A stretch of DNA of 64,000 bases, from NCBI GenBank assembly GCA_029204225.1, contig CM055108.1, positions 17,703,779 through 17,767,778 of the forward strand, written 5' to 3'. This document shows positions 1 to 64,000 of this stretch, in pieces (the stretch's first letter is position 1; the number at the start of each line of letters is the position of its first letter). Source of the stretch: Diphasiastrum complanatum (Eukaryota > Streptophyta > Lycopodiopsida > Lycopodiales > Lycopodiaceae). Under the pieces are notes generated by a model, which was not told the DNA's origin, ran no database searches, and was given only the letters and a program-made list of their open reading frames with translations. A program made the translations under genes and the position numbers.

Positions 1-777
1 ATGATCACCACATGATCGGGAGTTAGGGCTGCATTGCACTCGGATCGTAGATGTTTGACCCATTCAATATAGCCCCTGACCCTTTCTCGTTTTCCCATCT
101 TGACTTTGCTCAGTAAGAGAAATGGGTCTTCCAGGAACTTCCTTGGTTTAAAGCGCGTAATGGCAGCCGCTTTAACCGCTTTCCAGATAGATTTTTCTTC
201 CTCTGATAGGTTGAAAAACCAATCTTGAGCCACTTCCAATAAGGACATGGAGAACAACATCGACTTTTCCGTAGGTGTCCGTTCGCCGTAGATTTCACAA
301 GCTTGCTCGTAGATCTGGAGGAATCGGATGGGATCTGATGATCTGTAGTATTTTGGTATTTCCATCCATGGTGCTCTTCAGACTACTTGCAAGGGATCGA
401 CAGGTACGGGTTGGCCCATTGGTTCCATTGGCGCTGGTTCCGCTTCTGTCTCTTGTTGTCCGGCTGCTAATCTGAGAAGGTGTGGTGCTTAATTTGCTAT
501 CCTTCTTGCTACCAATCGTCCAGATCTCAGATTCATCCGATGGTGGGTTCCAAAGTAGTTGGATCTTGCTTGTATAGTGGGATGCAGTCTGGATCTTAAG
601 GATCTAATCAATCTGATCGGTTGGAAGTGAATTCTAGGCCTTTTATGGTGATTTTTCTTTGATAACTTCTATTCCTTGCACTGATTGATCTGAGATTTTG
701 ATAGTAGCTAGATCTAATGCAGATTTTTCCACTGATCTAGTCTGCGAGGGTCTCTTGTGCGAGGTGTTTTTAGCCAT
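1..777 (-). pseudogene. Ty3/gypsy-type Gag fragment, truncated by window edge
   Basis: Reading the minus strand from an ATG at 777-775 gives a start MAKNTSHKRPSQTRS, then stops, then a long open stretch below about 480. That stretch carries the retrotransposon capsid signature: an AQDWFFNLSEEEKSIW block (about 180-235) followed by FKPRKFLEDPF and a KMGKRERVRGYIEWVKHLR helix. This WF..L....W...F pattern is typical of the Retrotrans_gag family of gypsy elements, which packages element RNA in virus-like particles. At least two in-frame stops and a probable indel lie between the ATG and the capsid block, so it is inactive. Downstream pol would lie outside the window. Family assignment is by motif only. 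Confidence 0.72.
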
Positions 778-1954
778 TTTTGTAGATAAAAAACTTGATA
801 TCTCTCATATCCTTAAGAAGTAACTCTTGCAAGGATCACAGTAGCTGAATCTGGGTTAGATCTCACTATGGAAATCTCTACAAGACTCTCGCACTAAGTG
901 AAAATTTCATTGTAAGATTGTTGGTGAAAGGGAAGGGTAGAATAGAAGAGAAAGAAGGAGAAGAGAGAAAGAGAGAGATAGAGTTGAGGGGGAGGTTAGC
1001 TCAAAAGCTCAAGATGCATGCTAATGGAGAAACCATAACTACTAAAACAAGAACATAGAAATGGAAACAATTAGAAACACACAACAAAAAGCAATAGCAT
1101 GAGTGCTTAGCAAATGAGGACGCTTGGCTCTCCAAATTGGTAGAGTTTCCTACTTCTCATTAAGCATAGAAATAGAGTACAAATGGTGCCTTTTTATAAA
1201 ATGGGGAATGCCCTTGCCCCAAAGTCCTATTGGCCAATATTTACATTGATCCTATCCATTCATCTTGGACCCAACTTGATCCAAGGGTCCACAAAAAGTA
1301 CATTGAAATTCACAAGATTCATGTGAGTCCCAAATTGGACCCAACTCTAAAAAAGTAGTCTCTAAGTTTAAAACTGACATTGGGCCTCAAGTTTTATTTT
1401 ACTTACAAAGGTCCCAAGCCTATTATTTTATTTACAACTTAAGCTTGCATGCTCATTGGGCCAAGGGCTTATACGCGCAGGATGCCATGCCCTCGCAGCA
1501 CATTTTATTGGTTGATTTTATTTATTTACAGTTCGTCGGAAATACCCCCAACAATGAAAATGGCTGATAGTACAAAAATGGATCTGATCAGAATTCGCGG
1601 ATATGATAGAGAAATTGTGGAGGTGATTTTAAGGCTCAGCAAATTCTCTACAAATTCTGTCAGTGAGGATCTGATGTAAAAAATTAATTTTTTGCTATTT
1701 CTGAAAAAGTGTCTCTGAGATAGAATTCGCGGAGGTGATAAATGAATTGTGCATACTAAAAAAGGGGGTGAGCGAATTCTATTTGATGTGGTTGTGAGAC
1801 AAAATTTTGGGAAAGGAATGATTCTTGTGGTTGTAGAGAAAAAGATTGATTGTATGCCTGATCTGATGATATCCTGATGTTCTGAAACAAGAAAACATAC
1901 TAAAAAAATTGTTGAAATGGCAAGCAGACAGTAAACAGAATTAAAGAACAAAAT
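778..1954. other. Non-coding stretch, probably retroelement leader/LTR; no gene seen
   Basis: Lies upstream (minus sense) of the gag pseudogene. It contains a purine-rich GA tract around 945-995. No matching second LTR is visible in the window, so LTR borders cannot be set. A 141-codon open frame at 1526-1951 is low in charged residues and has no recognisable motif; I treat it as chance. Confidence 0.4.
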
Positions 1955-2872
1955 TTACAAAATAAAACAACTAATATATATCAAGATAAAACAAGACTCA
2001 TTGTACTTTCTAAGTCTACTCCCATTGACCACAGTGTCCAAAAGATCGCCTTGTAGGGTTTGGAGTTGTACATTTCCAAAGACAAATATCTTTTGAATGA
2101 CATAAGGTCTTTGGCCAAAAAAATTGAGTTTTCCTTTAAAGGCCTTGGCTTGGTATAGCAGGATCTTATCTCTGACCTGGAACTCTTTGAGTTTTAATGA
2201 TCGATCATGCCATGTTTTTTGTCGATGTTTGTGGACTTGTTGAGCATGGATGCTGATCCGACGTGTTTCACACAGTTGTTCCAGATGAAATAATCTGTTT
2301 GCTAGGATCTGTCGATTATCTAGCTCAAGATTATGGGCTACTCGAAGGGATGGAATATGGAATTCTACAGGCATAACGTCTTCTTGGCCATATATTAGCT
2401 AGAAAGGGGTTAAGCCTGTGGCTCGCTTCGGGGTAGTGCGGTAGGCCTATAGAGCGGCATGGAGCTTTAGTTTCCAATCAGATCGGTTGGACTCGACAGT
2501 TTTGGTGAGAACACTACATAAGATTTTGTTTGTGGATTTCACCTATCCATTGCATCGTGGATAATATAGGGAACTTTTGCGATGTACCACAAAATTTGAA
2601 AAGTAGATTTGCTATGACAGAGTTAAGAAAATGTGTACTCCTATCGGTGGACATGAGGTGTGCGGATGAGAAAGTGGTGGCACATCATGGAGGATTTCGT
2701 CATCGATTTGAAAAATTGTTTCCTCCCCACAGAGGTCCCATGGATAGTTTGGTCGTTTGACTCGGTGTAGCTTGGTATCATGTTTTTCAACCGTAACTTT
2801 GGCAACTGGTTCCACTTTGGATGACTGCTGCGGAAAGGCCTTGAGTGGAAGGGCCTCCATGTAGTTGAGGAT
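1955..2872 (-). pseudogene. Ty3/gypsy integrase fragment (core to C-terminal domain)
   Basis: The minus strand shows pieces of a gypsy integrase. Near 2850 is YMEALPLKA, typical of the start of the catalytic core. Near 2550 is a degraded YYP..NG.VKSTNK block, which normally carries the catalytic Glu region. Then come AYRTTPKRATGLTPF and, open from 2374 to 1955, the C-terminal part with KHRQKTWHDRSLKLKEFQ and GPYVIQ-like and NVQLQTLQGDLLDTVVNGSRLRKY segments. Several stops (at Gln or Trp positions) and frame breaks show decay. It may belong to the same family as the 8073-8575 fragment. Confidence 0.75.
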
Positions 2873-2891
2873 CTGAATGTCAGAAATGTAT

Positions 2892-3185
2892 GGTCTATTT
2901 GTTATCTTTTGTTCTTTTCAAGATAGATATAAAGAATGTCTTTATCTCATTCTTGTCTAGCTTTGATTGAGAAGTTTGGCACATAAAAATAGGAGATCAA
3001 CCATAGGTTATGCCTTTAATATTGGAAATGGTTATTTCTCATTGGGTACTAAGAAATAGAAGATGTCTCTCTCAACTACATAAGTTGAGTATATCCACCA
3101 AATGACAAAAATGTAATTGCACTAGAAATGCGAAAAAAAAAATATCGAAAAAAGTTTGAAATAAAGAATAATAATCCACGATGTG
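2892..3185. repeat. Dispersed repeat, uninterrupted copy (empty site of copia H)
   Basis: About 290 bp that matches, with few changes, the sequence around 39706-39787 joined directly to 45285-45503. In the other locus the match is split by copia element H. Here the junction reads AAGTTTGGCACAT (about 2981-2993) with a single GTTTG, i.e. the pre-insertion state. The repeat may be part of an LTR, because the other copy follows a PPT-like purine run. Confidence 0.8.
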
Positions 3186-4070
3186 TATTTTCTTTCTCAA
3201 GGTATGTGATTCTTGAAGGCTCGGCCTTGTTCCTTGTGGATCTCCTCGGCCCCTTTGGTTCTTGAGCTTGATCTTCCAAAACAACATTTTCAAGCAGCTC
3301 CTCATCGGGTTTTGCAAGATCTTCAACACATTGAGGATTAGATGCATTCAAAAACATCTTAGAAATTTGAGATTTGTCAAATAAGACATCCTTGCTAACT
3401 TTTACCTTACTTGAAATAGGATCAAATATGAAATATCCTTTCTATTTTCACTATAGCTTACAAATATTCCTTTGAAGGAAGTTGCATTTTCTTTCCTTCT
3501 AGTTTCCAAAGGAATGTGGACATAGCATATACATCAAATACTTTAAAGTCATTTACATTGGGCTTATTCCCAAACAAAGCTTGATATGGTGAAATCCCAC
3601 CAATAGCACTACTAGGAAGCCTATCACATAAAAAGTTAGCACAAGTTATGGCTTTTTCCCAAAATGAGATGGGTAGAGATGCATCAAGCCTCAAGGACTT
3701 TGCACATTCACATAGGCTCCTATGTTTCCTCTCGGCCATCCCATTTTGTTGGCGGGTGTAGGAACAAGTAAGCTCTCTTAATGCCATTGCTCTCACAAAA
3801 GTCTCTCATCTTATTGCAGATATATTCTCCTCCATTATCACATCTTAGAACTTTAATGCAAGAACTAAGTTGTTGTTCCACTAGAGACTTAAACTTCACA
3901 AAAGCTTCGTATACAAGCCTTTTCTTAGACAATAATTCTATGCAAGTGAATCTAGTACAATCATCTATGAAAGTCACATACATTAAGGAACCTCAATTAC
4001 TTTCATGAGAAAAAGCATGTACATCTGAATGAATAAGATCGAAGGGTGAAGTAGATCTTGACTACTTATA
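3186..4070 (-). pseudogene. Ty1/copia integrase fragment with IN-RT linker
   Basis: From about 4065 downward the minus strand reads FDLIHSDVHA (first catalytic Asp), FIDDCTRF, then RCDNGGEYICNKM (second Asp) and QQNGMAERKHRSLCE (catalytic Glu region) after a frame change near 3780. The end (3357-3190) has RRSTRNKAEPSRITY, the basic linker before reverse transcriptase also seen in elements E and F. Reverse transcriptase and Gag are missing. Frame changes and stops make it a pseudogene. It is closest to the lineage of E, F and G. Confidence 0.82.
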
Positions 4071-4449
4071 TTTTTGGATGGTTTAAGCTTTTGGCTGATG
4101 TTTTTTGAAGGCTCAGTTGAATTCGCTGGATTGTACTGAACAACTTTGCTTTTTGGTTTGTCTCAATTCAAGGTCATTTCGATAGAAAACAAGCACCTTT
4201 GCTAGCTATGGTACAAGTTTGTCTATTTTTTGACTTTTTACGATTTCTAAAATTTCAAAAACTGATACTATTTTTTGGCCTTGGTTTTAAGACTCGAAAG
4301 CTGAAATTTTGTTGCAATTCTCTAAGAAACAAATTCGAAAAACAAAAAAATTACAAGCACCCACGCCCGCGTGCGCAGCGTCCGTACAACAGCTCTCTAG
4401 AGTTGTTGCAAGCGGGCAACAATCGTAGGCTGCTATTAGAAGGTGGAGG
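4071..4449. other. No gene seen
   Basis: AT-rich sequence with a short GC-rich stretch near 4360-4385. No ORF with family features, repeat border or structural RNA was recognised. Confidence 0.4.
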
Positions 4450-5200
4450 CTATTGAATTCTTGCTCTGTCGCCACCATCGGATCTATCATAGGAAGGCCC
4501 TGGTTGGTGAAACTGGGCGTGCTCTACATGGACAGAAGGCGGTGACTGAGCAGTTACCTTTAACCTTTCTTCCAGGGTGGCAATATGTTGGTTGAGGACC
4601 TCGACGGATGCAGTATAGGCTTGTTGCAGTTTGGAGTGCTGCTTCGTCGTGGCTTTTAACTTTTGTGCCAACACTTGATATGTCACCAATGGAATCCGAG
4701 TTCCCTCAAGAATAGTTGGTGGTGCGAAATTATTGAAATCTATCAAATCCAGTTGTTCCTTCATAGCGGAACGTGCTGGTTGCACATCTACTAAGGCCTC
4801 GTCCCATTCTGCTATAAGATTGTCAATGGCAGTTTGCAAGTTAGAGACCTTCAGCTGGAGTTGGTCCCATAGATGGCTAAGAATTTGCTATTGTTGTTGA
4901 TTATAGGCAGTGAGATCTTGAATCTGCTGCTGTTGTTGCTTGCATTCCGCCTCTAGCTTTTTCTTTTCTTTTTGAAGATCTGCCATGGGGCCATCATCAA
5001 ACTGCCTCATGGTATACTATCCGCCTAAGGTGCTAAACAGGTTGTATTAGAACTCATTCACCAACCAAACCGCTTTTTGCGTTGTGAGGGATAATTGCTC
5101 CCAAGGGCCAATGTCAGAGAGTGTGCGTGTATAGTTAGGATATGGCATGGGATTGAATGGAAGAAAATCTGGAATGGAGGGAGATCTTGGAGTGTAAGCA
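4450..5200 (-). pseudogene. Decayed gag-like protein with coiled coil
   Basis: On the minus strand a proline-rich start (AFAYTPRSPSIPDFLPFNP, about 5200-5145) is followed by GPWEQLSLTTQKAVWLVNEF and then, from about 4985, a Gln/Lys/Glu-rich heptad-like region (MADLQKEKKKLEAECKQQQQ), ending YDRSDGGDRARIQ at 4450. Several in-frame stops interrupt it. The layout (proline-rich N-terminus, coiled coil, no enzyme domain) resembles non-enzymatic Gag-like proteins, but I do not recognise the family. The first part recurs at 31470-31849, immediately upstream of copia D, just as here it lies immediately upstream of copia C. Confidence 0.5.
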
Positions 5201-5206
5201 AATGCC

Positions 5207-5229
5207 GGGGGGGGGGGGGGGGGGGGGGG
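5207..5229 (+). repeat. Poly-G tract, G23
   Basis: Uninterrupted run of 23 G. The homologous site near 31706-31719 is shorter and interrupted by a C. Able in principle to form G-quadruplexes; length may also be unreliable in assembly. Confidence 0.9.
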
Positions 5230-5358
5230 TGATTGTGGGATGATAGGAGGTGATTGTGGTAGGAGGGGTGGTGATTGAATGCATGTCAGAGATGTGTGGA
5301 GTGGATTCGTTGTGGTGGTGGTGGATGTGGTTTGTGTTAATAGTTGTAAGGCAAAATC

Positions 5359-6589
5359 TGTTGGAATTTAATCTAAATCCTACTCATCCCAACAATCCTT
5401 CTTCTTTTTCTAATCTTTACTCTCTCAAACGAAACCTACAGAAAATGAACTATTTTTCAATAGTCTGCATATATGAGCTAACTGTCGCTACAGTCTGCAT
5501 TTTCACTCAAGTTTTCCCACAGGCAAAAAACCTGACATGCAACACTGTCGCTAATTTTTACCTTCCTAAGCAACTAAGTGTTTAGCGACACTTATGTAAG
5601 TTGTTTTTGGGCCATTTAGGCACTTTCAGAATAGCGACACTTTTTGCGAAAAATGCGACACTGCAGTTTTTGACAGGCGACAATTAAGAAAAAAAAGTGG
5701 TACTGCATTTTTACATGCAGTTTCCGATAGGCGACAAAAAGGCGAAAAACTTGACACTACTGTTTTACACGGAATATTACACAGGCGATACTCTACAGAA
5801 ATACACAGTATTTCAAGTGGCGAAAAACTCGACACTACAATTGTTTTACACGAGATACTACACAGGCAACACTCTATAGAAATACATAGTATTTTAAGTA
5901 CAAATTATCTATATCTTCATGCTCCAATAACAACTGTTCTAATTAGTCAGTTGATCAGCTATTAAGCAATCTTGTAAATGTAAAACTAGAATAATAGAAG
6001 ATCTTCCAGTTGCTATAAATGTAAATGAGCGATTGAAGATATCATAAGTTAGAAGTCATAAGTTATCTGACATAGATACAACAGCCAGAACGAGTCTTTC
6101 GGTAGCTGACTCCTCAAAGTTAGTGATTATAGAGAGAGAGATAGAGATATTCAGAATGTTAGCAATTGTTTTGAATCTGTAAGTAGGATCACACGCTTAT
6201 CAGCGCAATTGTATTGTGACCTGATCGTTGTATTTACAACATTATTATACAGATTTGCTATTGTTCTAACTATCACATTCTTGTTGAATGATAATAACTC
6301 TCACTCCTCTTATACAAACATTATTATCAAAGAAATGTATGGTTGTCTCTGATGTTCAAATTAATTTAACATTCTCTTCAAATCAGATTATCAATATTAG
6401 AGGATTGCATGGCTGTCTCAGATGCCTAATCATTTCTGCAATTCTCTTTCATGGTAGTCTAAGTCTCCTACACTGATAATCTGATTCAACACAAAAGAAC
6501 TACTTGTAAACTCCATTCTCTAAGTAATCCACGATCCTGTTATTAAGAATTTTTGTTTCATCAATTGACATCAATCCAAAATGTCAACT
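5359..6589 (+). repeat. 5' LTR of truncated copia element C
   Basis: Begins TGTTGGAATTTAATC and ends near CAACT, just before primer-site-like repeats. It aligns over its length with the 5' LTR of element D (31850-33086), about 1.23 kb, unusually long for copia. It contains internal tandem units (about 5747-5821 and 5822-5894), each with an ACACAGGC..ACACTCT..AGAAATACA core. It is preceded by GTAAGGCAAAATCT, the same flank as element D. Confidence 0.8.
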
Positions 6590-6593
6590 GATG

Positions 6594-6667
6594 TGGTATC
6601 AAAACAGATAATTCACATTCCTCGCATCCCACAAAGTGGTATCATAGCTCAGAAGTGGTATCAAAGC
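6594..6667 (+). promoter_or_regulatory. Triplicated tRNA-iMet primer-binding-site motif (element C)
   Basis: Three decayed copies of TGGTATCAGAGC begin at 6594, 6637 and 6656 (TGGTATCAAAAC, TGGTATCATAGC, TGGTATCAAAGC). The motif is complementary to the 3' end of initiator tRNA-Met, the usual primer of plant copia reverse transcription. Element D has the same triplet with perfect copies, so this is a family trait. Confidence 0.75.
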
Positions 6668-6779
6668 CACAGGTTTATTGGATTACTAGAGTCTAGGACT
6701 TATAAAAGAACTTAATACGTTCTAGTTCTATAGAGCCGGTTCATTTAGTTTGTGTTTTTATCTCTGCTACTCAATTACA

Positions 6780-7617
6780 ATGGAAGGTTCAACCTCAGAG
6801 ATCCTCTTGATCAACAAATTCAATGGAGATGACTTCCACATGTGGAAGTTTAAGATGAGGATGATCTTGTTAGAGAAGGAGCTTTGGGGATACGTAACCG
6901 ATTCAATAGCCAAACCGACAGAACCTGAACTGCTTCCAGCATGGGAAGCAAAATATGGCAAAGCACTTGCCATTGTATCCATGAACCTGAAGGACACTCA
7001 GATTGCTCATGTATCAAACAGCACCACCTCCGAAGAAGCGTGGGACATCTTTACAAGCATCTACAAGACCTCAGATGTTTTCACTCGTCTCTTCTTGAGG
7101 AAGAAGGTACTGACATTCAAAATGAGTGAAGGCACCTCAGTTAGCGACCATATGCTATACTTTGGATGATGTTGTTACTATGTTACCAAAAGCTCATCAT
7201 GAACCTGCTAAACCAACTCGCTGCAATAGGTTCACCTATCTAAGAAGAAGACTCTACCATGTCTCTTCTTGTCAGTCTTCCATCACCCTACCATAATTTA
7301 GTCTTGCTTTTTAGCAATACTCCAACGCTGTCTCTCCAAAAATTGACAGCAAGGCTGTTGCAAGAAAAAGTTAGGAGAAAAATCTTGTCTACGACAACGA
7401 GTACCAAATCCATGGCACTCTACTCAAACAAGCAGCAGTCCAAGAAGAAGAAAGGCTTCAAGGATAAGAAGACTTTGGCAGAACAGCCAGTAGCATCGCA
7501 ACCACAACAGCAGCAGCACAGTCAATCATCGTCCAAGACCAAGCTATTTGCAGATATTGCAAAAGAACCAACCACGACATCACCGACTGTCGCATCCTCA
7601 AGCACAATGAAGCAAGT
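6780..7617 (+). pseudogene. Copia Gag fragment of element C
   Basis: ATG at 6780 opens MEGSTSEILLINKFNGDDF, HMWKFKMRMILLEKELWGYV and later TSEEAWDIFTSIY, the Gag (UBN2-like) domain of Tnt1/copia-type elements. The frame is lost near 7169 and resumes near 7259. The basic, Gln-rich region before the zinc knuckle (QQQQHSQSSS) is present. The gag is cut at 7617, where an LTR of the element E family starts. Copy D shows the continuation, so this is insertion plus deletion, not a natural end. Confidence 0.82.
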
Positions 7618-8070
7618 GTTAAAAATTCACAATTCTAGCTTGACTAGTTTTGGTCATATGACTTGTAAATAGTTAGATTGTCATGATGTGGCTTGTCACA
7701 CGTGCCAAATAGCATAGGATTCCATTCATAAGGATGTTCTCAAGTAGACCTAAGTGTTAGAACCTTTGGAATGAGTCCAAATTATGCTTAGATACAAGGG
7801 AGAAAAAATAGGAGCTATTTTTGGTAATTTTTGCATTGTTGAGGGATCTCCAAGATTCCAACCCTAACTTGGTAGGGATGAAAGATCCACCAAAATTAGC
7901 ATTAGGGATAGGTTTAGGGCTACTCATACCTGCCCAAAACCGTGATGGATCATGTATATATAGGTGATGATATCTCACCAAAATCAATCAAGCAATTTCA
8001 TGTTTTTTCTCTCATAATGATGCAATTGCTCTCTATGTTCATAATTGTTTGAGTACTTGTGATTACTAAT
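7618..8070 (+). mobile_element. Truncated LTR of the element E family
   Basis: Starts TGTTAAAAATTCACAATTCTAG and follows the 682-bp LTR of element E (reverse complement of 17901-18582) for about 450 bp, in the opposite orientation to E. It stops matching after GATTACTAAT at about 8070, where gypsy sequence begins, so the last ~230 bp and everything beyond are deleted. No target duplication can be checked. Confidence 0.85.
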
Positions 8071-8072
8071 AA

Positions 8073-8575
8073 TCCAGTCCCCATTTTCAAATGGTGCTTG
8101 CGATAAAACTGAATGCAAAAATTCATAGTTTTGTCGAGTAGGTCGTCGTGCTCACTGGCAAACATCACATGTCTGAATAAAATTTTTTATGTCCTGGTGA
8201 AGCATAGGCCACCAACAACCTGATTGTAAAAGTTTGCGAACAGTAATATCTATAGAGAAGTGTCCTCCACCCATGCCATTATGTGAAGACATGATTAAAT
8301 CTGGTACTTCATGCGGTAAAACACACCTTCATAAAATATAATCTGATCCACGACGATACAATTGTCCTGCAATTAATTGATAAGGTTGAGCCTTATGAAT
8401 CGATTGTCTCTTCTGTACTTTTGTCAGGGAGTCATTAGGTTGTCCTTGTTAAAATTGAAAAACAGTCCATATTGATTTCTTGGCTTGCTACAAATGTTGT
8501 ACCATGCAAGTATGTAGCTCATTAATGCAAAATGCCAAGTTTGGCCTACATAGAGTGGAGTCCCAGAACTAAGCA
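8073..8575 (-). pseudogene. Ty3/gypsy integrase N-terminal (H2C2 zinc) fragment
   Basis: The minus strand encodes PYQLIAGQLYRRGSDYIL, then the H2C2 zinc-binding module: SSHNGMGGGHFS (two His) and GCWWPMLHQDI..CDVC (two Cys), then RRPTRQNY. This is the region between RNase H and the integrase core of gypsy elements. In-frame stops occur where CGA or CAG/CAA would be expected, consistent with C-to-T decay. Both ends are cut: by the E-type LTR at 8070 and by gene A at about 8590. Confidence 0.8.
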
Positions 8576-8591
8576 AAGTGCTTGATCAAAC

Positions 8592-10048
8592 ATGAAACCT
8601 AGCAAGTACACTCGAGAAATTCACTTAGTCTCATTTACTGATTTTTCCCAAAAGCTAGTAGTGGCTCATCCTTTCTTGGAGTGGCTAAACTTTGACACAC
8701 GACTTATTTCCGGTGTGCAACATGAATGCCTGGTGCGTGCAGCTTATTCTACATTTGATGATGAGCTCCAGACATTCAGGATTTCTAGACGCAACGAGGA
8801 GGATCCAATTCCTATATCACCACATATCCTAAGCCACTTGTGTTTCCCGAATGAAGGAGAGCCTATGCATGGCAGAGGGCAATCATTTGATAGGAATTAC
8901 TTGATGCATCTCTGTACGGAAGACGGTGACACCTCCATCTATAACAATGATAGTTACGCTGTCAAACTCATCTCGGATCCAGGACTTAGGACAACAACGG
9001 ACCTTCTTGCGTTACTCACTGAGGTACAATCATCAAGAATTGACAGGATTTCGAACAACACTTTATTCGCCCTATCATTTGGCTTGGAGGAACCTGTTAC
9101 ACGCCACTTCATGTGGGCAGAAAAGATAAGTATCAAATTATGTGCAGTGCTCAAATCAAGAAAACCTCTCACAAAGTGCGAATATCTCCTGCATATGCTC
9201 TTAAGCAAACATTACTTGGGTGACTTCCCTAGCATTCTCGCTCTCGAGTGCAAGAGCGTGCCTCATACCACCTCGACACGAGCTCAGCACCCCAAGAGGC
9301 TAAAAGGGGGAGAGGCAAAGGCAAAAAACAAGCCAGCACCCAAACGGTGCCACATCACTGGCACAAACACACCAGTGTCACTCACATGCAGCACGGAAGC
9401 AGAGTTGGAGTCACAGTGGCTAAAAGAGCATTCCCATAGCCAACACACAAAAGAACATTCAGAGGGCCACACACCAGGTAAAGACTCATCCAGTAGCAGC
9501 AAACAACACTTGTGCAAATCCACCAGCCAAGGGCATGGAAACATCAACAAAATGGGAGACACAGCACAATCACCTTATCCAATGCCTAAAGACACTTCAA
9601 CGGTGAAAATCATGGAAGCCATTGAAGAAGAATTGACTGCAACATCAAATTTGATGCGACATTTTGAGACAAAGGAGACAGAGGCGGAACCTCGTGTCCC
9701 ACTGTGTTGTTCGTGGTAAGTGACCCACCAACCACCATCTCATCAACTCCCATCACATCAACCATCACTGTCACACTACCCATCACACTCACCCTCACCA
9801 CTACACCCCCTATTGTCTCCACAAATACACTCCCACTCTCCGCTGCACCAGTCACAATCACCTCTATGCAATCTCCGATGCATTTTTCAAATGTCTTTGA
9901 CGCATCCTTCAACATTGAAGAATTCTCACTTTCATTGTCGATCATAAATGCCGACACATCTCCAATCCCTATCACCCTCACTCAAACATCACACCCTTGT
10001 GAAAAATGCAAAAATAAGCTTGGTAGACGCCAAAAATCTTGTATATAG
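8592..10048 (+). CDS. Gene A of copy 1: unrecognised protein, probably frameshifted or spliced near 9700
   Basis: An ATG at 8592 opens 375 codons with no stop, far longer than chance in this AT-rich DNA. I do not recognise the family. Residues 1-210 look globular (HECLVRAAYSTFDDELQTF, then PIPISPHILSHLCFPNEGEP); the second segment vaguely recalls domains of plant transposon proteins, which is weak. Residues 215-370 are polar, His/Ser/Lys-rich and probably disordered. After 9704 another frame stays open with a Thr/Pro/Ser-rich stretch ending CEKCKNKLGRRQKSC (10048). A GTAAGT near 9715 could be a splice donor instead of a frameshift being needed. It precedes gene B in the same orientation. Confidence 0.55.
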
Positions 10049-10134
10049 ATAAACACACATGTGTGGAGCCTGTTCCCACATGTGAAACTAGTGTACTTGT
10101 CATGTACCATTTTTGACAAAAGAAAAGAGCAAAA

Positions 10135-11177
10135 ATGACTTACAAATCTTATTGGAAAGCAAAATTTTTGGAGTTTAAGACTACCCCGGGAGGTCAATCG
10201 ATATCAGAATTCTTAGTGCAACATGTATATATGCATTCAGAAATCAAAGTACATGATATCAATCCTCATGATCATCAACAATGTAATTGTAAGTATATCA
10301 AAACATATGCACTCTACAACAATCATAGGTGATTTCCTTTATTGATGCTCTTCAGATTATGATTTAAATGCTTCAACATTGTTTTTTTCTTTCAAATTTA
10401 TATCCATCATGCATAAGTGAATGGGAGCCCGCACAATCACTTGCAGGAATATTAGACGTGATTCACTCTGATGTTGGAAAGCTACAATACAGAGGAAGAA
10501 GTCCAAAGGAACTTGCAGATTGTGGTATCTATTTTTATGAATCTTTATATACGCCACAAACAGATGGAGGTTTTGGCAAGCTCGAAGCAATTCCATTGCC
10601 TAGTTTTCAAAGTGATGAGTGGCCTACTCCTGACAGCATTGTTTCTGAATTCTTGAAATGCAAGCTACTCATTGATATTAAAAATGCTATGAAGATAAGC
10701 ACAGGCTCAAAAATTGTTCACCTAAGTTGGTTTATCTCATTGCATACATTTGTTGATTTTTTCTCGAGTGCTAGTGTTCGTAGGACACCAACTTTATTTG
10801 TTTGCAAGGATTTATCAGATGAGACTTTGTCAGATCTCATGGATCAAGGTTGGGATAGTAAAACAAATAATGACATAGAATGCAGGATCAAAAAGTCCTC
10901 AATGATCTTTCGTTATCATATCGAAAAGCAAATGCTCAGTCTCACATTTAGCTACCAGAGATACAAGAAAATTGAAGGTACATGGCTACCACTGGATCAA
11001 GACTTTGAACTAAATGGTCACACAAACCGAATGGAGATAAGCATTATCTACAATGACGAATATTTGACTATGGTTGAGGTGGAAGAGCACTGGAAGCTTG
11101 ATTTTATCAGAACAGAGCTCATGCTATTACAAACCAATCTACCAACATATTTTAGATTTATCATCAACGAAAGACTC
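10135..11177 (+). CDS. Gene B of copy 1: conserved unknown protein of the multi-gene unit
   Basis: A possible first exon starts at ATG 10135 and reaches a GTAAGT donor at 10289. The main exon runs from about 10430 to 11177, where CTC|GTAAGT is a donor in phase 0. Its protein is clearly homologous to 54100-54607 in copy 2: shared blocks are TGSKIVHLSWF / TGSKNVHLRWF, RRTPTLFVCKDLSD / HRTPTLFVCKNLSD, FRYHIEKQMLSLTF / FRYNIEKQMLSMVF and FIRTELMLLQ / YIRTELTLLQ. The donor falls at the same residue in both copies. Conservation of protein over DNA implies past selection. No enzyme motif, zinc site or membrane segment is evident. The exact junction of the first two exons is unresolved. Confidence 0.65.
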
Positions 11178-11388
11178 GTAAGTACTTTATGTTTATTGCC
11201 ATTTCAAAAAAGAACAAAATAATAGAAAATGTCATCATTTACAATTGCACATTCACTAATATTTGCCATGTCACAAATGCGAAAAAGACAGGAGCTGATA
11301 ACGTGCTGCAAAGATCTACCTACAACAATCACCATTGTGGGAGAACAATAGTTTCAAATAAATTTTAGTAAAAATCTGTGTATACACT

Positions 11389-11409
11389 CTTTCATTCAAT
11401 AAATGAAAG
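11389..11409. terminator. Palindrome with AATAAA between convergent genes
   Basis: CTTTCATTCAATAAATGAAAG: 8-bp arms around a core containing AATAAA. It lies between the end of gene B (+) and the end of the protease gene (-), where polyadenylation signals are expected. Function is inference. Confidence 0.35.
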
Positions 11410-11546
11410 CCCAAGTTGGGCATCTATACATGTATTTTGTGCTCCCAAATTCATAAACTGGAGCAGCATTTGATATATCAATGTATATTTTTCTATGAAG
11501 TCTATACATGTATTTTTGTTCTATGCTATCTATATTTTTTTTAATC

Positions 11547-12425
11547 TTAATTTAGTACAACTACATCATCCTTTGCACCATCATCAATAACGGGAGGCTG
11601 AAGCCTTGCCCTAGCCAGTATACTCAGGATAATTTCTTGTCTAAATCTGTACACCTGGTTTGATGTGTACTCAGGAAGTGTAAACTGCAAAATAGAACAT
11701 TCATGTATTAGTAATGGCCAATAACATCACCAGAATAGAGAACTAATCATGATTCCAAAATAAGAGTAAACAAAATTTATTACCTTAGAAATATCAACAT
11801 CTTGTTGAAGGATGAACCACTCAAAAAACAACTTGGCATTTTACAATGTGTACCACCCACAGTTGAATGAATCATTTTGCTGGGGTGACTGCAAAATAAT
11901 TCAACACACAAGAAATCAATTATGAAACAGAATGAATTAGATTGAGAATATTTAGAATACTGATTTCAAAATGCTATTAAGAAAGACAGAGTTTACCTCC
12001 AAGCTGGCGATCTGCCAGTTCACGGAATGGGGAACGTCTGTAGGAATATATTTACTTAGATATGGAATGTATATATCTACATCCTTATGTGTATTTCTCG
12101 CCGAATTCATCTTGACACAAAAACATTTGATAATATTATTTACAGATTTCTTAGTAGAAATCAGGTTTAAACTCCAGTGGTCACTACAAAATAAGATTGA
12201 AATTTCTTTAGTTGCAATTCTGAGAACTATTTTCATTGACAATGCCAATGTTAATGCATAAAACAGCAAGAAGAATTTAATATAACTTACTTTGTATGAT
12301 AAGGTATGAGCAGATACTTTGTTGTTGGTGTGAATCCACTTGTCAAACACTGTGACAATGTGTCATTGTTCTCCTTGAAGGCCTGAAGCAGGAAGTTACT
12401 CTGCACCAACAACTCATTTGATGAA
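11547..12425 (-). pseudogene. C48 Ulp1-like cysteine protease, 3' exons (copy 1)
   Basis: Minus strand, downstream of the element E insertion. Exon part 12425-12291 ends LLIPYHT, donor AAA|GTAAGT. Exon 12183-11997 supplies NDHWSLNLIS, the catalytic His-Trp motif of Ulp1/SENP peptidases. Exon 11888-11784 supplies PQQNDSFNCGWY, the Gln-(x)n-Cys-Gly active-site motif. Exon 11684-11547 ends VVVLN and TAA. All introns are GT..AG and the exons join in frame (phases 2, 0, 0). Family role: thiol proteases removing SUMO/ubiquitin-like proteins or processing polyproteins. One TAA interrupts the active-site exon just after the Cys motif, so this copy is inactive. Copy 2 has the same exon borders. Confidence 0.85.
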
Positions 12426-13107
12426 TGTAAAAATTACAACAAATAAGGATCCTAAAACACTTGAAATGATGAGGAAAACAATAGATTATGATTTCATAAG
12501 ATTAGCACAAGTTGAACCATCAAAATCCATCAAAAATCTATGCTTGAACCTCACTAAATGGCCCAAATCCTTGAAGAAGGCTTCACACGTGTGAAAGTAC
12601 GGCCTCCCACAGTCTGAGTACTGTACACCAGACCTACATTCAATCCTATAATCATTAGTAATCACAAGTACTCAAACAATTATGAACATAGAGAGCAATT
12701 GCACCATTATGAGAGAAAAAACATGAAATTGCTTGATTGATTTTGGTGAGATATCATCACCTATATATACATGATCCATCACGATTTTGGGCAGGTATGA
12801 GTAGCCCTAAACCTATCCCTAATGCTAATTTTGGTGGATCTTTCATCCCTACCAAGTTAGGGCTGTAATCTTGGAGATCCCTCAACAATGCAAAAATTAC
12901 CAAAAATAGCTCCTATTTTTTCTCCCTTGTATCTAAGCATAATTTGGACTCATTCCAAAGGTTCTAACACTTAGGTCTACTTGAGAGCATCCTTATGAAT
13001 GGAATCCTATGCTATTTGACACGTGTGACAAGCCACATCATGACCATCTAACTATTTACAAGTCATATGATCAAAACTAGTCAAGCTAGAATTGTGAATT
13101 TTTAACA
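12426..13107 (-). repeat. 3' LTR of element E
   Basis: 682 bp, pairs with 17901-18582. Carries the palindrome TTCACACGTGTGAA near 12583-12596 and a second CACGTG near 13020. Confidence 0.93.
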
Positions 13108-13190
13108 CTCCTCCTCACTATCTAGCTTGGTTCAATCATTGCTTTACTAATCACTCCAAGTGATGATCTGAACTTCATAAAAGGTGTCTA

Positions 13191-16100
13191 TTAAAGTGGT
13201 TTAGTAAGTAGATCAGCTACACATTCATTGCTTGGAACATGCTCCAAAGCAATCTCCTTGGCTTGCACCATTTCTCTCACAAAGTGATGGCATATCTCAA
13301 TGTGCTTAGATCTTGCATGGAAGATTGGGTTAGATGCAAGGTGTTGGCTCGATATATTGTCATTGTAGATGACTGGTGCCTCCTTTGAATCCATGATCTT
13401 TAGTTCCACCAATAATCTCTTGATCCAAAGTACCTCCTTTGTAGTGGTTGTCAAAGCTTTGTACTCGGCCTCGGTTGAAGATAGAGATATAGTTTCTTGC
13501 TTTTTTGAAAGCCATGAAACCACACCTTCTCCTATGAAAGTTGAATAGGCACTTGTTGATTTCCTATCCCTCTTGTCCCCTGCAAAATCTGAATCACTAA
13601 ATGCATGAAGGTTAATCACATCTCCTCTATATAGAATCCCAAAATCCAATGTACCCGAGATGTATCTTAGAATCCTCTTAGCCTCTTTCCAATAGATATT
13701 CAATGGCTTTTGCATGGATTGGCTCAACCTACATACACTAAAGCTAAGATCTGGTCTAGTTATAGTGATCCACATTAAGGAACCTATAAGTTGCCTAAAC
13801 AAAGTGATGTCCATGAAGGATCTTTCATCATCTTCATTTGGCACTTTTACATCTTGCTCCATTGGTGTGTCAACACTTTTGCATACTTCCATCTTAAACT
13901 TCTTCAAAAGACTTTGAGCATAGTTTACTTGACTTATAAAGATAAAATCAGACCCTCTAAGTACTTCTATGCCTAAGATGAAGTGAAGACACCCTAGATC
14001 TACCATCTTGAACTCTGAGGATAGATCTATCTTGATTTTTTCAATACCATCAACACTATTTCCATAATGATGATGTCATCTACATAAATGAGTAAAAGTA
14101 CAATACCAACATCATCAAACTTAATGTAAAGAGTGGGATCATATTCACTTTGAACAAAAGAAAGTGAAATAAGATAGCAATGTAGTCTTGAATTCCAAGA
14201 TCTCGAGGCTTGCTTCAAGCCATAGATGCTTCTTTGGAGATGGCATACTTTGTTCTCCATTCCATGCTTGATGAACCCTTGTGGCTGCTCCATATAGATA
14301 GCCTCTTCCAAAAAACCATTCAAGAAAGCATTAGAGACATCCATTTGACATAGAATCCATCCAAAATGTGATGCAAGTGCAATGATTAGCCTTATTGTGA
14401 CCACCTTGGCCACAGGTGCAAAAGTTTCCTCATAGTCTATCCCTCTCTCTTGAGCATAACCTTTTGCAACTAATCTTGCTTTATGTTTGTTAACACTCCC
14501 ATTTGCATTCAACTTAAGCTTGAAGACCCACTTGCATCCTATTACATTCCTTTGAGGTCTCTCAACAAGCAACCAAGTTTCATTCTCAATCAAGGCATCA
14601 TACTCATCCAACATAGCTTTATACCATTCTTTGGAGTTCAATGCATCTTCAACATTAGATGGTTCTTCAAAACTAGATAAAGCATAAGAAGTGGATGAGA
14701 TACCCTCAACTTGCTGTCCTTTGCCTTGATATGTGAGCCTTGATGGCTCCACTTTTGCCCTTGAAGATCTCCTTGGTGTGATAGGTGGGTTTGGTGCTTG
14801 CTCCTCCATGAGCTCCTCCTCAAAACCAAGATCTTGCTCCTCGGCCATCTTCCTCTTGATTGTTGGAGCACTTGAGCCTTCTTCAAGCATATGCATATGA
14901 TGTTCATCAAAGATGACATCCCTTGAAACAACAAATTTGTTTAAGGATGGGAGATAGACTTTGTAGCCCTTGCTTGAGCTTGCATATCCAAGCATGATCC
15001 CTCTTGTGGAAGATGGATCCTCCTTGGTTCTTGTTTCCAATGGCACATGCACATAACATATACACCCAAAAACTTTCAAGTGATTAAGATTGGGTTTCTT
15101 TCCATACAACATCTCATAAGGAGTTTTGTCTTCAATTGCTTTGCAAGACACCCTATTCATCAAGTAGTTTGCACATACAAGAGACTCACCCCAAAAGGAT
15201 TTGGGCAAACAAGCATCTAATCTTAAAGCCTTAGAACATTCACATAATGTTCTATTCCTTCTTTCAGCAACTCCATTTTGTTGAGGAGTGTAAGGACAAG
15301 AAGTCTCTTTCTTGATCCCTTCCTCCTCACAAAAGGCCTTGAACTCATTGGAGATGAATTCTCCACCATTGTCACTTCTAAGAATCTTGATGCTATGATT
15401 ATGATGCTTTTCCACAAACAACTTGAACTTTACAAAAGTATCAAATACTTGAGACTTGAAGGAAAGTAAGAACACCCAACAATATCTTGAGTAGTCATCA
15501 ATGAAGGTTAAAAACATGGATGAACCTCCATTAGATTTGGTGCTAGCAATTTGCACATCCGAGTGTATGAGTTCAAGAGGATGAGATGACTTTGTGATGG
15601 AGTTAGGAAACACCTTCTTATGTGCCTTGGATAAGGCACAAGCTTCACAAACCTTGTTTTCCTTCCCAATAGACCTTGGTAGGCCTAAATCATACTCCTC
15701 CTTGATCATAGCCTCCATGGAACCCGAGTTGACATGTCCAAGTCTTTTGTGCCATAAAGTAAAAGTAGATATCTTGCTCTTCTCGGCCAACATGACAACA
15801 TTAGTATCCACAAATGCATCCAACTTATAAAGTTTTCCAAGTCTAGTGCCCTTAGCCACTATCCTATCCTTCTTCTTGATGAAACATTCATTTGAAGCAA
15901 AGTCAACATTGAAACCATTGTCTACCATTTGGCCAACACTTAGTAGATTCTTTGTTATTGTAGGAATGTACAAAACACCTTCTATGTTGATCTTTTTGGA
16001 AGATCCTAAGCAAAGGGGAATTCTACCAACTCCTTCAATCTTACAAGCTTCATCATTTGCTGTATAGATAGACTTCATAGGTCCATCATAAGATAAGAGA

Positions 16101-17089
16101 GAAGAGAAAAACTCCCTTTTACTAGTCATGTGTGAACTAGCACCCGAGTCAATCCACCAAGGATCTTCTCCTTTGAAGCTTGTTGAAGAAAATATGGACA
16201 TCATGAGAGAGTCCTCATGTGAACTCTCCTCCTCCTCCTCTTTGATCATGTTGGCTTGGCTTTGATCTTGCTTCCTCTTGAAGCATTCCGAGGCATAATG
16301 CCCCATCTTGCTACAATAGTAGCACTTCACCTTTGATTTGTCCTTCTTGACTTTGGTGGTTGATGGAGATGCCTTTAAGGGTCCTTCTTGATCCTCAAGC
16401 TTTGTAGACTTCTTGAATGTTGATACTTTGCCTTTGGACTTGCCTTTGCCTTTGGTGAAGAGAGCTTGGTCATCTCCACCTTGGATGGAAAGCCTATCCA
16501 TCCTCTCTTGCATTTGGCTCCTTCTTGATTCCTCAACCATGAGTGTGCCTTGGAGTTCTTCAAGTATGGGTAGCTTACCCATAATTGCATATCCCTGAAC
16601 CAAATTGTCAAATTCAAAGCTTAGTCCATTCAATATGAGTTGAACAAGCTCTTCATCCTTGATAGGATCACCTATAAAGGCTAGCTCTTTGTTCAATTCC
16701 TTTACTCTTAGGACAAAAGTATGTGCACTCTCTCCTTTCTTTTGATAGCTTCTATAGATTTGATTCTTCAAAGCTAACATTCTAGTTTGGTTCTTGGATT
16801 CATAGACCTTTTGCAAAGTCTCCCAAGCATCTTGAGCTGAAGTGCAATCTCCTACCTCTCTTAAGAGTTCATTTGCAACATTCATTTTTATGCAATGTAG
16901 TGCAACATTGCACCTCTTGATGTATTTGGCTTTTTCTTGAGGATGAATAGGTTCACCCTCCTTACCATTTACAATTTCCATCATATCTTGCATGATCATG
17001 ATAGATTCCATTCTAACTTTCCGTATGGAATACTTAGTTTTGTTAAGCCTTTCATTGGTATCCAAAAGATATGCATTTATAGATGCCAT
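13191..17089 (-). pseudogene. Copia gag-pol of element E, one frameshift
   Basis: ATG at 17089 (MASINAYLLDTNERLN). Domain order is Gag/UBN2 (about residues 15-200), zinc knuckle CYYCSKMGHYASEC, aspartic protease WWIDSGASSHMT, integrase with HSDVQ, RSDNGGEF and QQNGVAERRNRT, reverse transcriptase with IYVDDIII, and RNase H with SDSDFAGD and SSTEAEYKAL, i.e. Ty1/copia order. The frame breaks right after the YVDD motif (near 14058), where one G appears missing; the other frame continues from 14006 to a stop at 13191. Everything else is open, so decay is minimal. It would have made one polyprotein of about 1300 residues. Confidence 0.93.
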
Positions 17090-17888
17090 CTAGTCTCCTA
17101 ATCAAGGACTTGACACAAATGAAGGTTACTTCTATTGATTTTATTGAAGGTCTATCTTATCCCACTTCTTAGGGACCTGAAAAGATCAGTAATAGACTTC
17201 CTATAAAGATCTAAGAATGATCTCTAACAAAATCAGATCATAGAATACTAGAAACAATGCACTTGCTTGATTGAAGTAGACAATACTAGTAGAATTGCCC
17301 CTCTTTCTATAAAGAACATTAAAGCTTCCAAATGATCTAATCAAGAGTGAATTTCAGCAACCTAATATACTTCCAAAATCACTTGTAAAAGAGCTAAATG
17401 GAACTTAATGAGGATGCAACACAATCTACTATCCAATCACAAGCAAAAAATGATCAAAATTGATGAAAAATTGATCTAATTTGGTGCATAAGTCAAGCAA
17501 TGGTTGGACTGAACCTAAATCACTTTAGGAGGTGCCTACTACACCTTAGAACAGCCTTGAAGAGTCCCCAAAACTCTGATCTTCCCTCTCCTTGAATGCT
17601 AGAAAGCCTCCTCTATGAAAACACCTCCAAAACTCGCTTAGAAATCAATGCTTGGAGCAAGCAAAACTTGCTATCTTGGTAATGTGAATTGAAGTCAACT
17701 TTGCCTCTGGTTTTAGACACCTAAACACCTGCAAATGAAGTCACACAACACCAATCTCCAATGTATTTGACTCACTTTGAGTTCTAGAATCAATACTAGA
17801 TGCTAAGATCCAATCTACACAAGATTTAGATCAAAAATTGTGATCAAATTGAATGAAAACCAAGGATTTAGCTCATTTCAACCTTTAG

Positions 17889-17900
17889 GCTCTGATACCA
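17889..17900 (-). promoter_or_regulatory. Primer-binding site of element E
   Basis: TGGTATCAGAGC on the minus strand, directly next to the LTR end; complementary to the 3' end of initiator tRNA-Met. Confidence 0.9.
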
Positions 17901-18582
17901 TGTAAAAATTACAGCAAATAAGGATCCTAAAACACTTGAAATGATGAGGAAAACAATAGATTATGATTTTATAAGATTAGCACAAGTTGAACCATCAAAA
18001 TCCATCAAAAATTTATGCTTGAACCTCACTAAATGGCCCAAATCCTTGAAGAAGGCTTCACACGTGTGAAAGTACGGCCTCCCACAATCTGAGTACTGTA
18101 CACCAGACCTACATTCAATCCTATAATCATTAGTAATCACAAGTACTCAAACAATTATGAACATAGAGAGCAATTGCACCATTATGAGAGAAAAAACATG
18201 AAATTGCTTGATTGATTTTGGTGAGATATCATCACCTATATATACATGATCCATCATGATTTTGGGCAGGTATGAGTAGCCCTAAACCTATCCCTAATGA
18301 TAATTTTGGTGGATCTTTCATCCCTACCAAGTTAGGGTTGGAATCTTGGAGATCCCTCAACAATGCAAAAATTACCAAAAATAGCTCCTATTTTTTCTCC
18401 CTTGTATCTAATCATAATTTGGACTCATTCCAAAGGTTCTAACACTTAGGTCTACTTGAGAGCATCCTTATGAATGGAATCCTATGCTATTTGACACGTG
18501 TGACAAGCCACATCATGACCATCTAACTATTTACAAGTCATATGACCAAAACTAGTCAAGCTAGAATTGTGAATTTTTAACA
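17901..18582 (-). repeat. 5' LTR of element E
   Basis: 682 bp. A TATATATA box lies near 18237-18244 (minus). The 14-bp palindrome TTCACACGTGTGAA is at 18057-18070, downstream of that box in element sense. Confidence 0.93.
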
Positions 18583-19042
18583 ATGAATCTCTTGCAATGT
18601 CATATTGCAAGAGTGTAAGCCCGGACTCTATCACAGGATCACTGATAGAAGCCCGTCTGTCTTTGAGATCCAAGCAATCTAGAACTCTAAAATTAATACT
18701 AAAATCAAGCTCATCTAGTCTAAAACAAAAAGGAGTACCAATTGTATCTATAGCATCCGATATGTCTTTCTCAAATTTAAGATAATCATCCGAATCTATA
18801 TATGTACAAAAATTTGGAGGAGGAGGAGAAGGTGGTGGATGTGTAGTATCTACAGCAATTATAGGAGTATCCAAAACATAGGTAGCTATATTTACAGCAT
18901 TATCAACAACAGCATTATCTACAATGGATTCTGGGATAGGCTTCACAGAATCTGAAGTGTTAGGCTTCACTTTCTTAGGAGCATGCTTGGGGGCTGTCTG
19001 CTTCCTAGGACAACCTATCAGAAAGATAGGTACTGTAGGTAC
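18583..19042 (-). pseudogene. Ulp1-like protease, 5' part and basic linker (copy 1)
   Basis: Minus-strand frame open from 19042 to the element E insertion at 18583, and continuing in frame across it into the catalytic exons. It begins with a basic linker (CPRKQTAPKHAPKK), then an acidic/proline-rich stretch (PPPSPPPPNF), then a globular block with DRRASISDPVIESGLTLL that matches ISDPVVEAGLMYFV in copy 2. No ATG occurs in this frame between the upstream stop (19043-19045) and the catalytic part, so the protease has no obvious start of its own. The same frame class holds the upstream H3-like N-terminus, which argues for a fusion. Confidence 0.72.
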
Positions 19043-19078
19043 CTATCCTTCTGATAGGTACCTATAGTATCTATCAGA
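19011..19078. repeat. Short imperfect repeats at the H3-protease junction
   Basis: Three imperfect units with CTATCAGAAG/A and GGTACCTA motifs, partly inverted (GGTACCTATCCTTCTGATAGG). They lie exactly where the H3-like frame must shift back to the protease frame, so slippage here could explain the second frame change. Confidence 0.6.
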
Positions 19079-19438
19079 AGCTGAAAATCCTTGGGCATTA
19101 TGGTAACCTTCTTGGTATGGATGGCAAGCAAAAAAGAATCCTAAAAAAAAAAGGCTAATATAATCTTCAGCAGCCTCTTGAAGGCACTGAAGAGCACTCG
19201 ATGTGAATCGAACGTGCTGTCCGAGATCATTTCTTGTTATGTTTCGGATAGCACGGTAGAATGGAGCTCTTGGGATCAACAAGGCTGTTGACCTCTGATA
19301 CTTGCGTATCTCAGAGGGCCACCTGCTGCGGTTGCACGTTCTAGGTCTAGCAGGTGGTGTGATGGCAACCGCAGGAGATGAGGATGAGCCAGGAGAGAAG
19401 AAGTCCCTCCTTGTCTGCTTTCTCCTATCCATGGGCAT
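19018..19438 (-). pseudogene. Histone H3-like protein domain (copy 1)
   Basis: Start at ATG 19438 ([14 protein letters not shown], recalling the RTKQTAR tail of H3). After a Ser/Pro/Arg-rich tail comes the histone fold: [20 protein letters not shown] (helix N/alpha 1), [20 protein letters not shown] (alpha 2) and, after a frame change in a run of ten T (about 19143-19152), [17 protein letters not shown] (loop 2 and alpha 3). Canonical H3 has the same blocks in the same order. LLIP and QEAAEDY are closer to centromeric H3 than to H3.1, but a CENH3 role is not implied. The shifted part ends at a TGA at 19020-19018. The frame of the first part is the frame of the downstream protease. Expected role: DNA or nucleosome binding. 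Confidence 0.86.
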
Positions 19439-20250
19439 GAACTATGTGATAGCAGACTTGTGCGTGAAGGTTAGGATGAGAAGGGAGGTATGATAAAGAA
19501 CTCGCAGAGGACCGCTATGTACGGACATAATGTACGGTATATTGGACCTATACAAGCCGAATATCAGAGATAACGATTAGATTTGAGGAAAGATGCACAA
19601 GTGCGATATGGGATGACACGTAGGCAGACATATCGGACCTGTGCGCATGGAAGGTAGTAGGAGGAATTTCGATTGTGAAGGGCGCACACAAATGCGATAT
19701 GCAGAGCGAAAAAAAAAGTGAAATTTGTGATTTTATATCGGGGTTCCCACGTGCGAAAGAACGTCCTGTCACACGTGTGGGAGTTGTACGGACAAATGTG
19801 AGAGTGACACATGTCACCCTATCACATTACACGTGTGGGATTCGTACAATCGAATGCGAGAGCGACACGTGCTTATGAGCAATCGAATGAACACGTGACA
19901 CGTGTTCAGGTGTCATTTCACACGTGTGCAGGTGTCATCTCACATGTGCATGCGCCTGTTGTCCAATTGAAAGTAGACATGTGTCATAAGTTCGTTGACC
20001 ACACGTGAGAGAATTTAGTATAAATGGCATGAAAACCGAATAATTTTTTACCTTTTGCGTTCTCAAAATTCGCGACATATCGCTTTTGTGCGCGCTCATT
20101 GCTGTCCGTTTGCTTGCAACTATACCTACTCACGCACAAGTGCGATATTCTGTATCTGTCTGTCGTACATATCTATCTTCTGCGCCATTTCGATAGTTAG
20201 TTTTGGTTCAGTTCTCCCGCGCGCACAAGTGCGATATTCACGTTACTGCC
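19439..20250. promoter_or_regulatory. Divergent promoter between the H3-like gene and gene E (copy 1)
   Basis: 812 bp between divergent start codons. Eight exact CACGTG cores lie between 19747 and 20007, most as ACACGTGT palindromes, plus several CACATGTG variants; such G-box/E-box sites bind plant bZIP and bHLH factors. A second motif, GC(G)CACAAGTGCGATAT or close variants, recurs near 19589, 19682, 20133 and 20220 and in reverse near 19630. TATA-like boxes face outward: TATAAAT at 20019 (+) and TATAAAA near 19730-19737 (-). The copy 2 promoter has the same architecture. Confidence 0.72.
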
Positions 20251-21643
20251 ATGGCCTCTTCCTCATCATCCTCACGAGAATCGGGCTTGAGTTCATTTCT
20301 GAGTGAATTTGGGATTACTGAAAACCTAGACTACTTCCACAGTCTATTCAGGCCATATCTACATGTTTTCAGGACTGCACAACCAAATTTTGACGTATTT
20401 TATGAACATTATGTCAGATTCAGAGATATACTTAGCAAGCTTGTTTTCTCCATAGGTCCACTCCAGTACATGCATTATACTGATCTTTTTCATTTCTTCC
20501 CAGCTTTTAGACATAGACTGGATAGAATGTTCACCAAATTGTTTGATCTTTTCAAAAGTAGTTCTATGTGTCCGTATTGCAACAAGAAATGTCGATTGAT
20601 TGAATATCAGAGTGGTTTCATACTTTTTCTGTTAGTTCAGATCCCAGATGATGATGAAGTTCCTATTGGTGACCCTCCTTTTGCACCCTCCTCTGTTCAG
20701 TCAACCATTAAAGATATCAGTCACTTTCTTATCGACACTCCTGATAAAAAAAGTGACTTTATTGACATAAATACTGATGTTCTCCGAGACTGTTTCATTG
20801 GCCAAAATACATCTACTGATGAATCCAAATCTATGGAGGATTCGAAATGTCTTTTCAATTTGCCTGTATATTATATTAATGATGATGTATATTTTACTAC
20901 TACTGATTTATGTAAAATTTTTGACTATCGTGAGAACGAGGTTCTATGTTTATTATCCGGCACAATTTTTGAATTCTCCGACTTTGTAGATTTTGAGACA
21001 GATGACCTTGTTGCTGGTATTGATTTTGATAATGAGGAGGGTCTTATGACCGGTGAAGAATGTCTGAATAAGACTTTATCAAATATAGCTGAGGATGGGC
21101 GAGGCAGACCATCCGATGAAGAATTCATGACATTTCAATCCCAGATGGGCTTCCCTCGTCCATCATTAATGCATTTCACTGATGATTTCACTTCAGTACG
21201 TGGTCATTATATTGATCATCCTAATCTGGTTGTTGCTGATGATGAAGAATGTGTAAGTGTTTAATCTTCCTTGTCTTTAAATGTTTTTAATCACTGAATG
21301 TGTTTTTGCTAACATATTTCCTATTGCAGGATGCTCTCATAATAGATGATTTTGCTGCGAGACGAGGTGGTTTCAGACAACACACATCCTCGTTCCAGAG
21401 GGACAGTGGACTGGGCCACTATCTTCGACATTTCTTGAAGAATGAGATTTGTATTGCTCATTCCAAGCTGAGCCCAGTCGGGGAGAGTCTTATAATGGCA
21501 GTTAAAGCTTTATCATTTTATCTAGGAGGACATAAATTTTTTAAGACAAATAAGATCATTTTTGTCAAAAGATCTTATGTTTTGAACATTTTAGGCTTTA
21601 CTGATGGGAATGTTCCTTTAAGGAGCTCCCATTATTCATTGTA
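20251..21643 (+). pseudogene. Gene E of copy 1: unknown protein, exons 1 and 2a, split by element F
   Basis: ATG at 20251 (MASSSSSSRES; the copy 2 homologue also starts MASSS, which decides the start). Exon 1 ends at 21252, intron 21253-21329 (GTAAGT..TTGCAG, phase 0), exon 2 continues to 21643, where element F is inserted. Removing F with one target duplication restores an open frame to TAG at 27631-27633, about 479 residues in all. A CPYCNKKC motif (possible zinc site) sits near residue 110; residues 130-330 are acidic. Exon 2 has FAARRGGFRQ and LGHYLRHFLKNEICIAH, matching FASRHGGLRE and LAHYLKHFLNNKICVLH in copy 2. Family unknown. Apart from the insertion no damage is visible. Confidence 0.8.
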
Positions 21644-22296
21644 TGTGAAAAACTCAGATCCAAAAGATGCTAAAGTTTCATAAAGATCTTGGCCATGGAA
21701 GTTATGCACATCTAGATTGAAAAAATGATAGAAATTGTGATGTTAAGCATACTAAACATCAACTAAACATCAAAATCTGATCATAAGCTTCCACAAACAG
21801 AAACTTGCTGTCCCTGTCCGTACTTCAGAGCCTACAACCTGCATTTCACACGTGTGAAGCCATAGCAACAAAGAAATCACAATTCTAGTGGCTAGAATGC
21901 AAGATATGAACAAAAAAGTGAGAGAGAAGAAGATGGACCTTCAAAGAGCATAACATTCATTCAATAGAATGAAAATGAGATGTGTACATACTCGTGGAGA
22001 TGGCTATTTATAGCAGCCATAGTGCCTCTTGGCCACTTGTCTTATGATAGGCTAAAATTGGGGTCCAATAGGATTCACCCATATACCTAGAAATTTGGTC
22101 AAATAGGAATGCACCAAATTATGAGCCAATAGAAGAGCTCCACACTCGACCTCCTCTAATTAATGTGACCTCAAAAGTAGTGTACACATACTTTGGGCCT
22201 CTACATACATGTATGAACCTATCTCTAACTTTTATTTGGCCATAGGCCTACAAAATCTCAAGTTAGGAAAATATTACTAGTTGACAATTTTTCACA
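21644..22296 (-). repeat. 3' LTR of element F
   Basis: 653 bp; identical by eye to 26852-27504. Its first bases supply the stop codon of gag-pol. Confidence 0.95.
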
Positions 22297-25200
22297 CTCC
22301 CTCTTCAACTAGTTTTAGCATAGATTTAGAAAGTACACCAAGACTTGTTCTATGCTTGAAAAATAAGTCCTTTCCCAATGCTTTGGTAAAGATATCAGCC
22401 ACACATTCCTTTGATGGGACATGTTCAAGCTTGATCTCTTTTGCCAACACTTGTTCTCTCACAAAATGGTAAGCCACCTCGATATGTTTGCTCCTTGCAT
22501 GGAAAACCGGATTGCTTGCTAGACTTTGGGCTGAAAGGTTGTCACAAAAGATGATTGGACTCTCTGAAAAATCCAGCAAATGAAGCTCCATAATCATCCT
22601 CTTGATCCACACCATCTCCTTTGTGCATGATGTCAAAGCTTTGTACTCGGCCTCACTAGAAGAAAGTGATATAGTTGCTTGTTTCTTCGACATCCATGAG
22701 ATAGCTCCATCACCTATGAAAATAGCATGTGCATTTATGGATTTTCTATCCATAAGGTCTCCTGCAAAATCTGAATCTGAAAAACCAAATAAGTTAGGTG
22801 ATGAGCCTCTATAAACAATGCCAAAATCTTTTGTTCCCGAGATGTATCTCAAGATCCTCTTTCCTAGTTTCCAATGTTCTATGCTAGGATCTTGCATGAA
22901 TTGGCTTAATCTACCAACACAATAAGATAAATCAGGTCTTGTGATGGTTAGATATATAAGAGAACCTATTAGCTTCCTATAGAGAGTAATGTCCTCGAAG
23001 GATCTTTCATTACCTCTTATAGTTAGCTTTACATGTGATTCCATAGGTGTATCAATAGGATTTGCATCTACCATATGAAATCTATTGAGAATAGAAATAG
23101 CATACTTCTCTTGTGAAATAAAAGTGATTTGAGAAGTTCTAATTACTTCTATTCCTAAGATATAGCTCAAAAGACCAAGATCATGCACTTCAAATTCCTT
23201 TTTTAGTGCTTTCTTGATATCTTCTATATCTTCCTTGTTCCCTCCACTTAAAATAATGTCATCCACATAAATTAGAAGGATTGTAACATCATTAGCACTA
23301 ATTCTAAAGTAAAGTGAATGATCATACTCACTCATAGTGAAGTTTTGAGAAAGTAGAAAAGAGTTAAGCCTAGCATACCAACTCCTTGGTGCTTGCTTAA
23401 GACCATACAAACTTTTTTGTAGAAAACACACATGATTAGGCTTGCTATGAGAAACATAGCTCTCGGGTTGCTCCATGTAGACTTCCTCTTCAAGATCACC
23501 ATTCAAGAAAGCATTAGAAATGTCTAATTGCCAAAGATCCCATCCATAAAGAGTTGCAAGGGAAATGATTACTCTTATGCTCACCATCTTTGCCACGGGT
23601 GCAAAGGTTTCCTCATAGTCAATGCCATGCTCTTGAGCATAACCTTTAGCCACCAACCTTGCCTTCAACTTGTTGATAGATCCATCTTGATTTGTCTTTA
23701 CCTTGAAGATCCATTTGCATCCAATTGCACTTTTGCCCTTTGGAAGCTCCACCAATCTCCATGTGTTGTTCTTCATAAGTGCTTCAAACTCAAGATCCAT
23801 TGCTTGGATCCATTCCTCTTCTTGCCTTGCTTCATCTACACATGAAGGTACATCAAAAGAAGTTAGGAAAGCATAGTTGGATCCATCCACCACTTGCTTA
23901 CCTTTGCCATCATAAGTGAGCCTTGAGGGTTTCACTTTATGCCTTGGAGTTCTCCTTGGAATTTGACTTGAAGAGGCTTCTTCAACATCCACATCCAAAG
24001 TGTCATCAACTCCATTGTCATCAAGCACATTAGTTGCAACAACACCATCATCACTTGAAACAACTTTTGGAATGTTACTTTCATCAAAAATGACATCCCT
24101 ACTTGTGAACACTTTCTTGATTGAAGGAACATAAATCCTATATGCTTTGCTTACTTCACTATAACCAACAAAAATGCCCTTTCTTGAAGATGGATCCTCC
24201 TTAGTTCTATCATCAAGAGTAATGTTGAAGTAGCAAATGCATCCAAAAGTTCTTAGAAACTTGACATTAGGCTTCGTACCAAACAAAGCTTCAAAAGGGG
24301 TTTTTCCTTCCAATACAACACTTGGCCATCTATTGCATAGGAAATTTGCACACAACAAAGCATCACTCCAAAAAGGTTTAGGAAGATTAGCATTCAATCT
24401 CATTGCCTTTGCACTCTCACACAAGGTTCTATTCTTCCTCTCGGCCACTCCATTTTGTTGTGGTGTTCTTGGACATGTGTACTCCCTCTTGATCCCATGC
24501 TCATCGCAAAAGGCTTTGAATTTGTTAGAAATGTATTCACCACCATTGTCGCTCCTCAAGCATTTGATTTTGGTTGTAAATTGAGTCTCAATAGCAACTT
24601 TGAACTTGACAAACACATCAAACACCTCATCCTTGCTCTTTAGTAGATAAACCCAACAAAATCTACTAAAATCATCAATGAAAGTTACATACATCTTAGC
24701 ACCTCCATTGCTAATTGTAGTAACACCATGAATATCCGAATGCAAGAGAGAAAAAGGCATCTTAGATCTAGATATAGATCTAGTATATGGCAATCTATGT
24801 GATTTAGACAAAGCACATTCTTCACAAACATGATTCAAGCAAGTAAGAGACTTGGGAAGTCCCCTTACTACCTCCTTTTTGGCTATTACCTCCAAGGCCT
24901 TGTAGTTGAGATGTCCCATCCTTTTATGCCATACCTCTTGAATTGACATTTGTTCATTTGCCATGCATCCAACTTGGTTAGCAACAACACATGCATCAAG
25001 CTTGAACAATTTCCCTTGCCTTTTCCCTTTTGCAATGATACTACACCCCTTTTTGATCAAGCAAGCATCACCATCAAACTCAACTTTGAATCCTTTGTCA
25101 AGCATTTGGCTTACACTAAGTAAGTTCTTGGTAATGGATGGAATGAGCAAAACATCTTTCAATTCTATATTCCTATTTGTAGAAAGTGAAATAGGAATTG

Positions 25201-26242
25201 TGCCAATCCCCTTGATTGCACACTCACCATCATTTGCGGTATAGATTACCTTCCTATCACCATCAAATGCCATTAAAGATGAAAAATACTCTTTATGATA
25301 TGTCATATGAGAAGTGGCTCCACTATCAATCCACCAAGGATCAATGTCTCCATGATTAGCCAACAAGCAAGATGACATAACAAAAGCATCATTTGAAAGA
25401 AGCTCATCCCCACCCTCATCAATAGTTAGATTGGTTTGCTTTTCCCCTTGATCCCTCTTTTTCTTAAAACAATCACTAGCAAAATGCCCTTTGACTCCAC
25501 AATAGAAACATTTTAGCTTAGATCTATCCTTCTTTTTGCCAAAAGTAGAGTGCTCACCTTGGTCTTGCCCTTTAGACCAATTGCTTTTACCTTTGCCCTT
25601 GAACTTGCCTTTAGAGAACATTGCCTCCTCTTCTCCTCCTTGAGATGTAGAAGATGCTCCCACTCTTGCTTGCAACCTGAATTCTTCAGCCAACAAGACC
25701 TCTTGCAAGTCTCCAACACTTGGTAAACATTTTTGGATAGCATAACTTTGAACAAGATTAGCATGATCATCCAACAAGCCATTGAGAATCACTTGAACAA
25801 GCTCCTCATTATTTATGCCATCATTAATGCATGCTAACTCATCATTCAATGCTTTAACTCTCAAAACAAAAGCATGTCCATTCTCACTCTTCTTTTGCAT
25901 ACAAGAAAAGATTTGCCTTCTTAAAGTCAACACTCTAGAAGTAGACTTGGATTCATAAACCTTCTTCAAGGCTTCCCAAGCTTCACTAGATGATGTGCAC
26001 TTACCAACCTCTTTGATAAGCTCATTTGTCACATTCATCTTGATCATGTGAAGGGCTTTCTTTGCCCTCTTGTCATACCTCAATTGTTCTTGAGGTGCCA
26101 AAGGTCTCTCCTCCACACCTACAACAATATCCATCAACTCATTCATCTCAAGCAAAGACTCCATCCTTACTTTCCAAGTAGAATAGTTGAGGGAGGTAAG
26201 CCTATCATTGCTTTCCAACATGTAGCCTCCATTTGTAGCCAT
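22292..26242 (-). CDS. Intact copia Gag-Pol polyprotein of element F
   Basis: 1316 codons, ATG at 26242 (MATNGGYMLESNDRL). Order: Gag/UBN2 (about 20-195), zinc knuckle CFYCGVKGHFASDC (about 245), aspartic protease WWIDSGATSHMT (about 303), integrase GAG-pre/HH..CC region, then HSDIHGV, RSDNGGEY and QQNGVAERKNRT (Asp, Asp, Glu), IN-RT linker RRTPRHKVKPSRLTYDGKG, reverse transcriptase with LLIYVDDIIL (about 985), and RNase H with FSDSDFAGD and SSSEAEYKAL. Acts in virus-like particles to reverse-transcribe and integrate the element. No stop or frameshift. The last codons overlap the polypurine tract, and the final GTG TGA straddles the LTR border. Gag is closely related to that of element G. Confidence 0.96.
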   Translation of the reverse strand: MATNGGYMLESNDRLTSLNYSTWKVRMESLLEMNELMDIVVGVEERPLAPQEQLRYDKRAKKALHMIKMNVTNELIKEVGKCTSSSEAWEALKKVYESKSTSRVLTLRRQIFSCMQKKSENGHAFVLRVKALNDELACINDGINNEELVQVILNGLLDDHANLVQSYAIQKCLPSVGDLQEVLLAEEFRLQARVGASSTSQGGEEEAMFSKGKFKGKGKSNWSKGQDQGEHSTFGKKKDRSKLKCFYCGVKGHFASDCFKKKRDQGEKQTNLTIDEGGDELLSNDAFVMSSCLLANHGDIDPWWIDSGATSHMTYHKEYFSSLMAFDGDRKVIYTANDGECAIKGIGTIPISLSTNRNIELKDVLLIPSITKNLLSVSQMLDKGFKVEFDGDACLIKKGCSIIAKGKRQGKLFKLDACVVANQVGCMANEQMSIQEVWHKRMGHLNYKALEVIAKKEVVRGLPKSLTCLNHVCEECALSKSHRLPYTRSISRSKMPFSLLHSDIHGVTTISNGGAKMYVTFIDDFSRFCWVYLLKSKDEVFDVFVKFKVAIETQFTTKIKCLRSDNGGEYISNKFKAFCDEHGIKREYTCPRTPQQNGVAERKNRTLCESAKAMRLNANLPKPFWSDALLCANFLCNRWPSVVLEGKTPFEALFGTKPNVKFLRTFGCICYFNITLDDRTKEDPSSRKGIFVGYSEVSKAYRIYVPSIKKVFTSRDVIFDESNIPKVVSSDDGVVATNVLDDNGVDDTLDVDVEEASSSQIPRRTPRHKVKPSRLTYDGKGKQVVDGSNYAFLTSFDVPSCVDEARQEEEWIQAMDLEFEALMKNNTWRLVELPKGKSAIGCKWIFKVKTNQDGSINKLKARLVAKGYAQEHGIDYEETFAPVAKMVSIRVIISLATLYGWDLWQLDISNAFLNGDLEEEVYMEQPESYVSHSKPNHVCFLQKSLYGLKQAPRSWYARLNSFLLSQNFTMSEYDHSLYFRISANDVTILLIYVDDIILSGGNKEDIEDIKKALKKEFEVHDLGLLSYILGIEVIRTSQITFISQEKYAISILNRFHMVDANPIDTPMESHVKLTIRGNERSFEDITLYRKLIGSLIYLTITRPDLSYCVGRLSQFMQDPSIEHWKLGKRILRYISGTKDFGIVYRGSSPNLFGFSDSDFAGDLMDRKSINAHAIFIGDGAISWMSKKQATISLSSSEAEYKALTSCTKEMVWIKRMIMELHLLDFSESPIIFCDNLSAQSLASNPVFHARSKHIEVAYHFVREQVLAKEIKLEHVPSKECVADIFTKALGKDLFFKHRTSLGVLSKSMLKLVEEGV

Positions 26243-26839
26243 GTTGCAATGATTGATCTCTGATCTTTGACCTGTTCCAATGCACTAAGCACTCTCTTGA
26301 ATCAACAAATGAAACACAAGAAGAAATCACAAAGATTTGGAACCTAAAACCTTACTTTTTCTCTCTTTTCCTCACTTTTTCCTTAATTTTAGCCACTAGT
26401 TTTATGATTTCTTGATCAAACCAAGACCAAACCTCAATATACTTGCTTTTCCCTCACTCCTAAGATTGAAATACACTCTTGAATCATTCAGCAAACTGAA
26501 AATCAGAGGGTTACATCAATTTTGAAGTTTTTGACATGAAGAAGCAAGAAATTGAATCAAAAAACTATATGCTAGAATGGAAAACTAATAGGATCTTGTT
26601 GGATCTTGCATCTCCCTCTTTCCAAAACAATTTTTGTCTCCTTATTCTGATAAGTACAGAGGGAATTCGCCCTACTTCAATTGAAATGCATACAAATGAT
26701 GTTTTGATCACAAAGATCCAATTTCTACACATAAATCAACAAGATTTTTAGCTAGAAACTTGATTGGAATGCTACAAAAGCAAACTCGCCCACAAATCTC
26801 TTCTAAATCTGGCAAAACCTGCACATTTGGCCGCCTAAT

Positions 26840-26851
26840 GCTCTGATACCA
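26840..26851 (-). promoter_or_regulatory. Primer-binding site of element F
   Basis: TGGTATCAGAGC on the minus strand directly abutting the 5' LTR; initiator tRNA-Met complement. Confidence 0.92.
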
Positions 26852-27504
26852 TGTGAAAAACTCAGATCCAAAAGATGCTAAAGTTTCATAAAGATCTTGG
26901 CCATGGAAGTTATGCACATCTAGATTGAAAAAATGATAGAAATTGTGATGTTAAGCATACTAAACATCAACTAAACATCAAAATCTGATCATAAGCTTCC
27001 ACAAACAGAAACTTGCTGTCCCTGTCCGTACTTCAGAGCCTACAACCTGCATTTCACACGTGTGAAGCCATAGCAACAAAGAAATCACAATTCTAGTGGC
27101 TAGAATGCAAGATATGAACAAAAAAGTGAGAGAGAAGAAGATGGACCTTCAAAGAGCATAACATTCATTCAATAGAATGAAAATGAGATGTGTACATACT
27201 CGTGGAGATGGCTATTTATAGCAGCCATAGTGCCTCTTGGCCACTTGTCTTATGATAGGCTAAAATTGGGGTCCAATAGGATTCACCCATATACCTAGAA
27301 ATTTGGTCAAATAGGAATGCACCAAATTATGAGCCAATAGAAGAGCTCCACACTCGACCTCCTCTAATTAATGTGACCTCAAAAGTAGTGTACACATACT
27401 TTGGGCCTCTACATACATGTATGAACCTATCTCTAACTTTTATTTGGCCATAGGCCTACAAAATCTCAAGTTAGGAAAATATTACTAGTTGACAATTTTT
27501 CACA
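26852..27504 (-). repeat. 5' LTR of element F with TATA box
   Basis: 653 bp. TATAAATA (minus) at 27213-27220 is the likely core promoter. The palindrome TTCACACGTGTGAA is at 27053-27066. Confidence 0.93.
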
Positions 27505-27509
27505 TTGTA

Positions 27510-27633
27510 TTCCACTTATATTGAGCTTAGTGGAAATAAGGATAATGCACATCTATTAGATGCATACGCTAGCAGAGAATTCCTTCATGACAGTACTACC
27601 ATAGAATCTGATACAAGATCTGATGGTGAATAG
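27510..27633 (+). pseudogene. Gene E of copy 1: last exon part beyond element F
   Basis: Continues the frame interrupted at 21643: YSTYIELSGNKDNAHLLDAY..., ending DTRSDGE and TAG at 27631-27633. Acidic, Ser/Asp-rich C-terminus. Separation from the first part is due only to the insertion of element F. Confidence 0.8.
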
Positions 27634-27834
27634 TTGACTTTTTGTATTTTGGTATAATACAATCAATACATTTACATTGGATATTTCTCCTCTCTTGTTC
27701 AATGAATTTGCAAAGCAATTATGAACATGTCATGATGATCTTCTACTCAGCAATCATCTAATTTTCTCTTCATGTATGAACTTGCATGCTTTTGTAAACT
27801 TGTTGTATTGTGTGGACTTTGTTATATGTCGAAT

Positions 27835-30290
27835 CTAAACTCTGCGGTAGAACCACTGAAACGATTGACAAATGTAGTTTCGTTTTTCATTGGTTCCTCC
27901 ATGTTGTGTATTTCGATGAAATACTGCTCGTGCTTGCCAGTGTGACTTCTCCATCCCTTGTGATGACCATACACTCAAGCTTCCGTATGTATTTGCAAAA
28001 AATGTTGTATGATCTCTTAGTATGTGCTGCATATGTCAAAATCATAATGTTAGTCTTATGTTTGGATCTAAATATATATGAAAATTTGAAAGCATTTTGA
28101 AAATTTTATACTTACCATGTAATGAGTGATGTGATCTTCTCCCCATGCTTTTGATATTGCATTAACAAACTCGATACAAGTCCTTTGGACAGCTTTCTTA
28201 TCAATATCAGAGTATTTTTCTTTGCTTAAAATAGCAATCATACTATCAAGCTTTTTCCCTCACATCAACTTTAAGTACTTTGGTTTTTCCGTCTTTCTCG
28301 AAGTCCTGAGTGGCAGCAATAATATCTGTCCAGACTGAGTGTTGAATATTAAAAGCCTTACCAGTATGATTTGATAGAAAACGACATGTTTTTGCTCCTC
28401 CTATGCTTGACTTAGTTGGCATGTTCCCATTCTTTCCTGAAAGCTTTTCATCTTTTTGAATTTTGACATGTCCTTTATGGAGTCTAGCTTTTGATAAAAC
28501 TTCTTCTAATCGAGAGATAGCTTCCTTTGCTAATGATGTCGGCTTAGTATTCCAAGCAAAAACTATATGAAGATAAATGATCTTTTCTATTAATCTAACT
28601 TCTGCATAAAGAGTGCAAACATGCACATTTTTTAAGGGGATAGGCAGCACAGGCTTCCAATTTGGATTTGCATATTCTCTAGTAATTCCTTTACTCCTAG
28701 TTACATCTTTTGTCATTTTCATGCAGTACAAACAAGGCTGTTTTGATGTAGCACCGTGAGAGACATTATACATACATTTCAATGTTTTCAAATCACCTGC
28801 TAAGTGCCATTCAACATTGAAGTCTCCAACTCCTGGAACATTGAGAAGTCCTCCATCCATATGGTCCTTGATGATCCTAGAATAAGATGTCCTTGAGAAT
28901 ATCCATATACCTGAAACGCTGCCAACCACCATATATCATTTTTTGACTAGACACTGAATTTGAAATCTTCTTGGTTCTCTATTTGTGATAGAGCACCATT
29001 CATGAGAGTTATACTAACCCTTTCCATCTTCTGCCCTTTCACAATTTCTGACTCATCTAACTTAAGTACTATGATTATTCACCTTTTCATAGGTTATATC
29101 ATAGAATGTGACGATGTATCTCAGCAAGTAATTTAGATCAACAAATAAATTGTTTGATGAATTATAGAATATCGATCTTCCATCAGTTTCATACACCTCC
29201 TCAATATGAAATGGAGTTCCAGTGATCTTATGCATACCTATGTTTAATGTATCCCTCTCTTTCTTCAAGTGATATGTCCTAGGGATTGGGACTTTTCTAG
29301 TTCGAACTTGCTTAAAAGCTTATCTAATTAGTTTAAATATTGTTGCATATGCTTCCCTACTAATACCTGCAAAATCACAAGCACCCTAAACTATAGTCTT
29401 ATCTAAAATATTTTGAATGTCCACCATCAAAGACTGCTATTTTACACTTTACATTTGAAATCCTATTGTTCATCATGATACGCTCAGTGGATTTGCAAGT
29501 CAATATTGTGCCCAATGACATTCCTAGTGAAGCATTGTCTTTAATATTTCGAGGAGCTACTAATGCAGATCTGCAAAAAAAATAGATAGTTAACAAAATA
29601 TCACCATAGCTGAAATTAAATCCAAATGTCATTGAAAGACTTACAAAATTTAGAATATGCTTACTTGAATGCACGAATCCTTCTATTTCGATAACCTCCT
29701 TTTGAAAGCGTTTGAATATCCTTGCAACTTTGTCGCTTTCGCTTCTTACTTTCAGCCTTCTTCTTTACCAAATCCACATCCTTCAGTAATTGTAAGTTTT
29801 TAATACGAATAGATTGTAAGACTGATTGCATTTGCTCTAGTTCTGATTTGATATTGATTGTTATCTTCTGTAATGATTCATTATTTTTTCAAGTTGTTCA
29901 TTTTCTTCTAACGTCTTTTGGAAATGACAATCTCTATTCTGAAAAGACATCCATTTTGGCTCACATATTATAAGAGGATATCCGAATTAACTCACCTTCT
30001 AAAAAGTGAACTTTATTCATATAAAGTTGTTTTCCATGGTTTGCAATCTTTCACAATATCCTAGTAATCCAATATGCCCATTGCATATCCATGTAAATGA
30101 GTTATTGAAGAGAATGTGGGATGTGTCAAAGTGCTTGGATCTTGTGGATATAATGTTCCATTTGTCCAAAAATCCATGTTTTTCTTTCCTTCTGCCCTGC
30201 AACGAGAACGATCTTCAGCAGATATTTGAACTCCTTTGCCTCCTCTTCTCTACAAAGGTGCCACATCAATAGGGATATCCACATGTAGAT
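27835..30290 (-). pseudogene. Gene F of copy 1: transposase-like protein, several exons, decayed
   Basis: Minus strand, convergent with gene E. From 5' to 3': DFWTNGTLYPQDPSTLTHPT (about 30160); a Lys-rich coiled coil ending KGGYRNRRIRAFK with a GTAAGC donor near 29666; an exon SALVAPRNIKDNASLGMSLG; RTRKVPIPRTYHL (about 29290); KLDESEIVKGQKMERVSITL; then VEWHLAGDLKTLK..KQPCLYCMK (about 28810-28720), LPIPLKNVHVCTLYAE and RFLSNHTGKAFNIQHSVW; donor ATG|GTAAGT at 28116; last exon 28026-27835 with YGSLSVWSSQGMEKSHWQ. From memory, GGD..L...CxxC, HVCTLHA and SGQG.EK blocks occur in uncharacterised transposase-like proteins of many eukaryotes; I cannot name the superfamily. Frame breaks and stops inactivate it. 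A homologue ends the window in copy 2. Confidence 0.6.
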
Positions 30291-31067
30291 GATATAATGT
30301 CATCATCAAAAAAATAATAGAGTAATCAGTTGCATCAAAGTACTATGACCAGATTCTATGAAGCAAAACAAAATACTCATCTTTGATTATATTATATACT
30401 ATGTACGATCAATACAATCTCCATGCTTGTATGCTTGATTCAAATTTGGAAATGCCGCTCATTTTTTCATTCCAATAGGTAGTTGCGCTCATATTTCCAT
30501 TCTCGTGGAAGGAATGCATATGTAAACATTTTGCAATTTTTCCTGATTCAAATTTGGGGATGGCGGTCATATTCTAGATCCAGTGAAAATATTGCCCTTT
30601 TCGTAACCAATGGAGGGAATATTTTTGAATTTTATCAAGTTATACTGCGAACTGTTAACAGTTCTTAATTGTGACTATAGACACTGTGGTTAGATTATTG
30701 GGAGTTGGGGAGGCCTTGGGAGTGGTGTGGGCAAGCAAATAAACAATATTGTTTTATTTATTTTGATATTTTTGTATATCCTACATGGCATTCCTTAAAG
30801 GGTCTTTTTGATATTGAGAACTCCTCTAATGGTTCTCTCATTGCTAATTCAGGTTGTGTTCAACCATTCTACTAGAACGCTCTTGGCTTGAGGTAGTATC
30901 CACAAGAATTCACCAATGGTTATATTTATTCTATTGGATAATATACTAGTGAGAAATTTTGTTTGTGAATGTCAAGTTCTATCGTGTGGAAAGGAGCCAC
31001 CTGATTCTGTAAGTGTTCATTCATGTCCAATCTTAGTGGCAACCAACTGGTGGTACTAGAACTTCTA
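30291..31067. other. No gene; includes one end of a MITE-like element
   Basis: Non-coding. A direct repeat GATTCAAATTTGG recurs near 30429 and 30543. At about 30775-30830 the sequence CTTAAAGGGTCTTTTTG..AACTCCTCTAAT matches the right end of the inverted-repeat element at 38858-39235, so a truncated relative lies here. Confidence 0.5.
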
Positions 31068-31469
31068 GAGTTGAAGGGACTATAGTAGGGGATTTGGCTT
31101 GTGCTGCTATTGGTAGTATTTCTAGTTTGTAGTATGGTGGCTAGATCTACTCATGGATATAGTATAGTTTTAGAGAGGATCATCCACTTTTTAGGAATCT
31201 ACCAAGCTTTCAAATGGAAAATAAACAAACAAGGATGGAGCACCAAGGCTTTCCTGGGGCGAAAATAAAATTAAGTTGACTAAGGCTTACCCAACTAGCC
31301 TAGATTGACAAAACAATAAAACCGCCACAATAAACCGATGAAAAGGTGACAAGAGGAGGCCCGAGCACCTTCCCTCAAGCTATGCACCTTTCCAAAGGGA
31401 ACACAAGTGACAGCAAGATAATCTCAAGAGAGAGCAATTTAGCATAATCTCAAAAGTATTGTGTACAGT
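31068..31469. repeat. Direct repeat R, copy 1 (left of element D)
   Basis: Matches 37952-38481: starts TTGAAGGGACTATAG and ends GTATTGTGTACA. It lacks about 115 bp found in the right copy. The pair brackets element D and its coiled-coil flank, as LTRs of an older outer element would. Confidence 0.75.
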
Positions 31470-31849
31470 TCTTTTTGAAGATTTGTCATGGGGCCATCAT
31501 CAATCTGCCTCATGGTATGCCTAAGGTGTCGAACATGTTGTATTGGAGCTCATTCACCAACCAAACTGCTTTTTGGGTTGTGAGGGATAATTGCTCCCAA
31601 GCCCAATGTCAGGGAGTGTGCGTGTATAGATAGGATATGGCATGGGATTGAATGGAAGAAAATCTGGAATGGGGGGACATGTTGGAGTGTAAGCAAATGC
31701 AGAGGGGGGGGGGCGGGGGGTCATTGTGGGATGATAGGAGATGATTGTGGTAGGAGGGCTGGTGACTGAATGCGAGTCGGAGATGTGTGAAGTGGATTCG
31801 TTGTGGTGGTGGTGGATGTGGTTTGTGTTAATAGTTGTAAGGCAAAATC
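31470..31849 (-). pseudogene. Coiled-coil gag-like fragment, second copy
   Basis: Near-duplicate of about 4967-5358, including the interrupted G-rich tract and the GTAAGGCAAAATCT border. Encodes on the minus strand the same proline-rich N-terminus and WEQLSLTTQKAVWLVNE-like segment with changes. Too short and broken to function. Confidence 0.6.
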
Positions 31850-33086
31850 TATTGGAATTTAATCTAACTCCTACTCATCCCAACAACCCTTCTTCCTTCT
31901 CTAATTTTAACTCTCTCAAATGAAACCTGCAGAAAATGAACTGTTTTTCAACAATCTGCATATAAGAACTAATTGTCGCTATAGTCTACATTTTTACTTA
32001 GGTTTTCCCACAGGCAAAAAACCCGACACCCGACACTGTCGCTAATTTTTACCTTCCTGAACAACTAAGTGTTTAGCGACACTTATGTAAGTTTTTTTTG
32101 GGCCATTTAGGCACTTCCAGAAAAGCGACACTTTTTGCAATAAGTGTGACACTACATTTTTACATGCAATTTTTGACAGGCGACAATAGGGCAAAAAGCA
32201 ACACTTCTTTTTTATATGCAGTTTCTGACAGGCGACAAAAAGGCGAAAAACCCGACACTGTAGTTTTACATGGAATATTACACAGATGACACTCTGTAGA
32301 TATACACAGTATTTCAAGTGGCAAAAAATCCGACACTGCAGTTTTACACGGGATACTACACAGGCGACACTCTATAGAAATACACAATTTTTTTAAGTAT
32401 AGACTTTCTATACCTTCACGCTCCAATAACAACTGTTCTAATTAGTCAGTTGATTAGTTGTTAAGAAATCTTGTAAATGTAAAGCTAGAATAATACAAGA
32501 TCTTCCAGTTGCTATAAATGTAAATGAGCAATTGAAGATATCATAAGTTAGAAGTCATAAGTTATCTAACAAAGATACAATGACCAGAACGGGTCTTTTA
32601 GTAGCTGACTCCTCAAAGTTAGTGACTATAGAGAGAGGTAGAGATATTCAAAATGTTAGCAATTGTTTTGAATCTGTAAGTAGGATCACACTTATCATTG
32701 CAACTGTATTGTGACCTGATCGTTGTGTTTACAACATTATAACACAAATTCGCTATTGTTCTATACTATCGCATTCTTATTGAATAATAATAACTCTCAC
32801 TCCTCTTACACAAACATTATTATCAGAGAAATGTATGGCTATCTCTAACGCCTAGATTAACTTTACATTCTCTTTAAATCAGATTATCAGTTGTAGAAGA
32901 TTGCATGGCTATCTCAGATGCCTAATCGCTTCTACAATTCCTCTTTCACGGAAGTCTAAGACTCCTACACTGATCATCTGATTCAACACAAAAGAACTGC
33001 TTGTAAACTCCATTTGCTAAGTAATCCACCATCCTGTTATTAAGAATTTTTGTTTCATCAATTGACATCAATCCAAAATGTCAACA
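31850..33086 (+). repeat. 5' LTR of element D
   Basis: About 1237 bp, homologous along its length to 5359-6589. Contains the GGCGACA-rich internal tandem units also seen in C. Confidence 0.85.
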
Positions 33087-33090
33087 GATG

Positions 33091-33164
33091 TGGTATCAGA
33101 GCTGATAATTTACATTCCTCGCATCCCACAAAGTGGTATCAGAGCTCACAAGTGGTATCAGAGC
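33091..33164 (+). promoter_or_regulatory. Three tandem primer-binding sites (element D)
   Basis: Exact TGGTATCAGAGC at 33091-33102, 33134-33145 and 33153-33164. Only the first is in the usual place next to the LTR. All three match the 3' end of initiator tRNA-Met. Confidence 0.85.
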
Positions 33165-33273
33165 CACAGGTTTATTGGATTACTAGAGTCTAGGACTTAT
33201 AACAGAACTTAATACATTCTAGTTCTATAGAGTTGGTTCATTCAATTTGTGTTTTATCTCTTACTCAATTACA

Positions 33274-36200
33274 ATGGAAGGTTCAACCTCAGAGATCCTC
33301 TTGATCAACAAATTCAATGGAGATGACTTCCACATGTGGAAGTTTAAGATGAGGATGATCTTGATCGAGAAGGAGCTTTGGGGATATGTAAATAGTTCAA
33401 TAGCCAAACCGGCAGAACCTAAACTGCTTCCAGCATGGAAAGCAAAAGATGGCAAAGCACTTGCCATTGTATCCCTGAACCTAAAGGACACTCAGATTGC
33501 TCATGTATCAAACAACACCACCTCCAAAGAAGCATGGGACATCCTTACAGGCATCTATGAGACCTCAGATGTTTCCCTTGTCTCTTCTTGAGAAAGAAGA
33601 TATTGACACTCAAAATGAGTCTTAGGCACCTCAGTCAGCGACCATCTGAATGAGTTCAAACAGTTGCTAAACCACCTGGTTGCAATAGGTTCACCTATCT
33701 CAGAAGAAGACTCTATTATGTCTTTTCTTGTCAGTCTTCCATCCTCCTACAACAATTTAGTGTTGCTTCTTAGCAATACTCTAGCGTTGTCTCTCCAAAA
33801 ATTGACAACAAGTCTGTTGCAAGAAGAAGTTAGGAGGAAAAGCTTGTCTTTGACAATGAGTACCAAATCCATGGCACTCTACTCAAACAAACAATAGTCC
33901 AAGAAGAAGAAAGATTTCAAGGATAAGAAGACTTTGGCAGAATAGCCAGTAGCATCGCAACCACAACAATAGCAGCACAGTCAATCATTGTTTAAGACCA
34001 AGCTATTTTGCAGATATTGCAAAAGAACCAACCACGACATCAAATACTGTCGCATCCTCAAGCACAATGAAGCAAGGAAGAAGATACAGCAGTAGCAAGA
34101 AGGCAACTCTGACACAATCAGAGGTTTGCAAGATGATGATAAAGTGCTAATGGTACAAGATCAACCCAATAGAGATGCCCATCAATGGTATCTCGATTCA
34201 AGTGCTTTTTAGCACATGAAACCATGCAAAGACCTCTTCTCTACACTCACAACTACAATATCAAAGTATATCTTCTTTGGTGACTCCAGTTCACATCAAG
34301 TCGAAGGAAAAGGCTCTATTCGACTACAATTCTCTAATGGCATCACCAGGCAACTTAATGGTGTACTTTATGCACCCAAGTTAACAAAGAACCTATTGTC
34401 TACTAGGAAGATCACTAAACAGGGCTATAGAGCTTGTTCACTACCAGTCAATGTACTATTTTAGATGAGAATTCAAAAGATATTCTCTCTACTTACAAAG
34501 AAGGAAATTTATATATACTGAGTCATGATTTTACACTTTCTGTGAGCGGTTCAGATGCTAATTTATGGCATCAAAGATTAGGTCATCTAAACATGCATTC
34601 AATCTTGTATATTCATCATAACAAAATGGTCAATGACATGAATATAAATTTTGTTACTACAACTAATCAGTCTGTCTGTAAAAATTGCTTACTAGGGAAA
34701 CAACCTAGAACTAGATTTCCAAGAGGACAAGCCAAAAGGGCGAAGTCCATTGTGTCACTGATACACAGTGACTTATGTGGTCCTATGAGCGTATCTTCAT
34801 TAGGTCAAGCTCTGTATTTTATTACATTCATTGATGACTACTCCCAATTTACCAGAATTATGTTCATAAAGAACAAGTTAGAAGCATTTAGTTGTTTCAA
34901 AGATTTCAAGCAACACGCTGAGAATCAAATTGATCAGAGGATCAAGGCCCTACGGTCTGATTCAGGGGGAGAGTACTTATCAAATGAAATGAAGGACTAC
35001 CTATCTTCATGTGGCGTGCACCATCAGTTTACTACGAGCTACGCTCCACAACAAAAAGGAGTAGCTGAACGAAAGAACCGCACACTATTGGAAGCTGCAC
35101 AATCCATGACAATCAATGTGCATTTGCCTCAAACCTTTTGGGCAGAAGCGATCTCTATGGCCTGCTATCTGCAAAATTACTCTAGTAGTAAAGCAGTTGA
35201 TTCCAAGACACCGTTTGAAGCCTAATACGACTACAAACCAAGTTTGAAACACCTACATGTTTTTGGATGTCTCTACTATGCACAAGTACCATCTGATCTG
35301 AGGAAGAAGCTAGACCCAGTAAGCTGCAAAAACATCTTCATCAACTATTCAACATCACACAAAGCATATCGTGTATATGATGTTGATACAGGTCAGATCT
35401 CAGTCAGCCGTGAAGTTATCTTCCTTGAAGACAAATTCCATGATTTCAAGCAGAAGCAGCCAATGCAAGAGCATGCCATAGCAGCTCCACCCTCCATCAA
35501 TAGTCAATGTCCTACGACTATTCAAACAATGAAGTGCATCCCAATGACTCCACTTACCGTCGATGGACCAAGACCCACGATTGTTCAACCACAAGATGCC
35601 ACAATCCCAGTCATTCACCAAGGAGAATTGTTTGCTCATGCACCTACAGTTCGAAGGTCTGCAAGACAACGACAACAGCTTGATCGCTTCGTCCCTCAAA
35701 CTTTCATCAGTCATGATGAACCTGCCACCATAGCAGAAGCCATGTCAATGTCCAATGCAGACAAATGGAAAGCTACCATGGATGTTGAGTATCAGTCTCT
35801 AATGAGTAACAAGACCTGGAGTCTTGTCAATCCTCCTACAGGTGTAAAACCAATTGACTCCAAGTGGATCTTCAAGCTAAAGCTTAAACTAGATGGATCA
35901 ATATCCAAATGGAAAGCTAGACTGGTGGTTAAAGGATTTGAACAAGTATTTGGGATAGACTACATTGAGACCTTTAGTCTAGTGGTAAAGCATCAACCTA
36001 TTCGTATCTTATTGGCTATAGCTTCTACAAAATATTTGGGCATTCATCAGACGGCATTCCTACACAAATATATACAAGAAGACATATTCATTTATCAACT
36101 AGAAGGTTACGTCTTTCAAGGTAAGGAGCATTTGGTATGAAAATTGCATAAGGTATTATATGGTCTTAAGCAAGCTTTGAGGGCCTAGTATGAAAGAATC

Positions 36201-37260
36201 AATCACTTCTTGTTGCAGCACAATTTCACATCGTACTCCATAGACTCTAATGTATATCTCGAGCGTAAAGGGCCAAGCTATGTTATAATAGCATTATACG
36301 TTGATGATTCTTTAATTATCAGCAATTCAGATCAGTTATTACAAGAAACCAAATCTCTATTTTCATCAGAGTTTGAGATGACTGATTTAGGCCCAGTCCA
36401 TTACCTTCTCGGTATGGAGATCAGCAAAGATCGCGCGAGCAGAAGGATCACCATAAGCCAACAATCTTACCTAATAAATGTACTTTGTAGATACAGCATG
36501 GAGGATTGCAAATCCATAGATACTCCTATGGATCTAGGATGCAAGCTATCCAAAGACATGTGCCCCAGAATGAAGACAGATCAACAAGAAATGTACAAGT
36601 ACCCCTATCAGTCAGTCATAGGTTCTATCATGTACACTATGATCTACACACAACCTAATCTTGCATATGTTGTAAGCACACTGTCTCAATACATGTCCAA
36701 TCCAGACTTACAGCACTGGAAAGCTCTGCAAAGAGTACTGAAGTACATTCAAGCCTCAAAGCACTATGCCTTGAGTTACAACAGAAATATAGAAGCTGCA
36801 CTCTCATTGATTACCTATTCTGATTCAGACTGGGCAGGAGACGTAGATACCAGGAAATCCACCTCTGGCTACATTTTTTTTCTTGCAAGAGGATCCATTT
36901 CATGGAATAGCATAAAGCATAAATGCATTTCGTTGTCCTCTACAAAATCAGAATACGTTACAGCTACATCAACAGTGAAAGAAACAATTTGGCTAAGGAG
37001 GTTGCTGCAAGATCTGAGTTTCCCACAAATCGGTCCAATAATACTCCAATGCGACAATCAGAGCTGCATAGCACTATCTTTGAACCCATGAACTCATAAT
37101 AGAACTAAGCATATAGAAGTTCAATTCCATTTTCTTAGAGAGAAAGTTCGGAATAAAGATGTTGTACTAAATTACTGTCATACAAACAATATGTTGGCTG
37201 ATATTTTGACAAAGCCATTGTCTAGAGATAAACATTCTACTTTAGTAGATATGATAAATC
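33274..37260 (+). pseudogene. Copia gag-pol of element D, multiply broken
   Basis: ATG 33274 (MEGSTSEILLINKFNG). Recognisable in order: Gag; zinc knuckle CRYCKRTNHDIKYC (about 34014-34055); protease remnant WYLDSSAF (DSG changed to DSS); integrase HSDLCGP, RSDSGGEY and QQKGVAERKNRT (34434-35225); IN-RT linker; reverse transcriptase (35244-36330) with LYVDDSLII near 36298; RNase H with YSDSDWAGD and KSTSGY; C-terminus near 37240. Frames are broken near 33590, 33897, 34215, 34460, 35225, 36140, 36190 and 37091. Against element C, three stops (33895, 33943, 33970) are CAG-to-TAG changes. Same lineage as Tnt1-like elements by motif. Confidence 0.9.
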
Positions 37261-37302
37261 TCAATTGCAGTTCAGATTCGTAGCAATTAGCTTAAGGAGG
37301 AG

Positions 37303-37943
37303 TGTTGAAACTTAATCTAACTCCTACTCATCCCAACAGCCCTTCTTCCTTCTCTAATTTTTACTTTCTCAAACGAAACCTACAACAAATGGACTATTTT
37401 TCAACAGTCTGCATATATGAACTAATTGTTGCTACAGTCCGCATTTTTACTCAGGTTTTCCCATAGGCAAAAAACTTGACATCCGACACTGTTTTTACCT
37501 TCACGAGCAACTAAGTGTTTAGTGACACTTATGTAAGTTGTTTTTGGGCCATTTAGACACTTCCAGAAAAGCCACATTTTTTGCAAAAAATGCGACACTA
37601 CATTTTTACATGCAGTTTTTGACAGGCGACAATTAGGGCAAAAAGCGACACTGCTTTTTTACATGCAGTTTCTGAGAGGCGACAAAAAGGTGAAAAACTT
37701 GACACTACAATTTTACACGGGATATTACACAGGCGACACTCTGCAGAAATACACAGTATTTCAAATGGCAAAAAACCCGATACTACAATTTTACACGAGA
37801 TACTACACAAGCAACACTTTGTAAAAATACACAGTATTTCAAGTACAGAGACCGTCTATATCTTCACGCTCCAATACCAACTATTCTAATTAGTCAGTTG
37901 ATCAGCTGTTAAGCAATCTTGTAAATGTAAAGCTAGAATAATA
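37303..37943 (+). repeat. Truncated 3' LTR of element D
   Basis: Matches the first ~640 bp of the 5' LTR (to CTAGAATAATA), then ends abruptly at repeat R. Confidence 0.85.
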
Positions 37944-37951
37944 GGAGGAGC

Positions 37952-38481
37952 TATAGGATTGAAGGGACTATAGGAGGGGCTTTGGCTTGTGCTGTTGTTG
38001 GTAGTATTTCTAGTTTGTAGTACGGTGGCTAAATCTACTCACGGATGTAGTATAGTTTTAGAGAGGATTGTCCACTTTTTAAGAATCTACCAAGCTTTCA
38101 AATGGAAAATAAACAAACAAGGATGGAGCACCAAGGCTTTCCCAACTGGTGCCCGGGGCGGAAATAAAATTAACTTGACTAAGGCTTACCCAACTAGCCT
38201 AGATTGACAAAACAATAAAACCTTGCTAAGGTGGTGCCCAACTAGCAAGATCACTAAACTAGATCCTATTTTAACACCCAAAAGGGAGATGGAAATAATA
38301 GATTGCGGCTAATTAAGCAACTAGCAAATAAAGCATGCCACAATAAACCGATGAAAAGGAGACAAGAGGAGGCCCGAGCACCTTCCCTCAAGCTATGCAC
38401 CTGTCCAAAAGGAACACAAGTGAAATAGCAAGATAATCTCAAGAGAGAGCAATTTAGCATTATCTCAAAAGTATTGTGTAC
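37952..38481. repeat. Direct repeat R, copy 2 (right of element D)
   Basis: Pairs with 31068-31469. Has an extra segment at about 38221-38337 missing from copy 1. A TCCTTTTATAGCAAGGA sequence follows at 38495-38511. Confidence 0.75.
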
Positions 38482-38857
38482 ATGACCAATACCTCTCCTT
38501 TTATAGCAAGGAGGGTCTTCCATAAGTATCCAGTAACTTATGGAATTAGTTTAAAACTAGCCATTCTAGAACTTCTAATTAGGAGTTAGAACTTTAAAAA
38601 GTTTCTAATTTGAAACTTAAAATAACTTAAGACAAATATTTCTAAGCTTAAGTTTCTTAAGTCTAAGTTATAATCCTAAGTTTAGTCTATTTTATTATTT
38701 TAAGCTTCTACTCATGGACTTACATGGTCACCAACTACCGTGTATTTTACCAAAAGCACCATGGGAACCCGGATCGCGACGTCAGATATTTTGCAGATAA
38801 TTGCGGCCTGGTGGCATTTTTGACAAAACTCAAGGGTTCTTGGGATCGAGGGCTACC
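38482..38857. other. No gene seen
   Basis: AT-rich, with repeated CTTAAG(T)TTA-type motifs around 38615-38705. No ORF with family features. Confidence 0.4.
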
Positions 38858-39235
38858 CATTAGAGGAGTTCTAAATCGAAAAAAGATCCTTTGTAGAGAT
38901 TCTTTTTATATTTTTTTCTCAATTTTTTCTTACACATGGACCAATCAAAACACTCAAATTTGAAATCTACGTAACGTAACTTTTTGAGTCCACATTTTCA
39001 TTCCAAACTAAAACTAGCATAACTTTTTAGTGGTAAGTCCAAATTTAGCGGAGTTTGGTGCATTGGAAAGCGCTCAACAAGGGCTTTCCAATGATATGTT
39101 AAATGACATATTTGGGGCTACGATTAAAAAGTTATGGCAAGTCAAAAGTATTAGTGTTATAATATTTTAATAATATAAACTACATCTTGCACGGATTCTT
39201 AAAGGGTCTTTTTGGAGCTCAAAACTCCTCTAATG
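38858..39235. mobile_element. MITE-like inverted-repeat element
   Basis: About 378 bp, non-coding, with 13-bp perfect terminal inverted repeats CATTAGAGGAGTT / AACTCCTCTAATG, further imperfect inner pairing (CATTGGAAAGCGCT with AGGGCTTTCCAATG; CATAACTTTTTAGT with ATTAAAAAGTTATG) and a possible ACC 3-bp target duplication on each side. This suggests a non-autonomous DNA transposon; the superfamily is not certain. A second, truncated right end lies near 30775-30830. Confidence 0.6.
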
Positions 39236-39269
39236 ACCAACAGCCATTGATATCAATAAGCCACTACGA

Positions 39270-39479
39270 ATGCAAGACAACCACATTAATGTAGCACGGC
39301 TGTATTATCGAGCAGCCCTCACTTCGACACTGCACGTTGATATGATGGAGCTGTGGAAAACCCATCAGTTTTTGCACAGTATGCTCCACTACTACAAACC
39401 CATGCCCTTCCTTAACAAACTACGCTGGCAAATGATGGAGGGCATCAGCAACAAAATTTACCAATCCCGACAACAATAA
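39270..39479 (+). CDS. Short unrecognised ORF, possibly pol C-terminus of an older element
   Basis: Seventy codons (ARLYYRAALTSTLHVDMMEL...). No family recognised. A purine run AAGGAGGGAAAT follows at about 39550-39561, directly before a TGTTAGCAAC sequence, as expected at the end of an LTR-retrotransposon coding region. It may be a chance frame. Confidence 0.25.
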   Translation: MQDNHINVARLYYRAALTSTLHVDMMELWKTHQFLHSMLHYYKPMPFLNKLRWQMMEGISNKIYQSRQQ

Positions 39480-39563
39480 TCTCGTCTCCAAGAAGCTTAA
39501 AAGATCTAGGACGAAAAAGCTTCAATTGGTGTGGGACCACCAATCCAATAAGGAGGGAAATAT

Positions 39564-39787
39564 TGTTAGCAACTGTGCAAACATAGTGAAAAAAAATAAA
39601 AACGAGAAATAAAACTCCGTGGGATGTGTTTTGTAAGTCCACATATGAGTATTTGTCAATAAACTTCTACCATGGCATTTTCGAATGCATTATATTAGTC
39701 ACCATATTTGTTATCTTTTGTTCTTTTCAAGATAGATATAAAGGATGTCTTTATCTCATTCTTGTTTATCTTTGATTGAGAAGTTTG
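39564..39787 (+). repeat. Possible LTR start interrupted by element H
   Basis: TGTTAGCAACTG follows a polypurine-like run. From 39706 the sequence matches the dispersed repeat at 2892, and the match resumes after element H at 45285-45503. No second intact copy in the window allows both ends to be set. Confidence 0.4.
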
Positions 39788-40052
39788 TGTTAGAAATCAA
39801 TGATAAACTTCATTGTTACTGTTTACGATGTACATTAATGTTGACAGCTATTACCAGCTGTAATTAGCCGTAGGCTAGTCTATTAATCTATTTGTAGGTT
39901 TTCTCTCTCTATCAAGGTTCAGGGTTTATATGTACATTTTATATTCAGTGTGAAGTTAGTGTGATAGAGTGATATTGCGTGTTCTTCTTCTGTCTCCCTA
40001 CTTGGTGATTGTTTATGGTGAATGCTTGATGTTGCATTTCTTATTATTGACA
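39788..40052 (+). repeat. 5' LTR of element H
   Basis: 265 bp, TGTTAGAAATCAATG..ATTGACA. Confidence 0.93.
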
Positions 40053-40064
40053 TGGTATCAGAGC
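40053..40064 (+). promoter_or_regulatory. Primer-binding site of element H
   Basis: TGGTATCAGAGC directly after the LTR; initiator tRNA-Met complement. Confidence 0.92.
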
Positions 40065-40600
40065 TACGATAGTCCTGTGTGCCTGATCAGTGGATACATC
40101 TTGTCACAGGCTCCACAATGAAGTGAGAAAGTCCTTCACAGGAGGTGAAAGCTTGAAGAGACAAAAACGGCTGGAAGAAATTCTTCTTGATGTATTTTGT
40201 AGGTTTTGGAGCTCACAGTTATTAGTGGAGAACGAAGACATAGTCTCGGAGGCATCGGAAAGGCCAGGGCAGCATCAGACAGATTGAAAATCTGTTGAGT
40301 GGAAAAAGTTTTACAATATTTTTTTTTAGTCTTTGTGAAAAGTATCACTTGTTAGAGAGTTGTGCCAAGAAATCTCTCATTTGTTTGTTTGGAGTACTGC
40401 AAATCACACCAAATAGTGTCTAGTACTGCCATTTAGAGCTTTGAGGCTTCATACCTTTCACATTACTGATATCTGTCTGTTTGAATGATCACTCGTTTCG
40501 AAATCTAAGCAAAGAGGAGGCGGCGTAGCCGCCGCGCCAAAGTAGAGAATCTAGAATATTTCCTCTGAAAGTTCTTATATTCTCTCCATTTTATATTTGT

Positions 40601-40820
40601 ACCAATATCGGATCCAAGCGCGCTAGCTGAAGAGAAACCCGAGCAGTCCGATATCACATGTCCGTACCAACATCGGATCCAAGCGCACGAGCTAAAGAGA
40701 ATTCTTAGCAGTTGTACATCCGCACTCCAGTCCGATATCGCATGCTCCAATATCGGATCCATGCCCACAAGTTAAAGAGGACCCTGAGCAGTCGTACTTC
40801 TGCGCTCCATTCCGAAATCA
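40601..40820 (+). repeat. Leader tandem repeat of element H
   Basis: Three imperfect units of about 65-80 bp starting at 40601, 40666 and 40746, each with CCAA(T/C)ATCGGATCCA, AGC(T)..AAGAG and GAGCAGT motifs. Lies between primer site and gag. Confidence 0.8.
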
Positions 40821-40934
40821 AGTGTATAACCGAAAAAAAAATTATTATACAGTTCTATGGCGTGATAAAATTTGGAGACTAAGTTGTGTGCTCAGACTGA
40901 GCCATTTTTGTGATCCAGACTTGTCTATCTAGTA

Positions 40935-43900
40935 ATGGTAATTCTAAGCGAGAGTGTCCTCAATGAGTCAAGCAAATTGGAAGGAGCTGGCAACTATGCA
41001 GTTTGGAAATTTGAACTGAAGAACATTTTGATGGAAAAAGAGCTATGGGAGATCATGACAGGTGAAGAGACACGGCCATTAATTGAAGAAGATCAACGGG
41101 AATTTGACAGGAGAAAATGGAAAGCACAAAATGTCATCAACTTATCAGTTAGAGATGCAATAATTCCCTACATTTTGGATTCAGAAGGACCAAAAGAAGC
41201 ATGGGATACGTTGAAGGCATTGTTTGAGATCACAAACACATCTTGAGTGCTATTCCTGACGACGAAGCTGCTCACATTGTGGATGGATGATGGTGCAACT
41301 ATTGCTGATCACCTACTGAAGATCAAAGAGATTCGTGACCAATTAGCAGCAGTTGGAGAGCGAGTACATGATCGTGAGATCATGTAGTTGACATTGAATA
41401 GTTTGAGTGAGTCACATCAAATGTTTGTGACAAGTATAACCACACGGGAAAATCTTCCAATCTATGAAGAGCTAGGTGGATTGCTTTTGCAAGAAGGACA
41501 ACGTCAAGAGAATTTGAGTCATCGCAACAAGGGATTTGATCAAGCTCTTGCAGTTAAGGGACATGGTGGTAGATTTGGTCGTGGAAGACACCAATCAAGA
41601 GGTGGAAACTCAAATCATGGATCATTCCAACAATGTCAAGAACAATTCAATGATGGCCCAAATCGAGGCAATTGGAATCAAGGCCGAGGTCAAGGACGTG
41701 GCTATTCCAGACAAAATATACCTAAAAATTGTAAGTATTGCAACAAACCTGGCCACTGGGAGCGTGAATGCTTCAAAAAACAGAAGGAAATGGAACAAAG
41801 AAAAGACAAAGGGCAAGCGAAAAATTATGCTGATCAACATCAATTTGATGATTATTATTATGAAAACAATTATACTGATCAACATCAATACGATGATGAT
41901 CAATATGAAGATGATATAGGTGAGAGCTCAAAATTGTTCATTACAGCATTAATGACAAGTGATGAAACCAAGGATACCTGGTACATTGATAGTCGTGCAT
42001 CCAAGCACATGACTTCAAGGAAAGAGTGGTTTTCAGAACTCAAGGAAACTCACAATGGTGGTGAAGTTGGACAAGCCGATGGCAAATTGCTATCTGTTAA
42101 AGGAGTTGGAGTGGTACCAATGAAGTTAGCCAGCGGGAAGATAAAGCAGATAAGCAATGTGTAATATGTACCTGGCTTAGCTAACAATCTACTATTGTTG
42201 GGATGATGGCTGATCAACAACTCAAGGTTGACTTTGACAGCAACAAATGTCTTGTCAAAGACATCAAGAATCACTACAAAGTGATTGCTACAGGAGCTAG
42301 AGTCAACGGGAATCGACTCTACAAATTGAATGCGAGATCTTTTGCTCAAGCTATGGTAAGCATTGTTGATAGTCGAAGTGACCTTTGGCATCAACGATTC
42401 GGTCATATTAGTGCTCAAAAGAGGTAATCTAGTTATAGGATTGTCTGATATTTCTTTTGAAGGAAAAATTTGTGAAGGTTGCATTTTGGGAAAACAACAC
42501 AGAGAGAGGTTTCCCAAAAGTGGAGCAAGGAGATTTGTCTACAGTGATCTATGTGGACCTATGCAGAGTAGATCTCTTAGTGGCTACTATTACTTTATCA
42601 CCTTCATTGATGATTATAACAGATGCATTTGGACTTATTTCATAAGCAAGAAATCAGATGCTTTTGCTAAGTTCAAGGAATTCAAGGCATTAGTTGAAAA
42701 GCAAACAGGATGTTGCATCAAAACTTTGAAATCTGATGGAGGTGGTGAGTATTGTTTGACAAAATTTATTGTTTTCTGCAAAGATCAAGGGATCAAGAGG
42801 TAGACTACAACACCTTATTCACCACAGCAAAATGGAGTTGTAGAACGAAAGAACAGATCTATTGTTGAGATGGCCAGGGTGATGCTCAAAAGCAAGGGTC
42901 TACCAAACACCTTTTGGGCAGAAGCTTGTAGCATAGCTACGCACATCCTGAATTGGTGTCCTACAAAATTCGTGGAAGGTAAGACACCTCATGAAGCTGT
43001 TACTGGAAAGAAACCTAATATTTCTCATTTGAGAGTATTTGGTTGTGATGCCTATGCTCATATTCCTGATGAGAAACGAAGAAAATTGGATGCAAAAGCT
43101 ATCAAGTGTATTTTCCTTGGATATGATGAGAAGGACCAAGGCATACAGGATGTATGACACAAATGCACAGAAGCTTGTAATTTCTAGAGATGCTACGTTT
43201 GACGAGATGGGCCAAGGTGAACAATATGAAGTAATCACTGAACCTTTTGATGAGGGAGCAAAAGTACAGGTCAAGAAGAAAGTGGATTTTGATCCATTGA
43301 ACAAAGGCAAGCCTAACGCTGAAATTCCCAAGAGAGTACCTAAATGGTACTTATCAGTCATAGATGGTGCAAAGAAGGGAGATACTCCCGAATCTAGTGA
43401 GCAAGGAGAGCCTAGAAGATCAAGTAGAAATCGAAAACCTCCTGCAAGATTAGAGATGAATCTAGCCCTAATGGGATCCATCTTAACGGCTCAAGAACCT
43501 AAAGCTTTCAACGAAGCAAAGGAACACAAGGAGTGGCTTGCAACTATGGAAATAGAAATGGAGGTTATATCGAAGAACAAAACGTGGGACTTGGTTGAGC
43601 TACCTGATGGTAAGATGCCTATCACATGTAAGTGGATCTACAAGACGAAGTATGGAGCGGATAGGCAACTCAACAAGTACAAGGCACGATTAGTTGCAAG
43701 AGGTTTTGAGCAGCAGGAAGGTATAGACTTTGAGGAGACCTTCGCACCTGTAGCCAAAATGGTAACTATTCGTTCTATCATTGCAATTTCTGCTTTCTAT
43801 GGTTGGAGAATCCAACAAATGGACGTCAAATCTGCTTTTCTTGATGGAGTATTGGATGAAGAGGTATATTTAGAGCAACCTCAAGGGTTTGTTGAGCTAG

Positions 43901-45014
43901 GAAGAGATCATTTGGTTTGTAAACTCAACAAAACCATATATGGATTGAAGCAAGCACCACAAGCATGGTACTCTTGCATTGATGAGCACTTCAAGCGAAG
44001 GGGAATGATAAAGTGTGTTGTTGATCCTAATCTTTACATTCTAAGACAAGATTCAGATATAGTGTTCATTGTGTTGTACGTGGATGATTTGATTATTACA
44101 GGAAGTAATGAGAGGTTAATTAATGAAATCAAATCTTTCTAATGCTTTTGACATGAGTAATCTAGGATTGATGCACTACTGTCTTGGCATTGAAGTATGG
44201 CAAAAAACAGACATGGTCTTTCTTACACAAAGCAAATATGCACGAGATTTGCTTTATAAGGTCAATATGCAGGATTGTAAGCCCTTGAGTACACCTATGG
44301 ATGTCAACATGAAGCTTACTACATATGATGAATCTGAGAAAGTGGATGCTTATTTGTATAGACAACTGGTGGATAGTTTGATTTATTTGACACACACACG
44401 GGCTGATATTTCTTATGTTGTTGGTGTTGTTAGCCAATTTATGCAAGATCCTAGTCAAGCACACTGGAAGTCTGCTAAACGTATTCTTAGATACATTCGA
44501 GGGACATTGAATTTTGGTTTGAAGTATGATCAGCCTGAAGCGTCAATGTTGGTAGGTTATACAGATGCCGATTGGGCATGTAATATTGATGATAGAAGAT
44601 CTACCAGTGGTCATACATTTAGTTATAGTACAGCTGCAGTTTCATGGAACAGCAAAAGGCAACCTACAGTAGTTTTATCATCAACGGAAGTTGAATATCG
44701 AGCACTCAGCAATGCTACAGAAGAAGCGGTATGGTTACGAAGATTGCTTATGGATTTAGGTCAGCCATAGGTGGATGCTACTACTATATCTTGCGACAGT
44801 AAAAAATCTAGTTTTACATGCTCGAACCAAGCACATCGAAATACACTATCATTTTATTCGAGAGAAAATTCTTGATGGAGCCATTGATCTTGTTTTCTGT
44901 AAATATGAAGATCAAATGGTAGATATTTTTACTAAGTCATTACGTAGATATAAATTTGAGAGGTTTTGTACTCTATTAGGAATAGAAAAATGTAATTTTA
45001 TCATTGAGGGAGAG
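40935..45014 (+). pseudogene. Copia gag-pol of element H, several frame breaks
   Basis: Start ATG 40935 (MVILSESVLNESSKLEGAGN). Gag is broken near 41246; a Gly/Arg/Gln-rich region with FGRGRHQSRGG and zinc knuckle CKYCNKPGHWEREC follows, then the protease with WYIDSRASKHMT (catalytic DSG changed to DSR). Integrase has [14 protein letters not shown] and QQNGVVERKNRS across breaks near 42427, 42803 and 43140. Reverse transcriptase (to 44142) has FIVLYVDDLIITGS, and RNase H (44123-44770) has YTDADWACN and RRSTSGH. At least six frame breaks and a mutated protease site mean it cannot move on its own. A different copia lineage from E, F and G. Confidence 0.92.
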
Positions 45015-45279
45015 TGTTAGAAATCAATGATAAACTTCATTGTTATTGTTTACGATGTACATTAATGTTGACAGCTGTTACCAGCTGTAATTACCCATAG
45101 GCTAGTCTATTAGTCTATTCATAGGTTTTCTCTCTCTATCAGGGTTCAGGGTTTATATGTACATTTTATATTCAGTATGAAGTTAGTGTGATAGAGTGAT
45201 ATTGCGTGTTCTTCTTCCGTCTCCCTACTTGGTGATTGTTTATGGTGAATGCTTGATGTTGCATTTCTGATTGTTGACA
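45015..45279 (+). repeat. 3' LTR of element H
   Basis: 265 bp, same borders as the 5' LTR. Confidence 0.93.
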
Positions 45280-45284
45280 GTTTG

Positions 45285-45503
45285 GCACATGAAAATAGGA
45301 GATCAACCATAGGTTATGCCTCTAATATTGGAAATGATTATTTCTCATTGGGTACTAAGAAATAAAAGATGTCTCTCTCAACTACATAAATTGAGTATAT
45401 CCACCAAATGACAAAATTGACAAAAATGTAAAAATGATTGCACTAGAAATGCAAAAAAAAAAAAATAGTGAAAAAAATATGAAGTAAAAAATAATAATCC
45501 ACA
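45285..45503. repeat. Right part of dispersed repeat split by element H
   Basis: Continues the match to 2986-3185 after the target duplication. Confidence 0.8.
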
Positions 45504-45562
45504 GCGTTTATTTCAAAGAAATGCGTCCACCAGGCACATTAACGAGCTTCATCATGCTTGGA

Positions 45563-45673
<111 letters not shown>

Positions 45674-46108
45674 ATTGGAGTCAGGACGGAGAGATGAGAT
45701 ACACATCCTATCTGTTATGATTATTATTATTCATAGTTGATCGATCAATGGAGAAAGAGAATTAGTAATCATGAGTGTCCAATTTTTTCATCTACTCTCC
45801 ATAATCTTCACTCTCCTTTCCATCTCTCTAGCACCCATCTCTCTCTCGTACTACTCGCATGGCGGAAATTAGCTGGAGAAGCAGCGCTCATGCATGAATA
45901 TCAAGCTTAATCCATTAGTTGAGCCATATTCGATCAATCAAATTCAGCCACTGGATTTTGCTTCTCACGGGTCCTACCTTAATTACGTAGCCGGAGGAGA
46001 ACTTCATCACCAGGTAGACTCATTGATCGATCTCTACAATATCATAAGAGTATCTCATATTTTTACAAATGGGGTTTCACTATGGCTTCCAATTTTCTCA
46101 TCAATCTA

Positions 46109-46289
<181 letters not shown>

Positions 46290-46545
46290 TAGGACCGAAT
46301 AGTTTGGGGAAGGTAATCACCAAAAGTCTCTCTAGTGGACTTCATCTTCCAGAATGCACTCGTAAGATTGAACATGTGTATAATTTGTAGCTCTTTCGTT
46401 AGCGCTATGCTAGGGTAGGGTGGAAGAAAAGGCACTAATTATTTTCTTTTGACAAGCATTTAGAAAAAAGTCCTCGATCATCTCGCTCTCTCCCATCCTC
46501 ATCATGCCCCATGTAGCACTCATGGGTAATTGAGAGTTCGGCACT

Positions 46546-46670
46546 CCTGCACATGAATGACACTTGGGCCTCTCAAAAAAATGAAAAGAGGATTATGTGT
46601 ACAAACTCTGCACATGAATGACACTTGGGCCTCTCAAAAAAATGAAAAGAGAATTATGTGTACAAACTCA
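46546..46670. repeat. Tandem duplication, about 60 bp x 2
   Basis: The unit GCACATGAATGACACTTGGG...TGTGTACAAACTC occurs twice in a row with one difference (GAGGATT / GAGAATT). Confidence 0.9.
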
Positions 46671-46708
46671 CCTGATGGAGATTTTGAACGAGAGAAATGG
46701 ATGAATCC

Positions 46709-47621
<913 letters not shown>

Positions 47622-48575
47622 ATGGATCTTTCTCTTTCCTTGAACTGTAATTATAAGCGAGCATTGGAAGGTGAAGAATTAGTCAAGTGCCCTCATTGTG
47701 AATCTCTTAATACAAAGTTTCGCTTTTTCAACAATCATAAAGAGAATCAACCGAGATATAAGTGCAAAGATTGCGGCCTCACATTCACAAAGAATGGGAA
47801 GGTAAGAAAAAGGAGTAAGCTGCATGTGCATGAGCAAGAAGAGCAAGTGCTAGTCATGACTCAAAATATTGCACATGAAGAAACAACTGAATTTGAAGGA
47901 TTATCTCCACCAAACACTTGGCAAAGAACATTGGAGTTGGACAAATTAGGAAGTAATTGCTTGCATTGTGGCTCCATGGATATCAAATTCCGCTATTTCA
48001 ACAACAAAAAGCAAAGCCAAGCGAGATACCTATGCAGAAATTGTCATAAAACATTTACACGGGGTGGAAAATTAAGGAGCGGGACTACGAAGCTGGTTAA
48101 TTCAGTGCAACCAAGCCCCCGTGATTATAACGTCAAATCCCCTATAATTGAGGAAAATTTCGACAATATTGAAGCATCACCACCAACACTTGATCAGGGT
48201 TGTTGGGACGACTACAACGTCTTTGACATTCAAAACGAAACTTTATTGAACATATTCACGGAAGAAGATGCAAAGCTGGTTGAAGATTGGATTGGAGGAT
48301 TGACAGTTGATCAGCTTATGCGCAATATTGAATCTGATCAAACATGTGCTATGGGAAATTCGTATATGTACGAGGATCAAAGTCGCAGCAATATGCATAC
48401 TGAAAGCCTTGAAGCAACCGAGCTCCCAATTGAAGATAATTTGGACAATGACTATCTACTCAACATTGAAGATTTGCAGTTCACAATGGAAGATTTGGGC
48501 AAGCTCAACTTTCTAGAGGACATTGAAGATTTGCTGGATTCATTGGAGAGTCATACTCCAAACGATACTACATAG
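47622..48575 (+). CDS. Dof-type zinc-finger transcription factor with two Dof domains
   Basis: Intronless, 317 residues from ATG 47622 (an upstream in-frame start at 47577 is possible; MDLSLSL is preferred). Two Dof-like fingers with exact C-x2-C-x21-C-x2-C spacing: Cys23/26/48/51 (TKFRFFNNHKENQPRYKC) and Cys113/116/138/141 (IKFRYFNNKKQSQARYLC). TKF.(Y/F)(Y/F)NN....Q.RY is diagnostic of Dof, a plant-specific family binding AAAG sites in the nucleus. Typical members have one finger followed by an RNVPVGGG tail; here the tail is missing and its YWT is TFT in both fingers, so it is a divergent type. LSLSL at residues 3-7 fits an EAR repression motif. The C-terminal half is acidic and Asp/Leu-rich, possibly a transcriptional domain. 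No stop or frameshift; the only clear host gene here. Confidence 0.85.
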   Translation: MDLSLSLNCNYKRALEGEELVKCPHCESLNTKFRFFNNHKENQPRYKCKDCGLTFTKNGKVRKRSKLHVHEQEEQVLVMTQNIAHEETTEFEGLSPPNTWQRTLELDKLGSNCLHCGSMDIKFRYFNNKKQSQARYLCRNCHKTFTRGGKLRSGTTKLVNSVQPSPRDYNVKSPIIEENFDNIEASPPTLDQGCWDDYNVFDIQNETLLNIFTEEDAKLVEDWIGGLTVDQLMRNIESDQTCAMGNSYMYEDQSRSNMHTESLEATELPIEDNLDNDYLLNIEDLQFTMEDLGKLNFLEDIEDLLDSLESHTPNDTT

Positions 48576-50488
48576 CAAACTATATACTGCTCTTCTTTCT
48601 ATATCAACATTGACATTCAATAATTGTAGGCTTTTTTTTTATCATTTCTTGAGATTTCATTCTTTCTCCCATAGCTTTTTTTTTGCTTTGTATCGTCTCT
48701 TCTTCTACATACTCCCTTAATAATTCCCATTGACAAACAATCTTGTGTTGCTTTGCTACATGTAATTGGGTTGATTATTACTTTAGTTCTAAAAAGCACA
48801 CAATATAAAATGGTAGCCAAATGATGGGAGAAGTGGTACATCCTCGAGATCTGCTTTCCTACAAGCACGTATTTTCATAGCAAATGTCAATGTGAGAGCG
48901 ATAGCCAAGTATTAATATCTAGATCTTCAAGCAATCTTGAAAAGAAAAGAGCAAAAAAGACACAATGGCTTGGACACAAGGCTTTCTTGAAAATTAGCTT
49001 TAGAAATAGAAAAACTAAAAATACACAAAAAAGTGTCTTTCCTTTTAGGGAGTTTGGACATTATGCGAGCAAAAAGTGTGGGTTTGGCAAGTTTAGTTTG
49101 TCAAAAACTATCAACTGTGGTCAATGTCAAATTCAAATTTCAAAACATTGGCCCAACTCAACCTGCCAAGCATGAAAATCACATGTAATGCAAGTCAAGA
49201 TGATACATAAGATTTTGACATGAGATCACAACATGACATTCATAACTTTTTTGGTCATTTATAGCTAATATGAACGTGGCTGTGAATGTCAAGTTTATTT
49301 TGCTCCTAGTTCTACTTGTTGGCGAATAAAGCTGGTACACAAAAGAAAAAATTGAAATTGTTTTATAATTTAAAATTTACATATTTTTTAATGTTAGATT
49401 GATTTCTTTGTCACTTAGGAGTTCTATTCATTAACAAGTAGATCTAGTAGAGCCAAAAATGAAAAGAAAAATTCTTTTGACTTACTATCTTTGTTCACTA
49501 GTGAGAGTTAGTAAGGCAAAAGAAATAGTTCAATTAAATTATTTTACAATGAATTTTTCAATTTTTTGAAAAGAAAATCAAAATTCTATATTGTTTTTCA
49601 AAAAGTAAAATTCAAATCAAATAAACTCTACTCAAGTAGAGTTGGTGACTCTCTTTTTTTTTTTGGTCATTCACAATTCTATAAACGACCCTTTGCTATA
49701 TAAAGACCTAGAGGTTTGGTTGTCTTTATTAATAAATATTATGATTTTGGAGTTTGATATTTGTACATTGAGTTAACATATATTGAGTTCCATTTTATCT
49801 TAAGACTGTAAAAAAACAAGAATAAAAAACTCACAATACTTATAGACATCTATTCACAATTTGTCGATCTTCCCTTATTGGGAAAGGAAGGAGATGATTT
49901 GTGATTGGACCACAACATTTGAACTGAAAGTCCAATCAAGTTTAACTACTTGGATTAACTATTTTTAAGATTTTAAACTCAACTTTACAATTTCTTTAGT
50001 ACTAAGCTATAAAATGGCCATTTAATTAAAGATTGCTTGTGCTTCTATACTAATCAGCTACATTACTGTCAAGCTAGACTTATATTAAAAGAAAAGATAA
50101 TCTTGGGCATACTCCTATTTATCTATACATATGGTTTACAAATTATTTATGATGTTTACAATTTGGCCTATGTCCAAACTTAGCATTGTCTTAGAATCGA
50201 CCACACTTAGTGCACTAGTAGCATTTATGTTGAGATTGGGGTAAGTGGTGGAGGAGAAAGGAGCATAAGGGGAGCATAATGAAGAGGTATGGTGCTGGAT
50301 AGAGGGAATATGGAGGTGTCGGAGGTGAAGTAGGCCTTTCAAATCCTTAAGCTAGGAATGAGAAACATGGCTAGGGGGCATTCCATAACTAGTAATTGGA
50401 ATCCGGTAAGCATAACTTGAACGCCTCCAAAATTTTCGTTTCAAATCGCTATGCTTCAAAACTTGGTACTCCTTTAGCTGGACGTACT
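48576..50488. other. AT-rich non-coding stretch
   Basis: About 1.9 kb of strongly AT-rich DNA with short, unconvincing frames. No LTR, repeat pair or RNA gene recognised. Confidence 0.5.
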
Positions 50489-51874
50489 CTAGCGCGCATA
50501 CATGAAGGTTGAGCCTATGTACAGTTCAACTGACTTGAATGGCAAAACTTTAAATTTTCCTTGGATTATGGGCCAACATAGACATCTCTTTTGCTCTATG
50601 CTAAGTTGGTCCCATAACCAGAGAAAACCTTCTTTTTCCCACATTGACTGCCAGTTCTCGAATGCCATGCCTATTGAGCTTGGTAGCATCAAATACTTGA
50701 CATGCCATTGCAATTTGATGTTAAGATGGCAAGGACTCCACTTTCAAAATCATTCAGAAAAAACTTGAAAACGTTCTGCACATATGTACCTTCGTCTGAT
50801 TTCTCCTCGGTCATTTTGCCTTAGGCTATGCTTCTGCAATGTCCTGGATGTGGATGTCTACAGCGAGCTTCTAGTCTTTGAGATATTGTTTTAGATCTGC
50901 TACTTCCTTTTAAAGGTCAAAGATTTCGATGCAGGCTTCAACATACTCTAAGTGATTAACAACTCCCGAACATTTGTGAGTTGCCTGAAATTGCTTCGCC
51001 AATTCTTCAATCTTTTCTAGGGCTTGCAAATATTCCTCATGTGCATCTGGCCCAGAACAAATTGTTGTCTCGGCGGATAGTTCATTCAGCTTGGCGAGTT
51101 CTTCTTCGACTAACACTTTGTTGTTTTCGAGCGGAAGAAGAAACTCGCCTCAAAATTTTTTGAGCATCTGGTCCTGAAGAGACTGCAGCTTCAAGAGATC
51201 AATCTGAATTGATCCAAAGTTGTTGCATAATTGTAAGGCAGTTTCTATCTTTATTCTCCTAGTAGTCTTGAAGAGTGGTCTGTAGAGTGGTCTTTTGTGC
51301 GTTGACCTTATTAAGCTCAGTTGTCAAAGAATCAAAATTTGTCTGCAATTCTGCAGACTTGGTCGTTAGTGTTGCTGTCCTTGTATGATTGGGCTTTGTC
51401 AATTGATTGTTGGAGCATTCGGCCCAAAGAGCGATTTTGCTCAGTCAACAACTTGTTGTCTGCCTCTAGAAATGTAATCTTCTCAGCCAACATTTTAATG
51501 TTGCTGGTCATCTCATCCGTATGTTGGAATAATTGCATCATGCTATCTTGGATGTGCAGATCATAGACATGGATTTTACCAACAATATCCTTGGCATTCA
51601 AGAAAAATTGACGATACCATCTATACAAATTCTCTTTGTCGTCCTCATCCACGTTCGTTGCCTCCTCATCAACCCCTTTGTCTTTGTCTTGCATCTGCGT
51701 GTCGGAGATGGTGTCTTCGCCATCCGTGGATGCAGAGCTCTTTGGCTTCTCAGAAGACCCGTCTGTAGCTAGGACGATGGCCAAAGTATCGGCTGCAGTA
51801 GAGGGCTCAGGTATATTCTGTGCAACAACATTCGACTCTGTTTCCTTCGGGACTTCTGTTGTGTCGACCTCCAT
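50489..51874 (-). pseudogene. Second decayed coiled-coil gag-like gene
   Basis: Minus strand: ATG 51874 (MEVDTTEVPKETESN) opens 180 codons with an acidic Ser/Thr-rich N-terminus, ENLYRWYRQFFLNAKDIVGK, then a long heptad-like region (KITFLEADNKLLTEQNRSL). After 51332 the frame breaks, but LVEEELAKLNELSAET (about 51115) and RHGIRELAVNVGKRRFSL-like residues continue to about 50489. Organisation resembles the pseudogene at 4450-5200 (acidic/proline-rich start, coiled coil, no enzyme), though I see no close sequence match. Likely a structural protein of an LTR element; not assigned to a family. Confidence 0.45.
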
Positions 51875-51924
51875 GGCTGCAGTGAATGCTGGTTGGACTT
51901 GTGAAACAGAGGTGTTTTTTTAGC

Positions 51925-52110
51925 TTCAAGACACCTTCTTAACTGATGATCTACACCAAGCTTATACAGAACATTGTTAATAATGGTATAAGGTACGACT
52001 TTATATTGAAAGATTGTCTTTTTCTCCAAGTCATTCCCATCAGGGTTGTGAAGAATTGCCAGAAATTGGCAAATCTAGCTTGATCAAAAACCATGTAGAA
52101 CTTTGTAAAT
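51925..52110 (-). pseudogene. Ty3/gypsy fragment before the integrase zinc module
   Basis: Minus strand reads LEKKTIFQYKVVPYTIINN then VLYKLGVDHQLRRCLE. The pattern Y.I....LYK.G.D..LRRCL is the segment between RNase H and the H2C2 module of gypsy elements. It then runs into the gag-like gene without the zinc residues. Confidence 0.55.
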
Positions 52111-52166
52111 ATTGTGTATAATTGGGTTCCACACATGGAAGGCCAATATGCCACATGGCAACCCAC

Positions 52167-53290
52167 TCCTAATGTAGGTTAGGTCAAGTCAAGAGAGTTG
52201 GTCATGTCTATTTGGTGGTCATCCCTACTTTATAGGACCTACACCTAGGTTTAAGATGAAAATTTGACCAACTAGCTACCTACCAAGCATAACTCAAGGA
52301 TCTAGGCTAGGGTTTCATTTTAGGGCAAGAAGTGTGAGTTAACTTCCTTATTACATGTTGGAAATCCACCTAACTTCAAGAAGGAAGTCGAATTTGCTAT
52401 GTATTCCAACTCCCATAGTGAGAAGATAGAATATTTTTTGGAGCTCATTGGCAATCTCAAGCTAGTTCACTATGTACATTGAGTTTTTGTGATCCAAATG
52501 AAACCAAATCAATTTCTACGTGTTTCTCAGGTTGAAGGCCGTACTACAGCCTATAGTACACACATGTGGCCTCCGATTTCAATGTTGATCAATGATTTTG
52601 ATTGTTAATGTTTGTTGTTTGTCAAATTGCCAATCTAGATCAACTTTTTGATGACTAGTTTTTTGATAGATTGTTAAGCAAGCATCCAATCACTCTTGTG
52701 GATGTTTTGTAGATCAATTTATGGTCCTAAAGTACAGTACTTTCACATGGCATCGGAGCCAAGTACAAGAGCATAAGCCATTGATCTAATGAAAATCCAT
52801 TTTTAGCAAGTTTTGGTTCTAAAAACTAGTATTGAGAGGGCAAGCTAGATTCTTGATTTTGGTGAGGAGATTTGATCCCAAAGTTGGTAGGGGTCCAAAT
52901 CTGTACTGTCCACATGTGTGGGCACCTCTGGACCTGCATTTAATGCATGGTATTCGTTTGATCCAAATAAATTCAATTTGTGAGCTTTTGATATAATTTT
53001 TGGTGAAAATCTTAGGATAAGCTACCAAGATTGAGTGCCATTGATTAGATTTGACTTAGGGTCATGAGTCTAATTAATCTAGGCTGAAATAAGGTCCTCT
53101 AAACTTGTTTTACAGGTCCTGAATGTACATCAAAAAGTGTGAAAGAGATTTAGTCATGTTATTGTCCAAAAATAGCCAAAATTGGCAAGATTTGATTGTA
53201 AGTAGATTTCACAACATCTTATCTTCATTCCAAATTTGTGAGGGAGTGCTAGAACTAAGATTATAAGTCCATTTGTTGGATTAGAAATCT
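52167..53290. other. No gene seen
   Basis: Non-coding. Runs up to the coding frames of copy 2 of the multi-gene unit. Confidence 0.4.
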
Positions 53291-53293
53291 AAT

Positions 53294-53812
53294 TTGAGTG
53301 AAACACGAGAGATTGAATTCTACAAATTGTGCTATTTGGAAGGTCAAGATGGAGTTGCAGACACACCCACAAGCAAACCGACAACAACATCACAGAAGCA
53401 AGAGCTAGTAGAATCCATCAAGCCAGTGATAGCTGAGGAAGTCAAGAAATTGGCAACCAAGGAATTTCGACAGATTCTATCAGGGCTCTTAGTGCAATCA
53501 TTGCAAGGATTTCTTCATGATGAATTACAAAGGGGACCAGTGTCAAAAGAGAAAATTGAAGGCAGTTCAGCACAAGATCCAAGGGAAAGTGCAGTCACGC
53601 AGCCTTCAAATGGGAATTGTAATGACCAATGGAAGACTAAAGTTGATGATTGCACCTCAACGACCAAGATTCAACCAAAGTCTCATTGTTCCACAATGCA
53701 GCAGTCCAAACCAACGCCAAACACGGGTATATCCATTTTCAAAAGGCCAAATCCAGGGAATCCAAGCCTGAATAGGCCTCCAGTCCACAGCAAGCACCAG
53801 TGCTCAAAATGA
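53294..53812 (+). CDS. Unrecognised ORF at the left end of copy 2
   Basis: Open frame of 173 codons without an ATG at its start (first codon TTG), so it is probably part of an exon. SKPTTTSQKQELVESIKPVI and EEVKKLATKEFRQILSGLLV look helical; the second half is polar with many Gln/Ser/Pro and ends HSKHQCSK. Position before gene B suggests it could correspond to gene A of copy 1, but I see no clear alignment. Function unknown. Confidence 0.4.
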   Translation: MSETREIEFYKLCYLEGQDGVADTPTSKPTTTSQKQELVESIKPVIAEEVKKLATKEFRQILSGLLVQSLQGFLHDELQRGPVSKEKIEGSSAQDPRESAVTQPSNGNCNDQWKTKVDDCTSTTKIQPKSHCSTMQQSKPTPNTGISIFKRPNPGNPSLNRPPVHSKHQCSK

Positions 53813-53879
53813 CAAAATCTTGTCCTCAATTTGTAAGATTGACTGCAGAGGAAAGTCGTCAGGTTCAAGCATACCACGA

Positions 53880-54607
53880 ATACCCTGGATAGACAAAGTA
53901 GTCAAATGAGCACATCGTATCCACATTACAAATTGGGAGAGTCTAGGACATTGGGAATAGTTGCGCCAATCTATGAAGAGCAATATCAACAAGTTTTATC
54001 TTGGGATATTCTAATGGAATGCCTCGACTACCCAATTGTCAATGAACAAGGTTATCCGGAATGGCCACCAGAATCTTAATGCTTTTGTTCCAAGCTATAT
54101 AATGATGTACAAAAGTCACTCAAAACTAGTACAGGATCCAAAAATGTGCACTTAAGATGGTTTGTTCCAATGTCATTGTTTGTCAGCTCTTTTTCAGACA
54201 CGGAAGTGCATCGAACTCCCACATTGTTTGTTTGCAAAAATCTTTCAGATGATTTTTTATTCAAATTCATGGACAAAGGTTGGGATATAAGATCCACTGC
54301 AGATATTTCTTGTAGAATCAAACATTCATCCATATCATTTAGATACAATATAGAAAAGCAAATGCTTAGTATGGTGTTTCATTATCAGAGATGGAAAGAA
54401 CACAATGGTACTTGGGCCCCATTAGATCAAGATCTAGACAACATTGGACACACTGATCGTATAGGCATTGATATCATGGCAAATGGGGATTTACTTACTA
54501 CTATTGAGGTTGAGCAAGACTGGACCTTATTCTACATTAGAACGGAACTGACACTTTTACAGCAAGTTATCCCCGAATATTTCAACTTTATATTAGATGG
54601 AAAATTG
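53880..54607 (+). pseudogene. Gene B of copy 2
   Basis: Homologue of 10430-11177. Upstream part: HYKLGESRTLGIVAPIYEEQ and NEQGYPEWPPES followed by a stop near 54078, matching DEWPTPDS in copy 1. From about 54110 it is open: TSTGSKNVHLRWF, HRTPTLFVCKNLSDD, NIEKQMLSMVFHYQRW, IEVEQDWTLFYIRTELTLLQ, ending GKL with donor TTG|GTATGT at 54607, the same position as in copy 1. Unknown function; protein-level conservation indicates a once-functional gene. Confidence 0.68.
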
Positions 54608-54966
54608 GTATGTAAAATCCATGAATTTGTATATTAATTTATATTCATTATCATTTTTGTCAATATTTGGATCACTAACTGTAATTTGATTAATGTATGT
54701 TTGTGCATATACGTAAAAGACATGAAGAGAAAATCAAATGCAAAGATTTGGACAGAATTGTTCAGATAATAGAGCAATCATGATACAAGATTTGTAAAAG
54801 CTCTCATAAATATCAATATATTTCTCATTTTCTGAGAATGTACATGTGTGTTGTGTATTTAACAATGGATGCTTTTTTCTCATTGTCTCTATCTTTCATA
54901 TGCCCATAATTATTCACAGGGCATTACATCAAAAATGTATATCTCTATTTAATCTATTATTTACAG

Positions 54967-55196
54967 CTCAAAGTGGTATGGATTATCTCCACCCTGCACT
55001 AGTGTCAGTTGTTGACTTGATTGGCCTCCCGTTTCTGCAGCTGGACTGGGTGTTGCATGAGATAATAAGTTCACCAACATCTGTTGACGAAACTCATATA
55101 TCTCATTCATTGAAAATGCTCAACATTTATACTGCAAATTCAAAAGAACCGAGTCAATTGACTTATCAAAAACCAAATCGAAAACAACTTAGTTAG
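54967..55196 (+). CDS. Possible terminal exon of gene B (copy 2)
   Basis: Follows a TTTACAG acceptor and reads SGMDYLHPALVSVVDLIGLP, LQLDWVLHEIISSPTS, ending PNRKQLS and TAG. The splice phase does not fit directly with the donor at 54607, so an intermediate exon would be needed. No counterpart found in copy 1. Confidence 0.3.
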
Positions 55197-55217
55197 GCCA
55201 TTCACTAGTCTATTTAC

Positions 55218-56384
55218 CTTTCGTATATCTGGAGCCCTGGATTGCATGATGTACCACTCTAAAAAGTCCTATACATTGCGGATGGAGAACCATCCACAAC
55301 TATGTCCATCCTCTTGTTGAGCTGACTTCAATCACAAAACATATAATAGGTTAGTTATGCACTCTGAAAAAAACAGATCATATTACCTATCAAATACTTG
55401 ATGAGAAATACTTACTTCTACATCAACAATCTCCAGGTGTCTATTTACAGTGGCCCCATCCGGCCTTGGCAAAAATGGCAACATTCTGCTGTACATCACG
55501 TCCGTTTCGACATGGGTAGACTTTAAGGGGTTCATCTTTAAACAGATGGGATTAATGATCCCATCTGAATCTTCCAATGCTTACTGCAAACAAGAGATAA
55601 TTAGTTAAACTAAAGGAATTACAATACCTATTAAAAATATTACTAGAATATATTCTATGTAATCACTTACTTTTGGCAGTATGGAATAATAAAGACTTTG
55701 GTCTCCAAGGTTGTATGGAGAAGATACTTCGTCGCCTTAGTTGGACTATGAAGGCTGTGTGAGAAAAAGGACAGCACAACTCTAATGTCCTTAGTATCAT
55801 CGCATGACATCTATTTACAAAATACATCAAACCAGCCTCCACAACTGGATCTGATATATCTGAGATCTTCTCCTTCAAGGCATCACAAAAGTCTTTATTT
55901 ATGTGATTTATATAATTAATTGAACTTAGAAAAAAAGAAAATTGACCACCTAGCTTGTCAATTTCTTTGGCAACATACTCATCAAAAATTATATACCTCT
56001 CAGAATCTAAAAATGAATCTTTGGGATCAATAGGAAATCTTACACAAAGATCCTTATAAAAATCACCTATTAAACATAAATCTAGATCTGATATTATTTT
56101 ATCTACAGTTGAGTTCATATCCTCTTTATTGTAAGATGGAATGGAGGGAATGGAAGAGGAACTACTTGAATAGTTAGGGGTGGTGGGAGGAGAAGAAAGC
56201 ACTGCAGACTGGTGTGATGGTCCAACCAAAGGACGAGAGATGTGAGGGGGGGATGGTGACTCGCTGAGTACCACCCTTTGCTTGGCAGGCCTGGTGGGCT
56301 TGGTCTACTTCCTTCTTCATTGAGGAACAAGACCTCTCTCTGTAGGTGGTGACCTAGAAGTGAAGCCACTCTTAAAGACTTAAT
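55218..56384 (-). pseudogene. C48 Ulp1-like protease with linker (copy 2)
   Basis: Minus strand. The linker begins VFKSGFTSRSPPTERGLVPQ, then a basic RRK-stop-TKPTRPAKQ (copy 1: PRKQTAPKHAPKK), a Ser/Pro-rich tract, the helical block with ISDPVVEAGLMYFV, and, after a frame change, KVFIIPYCQ with a GTAAGT donor (exon ends 55671). Exon 55583-55416 starts NKHWK, the His-Trp motif. Exon 55325-55218 reads SAQQEDGHSCGWFSIRNV, the Gln/Cys motif. Exon borders equal those of copy 1. Stops after the Cys block and in the linker inactivate it. It continues, in frame, from the H3-like domain once element G is removed. The last exon of copy 1 has no clear counterpart. Confidence 0.82.
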
Positions 56385-56422
56385 CGTATGTACTCCTCAG
56401 CCTCATGACAAGATGCATGTCC
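56385..56422 (-). pseudogene. C-terminal end of H3-like domain (copy 2), left of element G
   Basis: Reads HLVMRLRSTYD then TAA, completing the alpha-3 helix after MPQDM at 61978. Canonical H3 ends MPKDIQLARRIRGERA. The stop, and two more (TGA, TAG), lie in the same frame before the protease. Confidence 0.78.
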
Positions 56423-57069
56423 TGTGAAAAATACAGATCCTAAGTGGATCTAAACTCCAAGATCATTGGCTTGAATGCTTGCACTCCAAACTACATAAGC
56501 TAGGAATTGGCAACACATTCTATGCTACCTAGAATGCAAAGAACTTGATCAAAAAGCATTTATCACAAATGGAAACTTCCATAAACATCAAGTGCGGCCC
56601 AAAATAGCATTATACAGTCCATAATACATCAGCCTATCACTTTTGGAAAGCACCTAAGATCATACACACAAAGCTTGAACTCAATCACTACACAATGCCA
56701 ACAATGGAAGGAGAACCCAATAGAAAAATCTCTCATTAAGCAAATGAATACAATGGATCTGCTCCAACCTATTTCTCCACGGCCTACCTGCTATATATAG
56801 CTGAGAGAGATGACTCTCTCTCCTCTCTCTAGACCCTCCTTACCTAAAATATGCCCTATATAGGTAAAATTGGCATATATGTCCAAAATACATGAAAATG
56901 GACTCATTTCGAAGGTCTTGAAGTTTGACACTTCTTCATACTGAAAAAATACACTTACTAAAAATATCTAGACCTGTTTCACACGTGTGAAAAGTCAGAT
57001 CCTAAACTATGTGCCATTTTTAGCAATTTTGGCCTAAAACTAGACAAGGAAATGTTGACAATTTTCACA
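56423..57069 (-). repeat. 3' LTR of element G
   Basis: 647 bp, identical by eye to 61331-61977. Carries TTCACACGTGTGAA near 56978-56991. Confidence 0.94.
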
Positions 57070-57082
57070 CTCCCTCTTCAAC

Positions 57083-60000
57083 TTAACTTGCTAGTTTTAC
57101 AACACTACTTTGTTCCAACTTAAGAATGATCTCCATCATCAGAATAGATCTCTTCTCAAGGATCCTAATATGTACAAAATAGGACACAACATAATTGATA
57201 TAGATAATAGTGTCCATATAGGATGCTTCACTATTTCTTACATCAATTTTACATAGAATCATAAAAATGGTACATGTAAAAGAACATAGAATCTCAATTA
57301 ATGAATTCCTCCATGTATCCATCTCTGGTTTCTCTGTAAAATAGCAGCAAACAAGTTGTAAATGAAAGTGATCAACAAGTGTTTGCATGCCTCCTCCACA
57401 TTTCACTATACATATAGTGAATGCAACATGTATCTCCATGAATGAACTTCCATCACCACCTTGCCTTTGTAGATCTTCAATCCATGAAAGCCTTTGAGTG
57501 AATGAATGCCAAAAAGATGTGTTCCCTACTCCATTTGAATGACCAAAACCTGAACTTGAAATACTTGAAGTACCTCCACAAGATTTGCACACAACGCTTG
57601 ATCCTACAATGTCAACAAGTTGCCAATTTGCCAACACTAGAATACTAGATCTTGAACTTTGTTCAAAAGAAAACATATTGACCACTTCAATACCTTTCAA
57701 GATCTGAATGAATTCATGTACTTGATCATACAAACCAGCAATGATAACTATTCCATCTCCAAGATCCAAAGGATGCAAAACTATGGAACTAGTTTTATTG
57801 AAATTTGACAATTTCAACACATTGACATAACAATGTTCATACATGAGATTAGGCAAGTGAGGTAGAGTAAGAAGACACTTCCTTGCAGCTCCAAAGACCT
57901 TACTTGAACCTTCAAGAACCTGTAAAAACAGATCCAAAATGCCTTGACCATTTGTCTCTTCTTTGATGCTTTTCACTAGCTTCGAATTGCCACTTGTCTC
58001 TTGGTGTTGATGAAGCAATCCAAGATCAACCTCTTGATCTTCCAATAAGACATCAAAGATCTTGCATATGTGAACATCTTCAGATCTGAAACTCTGAAGA
58101 TACTCCCTCTCAAACACATGATTAAGATCCCACAATATCTCATCAATGCTCAAATTTGACCCTTCACTATAGTTAGTGAAAACAATGCCACCATCATAAA
58201 CCAAAAGATAGATTCCAACATTTCCATTTAACATGAAGTAGAGTAGGTGAAGATGAGTATCAAACCTAATCAAAACAGCCCTCTTGAGTTCATAACAAAC
58301 CTCAATAAGCTCACCAATGATATCTCCCTTGCCTTGAAGAAGTTGCCACTTGAGTTGCTCCATGTAGTCTTCTTCAACCAACCTTTTGCCATCTTGACCA
58401 TGAATGAACAATCCACCACAATCATAGAATGCTTTGAGTTGATGAAGAGATGTTAGATCCATGCTTTGGATCTTCCCAAGAACCACTCTTCCATTGCCCT
58501 TTCCTTCACAAGACTCCCTCTTAATGCTAGCACCACAAAAGTTAGAAACCTCCCTCTTGATAGTTGCACCATAAGAAGTAGAAGACTCTTGAATACTAGA
58601 AGCCAAGAAAAGAATCCTTAGTACCTTCAACATAAGAGTGATTGAAGTACTCTCTCTTTTCAAACATGAACTTCTACTCAATGATTTAGGTAATGAGTCA
58701 TATGATAATGATTCTTCCTCACTATCGTTCATAAAAACATCATTCAAAGTACATCCTACTTTGAACACTTCACATACTTCTCTTCCTTTTGACTTGTGAT
58801 CTCCCTCACCAAGTCTCATGATAGAAACCTTTGATCTACTCTTTTTATGAAGAAATGTGACACCACTTGTTGCACAAATGACTTTATCACAAAAAGATGT
58901 AAAAGAACCATTTCCTTCAAGCATGCTCAAAGCACCATCATCTTTTCCCACATGATTACATACATCAATATGAAAAGAATTAGAAGAACAACCATCTTCT
59001 TGCAAAGAATGACACTTAGCATCTCCATCTTTTTCCATATGAACAAACAAGTCATTAGCAACAATCACTTCCAAAGAAGAATCTTCATCAACTCCATTGA
59101 TGAAGTTAGCTCCTTCCTTACCTTTTCCATTTTTGCACTTGCCATCTAGCACCATTGAAGAACCAACAAGCCTTGGAAGTCCATGAGTAGAAGAGTACAA
59201 ACATGATGCTAATTTAGCTCCACATGACTCCATTTGACTAGTAGGTAGCACTAGTCCATCTTCAAGATCCAATGGATCCAAAAAATTGACCATAGATTCA
59301 CCAAAGCTTGCCAAGTTAGCACAACAATTATCATCTCCAAGAAGTACATTAGATCTCAACCTAGATCTAGCATTTTGTTTCTTATGGCATTCATTTGCAA
59401 AATGTCCTTTCACTCCACAATAAAAACATTTAAACTTGGACTTATCTTGCTTCCTACTTTGCAAAGAAGAAGAATGCTTTCCATGCTCCAAACTACCTTG
59501 CTTGGACCACTTGCCTTTGAACTTGCCCTTTGTGAAAAGAGCTTCTTCATCTCCACCTTGTGTTGATGCACCACCACCTTTGGCTTGCAACCTATGCTCT
59601 TCAGCCACCAAGATCTCTTGCAAGTCATTGACACTTGGCAAGGACTTTTGTATAGCAAAGCATTGTACAAGGTTAGAATGTTCATCAAGCAAACCATTCA
59701 ACATGACTTGAACTAGTTCCCCATCCTTTATGCTTTCATCTATGCATGCTAGATCATCATTCAAGGATTTAACCTTCAAGACAAATGAATGTGCACTCTC
59801 TCCCTCTCTTTGACAACTTTGGAAGATTTGCCTTCTTAGGGTGAGAACCCTAGATGTGGATTTGGACTCATAGATCTTCTTCAAAGCATTCCATGCTTCA
59901 CTTGAAGAAGTACATTTACCAACTTCTTTAAGAAGTTTATTGGTAACATTCATCTTTATGATATGTAAGGCTCTTTTAGCCCTTCTATCAAAATTTAGTT

Positions 60001-60157
60001 GCTCTTGAAGAATTAGAGGTCTTTCTTCAATTCCCACAACTATATCCATTAGCTCATTCAACTCTAGTAAAGACTCCATCCTCACTTTCCAAGTTGAATA
60101 GTTTGTAGAGTTTAACCTCTCTTTAGCTTCCAACATGATTCCACCATTGGATGTCAT
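57083..60157 (-). CDS. Gag fused to a long unrecognised region (element G)
   Basis: ATG at 60157 (MTSNGGIMLEAKERLN, aligned with MATNGGYMLESNDRL of F; a further in-frame start at 60223 exists). About 1024 residues. Residues 1-260 are copia Gag: STWKVRMESLLELNELMDIV, CTSSSEAWNALKKIYESKS and zinc knuckle CFYCGVKGHFANEC, very similar to F. From about residue 265 on there is no DSG protease, no DD(35)E integrase, no YVDD and no RNase H. Instead there are some 750 residues, Ser/Leu/Cys-containing, with an internal echo (LDPLDLEDGLVL / LHPLDLGDGIVI) and a CKSC motif; no known domain recognised. The frame is fully open in a young element, so the region is maintained or was recently acquired. It ends at TAA just before the polypurine tract. 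Confidence 0.88.
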   Translation of the reverse strand: MTSNGGIMLEAKERLNSTNYSTWKVRMESLLELNELMDIVVGIEERPLILQEQLNFDRRAKRALHIIKMNVTNKLLKEVGKCTSSSEAWNALKKIYESKSTSRVLTLRRQIFQSCQREGESAHSFVLKVKSLNDDLACIDESIKDGELVQVMLNGLLDEHSNLVQCFAIQKSLPSVNDLQEILVAEEHRLQAKGGGASTQGGDEEALFTKGKFKGKWSKQGSLEHGKHSSSLQSRKQDKSKFKCFYCGVKGHFANECHKKQNARSRLRSNVLLGDDNCCANLASFGESMVNFLDPLDLEDGLVLPTSQMESCGAKLASCLYSSTHGLPRLVGSSMVLDGKCKNGKGKEGANFINGVDEDSSLEVIVANDLFVHMEKDGDAKCHSLQEDGCSSNSFHIDVCNHVGKDDGALSMLEGNGSFTSFCDKVICATSGVTFLHKKSRSKVSIMRLGEGDHKSKGREVCEVFKVGCTLNDVFMNDSEEESLSYDSLPKSLSRSSCLKRESTSITLMLKVLRILFLASSIQESSTSYGATIKREVSNFCGASIKRESCEGKGNGRVVLGKIQSMDLTSLHQLKAFYDCGGLFIHGQDGKRLVEEDYMEQLKWQLLQGKGDIIGELIEVCYELKRAVLIRFDTHLHLLYFMLNGNVGIYLLVYDGGIVFTNYSEGSNLSIDEILWDLNHVFEREYLQSFRSEDVHICKIFDVLLEDQEVDLGLLHQHQETSGNSKLVKSIKEETNGQGILDLFLQVLEGSSKVFGAARKCLLTLPHLPNLMYEHCYVNVLKLSNFNKTSSIVLHPLDLGDGIVIIAGLYDQVHEFIQILKGIEVVNMFSFEQSSRSSILVLANWQLVDIVGSSVVCKSCGGTSSISSSGFGHSNGVGNTSFWHSFTQRLSWIEDLQRQGGDGSSFMEIHVAFTICIVKCGGGMQTLVDHFHLQLVCCYFTEKPEMDTWRNSLIEILCSFTCTIFMILCKIDVRNSEASYMDTIIYINYVVSYFVHIRILEKRSILMMEIILKLEQSSVVKLAS

Positions 60158-60223
60158 GATGCTAATATCTTCTTGTGTCCTTAGGCTCTGTTCTAATGCA
60201 CCTAGCACTCTCCTTTCTCTCAA

Positions 60224-61318
60224 TAAATGAAGAAGGAGAAGATCTTCAAAGATTTAGAACCCTAAATGACCTCTATCTTGAAACTATTTGGCTTTCAAGC
60301 ATAGAAAGGAAGATTGAAACACATGCAACACTTTGCACACACTAAGAATGGATTACAAACTCAAACCAACCTGAACACACTCTTGCTTAAGCTCTCAAAC
60401 TTTCCAGCAAGTGACCAAATCAAGTTATGGTGTGAAGAGTTACTTGCATTCTTAGAAAATACCCAAAACTAGGATGCCAAAATTACCTAGTAATGAACAA
60501 ACTTGATCAACATATGATCACCACACCAAGATATTGATTCAGCCTGTAAAACCACATGTAAACCACACTTCTAAAAGTTTATAAACTCCAGCAAGTGATA
60601 AATACAAGATTTAGAGGTGAATGAATGAGCACACTTAGTGAATCACAAGACTAGCTTCACTATCTTGTCAAAATTTGGTGTTTAGATGTAGATCTAAGAT
60701 CACTTCACATGAGAATGTTCCTCAACCTGTTAAGAACCTGAAAACACACTTGCATAATGGTTAACACCTTCCAGCAAATGCTCCAATCAAATTACATAAG
60801 GAGAGTTACTTACATGCTCAACAAAGTACACCAAAAATTATGCCAAAATTGATGACAATCTTTACAATATGCTCTTCACAATGGAGCTTACAATATGTTC
60901 ACCCAAAAAAGGGGATCTTTCATCCAAATGGGAGCTTTGCTCAGCCTTTAGGAGAATTACAACTCACTCAAAAGAGCATTTGTCATCCACTTAAGGAGAA
61001 GTTTCATCCACTTAAGGAGAGTGTTCATCCAAGAATGGAGATTGTCAACAATAGGATTGAAAAGAACATTGTTAGTATTGAATATGCACAAGCCTCACAA
61101 TCACAAATGATTAGGTGTTATGATCTGATCCAAAATAGTTTCTTTTCAGCCTCTGATCTTCAATAGACCTGAAATATGCTTTTGATCCACAAGTTCAACT
61201 CACAAAACAAAGGTTAGTAAGATTTGATCAACAAAGCAATGCAAAATCATGCTAGAACTTGATCAAACATCCAAATATCACCAAAAATGGAATACTTACT
61301 GTAAATAGAAGCCAACCA
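60224..61318 (-). repeat. Long leader of element G with degenerate tandem units
   Basis: About 1.1 kb between primer site and gag, longer than in F (about 0.6 kb). Blocks at about 60367-60487 and 60733-60849 are related (both include CTTCCAGCAA-like, GAGTTACTT and ATGCCAAAATT motifs). A shorter CATCCACTTAAGGAGA repeat lies near 60985-61025. Confidence 0.6.
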
Positions 61319-61330
61319 GCTCTGATACCA

Positions 61331-61977
61331 TGTGAAAAATACAGATCCTAAGTGGATCTAAACTCCAAGATCATTGGCTTGAATGCTTGCACTCCAAACT
61401 ACATAAGCTAGGAATTGGCAACACATTCTATGCTACCTAGAATGCAAAGAACTTGATCAAAAAGCATTTATCACAAATGGAAACTTCCATAAACATCAAG
61501 TGCGGCCCAAAATAGCATTATACAGTCCATAATACATCAGCCTATCACTTTTGGAAAGCACCTAAGATCATACACACAAAGCTTGAACTCAATCACTACA
61601 CAATGCCAACAATGGAAGGAGAACCCAATAGAAAAATCTCTCATTAAGCAAATGAATACAATGGATCTGCTCCAACCTATTTCTCCACGGCCTACCTGCT
61701 ATATATAGCTGAGAGAGATGACTCTCTCTCCTCTCTCTAGACCCTCCTTACCTAAAATATGCCCTATATAGGTAAAATTGGCATATATGTCCAAAATACA
61801 TGAAAATGGACTCATTTCGAAGGTCTTGAAGTTTGACACTTCTTCATACTGAAAAAATACACTTACTAAAAATATCTAGACCTGTTTCACACGTGTGAAA
61901 AGTCAGATCCTAAACTATGTGCCATTTTTAGCAATTTTGGCCTAAAACTAGACAAGGAAATGTTGACAATTTTCACA
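61331..61977 (-). repeat. 5' LTR of element G with primer site beyond
   Basis: 647 bp. Likely TATATATA core promoter near 61701-61708. Palindrome TTCACACGTGTGAA at 61886-61899. The primer site TGGTATCAGAGC (minus) is at 61319-61330. Confidence 0.93.
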
Positions 61978-62320
61978 TGTCCTGAGGCATGAGGGTAACC
62001 CTCTTAGCGTGCACTGTACAAAGCATGGAGTCCTCAAAGAATTTGACTTGGAAGTCCTCATAGGTAGTATGGAGGGCTTCTAGGACTGTTATGTTCCAGC
62101 GAACATCATGTGAGAGGGACCTTGTTACCAGTCTCATAGACCTGTAGAAAGGAGCACGGGGAATCAGAAGACTCGTGGTCCTCTGAATTCTCCTGATATC
62201 CCTTAACCATGGTCTTCTGGGCCGACCTACTCTCCTACCAGTTCCCACTGCCCTTTGTAGAGGAGGGCGAGGAGGCGGATCAAATGTGGTAAGGCGGGCT
62301 GTCTACTTGGTACGGGCCAT
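61978..62320 (-). pseudogene. Histone H3-like protein domain (copy 2)
   Basis: ATG 62320-62318 opens MARTK, a TAG, then TARL: the canonical H3 tail MARTKQTAR with CAG changed to TAG. After a short Pro/Arg-rich tail come [40 protein letters not shown] and FEDSMLCTVHAKRVTLMPQD. The last block is nearly canonical for H3 loop 2/alpha 3 (DTNLCAIHAKRVTIMPKD), and DSMLC..HA.RVTLM also occurs in plant CENH3. Helix order and spacing equal H3 with no loop insertion. Element G interrupts after the DM of MPQDM; the rest is at 56385-56422. Expected role: nucleosome or DNA binding; inactive as it stands. Confidence 0.87.
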
Positions 62321-62967
62321 TGCAAGGTAGGGTATCGATATGACGCGCCAATGAGCAAGGAAAGCAGGTATTCGACAGGGGAGGTGAGTGATGGCGATAT
62401 GAGCGATGGCGTATCGCCACGACGCGTGGGCAGGCCAGCTGTACTGGTATGTGGGTCCTTTGGCACGTGGTAGCGATATGCATCTAACGGGGAGTTGAAG
62501 TGGACGAAGGAAACTAAGGAGAGCCAGAGAACGAAGAATTAAGAAACTGAAATAATACCCAAAAATGTCCTTTTATACCTGTAGAACATCCCATCATATT
62601 CACACGTGTGATGTGACAGCTCCACTCCCTGCACGTGTGGTCACACGCATCCGTCACGTGTCAGGATATCAGCGGTTTGTATGATCAGACGACTGGCATG
62701 CACGTGCGAGGACACGTGGCGACATTTGGACTGCACACGCGTCAGAAGACTACTGGGGCGTACGATAGTATAGTTGTCATGCACGTGTGAGGACGCGTGT
62801 CAGGATCAGAAGTGTACACGTGTCATTCAGAATGATTTTGCCGTCGTTTCCACACTTGTGGCAATTTTGACCGCACATTCTGAGACACATGTACGGTTCA
62901 GATGCTCTGTATTAGACTATATATATGAGTGTCATTTCTGTAATTCAATTTTGCATATTGAGTCCAA
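62321..62967. promoter_or_regulatory. Promoter region of the H3-like gene, copy 2, with CACGTG array
   Basis: Seven exact CACGTG cores between about 62602 and 62824 plus one near 62464, with CACGCGT and CACATGT variants between them. TATAAAA (minus) at 62571-62577 faces the H3-like gene and TATATATA (+) near 62919 faces the other way, as in copy 1. GCGATATG-type motifs recur near 62394 and 62470. Just upstream of the H3 ATG, TATGACGCGCC..GAGCAAGG (about 62339-62360) is shared with the leader at 63306-63328. Confidence 0.65.
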
Positions 62968-63300
62968 TTAACCGGCCCGCTCCAAATCTGTTTGTACAAT
63001 ATCGCTACCACATGCCCAGTAAAGACATCCATAGTTGCACTGATTCCCTGGCACGTGAGCCAAATCTGTGAAATGCACAAATCTCAAGCCGTCCATCAGA
63101 AGGGTACCTTGTTGCAAGCACTCATAAAAATCCTTGTACAGTTTAGGAAAAATTTTCTTGTGCTCAATAACAAATCTCTCTATGTCAAACTGAAAATCAA
63201 AATAGGACAAAAAATGGGCTTCTCTGTCACTAACCTCAGCATCAACTGGGAAATAACTAAGAGCTTTATCATAGATCAAACTAGCAGACGAGGAGGCCAT
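62968..63300 (-). pseudogene. Gene E of copy 2: N-terminal exon part, inverted
   Basis: ATG 63300 opens MASSSASLIYDKALSYFPVD, FDFQFDIERFVIEHKKIFPK and LRFVHFTDLAHV, matching the start and the LQYMHYTDLFHFF block of gene E in copy 1, but on the minus strand while the rest of the gene (63301 on) is on plus. 110 codons. The inversion separates it from its promoter and second half. Confidence 0.65.
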
Positions 63301-63750
63301 ATCAGTATGACGCGCCGGTTAGCAAGGGGACATAAACGATGTAAGTGTGAGGCTAATATGCCCAGTGAGGAGGAGTTTTTGTCTTTTCAGAAAAAGTATC
63401 CGCCACCTCCCACATATACTATTCCAGTTGACCAGCAATCCACCATTATTGTTGGTCACAATCTAGATGCTGCTGGTATGATCCAAGCTGACGAGGAGGA
63501 TTTGGTAAGTACACCTTCTCACGAAAATCATTCATTATTTAACGTGTAATTGATGATTGATCTGCTAGTTTGACTAACACTTGATTATGTGTTGTAGGAT
63601 ATCGTTGAAGTTGATGCCTTTGCTAGCAGGCATGGAGGATTGAGAGAGAGACAAGGCGGGAGACAGAAGGATGCCTCATTGGCTCATTATTTGAAACATT
63701 TTTTAAATAACAAAATTTGTGTTCTTCATGAAAGGTTTTTTGTAAATGTA
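63301..63750 (+). pseudogene. Gene E of copy 2: C-terminal part with conserved intron
   Basis: From 63358 it reads MPSEEEFLSFQKKYPPPPTY (copy 1: PSDEEFMTFQSQMGFPRPS) to DEEDL, donor TTG|GTAAGT at 63505, intron to GTTGTAG at 63597, then DIVEVDAFASRHGG and ASLAHYLKHFLNNKICVLHE. Intron position and phase 0 are the same as in copy 1. Homology stops near 63745, where gene F sequence begins. Confidence 0.72.
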
Positions 63751-63751
63751 G

Positions 63752-64000
63752 AAACTTTATCGTCGATTTTTATCAAATCATTCTAAAGAGTCGTCTAAGA
63801 TCCAATATTCGGTTTGGAAAGATGGTATTTTTGTGACAGAAGACTTTGAAGATAAAGGAACAACAAGGGTAAAGAAGGTTGAAGTTTGGAAAAAGCTCGA
63901 TAATATGATTGAAGTGCACAACAATAGAGTTTGTAAAAGCAGCTCGGGTGGCTTGGGGCTCAGATCACATCACCCACTATATGGTAAGATACATTTGAAC
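63752..64000 (+). pseudogene. Gene F of copy 2: transposase-like fragment, cut by window end
   Basis: Plus strand: RRFLSNHSKESSKIQYSVWK and EDFEDKGTTRVKKVEVWKKL, then, after an indel, TIEFVKAARVAWGSDHITHYM with donor ATG|GTAAGA at 63984. Copy 1 has RFLSNHTGKAFNIQHSVW and EFVNAISKAWGEDHITHYM with a donor at the same place. Here it lies in the same orientation as gene E and directly joined to it, unlike copy 1, so a deletion or rearrangement fused them. Confidence 0.65.

Follow-up and report, generated by a model that had tools for sequence, protein, structure and literature searches.

A predicted histone H3-Ulp1 protease fusion gene carried by a high-copy TIR transposon lineage of Diphasiastrum complanatum

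Ulp1-bearing plant transposons and the H3-Ulp1 gene

Plant DNA transposons that carry an accessory gene with an Ulp1 domain are already known. The VANDAL elements of Arabidopsis, which are MULEs without terminal inverted repeats (TIRs), contain Ulp1-bearing VANC genes (KIU/Kaonashi), and KIU is said to hypomethylate elements of its own type, its Ulp1 domain being described there as of unknown role (PMC13317346). The anti-silencing effect of VANC consists in causing loss of DNA methylation (PMC5735166). The gene described here resembles KIU in being an Ulp1-domain accessory gene of a plant DNA transposon in an anti-silencing context (PMC13317346), but differs from it in that the Ulp1-like domain is joined to a core histone H3, tail included, and in that the element has TIRs. 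Pfam yielded, for the element proteins scanned, no match to a MULE or VANC-type domain, although a Pfam miss is not proof. For the H3 module, we found no precedent in the open-licence literature searched, in which neither a transposon-borne core histone nor a histone-Ulp1 protein appeared among the matches listed, as judged by titles and the beginnings of abstracts.

The window, that is, the whole stretch of DNA analyzed, comprises 64,000 nt of Diphasiastrum complanatum (Eukaryota; Streptophyta; Lycopodiopsida; Lycopodiales; Lycopodiaceae), namely, positions 17,703,779-17,767,778 of the forward strand of contig CM055108.1 in the 1.74 Gb assembly GCA_029204225.1, and harbors two copies of the gene, both broken, copy 1 of family 1 and copy 2 of family 2. 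When the genome was searched with the H3 part of copy 1, 5349 first-look candidates were obtained and all 150 that were scored had E <= 4.7e-51, so the observation is not a matter of chance; the H3 part of copy 2 gave 6322 first-look candidates, of which 150 were scored as well. These candidate numbers are not copy counts because both sets are loose and might overlap. A match without a stop in a frame of at least 297 aa was counted by hand in 17 of the 150 scored family-1 rows; the family-1 sample consists of 20 loci, namely, 15 of these 17 rows and five rows with one TAG, and the family-2 sample of six loci taken for long frames. The choice of copies by H3 protein similarity and frame length favors low dN and open frames. 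Throughout, L numbers denote genomic loci of H3-Ulp1 copies or H3-like sequences and P numbers denote database proteins; exons 2-4 and the splicing are predictions based on GT/AG sites and on frames without stops.

Few host proteins are as highly conserved as the core histones, and SUMO has ties to chromatin silencing. If true, the finding would offer a direct and testable example of a mobile element that makes its own chromatin component.

The predicted fusion protein

It is highly probable from the sequences compared that a high-copy lineage of TIR transposons encodes one predicted gene in which H3 and an Ulp1-like protease are fused. The predicted protein begins with an H3 tail and the complete H3 fold, followed by a linker rich in basic residues and proline and by an Ulp1-like protease of the C48 family, an architecture that is shown at the DNA level. 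The original prediction was that of an ancestral fusion, with an uninterrupted reading frame across both regions set as its test. Such a frame was found in 13 of the 20 family-1 copies, where exon 1 can be read without a stop from the MDRRK start codon across H3, the linker and the N-terminal region of the protease (N-region) to YHT, and in five of the six family-2 loci (L037-L040 and L042), where the frame is open from MARTK to PYCQ or PYYQ; a conserved stop accompanied by a separate ATG between the domains was not seen in the intact copies fetched. The open copies, thus, uphold the fusion, but it is not solely ancestral because intact frames are present in the genome now.

The donor pattern at YHT is present in 10 of the 13 open family-1 copies, and downstream of exon 1 there are three more predicted exons, the predicted introns being located inside the protease, not at the H3-protease border. 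All four predicted exons are open in at least five of the 20 family-1 copies (L010, L013, L015, L017 and L018; 470-479 aa), a count that is a lower bound because the splice patterns used were strict. Both domains are recognized by Pfam above the cut-offs in L018 (Histone, PF00125, E 1e-27; Peptidase_C48, E 1.1e-10, 42.2 bits) and in L010 (E 8.3e-22; E 3e-9, 37.5 bits), the curated cut-off for Peptidase_C48 being 20.7 bits. In family 2, the frame of L037 continues into the last predicted exon, where an early stop limits it to 482 aa, and its product matches Histone with E 9.5e-21 and Peptidase_C48 with E 2.3e-5 (24.8 bits, cut-off 20.7). The two families are collinear over 469 columns with 29% identity (E 2e-60), and the first intron is inserted at the identical point in both, just before the catalytic His. 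The shared architecture, the 469-column alignment and the shared position of the first intron therefore indicate that the fusion is older than the split between the families.

Four other origins of the arrangement were ruled out: an assembly chimera, by the identical order at many loci, on many contigs and in two families; an intron between the two domains, or a distinct gene there, as the cause of the frame breaks, by the single exon in intact copies; an ordinary host H3 or CENH3 gene, by the very large number of copies and their location inside TIRs; and a viral source, by three scans of viral contigs that detected no relative.

In copy 1, 19140..19438 (-) encodes the tail and the greater part of the H3 fold, with the MDRRK ATG at 19432; this piece (19438-19140(-)) matches Pfam Histone with E 1.5e-15, and its closest solved chains in the PDB are H3 and Cnp1, at E about 1e-10. 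The last part of the fold, at 19060..19141 (-), is in a different frame (a single frame in intact copies) and is followed by the linker and N-terminal protease region at 18583..19010 (-), which is homologous in both families and has no Pfam family of its own. As originally described, the first H3 part and 18970-18583(-) are in a common frame and the C-terminal H3 piece, from the T run to 19011-19078, is in another; the stretch 19011-19078 looks rearranged since, by eye, it is unlike the linker of intact copies. The lack of an ATG at the start of the protease was confirmed as well, there being no Met in the copy-1 frame from H3 to the end of exon 1. The segment 18583-19438 had been taken for H3 plus protease, and it does encode H3, the linker and the N-terminal protease region, but the catalytic part is located at 12183-11547(-), beyond a Copia-type LTR element (12425..18582; LTRs 98.5% identical) that lies within exon 1 and is absent from the other copies, which are contiguous at this point. 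The remainder of exon 1 up to the predicted donor (12291..12424 (-)), predicted exon 2 with the catalytic His in DHWSL (11997..12183 (-)), predicted exon 3 with the Gln/Cys motif QQNDSFNCGW and one stop (11784..11888 (-); Peptidase_C48 E 0.0019, 18.5 bits, below the cut-off of 20.7) and predicted exon 4 with the stop codon (11547..11684 (-)) follow, the models of exons 2 and 4 being derived from the intact copies.

The interruption of H3 in copy 2 by an element, also part of the original prediction, turned out to be caused by a Copia-type LTR element (56423..61977; LTRs 100% identical) that splits the H3 fold (61979..62302 (-); Pfam Histone E 8.4e-19). H3 resumes at 56422, and the last H3 helix, linker and N-terminal region, at 55663..56422 (-), contain stops before 56274 and are uninterrupted in L037-L040. 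A protease stretch with stops and the Gln/Cys motif QQEDGHSCGW is located at 55212..55331 (-) and has a homologous exon in L037; the read-through protease piece of copy 2 has no Pfam match.

The best solved relatives of the protease part are the Ulp1-like SUMO protease 6dg4 (E 4.8e-4) and yeast ULP1 (E 6.5e-4). In the comparison with the Ulp1/SENP SUMO proteases (MEROPS C48), the active-site His, Gln and Cys are aligned with the Ulp1 structures; however, the column of the catalytic Asp contains no Asp in the element protease, with an Asn near by, and the H3 module at the N-terminus is a further difference. Because Asp is missing at the catalytic position, the protease activity may be changed or lost.

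The nearest solved relatives of the intact copies are PDB H3 chains, from E 4.2e-19. The tail of L038, L040 and L042, all from family 2, is MARTKQTAR as in the H3 of the host, the canonical form of which (L051) starts MARTKQTARKSTGG; the tails of L034-L037 and L039 are one or two residues off this motif, the K4 context KQT is present in most family-1 copies, and K9 is missing from the tail in both families among the copies fetched. The module shares with H3 and CENH3 the full fold and, in family 2, the K4 context of the tail, but differs from them in being fused to a protease, in lacking K9, in occurring once per protein of ~475 aa and in being borne by a transposon. The positions of H3-H4 pairing, which we take to be R83, H113, K115, D123 and R129, look kept by eye; some H3 loop features are CENH3-like, again by eye, namely, one extra loop-1 residue in family 1 and RW in family 2. 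Two trees of H3 folds are compatible with either H3 or CENH3 parentage. When the query is CENH3-like, 13 rows form a separate group by score (E 4e-28 to 1e-27), and the one that was read, L051, is the canonical H3; a host CENH3 gene was not identified with this query, one of the 13 separate rows having been read. A third repetitive H3-like sequence (L048, L049 and L050) has a long Pro-rich N-terminus and RRERN followed by a stop right after the histone fold, and no Ulp1 motif was noticed in the 1.5-1.7 kb read.

Searching protein databases with the window copy produced one match, the CENH3-like P0003 (2359 candidates), and the full-length protein produced 13 (4565 candidates), 12 of which are H3s whose extensions are either tandem or unrelated. 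P0073, a protein of 391 aa from another source, contains H3 with the tail MARTKQTMRK and a C-terminal extension that appears by eye to be collinear with the N-region; given that hhalign is unsupportive (E 0.24), it is not counted as a second organism with the fusion.

The element and its transposase-like gene

The H3-Ulp1 gene is part of a four-gene element of ~9.3 kb (8.7 to 9.4 kb in four copies, by subtraction), both ends of which bear a 35-bp inverted repeat, CATTAGAGGAGTTCTCAATATCAAAAAGACCCTTT. Comparison among loci gave a sharply defined downstream end for 13 of the 20, and the upstream end was found in seven of the nine stretches searched, once with altered outer bases. Read in the direction of H3-Ulp1, the element consists of a TIR, gene 1 (same orientation), gene 2 (opposite), H3-Ulp1, gene 4 (opposite) and the second TIR. 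The copy-1 element spans 30831 down to 10109, with the 35-bp TIR of its right end at 30797..30831 (-); its downstream end is missing because homology with the other copies ceases at 10109. Gene 4, convergent with H3-Ulp1, is located at 10368..11222 (+), and gene 2, which is divergent from it and has two predicted exons, at 20251..21644 (+), continuing at 27505-27630 past a Copia-type LTR element (21643..27504) that has identical LTRs and is lacking in the other copies, which are contiguous. Neither gene 2 nor gene 4 has a Pfam family above the cut-off. Gene 1 is transposase-like and broken, represented by tblastn pieces within 28077..29779 (-). Around copy 2, the homologs of gene 4 (54059..54619 (+); tblastn, 53% identity, E 5.6e-61) and gene 2 are in positions that match copy 1; the end of gene 2 and then a gene 1 fragment are found by tblastn on a common strand (63361..63986 (+)), the fragment being oriented oppositely, unlike copy 1.

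Gene 1 has 64 database relatives, the named ones being proteins of ferns and of one clubmoss. The relatives scanned matched no Pfam family, and a search of PDB sequences with the gene 1 profile gave no match. The predicted fold of one relative, P0009, is nearest to RAG1/Transib among solved folds, and D, D, CxxC, HxxxxH and E/D are conserved in the family, which by predicted fold resembles the RAG1/Transib transposases. The occurrence of such a fold in these plants is also relevant to the history of the superfamily.

What links gene 1 to RAG1, ProtoRAG and Transib is that the solved folds closest to that of P0009 belong to this group. Transib/RAG transposons produce a 5-bp target-site duplication and have ends that start with CAC (PMC8355894). 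By contrast, the ends of the element begin with CATTAG, no 5-bp duplication was seen, and there is no match of a sequence profile in the PDB. None of the five full copies with both ends clear (L015, L017, L018, L024 and L028) shows a target-site duplication, nor does L020, the copy with the altered upstream end. The CACTA (EnSpm) transposons are characterized by CACTA ends and a 3-bp duplication; the element differs from them in its CATTA ends and in the duplication (0/5 copies). A short element of 378 bp in the window (38858-39235) has ends like those of the H3-Ulp1 element and ACC on both sides, and another with similar ends (L013, 7000-7364) has no flanking duplication. In P0063, a protein named from Diphasiastrum complanatum, a calmodulin-like EF-hand sequence is joined to a piece of gene 1; either a host gene contains an exon from the transposon or the annotation is wrong.

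Selection and possible roles

The dN/dS values were obtained as mean dN over mean dS across non-independent pairs. In family 1 (14 copies, 91 pairs), they are 1.06 for the tail, 0.60 for the H3 fold, 1.55 for the linker and 0.35 for the N-region. The family-2 values (seven copies, 21 pairs) are 1.27 for the tail, 0.20 for the H3 fold and 0.71 for the linker, the last resting on few more than four copies; the N-region, which L034-L036 lack, has 0.34 (four copies, six pairs). For protease exons 2-4 of five family-1 copies (10 pairs), pN is 0.029 and pS 0.116, a ratio of 0.25. The ratios for the N-region and the protease are the fairer ones because selection of copies for H3 similarity and long frames lowers dN in H3. 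Between the families, pN and pS of the H3 fold are 0.37 and 0.73, near saturation, and dS is undefined in 29 of 98 pairs. The small pN/pS ratio of the protease exons points to selection in the past.

As a whole, the explanation that we consider the best, and a fairly probable one, is that the transposon-borne H3-Ulp1 fusion is a chromatin-anchored anti-silencing factor. The mechanism itself, a chromatin-anchored and SUMO-directed action of the kind discussed for the Ulp1-bearing VANDAL genes, is proposed as the likeliest role, with odds somewhat below even. Through pairing with H4, the H3 module would anchor the protein on chromatin or within it; the protease might detach SUMO, or a similar modifier, from local silencing factors, and this de-SUMOylation might keep the element transcribable or its ends accessible. 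Possessing the K4 context and lacking K9, the tail could therefore bear an active mark, not the K9 silencing mark. A somewhat doubtful extension is that the element builds a selfish nucleosome part: the K9-less H3 variant would be incorporated into nucleosomes of the element with the SUMO protease in cis, rendering the chromatin refractory to silencing; with a transposase of RAG/Transib fold alongside, this would be a type of plant transposon lineage absent from the literature searched. Against the anti-silencing explanation stand the absent catalytic Asp, the lack of a target-site duplication in the five full copies, and the dN/dS of 0.60 in the family-1 H3 fold and of about 1 or above in the tails and the family-1 linker. 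A single polypeptide that unites H3 with a SUMO-type protease might also have a bearing on the great abundance of the lineage.

Conceivably, although we regard this as unlikely, the H3 module is instead a targeting device that guides the transposition complex to selected chromatin, such as that of centromeres or that just assembled, with the protease freeing or maturing parts of that complex. The location of H3-Ulp1 and the transposase-like gene within shared TIRs and the CENH3-like appearance of some H3 loop features would fit such a role, but the two trees are as compatible with H3 as with CENH3 parentage. Still less probable is a passenger origin, in which fragments of host H3 and Ulp1 were captured and are carried without function. 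Gene capture by plant transposons is common (PMC13317346), the tail and the linker are without constraint, and the 17 of 150 scored matches with long frames free of stops leave most matches outside this class; against this, the architecture is identical in two families with only 29% identity, the splice points are conserved, and pN/pS is low in the protease exons and the N-region. It is very improbable that H3 and protease are made as two separate proteins, through different starts, splicing or cleavage, with the joint exon being incidental: Met codons do occur in the N-region of L013 and L017 and in the linker and N-region of family 2, but a single open exon joins H3 and protease, and L010, L015 and L018 have no Met from H3 to exon 2.

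Apart from the element, Rfam and tRNA scans were empty. A 332-aa ORF at 47577-48575 (+) matches the Dof zinc finger (E 7e-32) in two stretches, and a 375-aa ORF without a Pfam family, at 8592-9719 (+), lies outside the part common to other copies. The window also contains a 2.6-kb repeat, with copies at 4966-7616 and 31469-34076 that are 88% identical.
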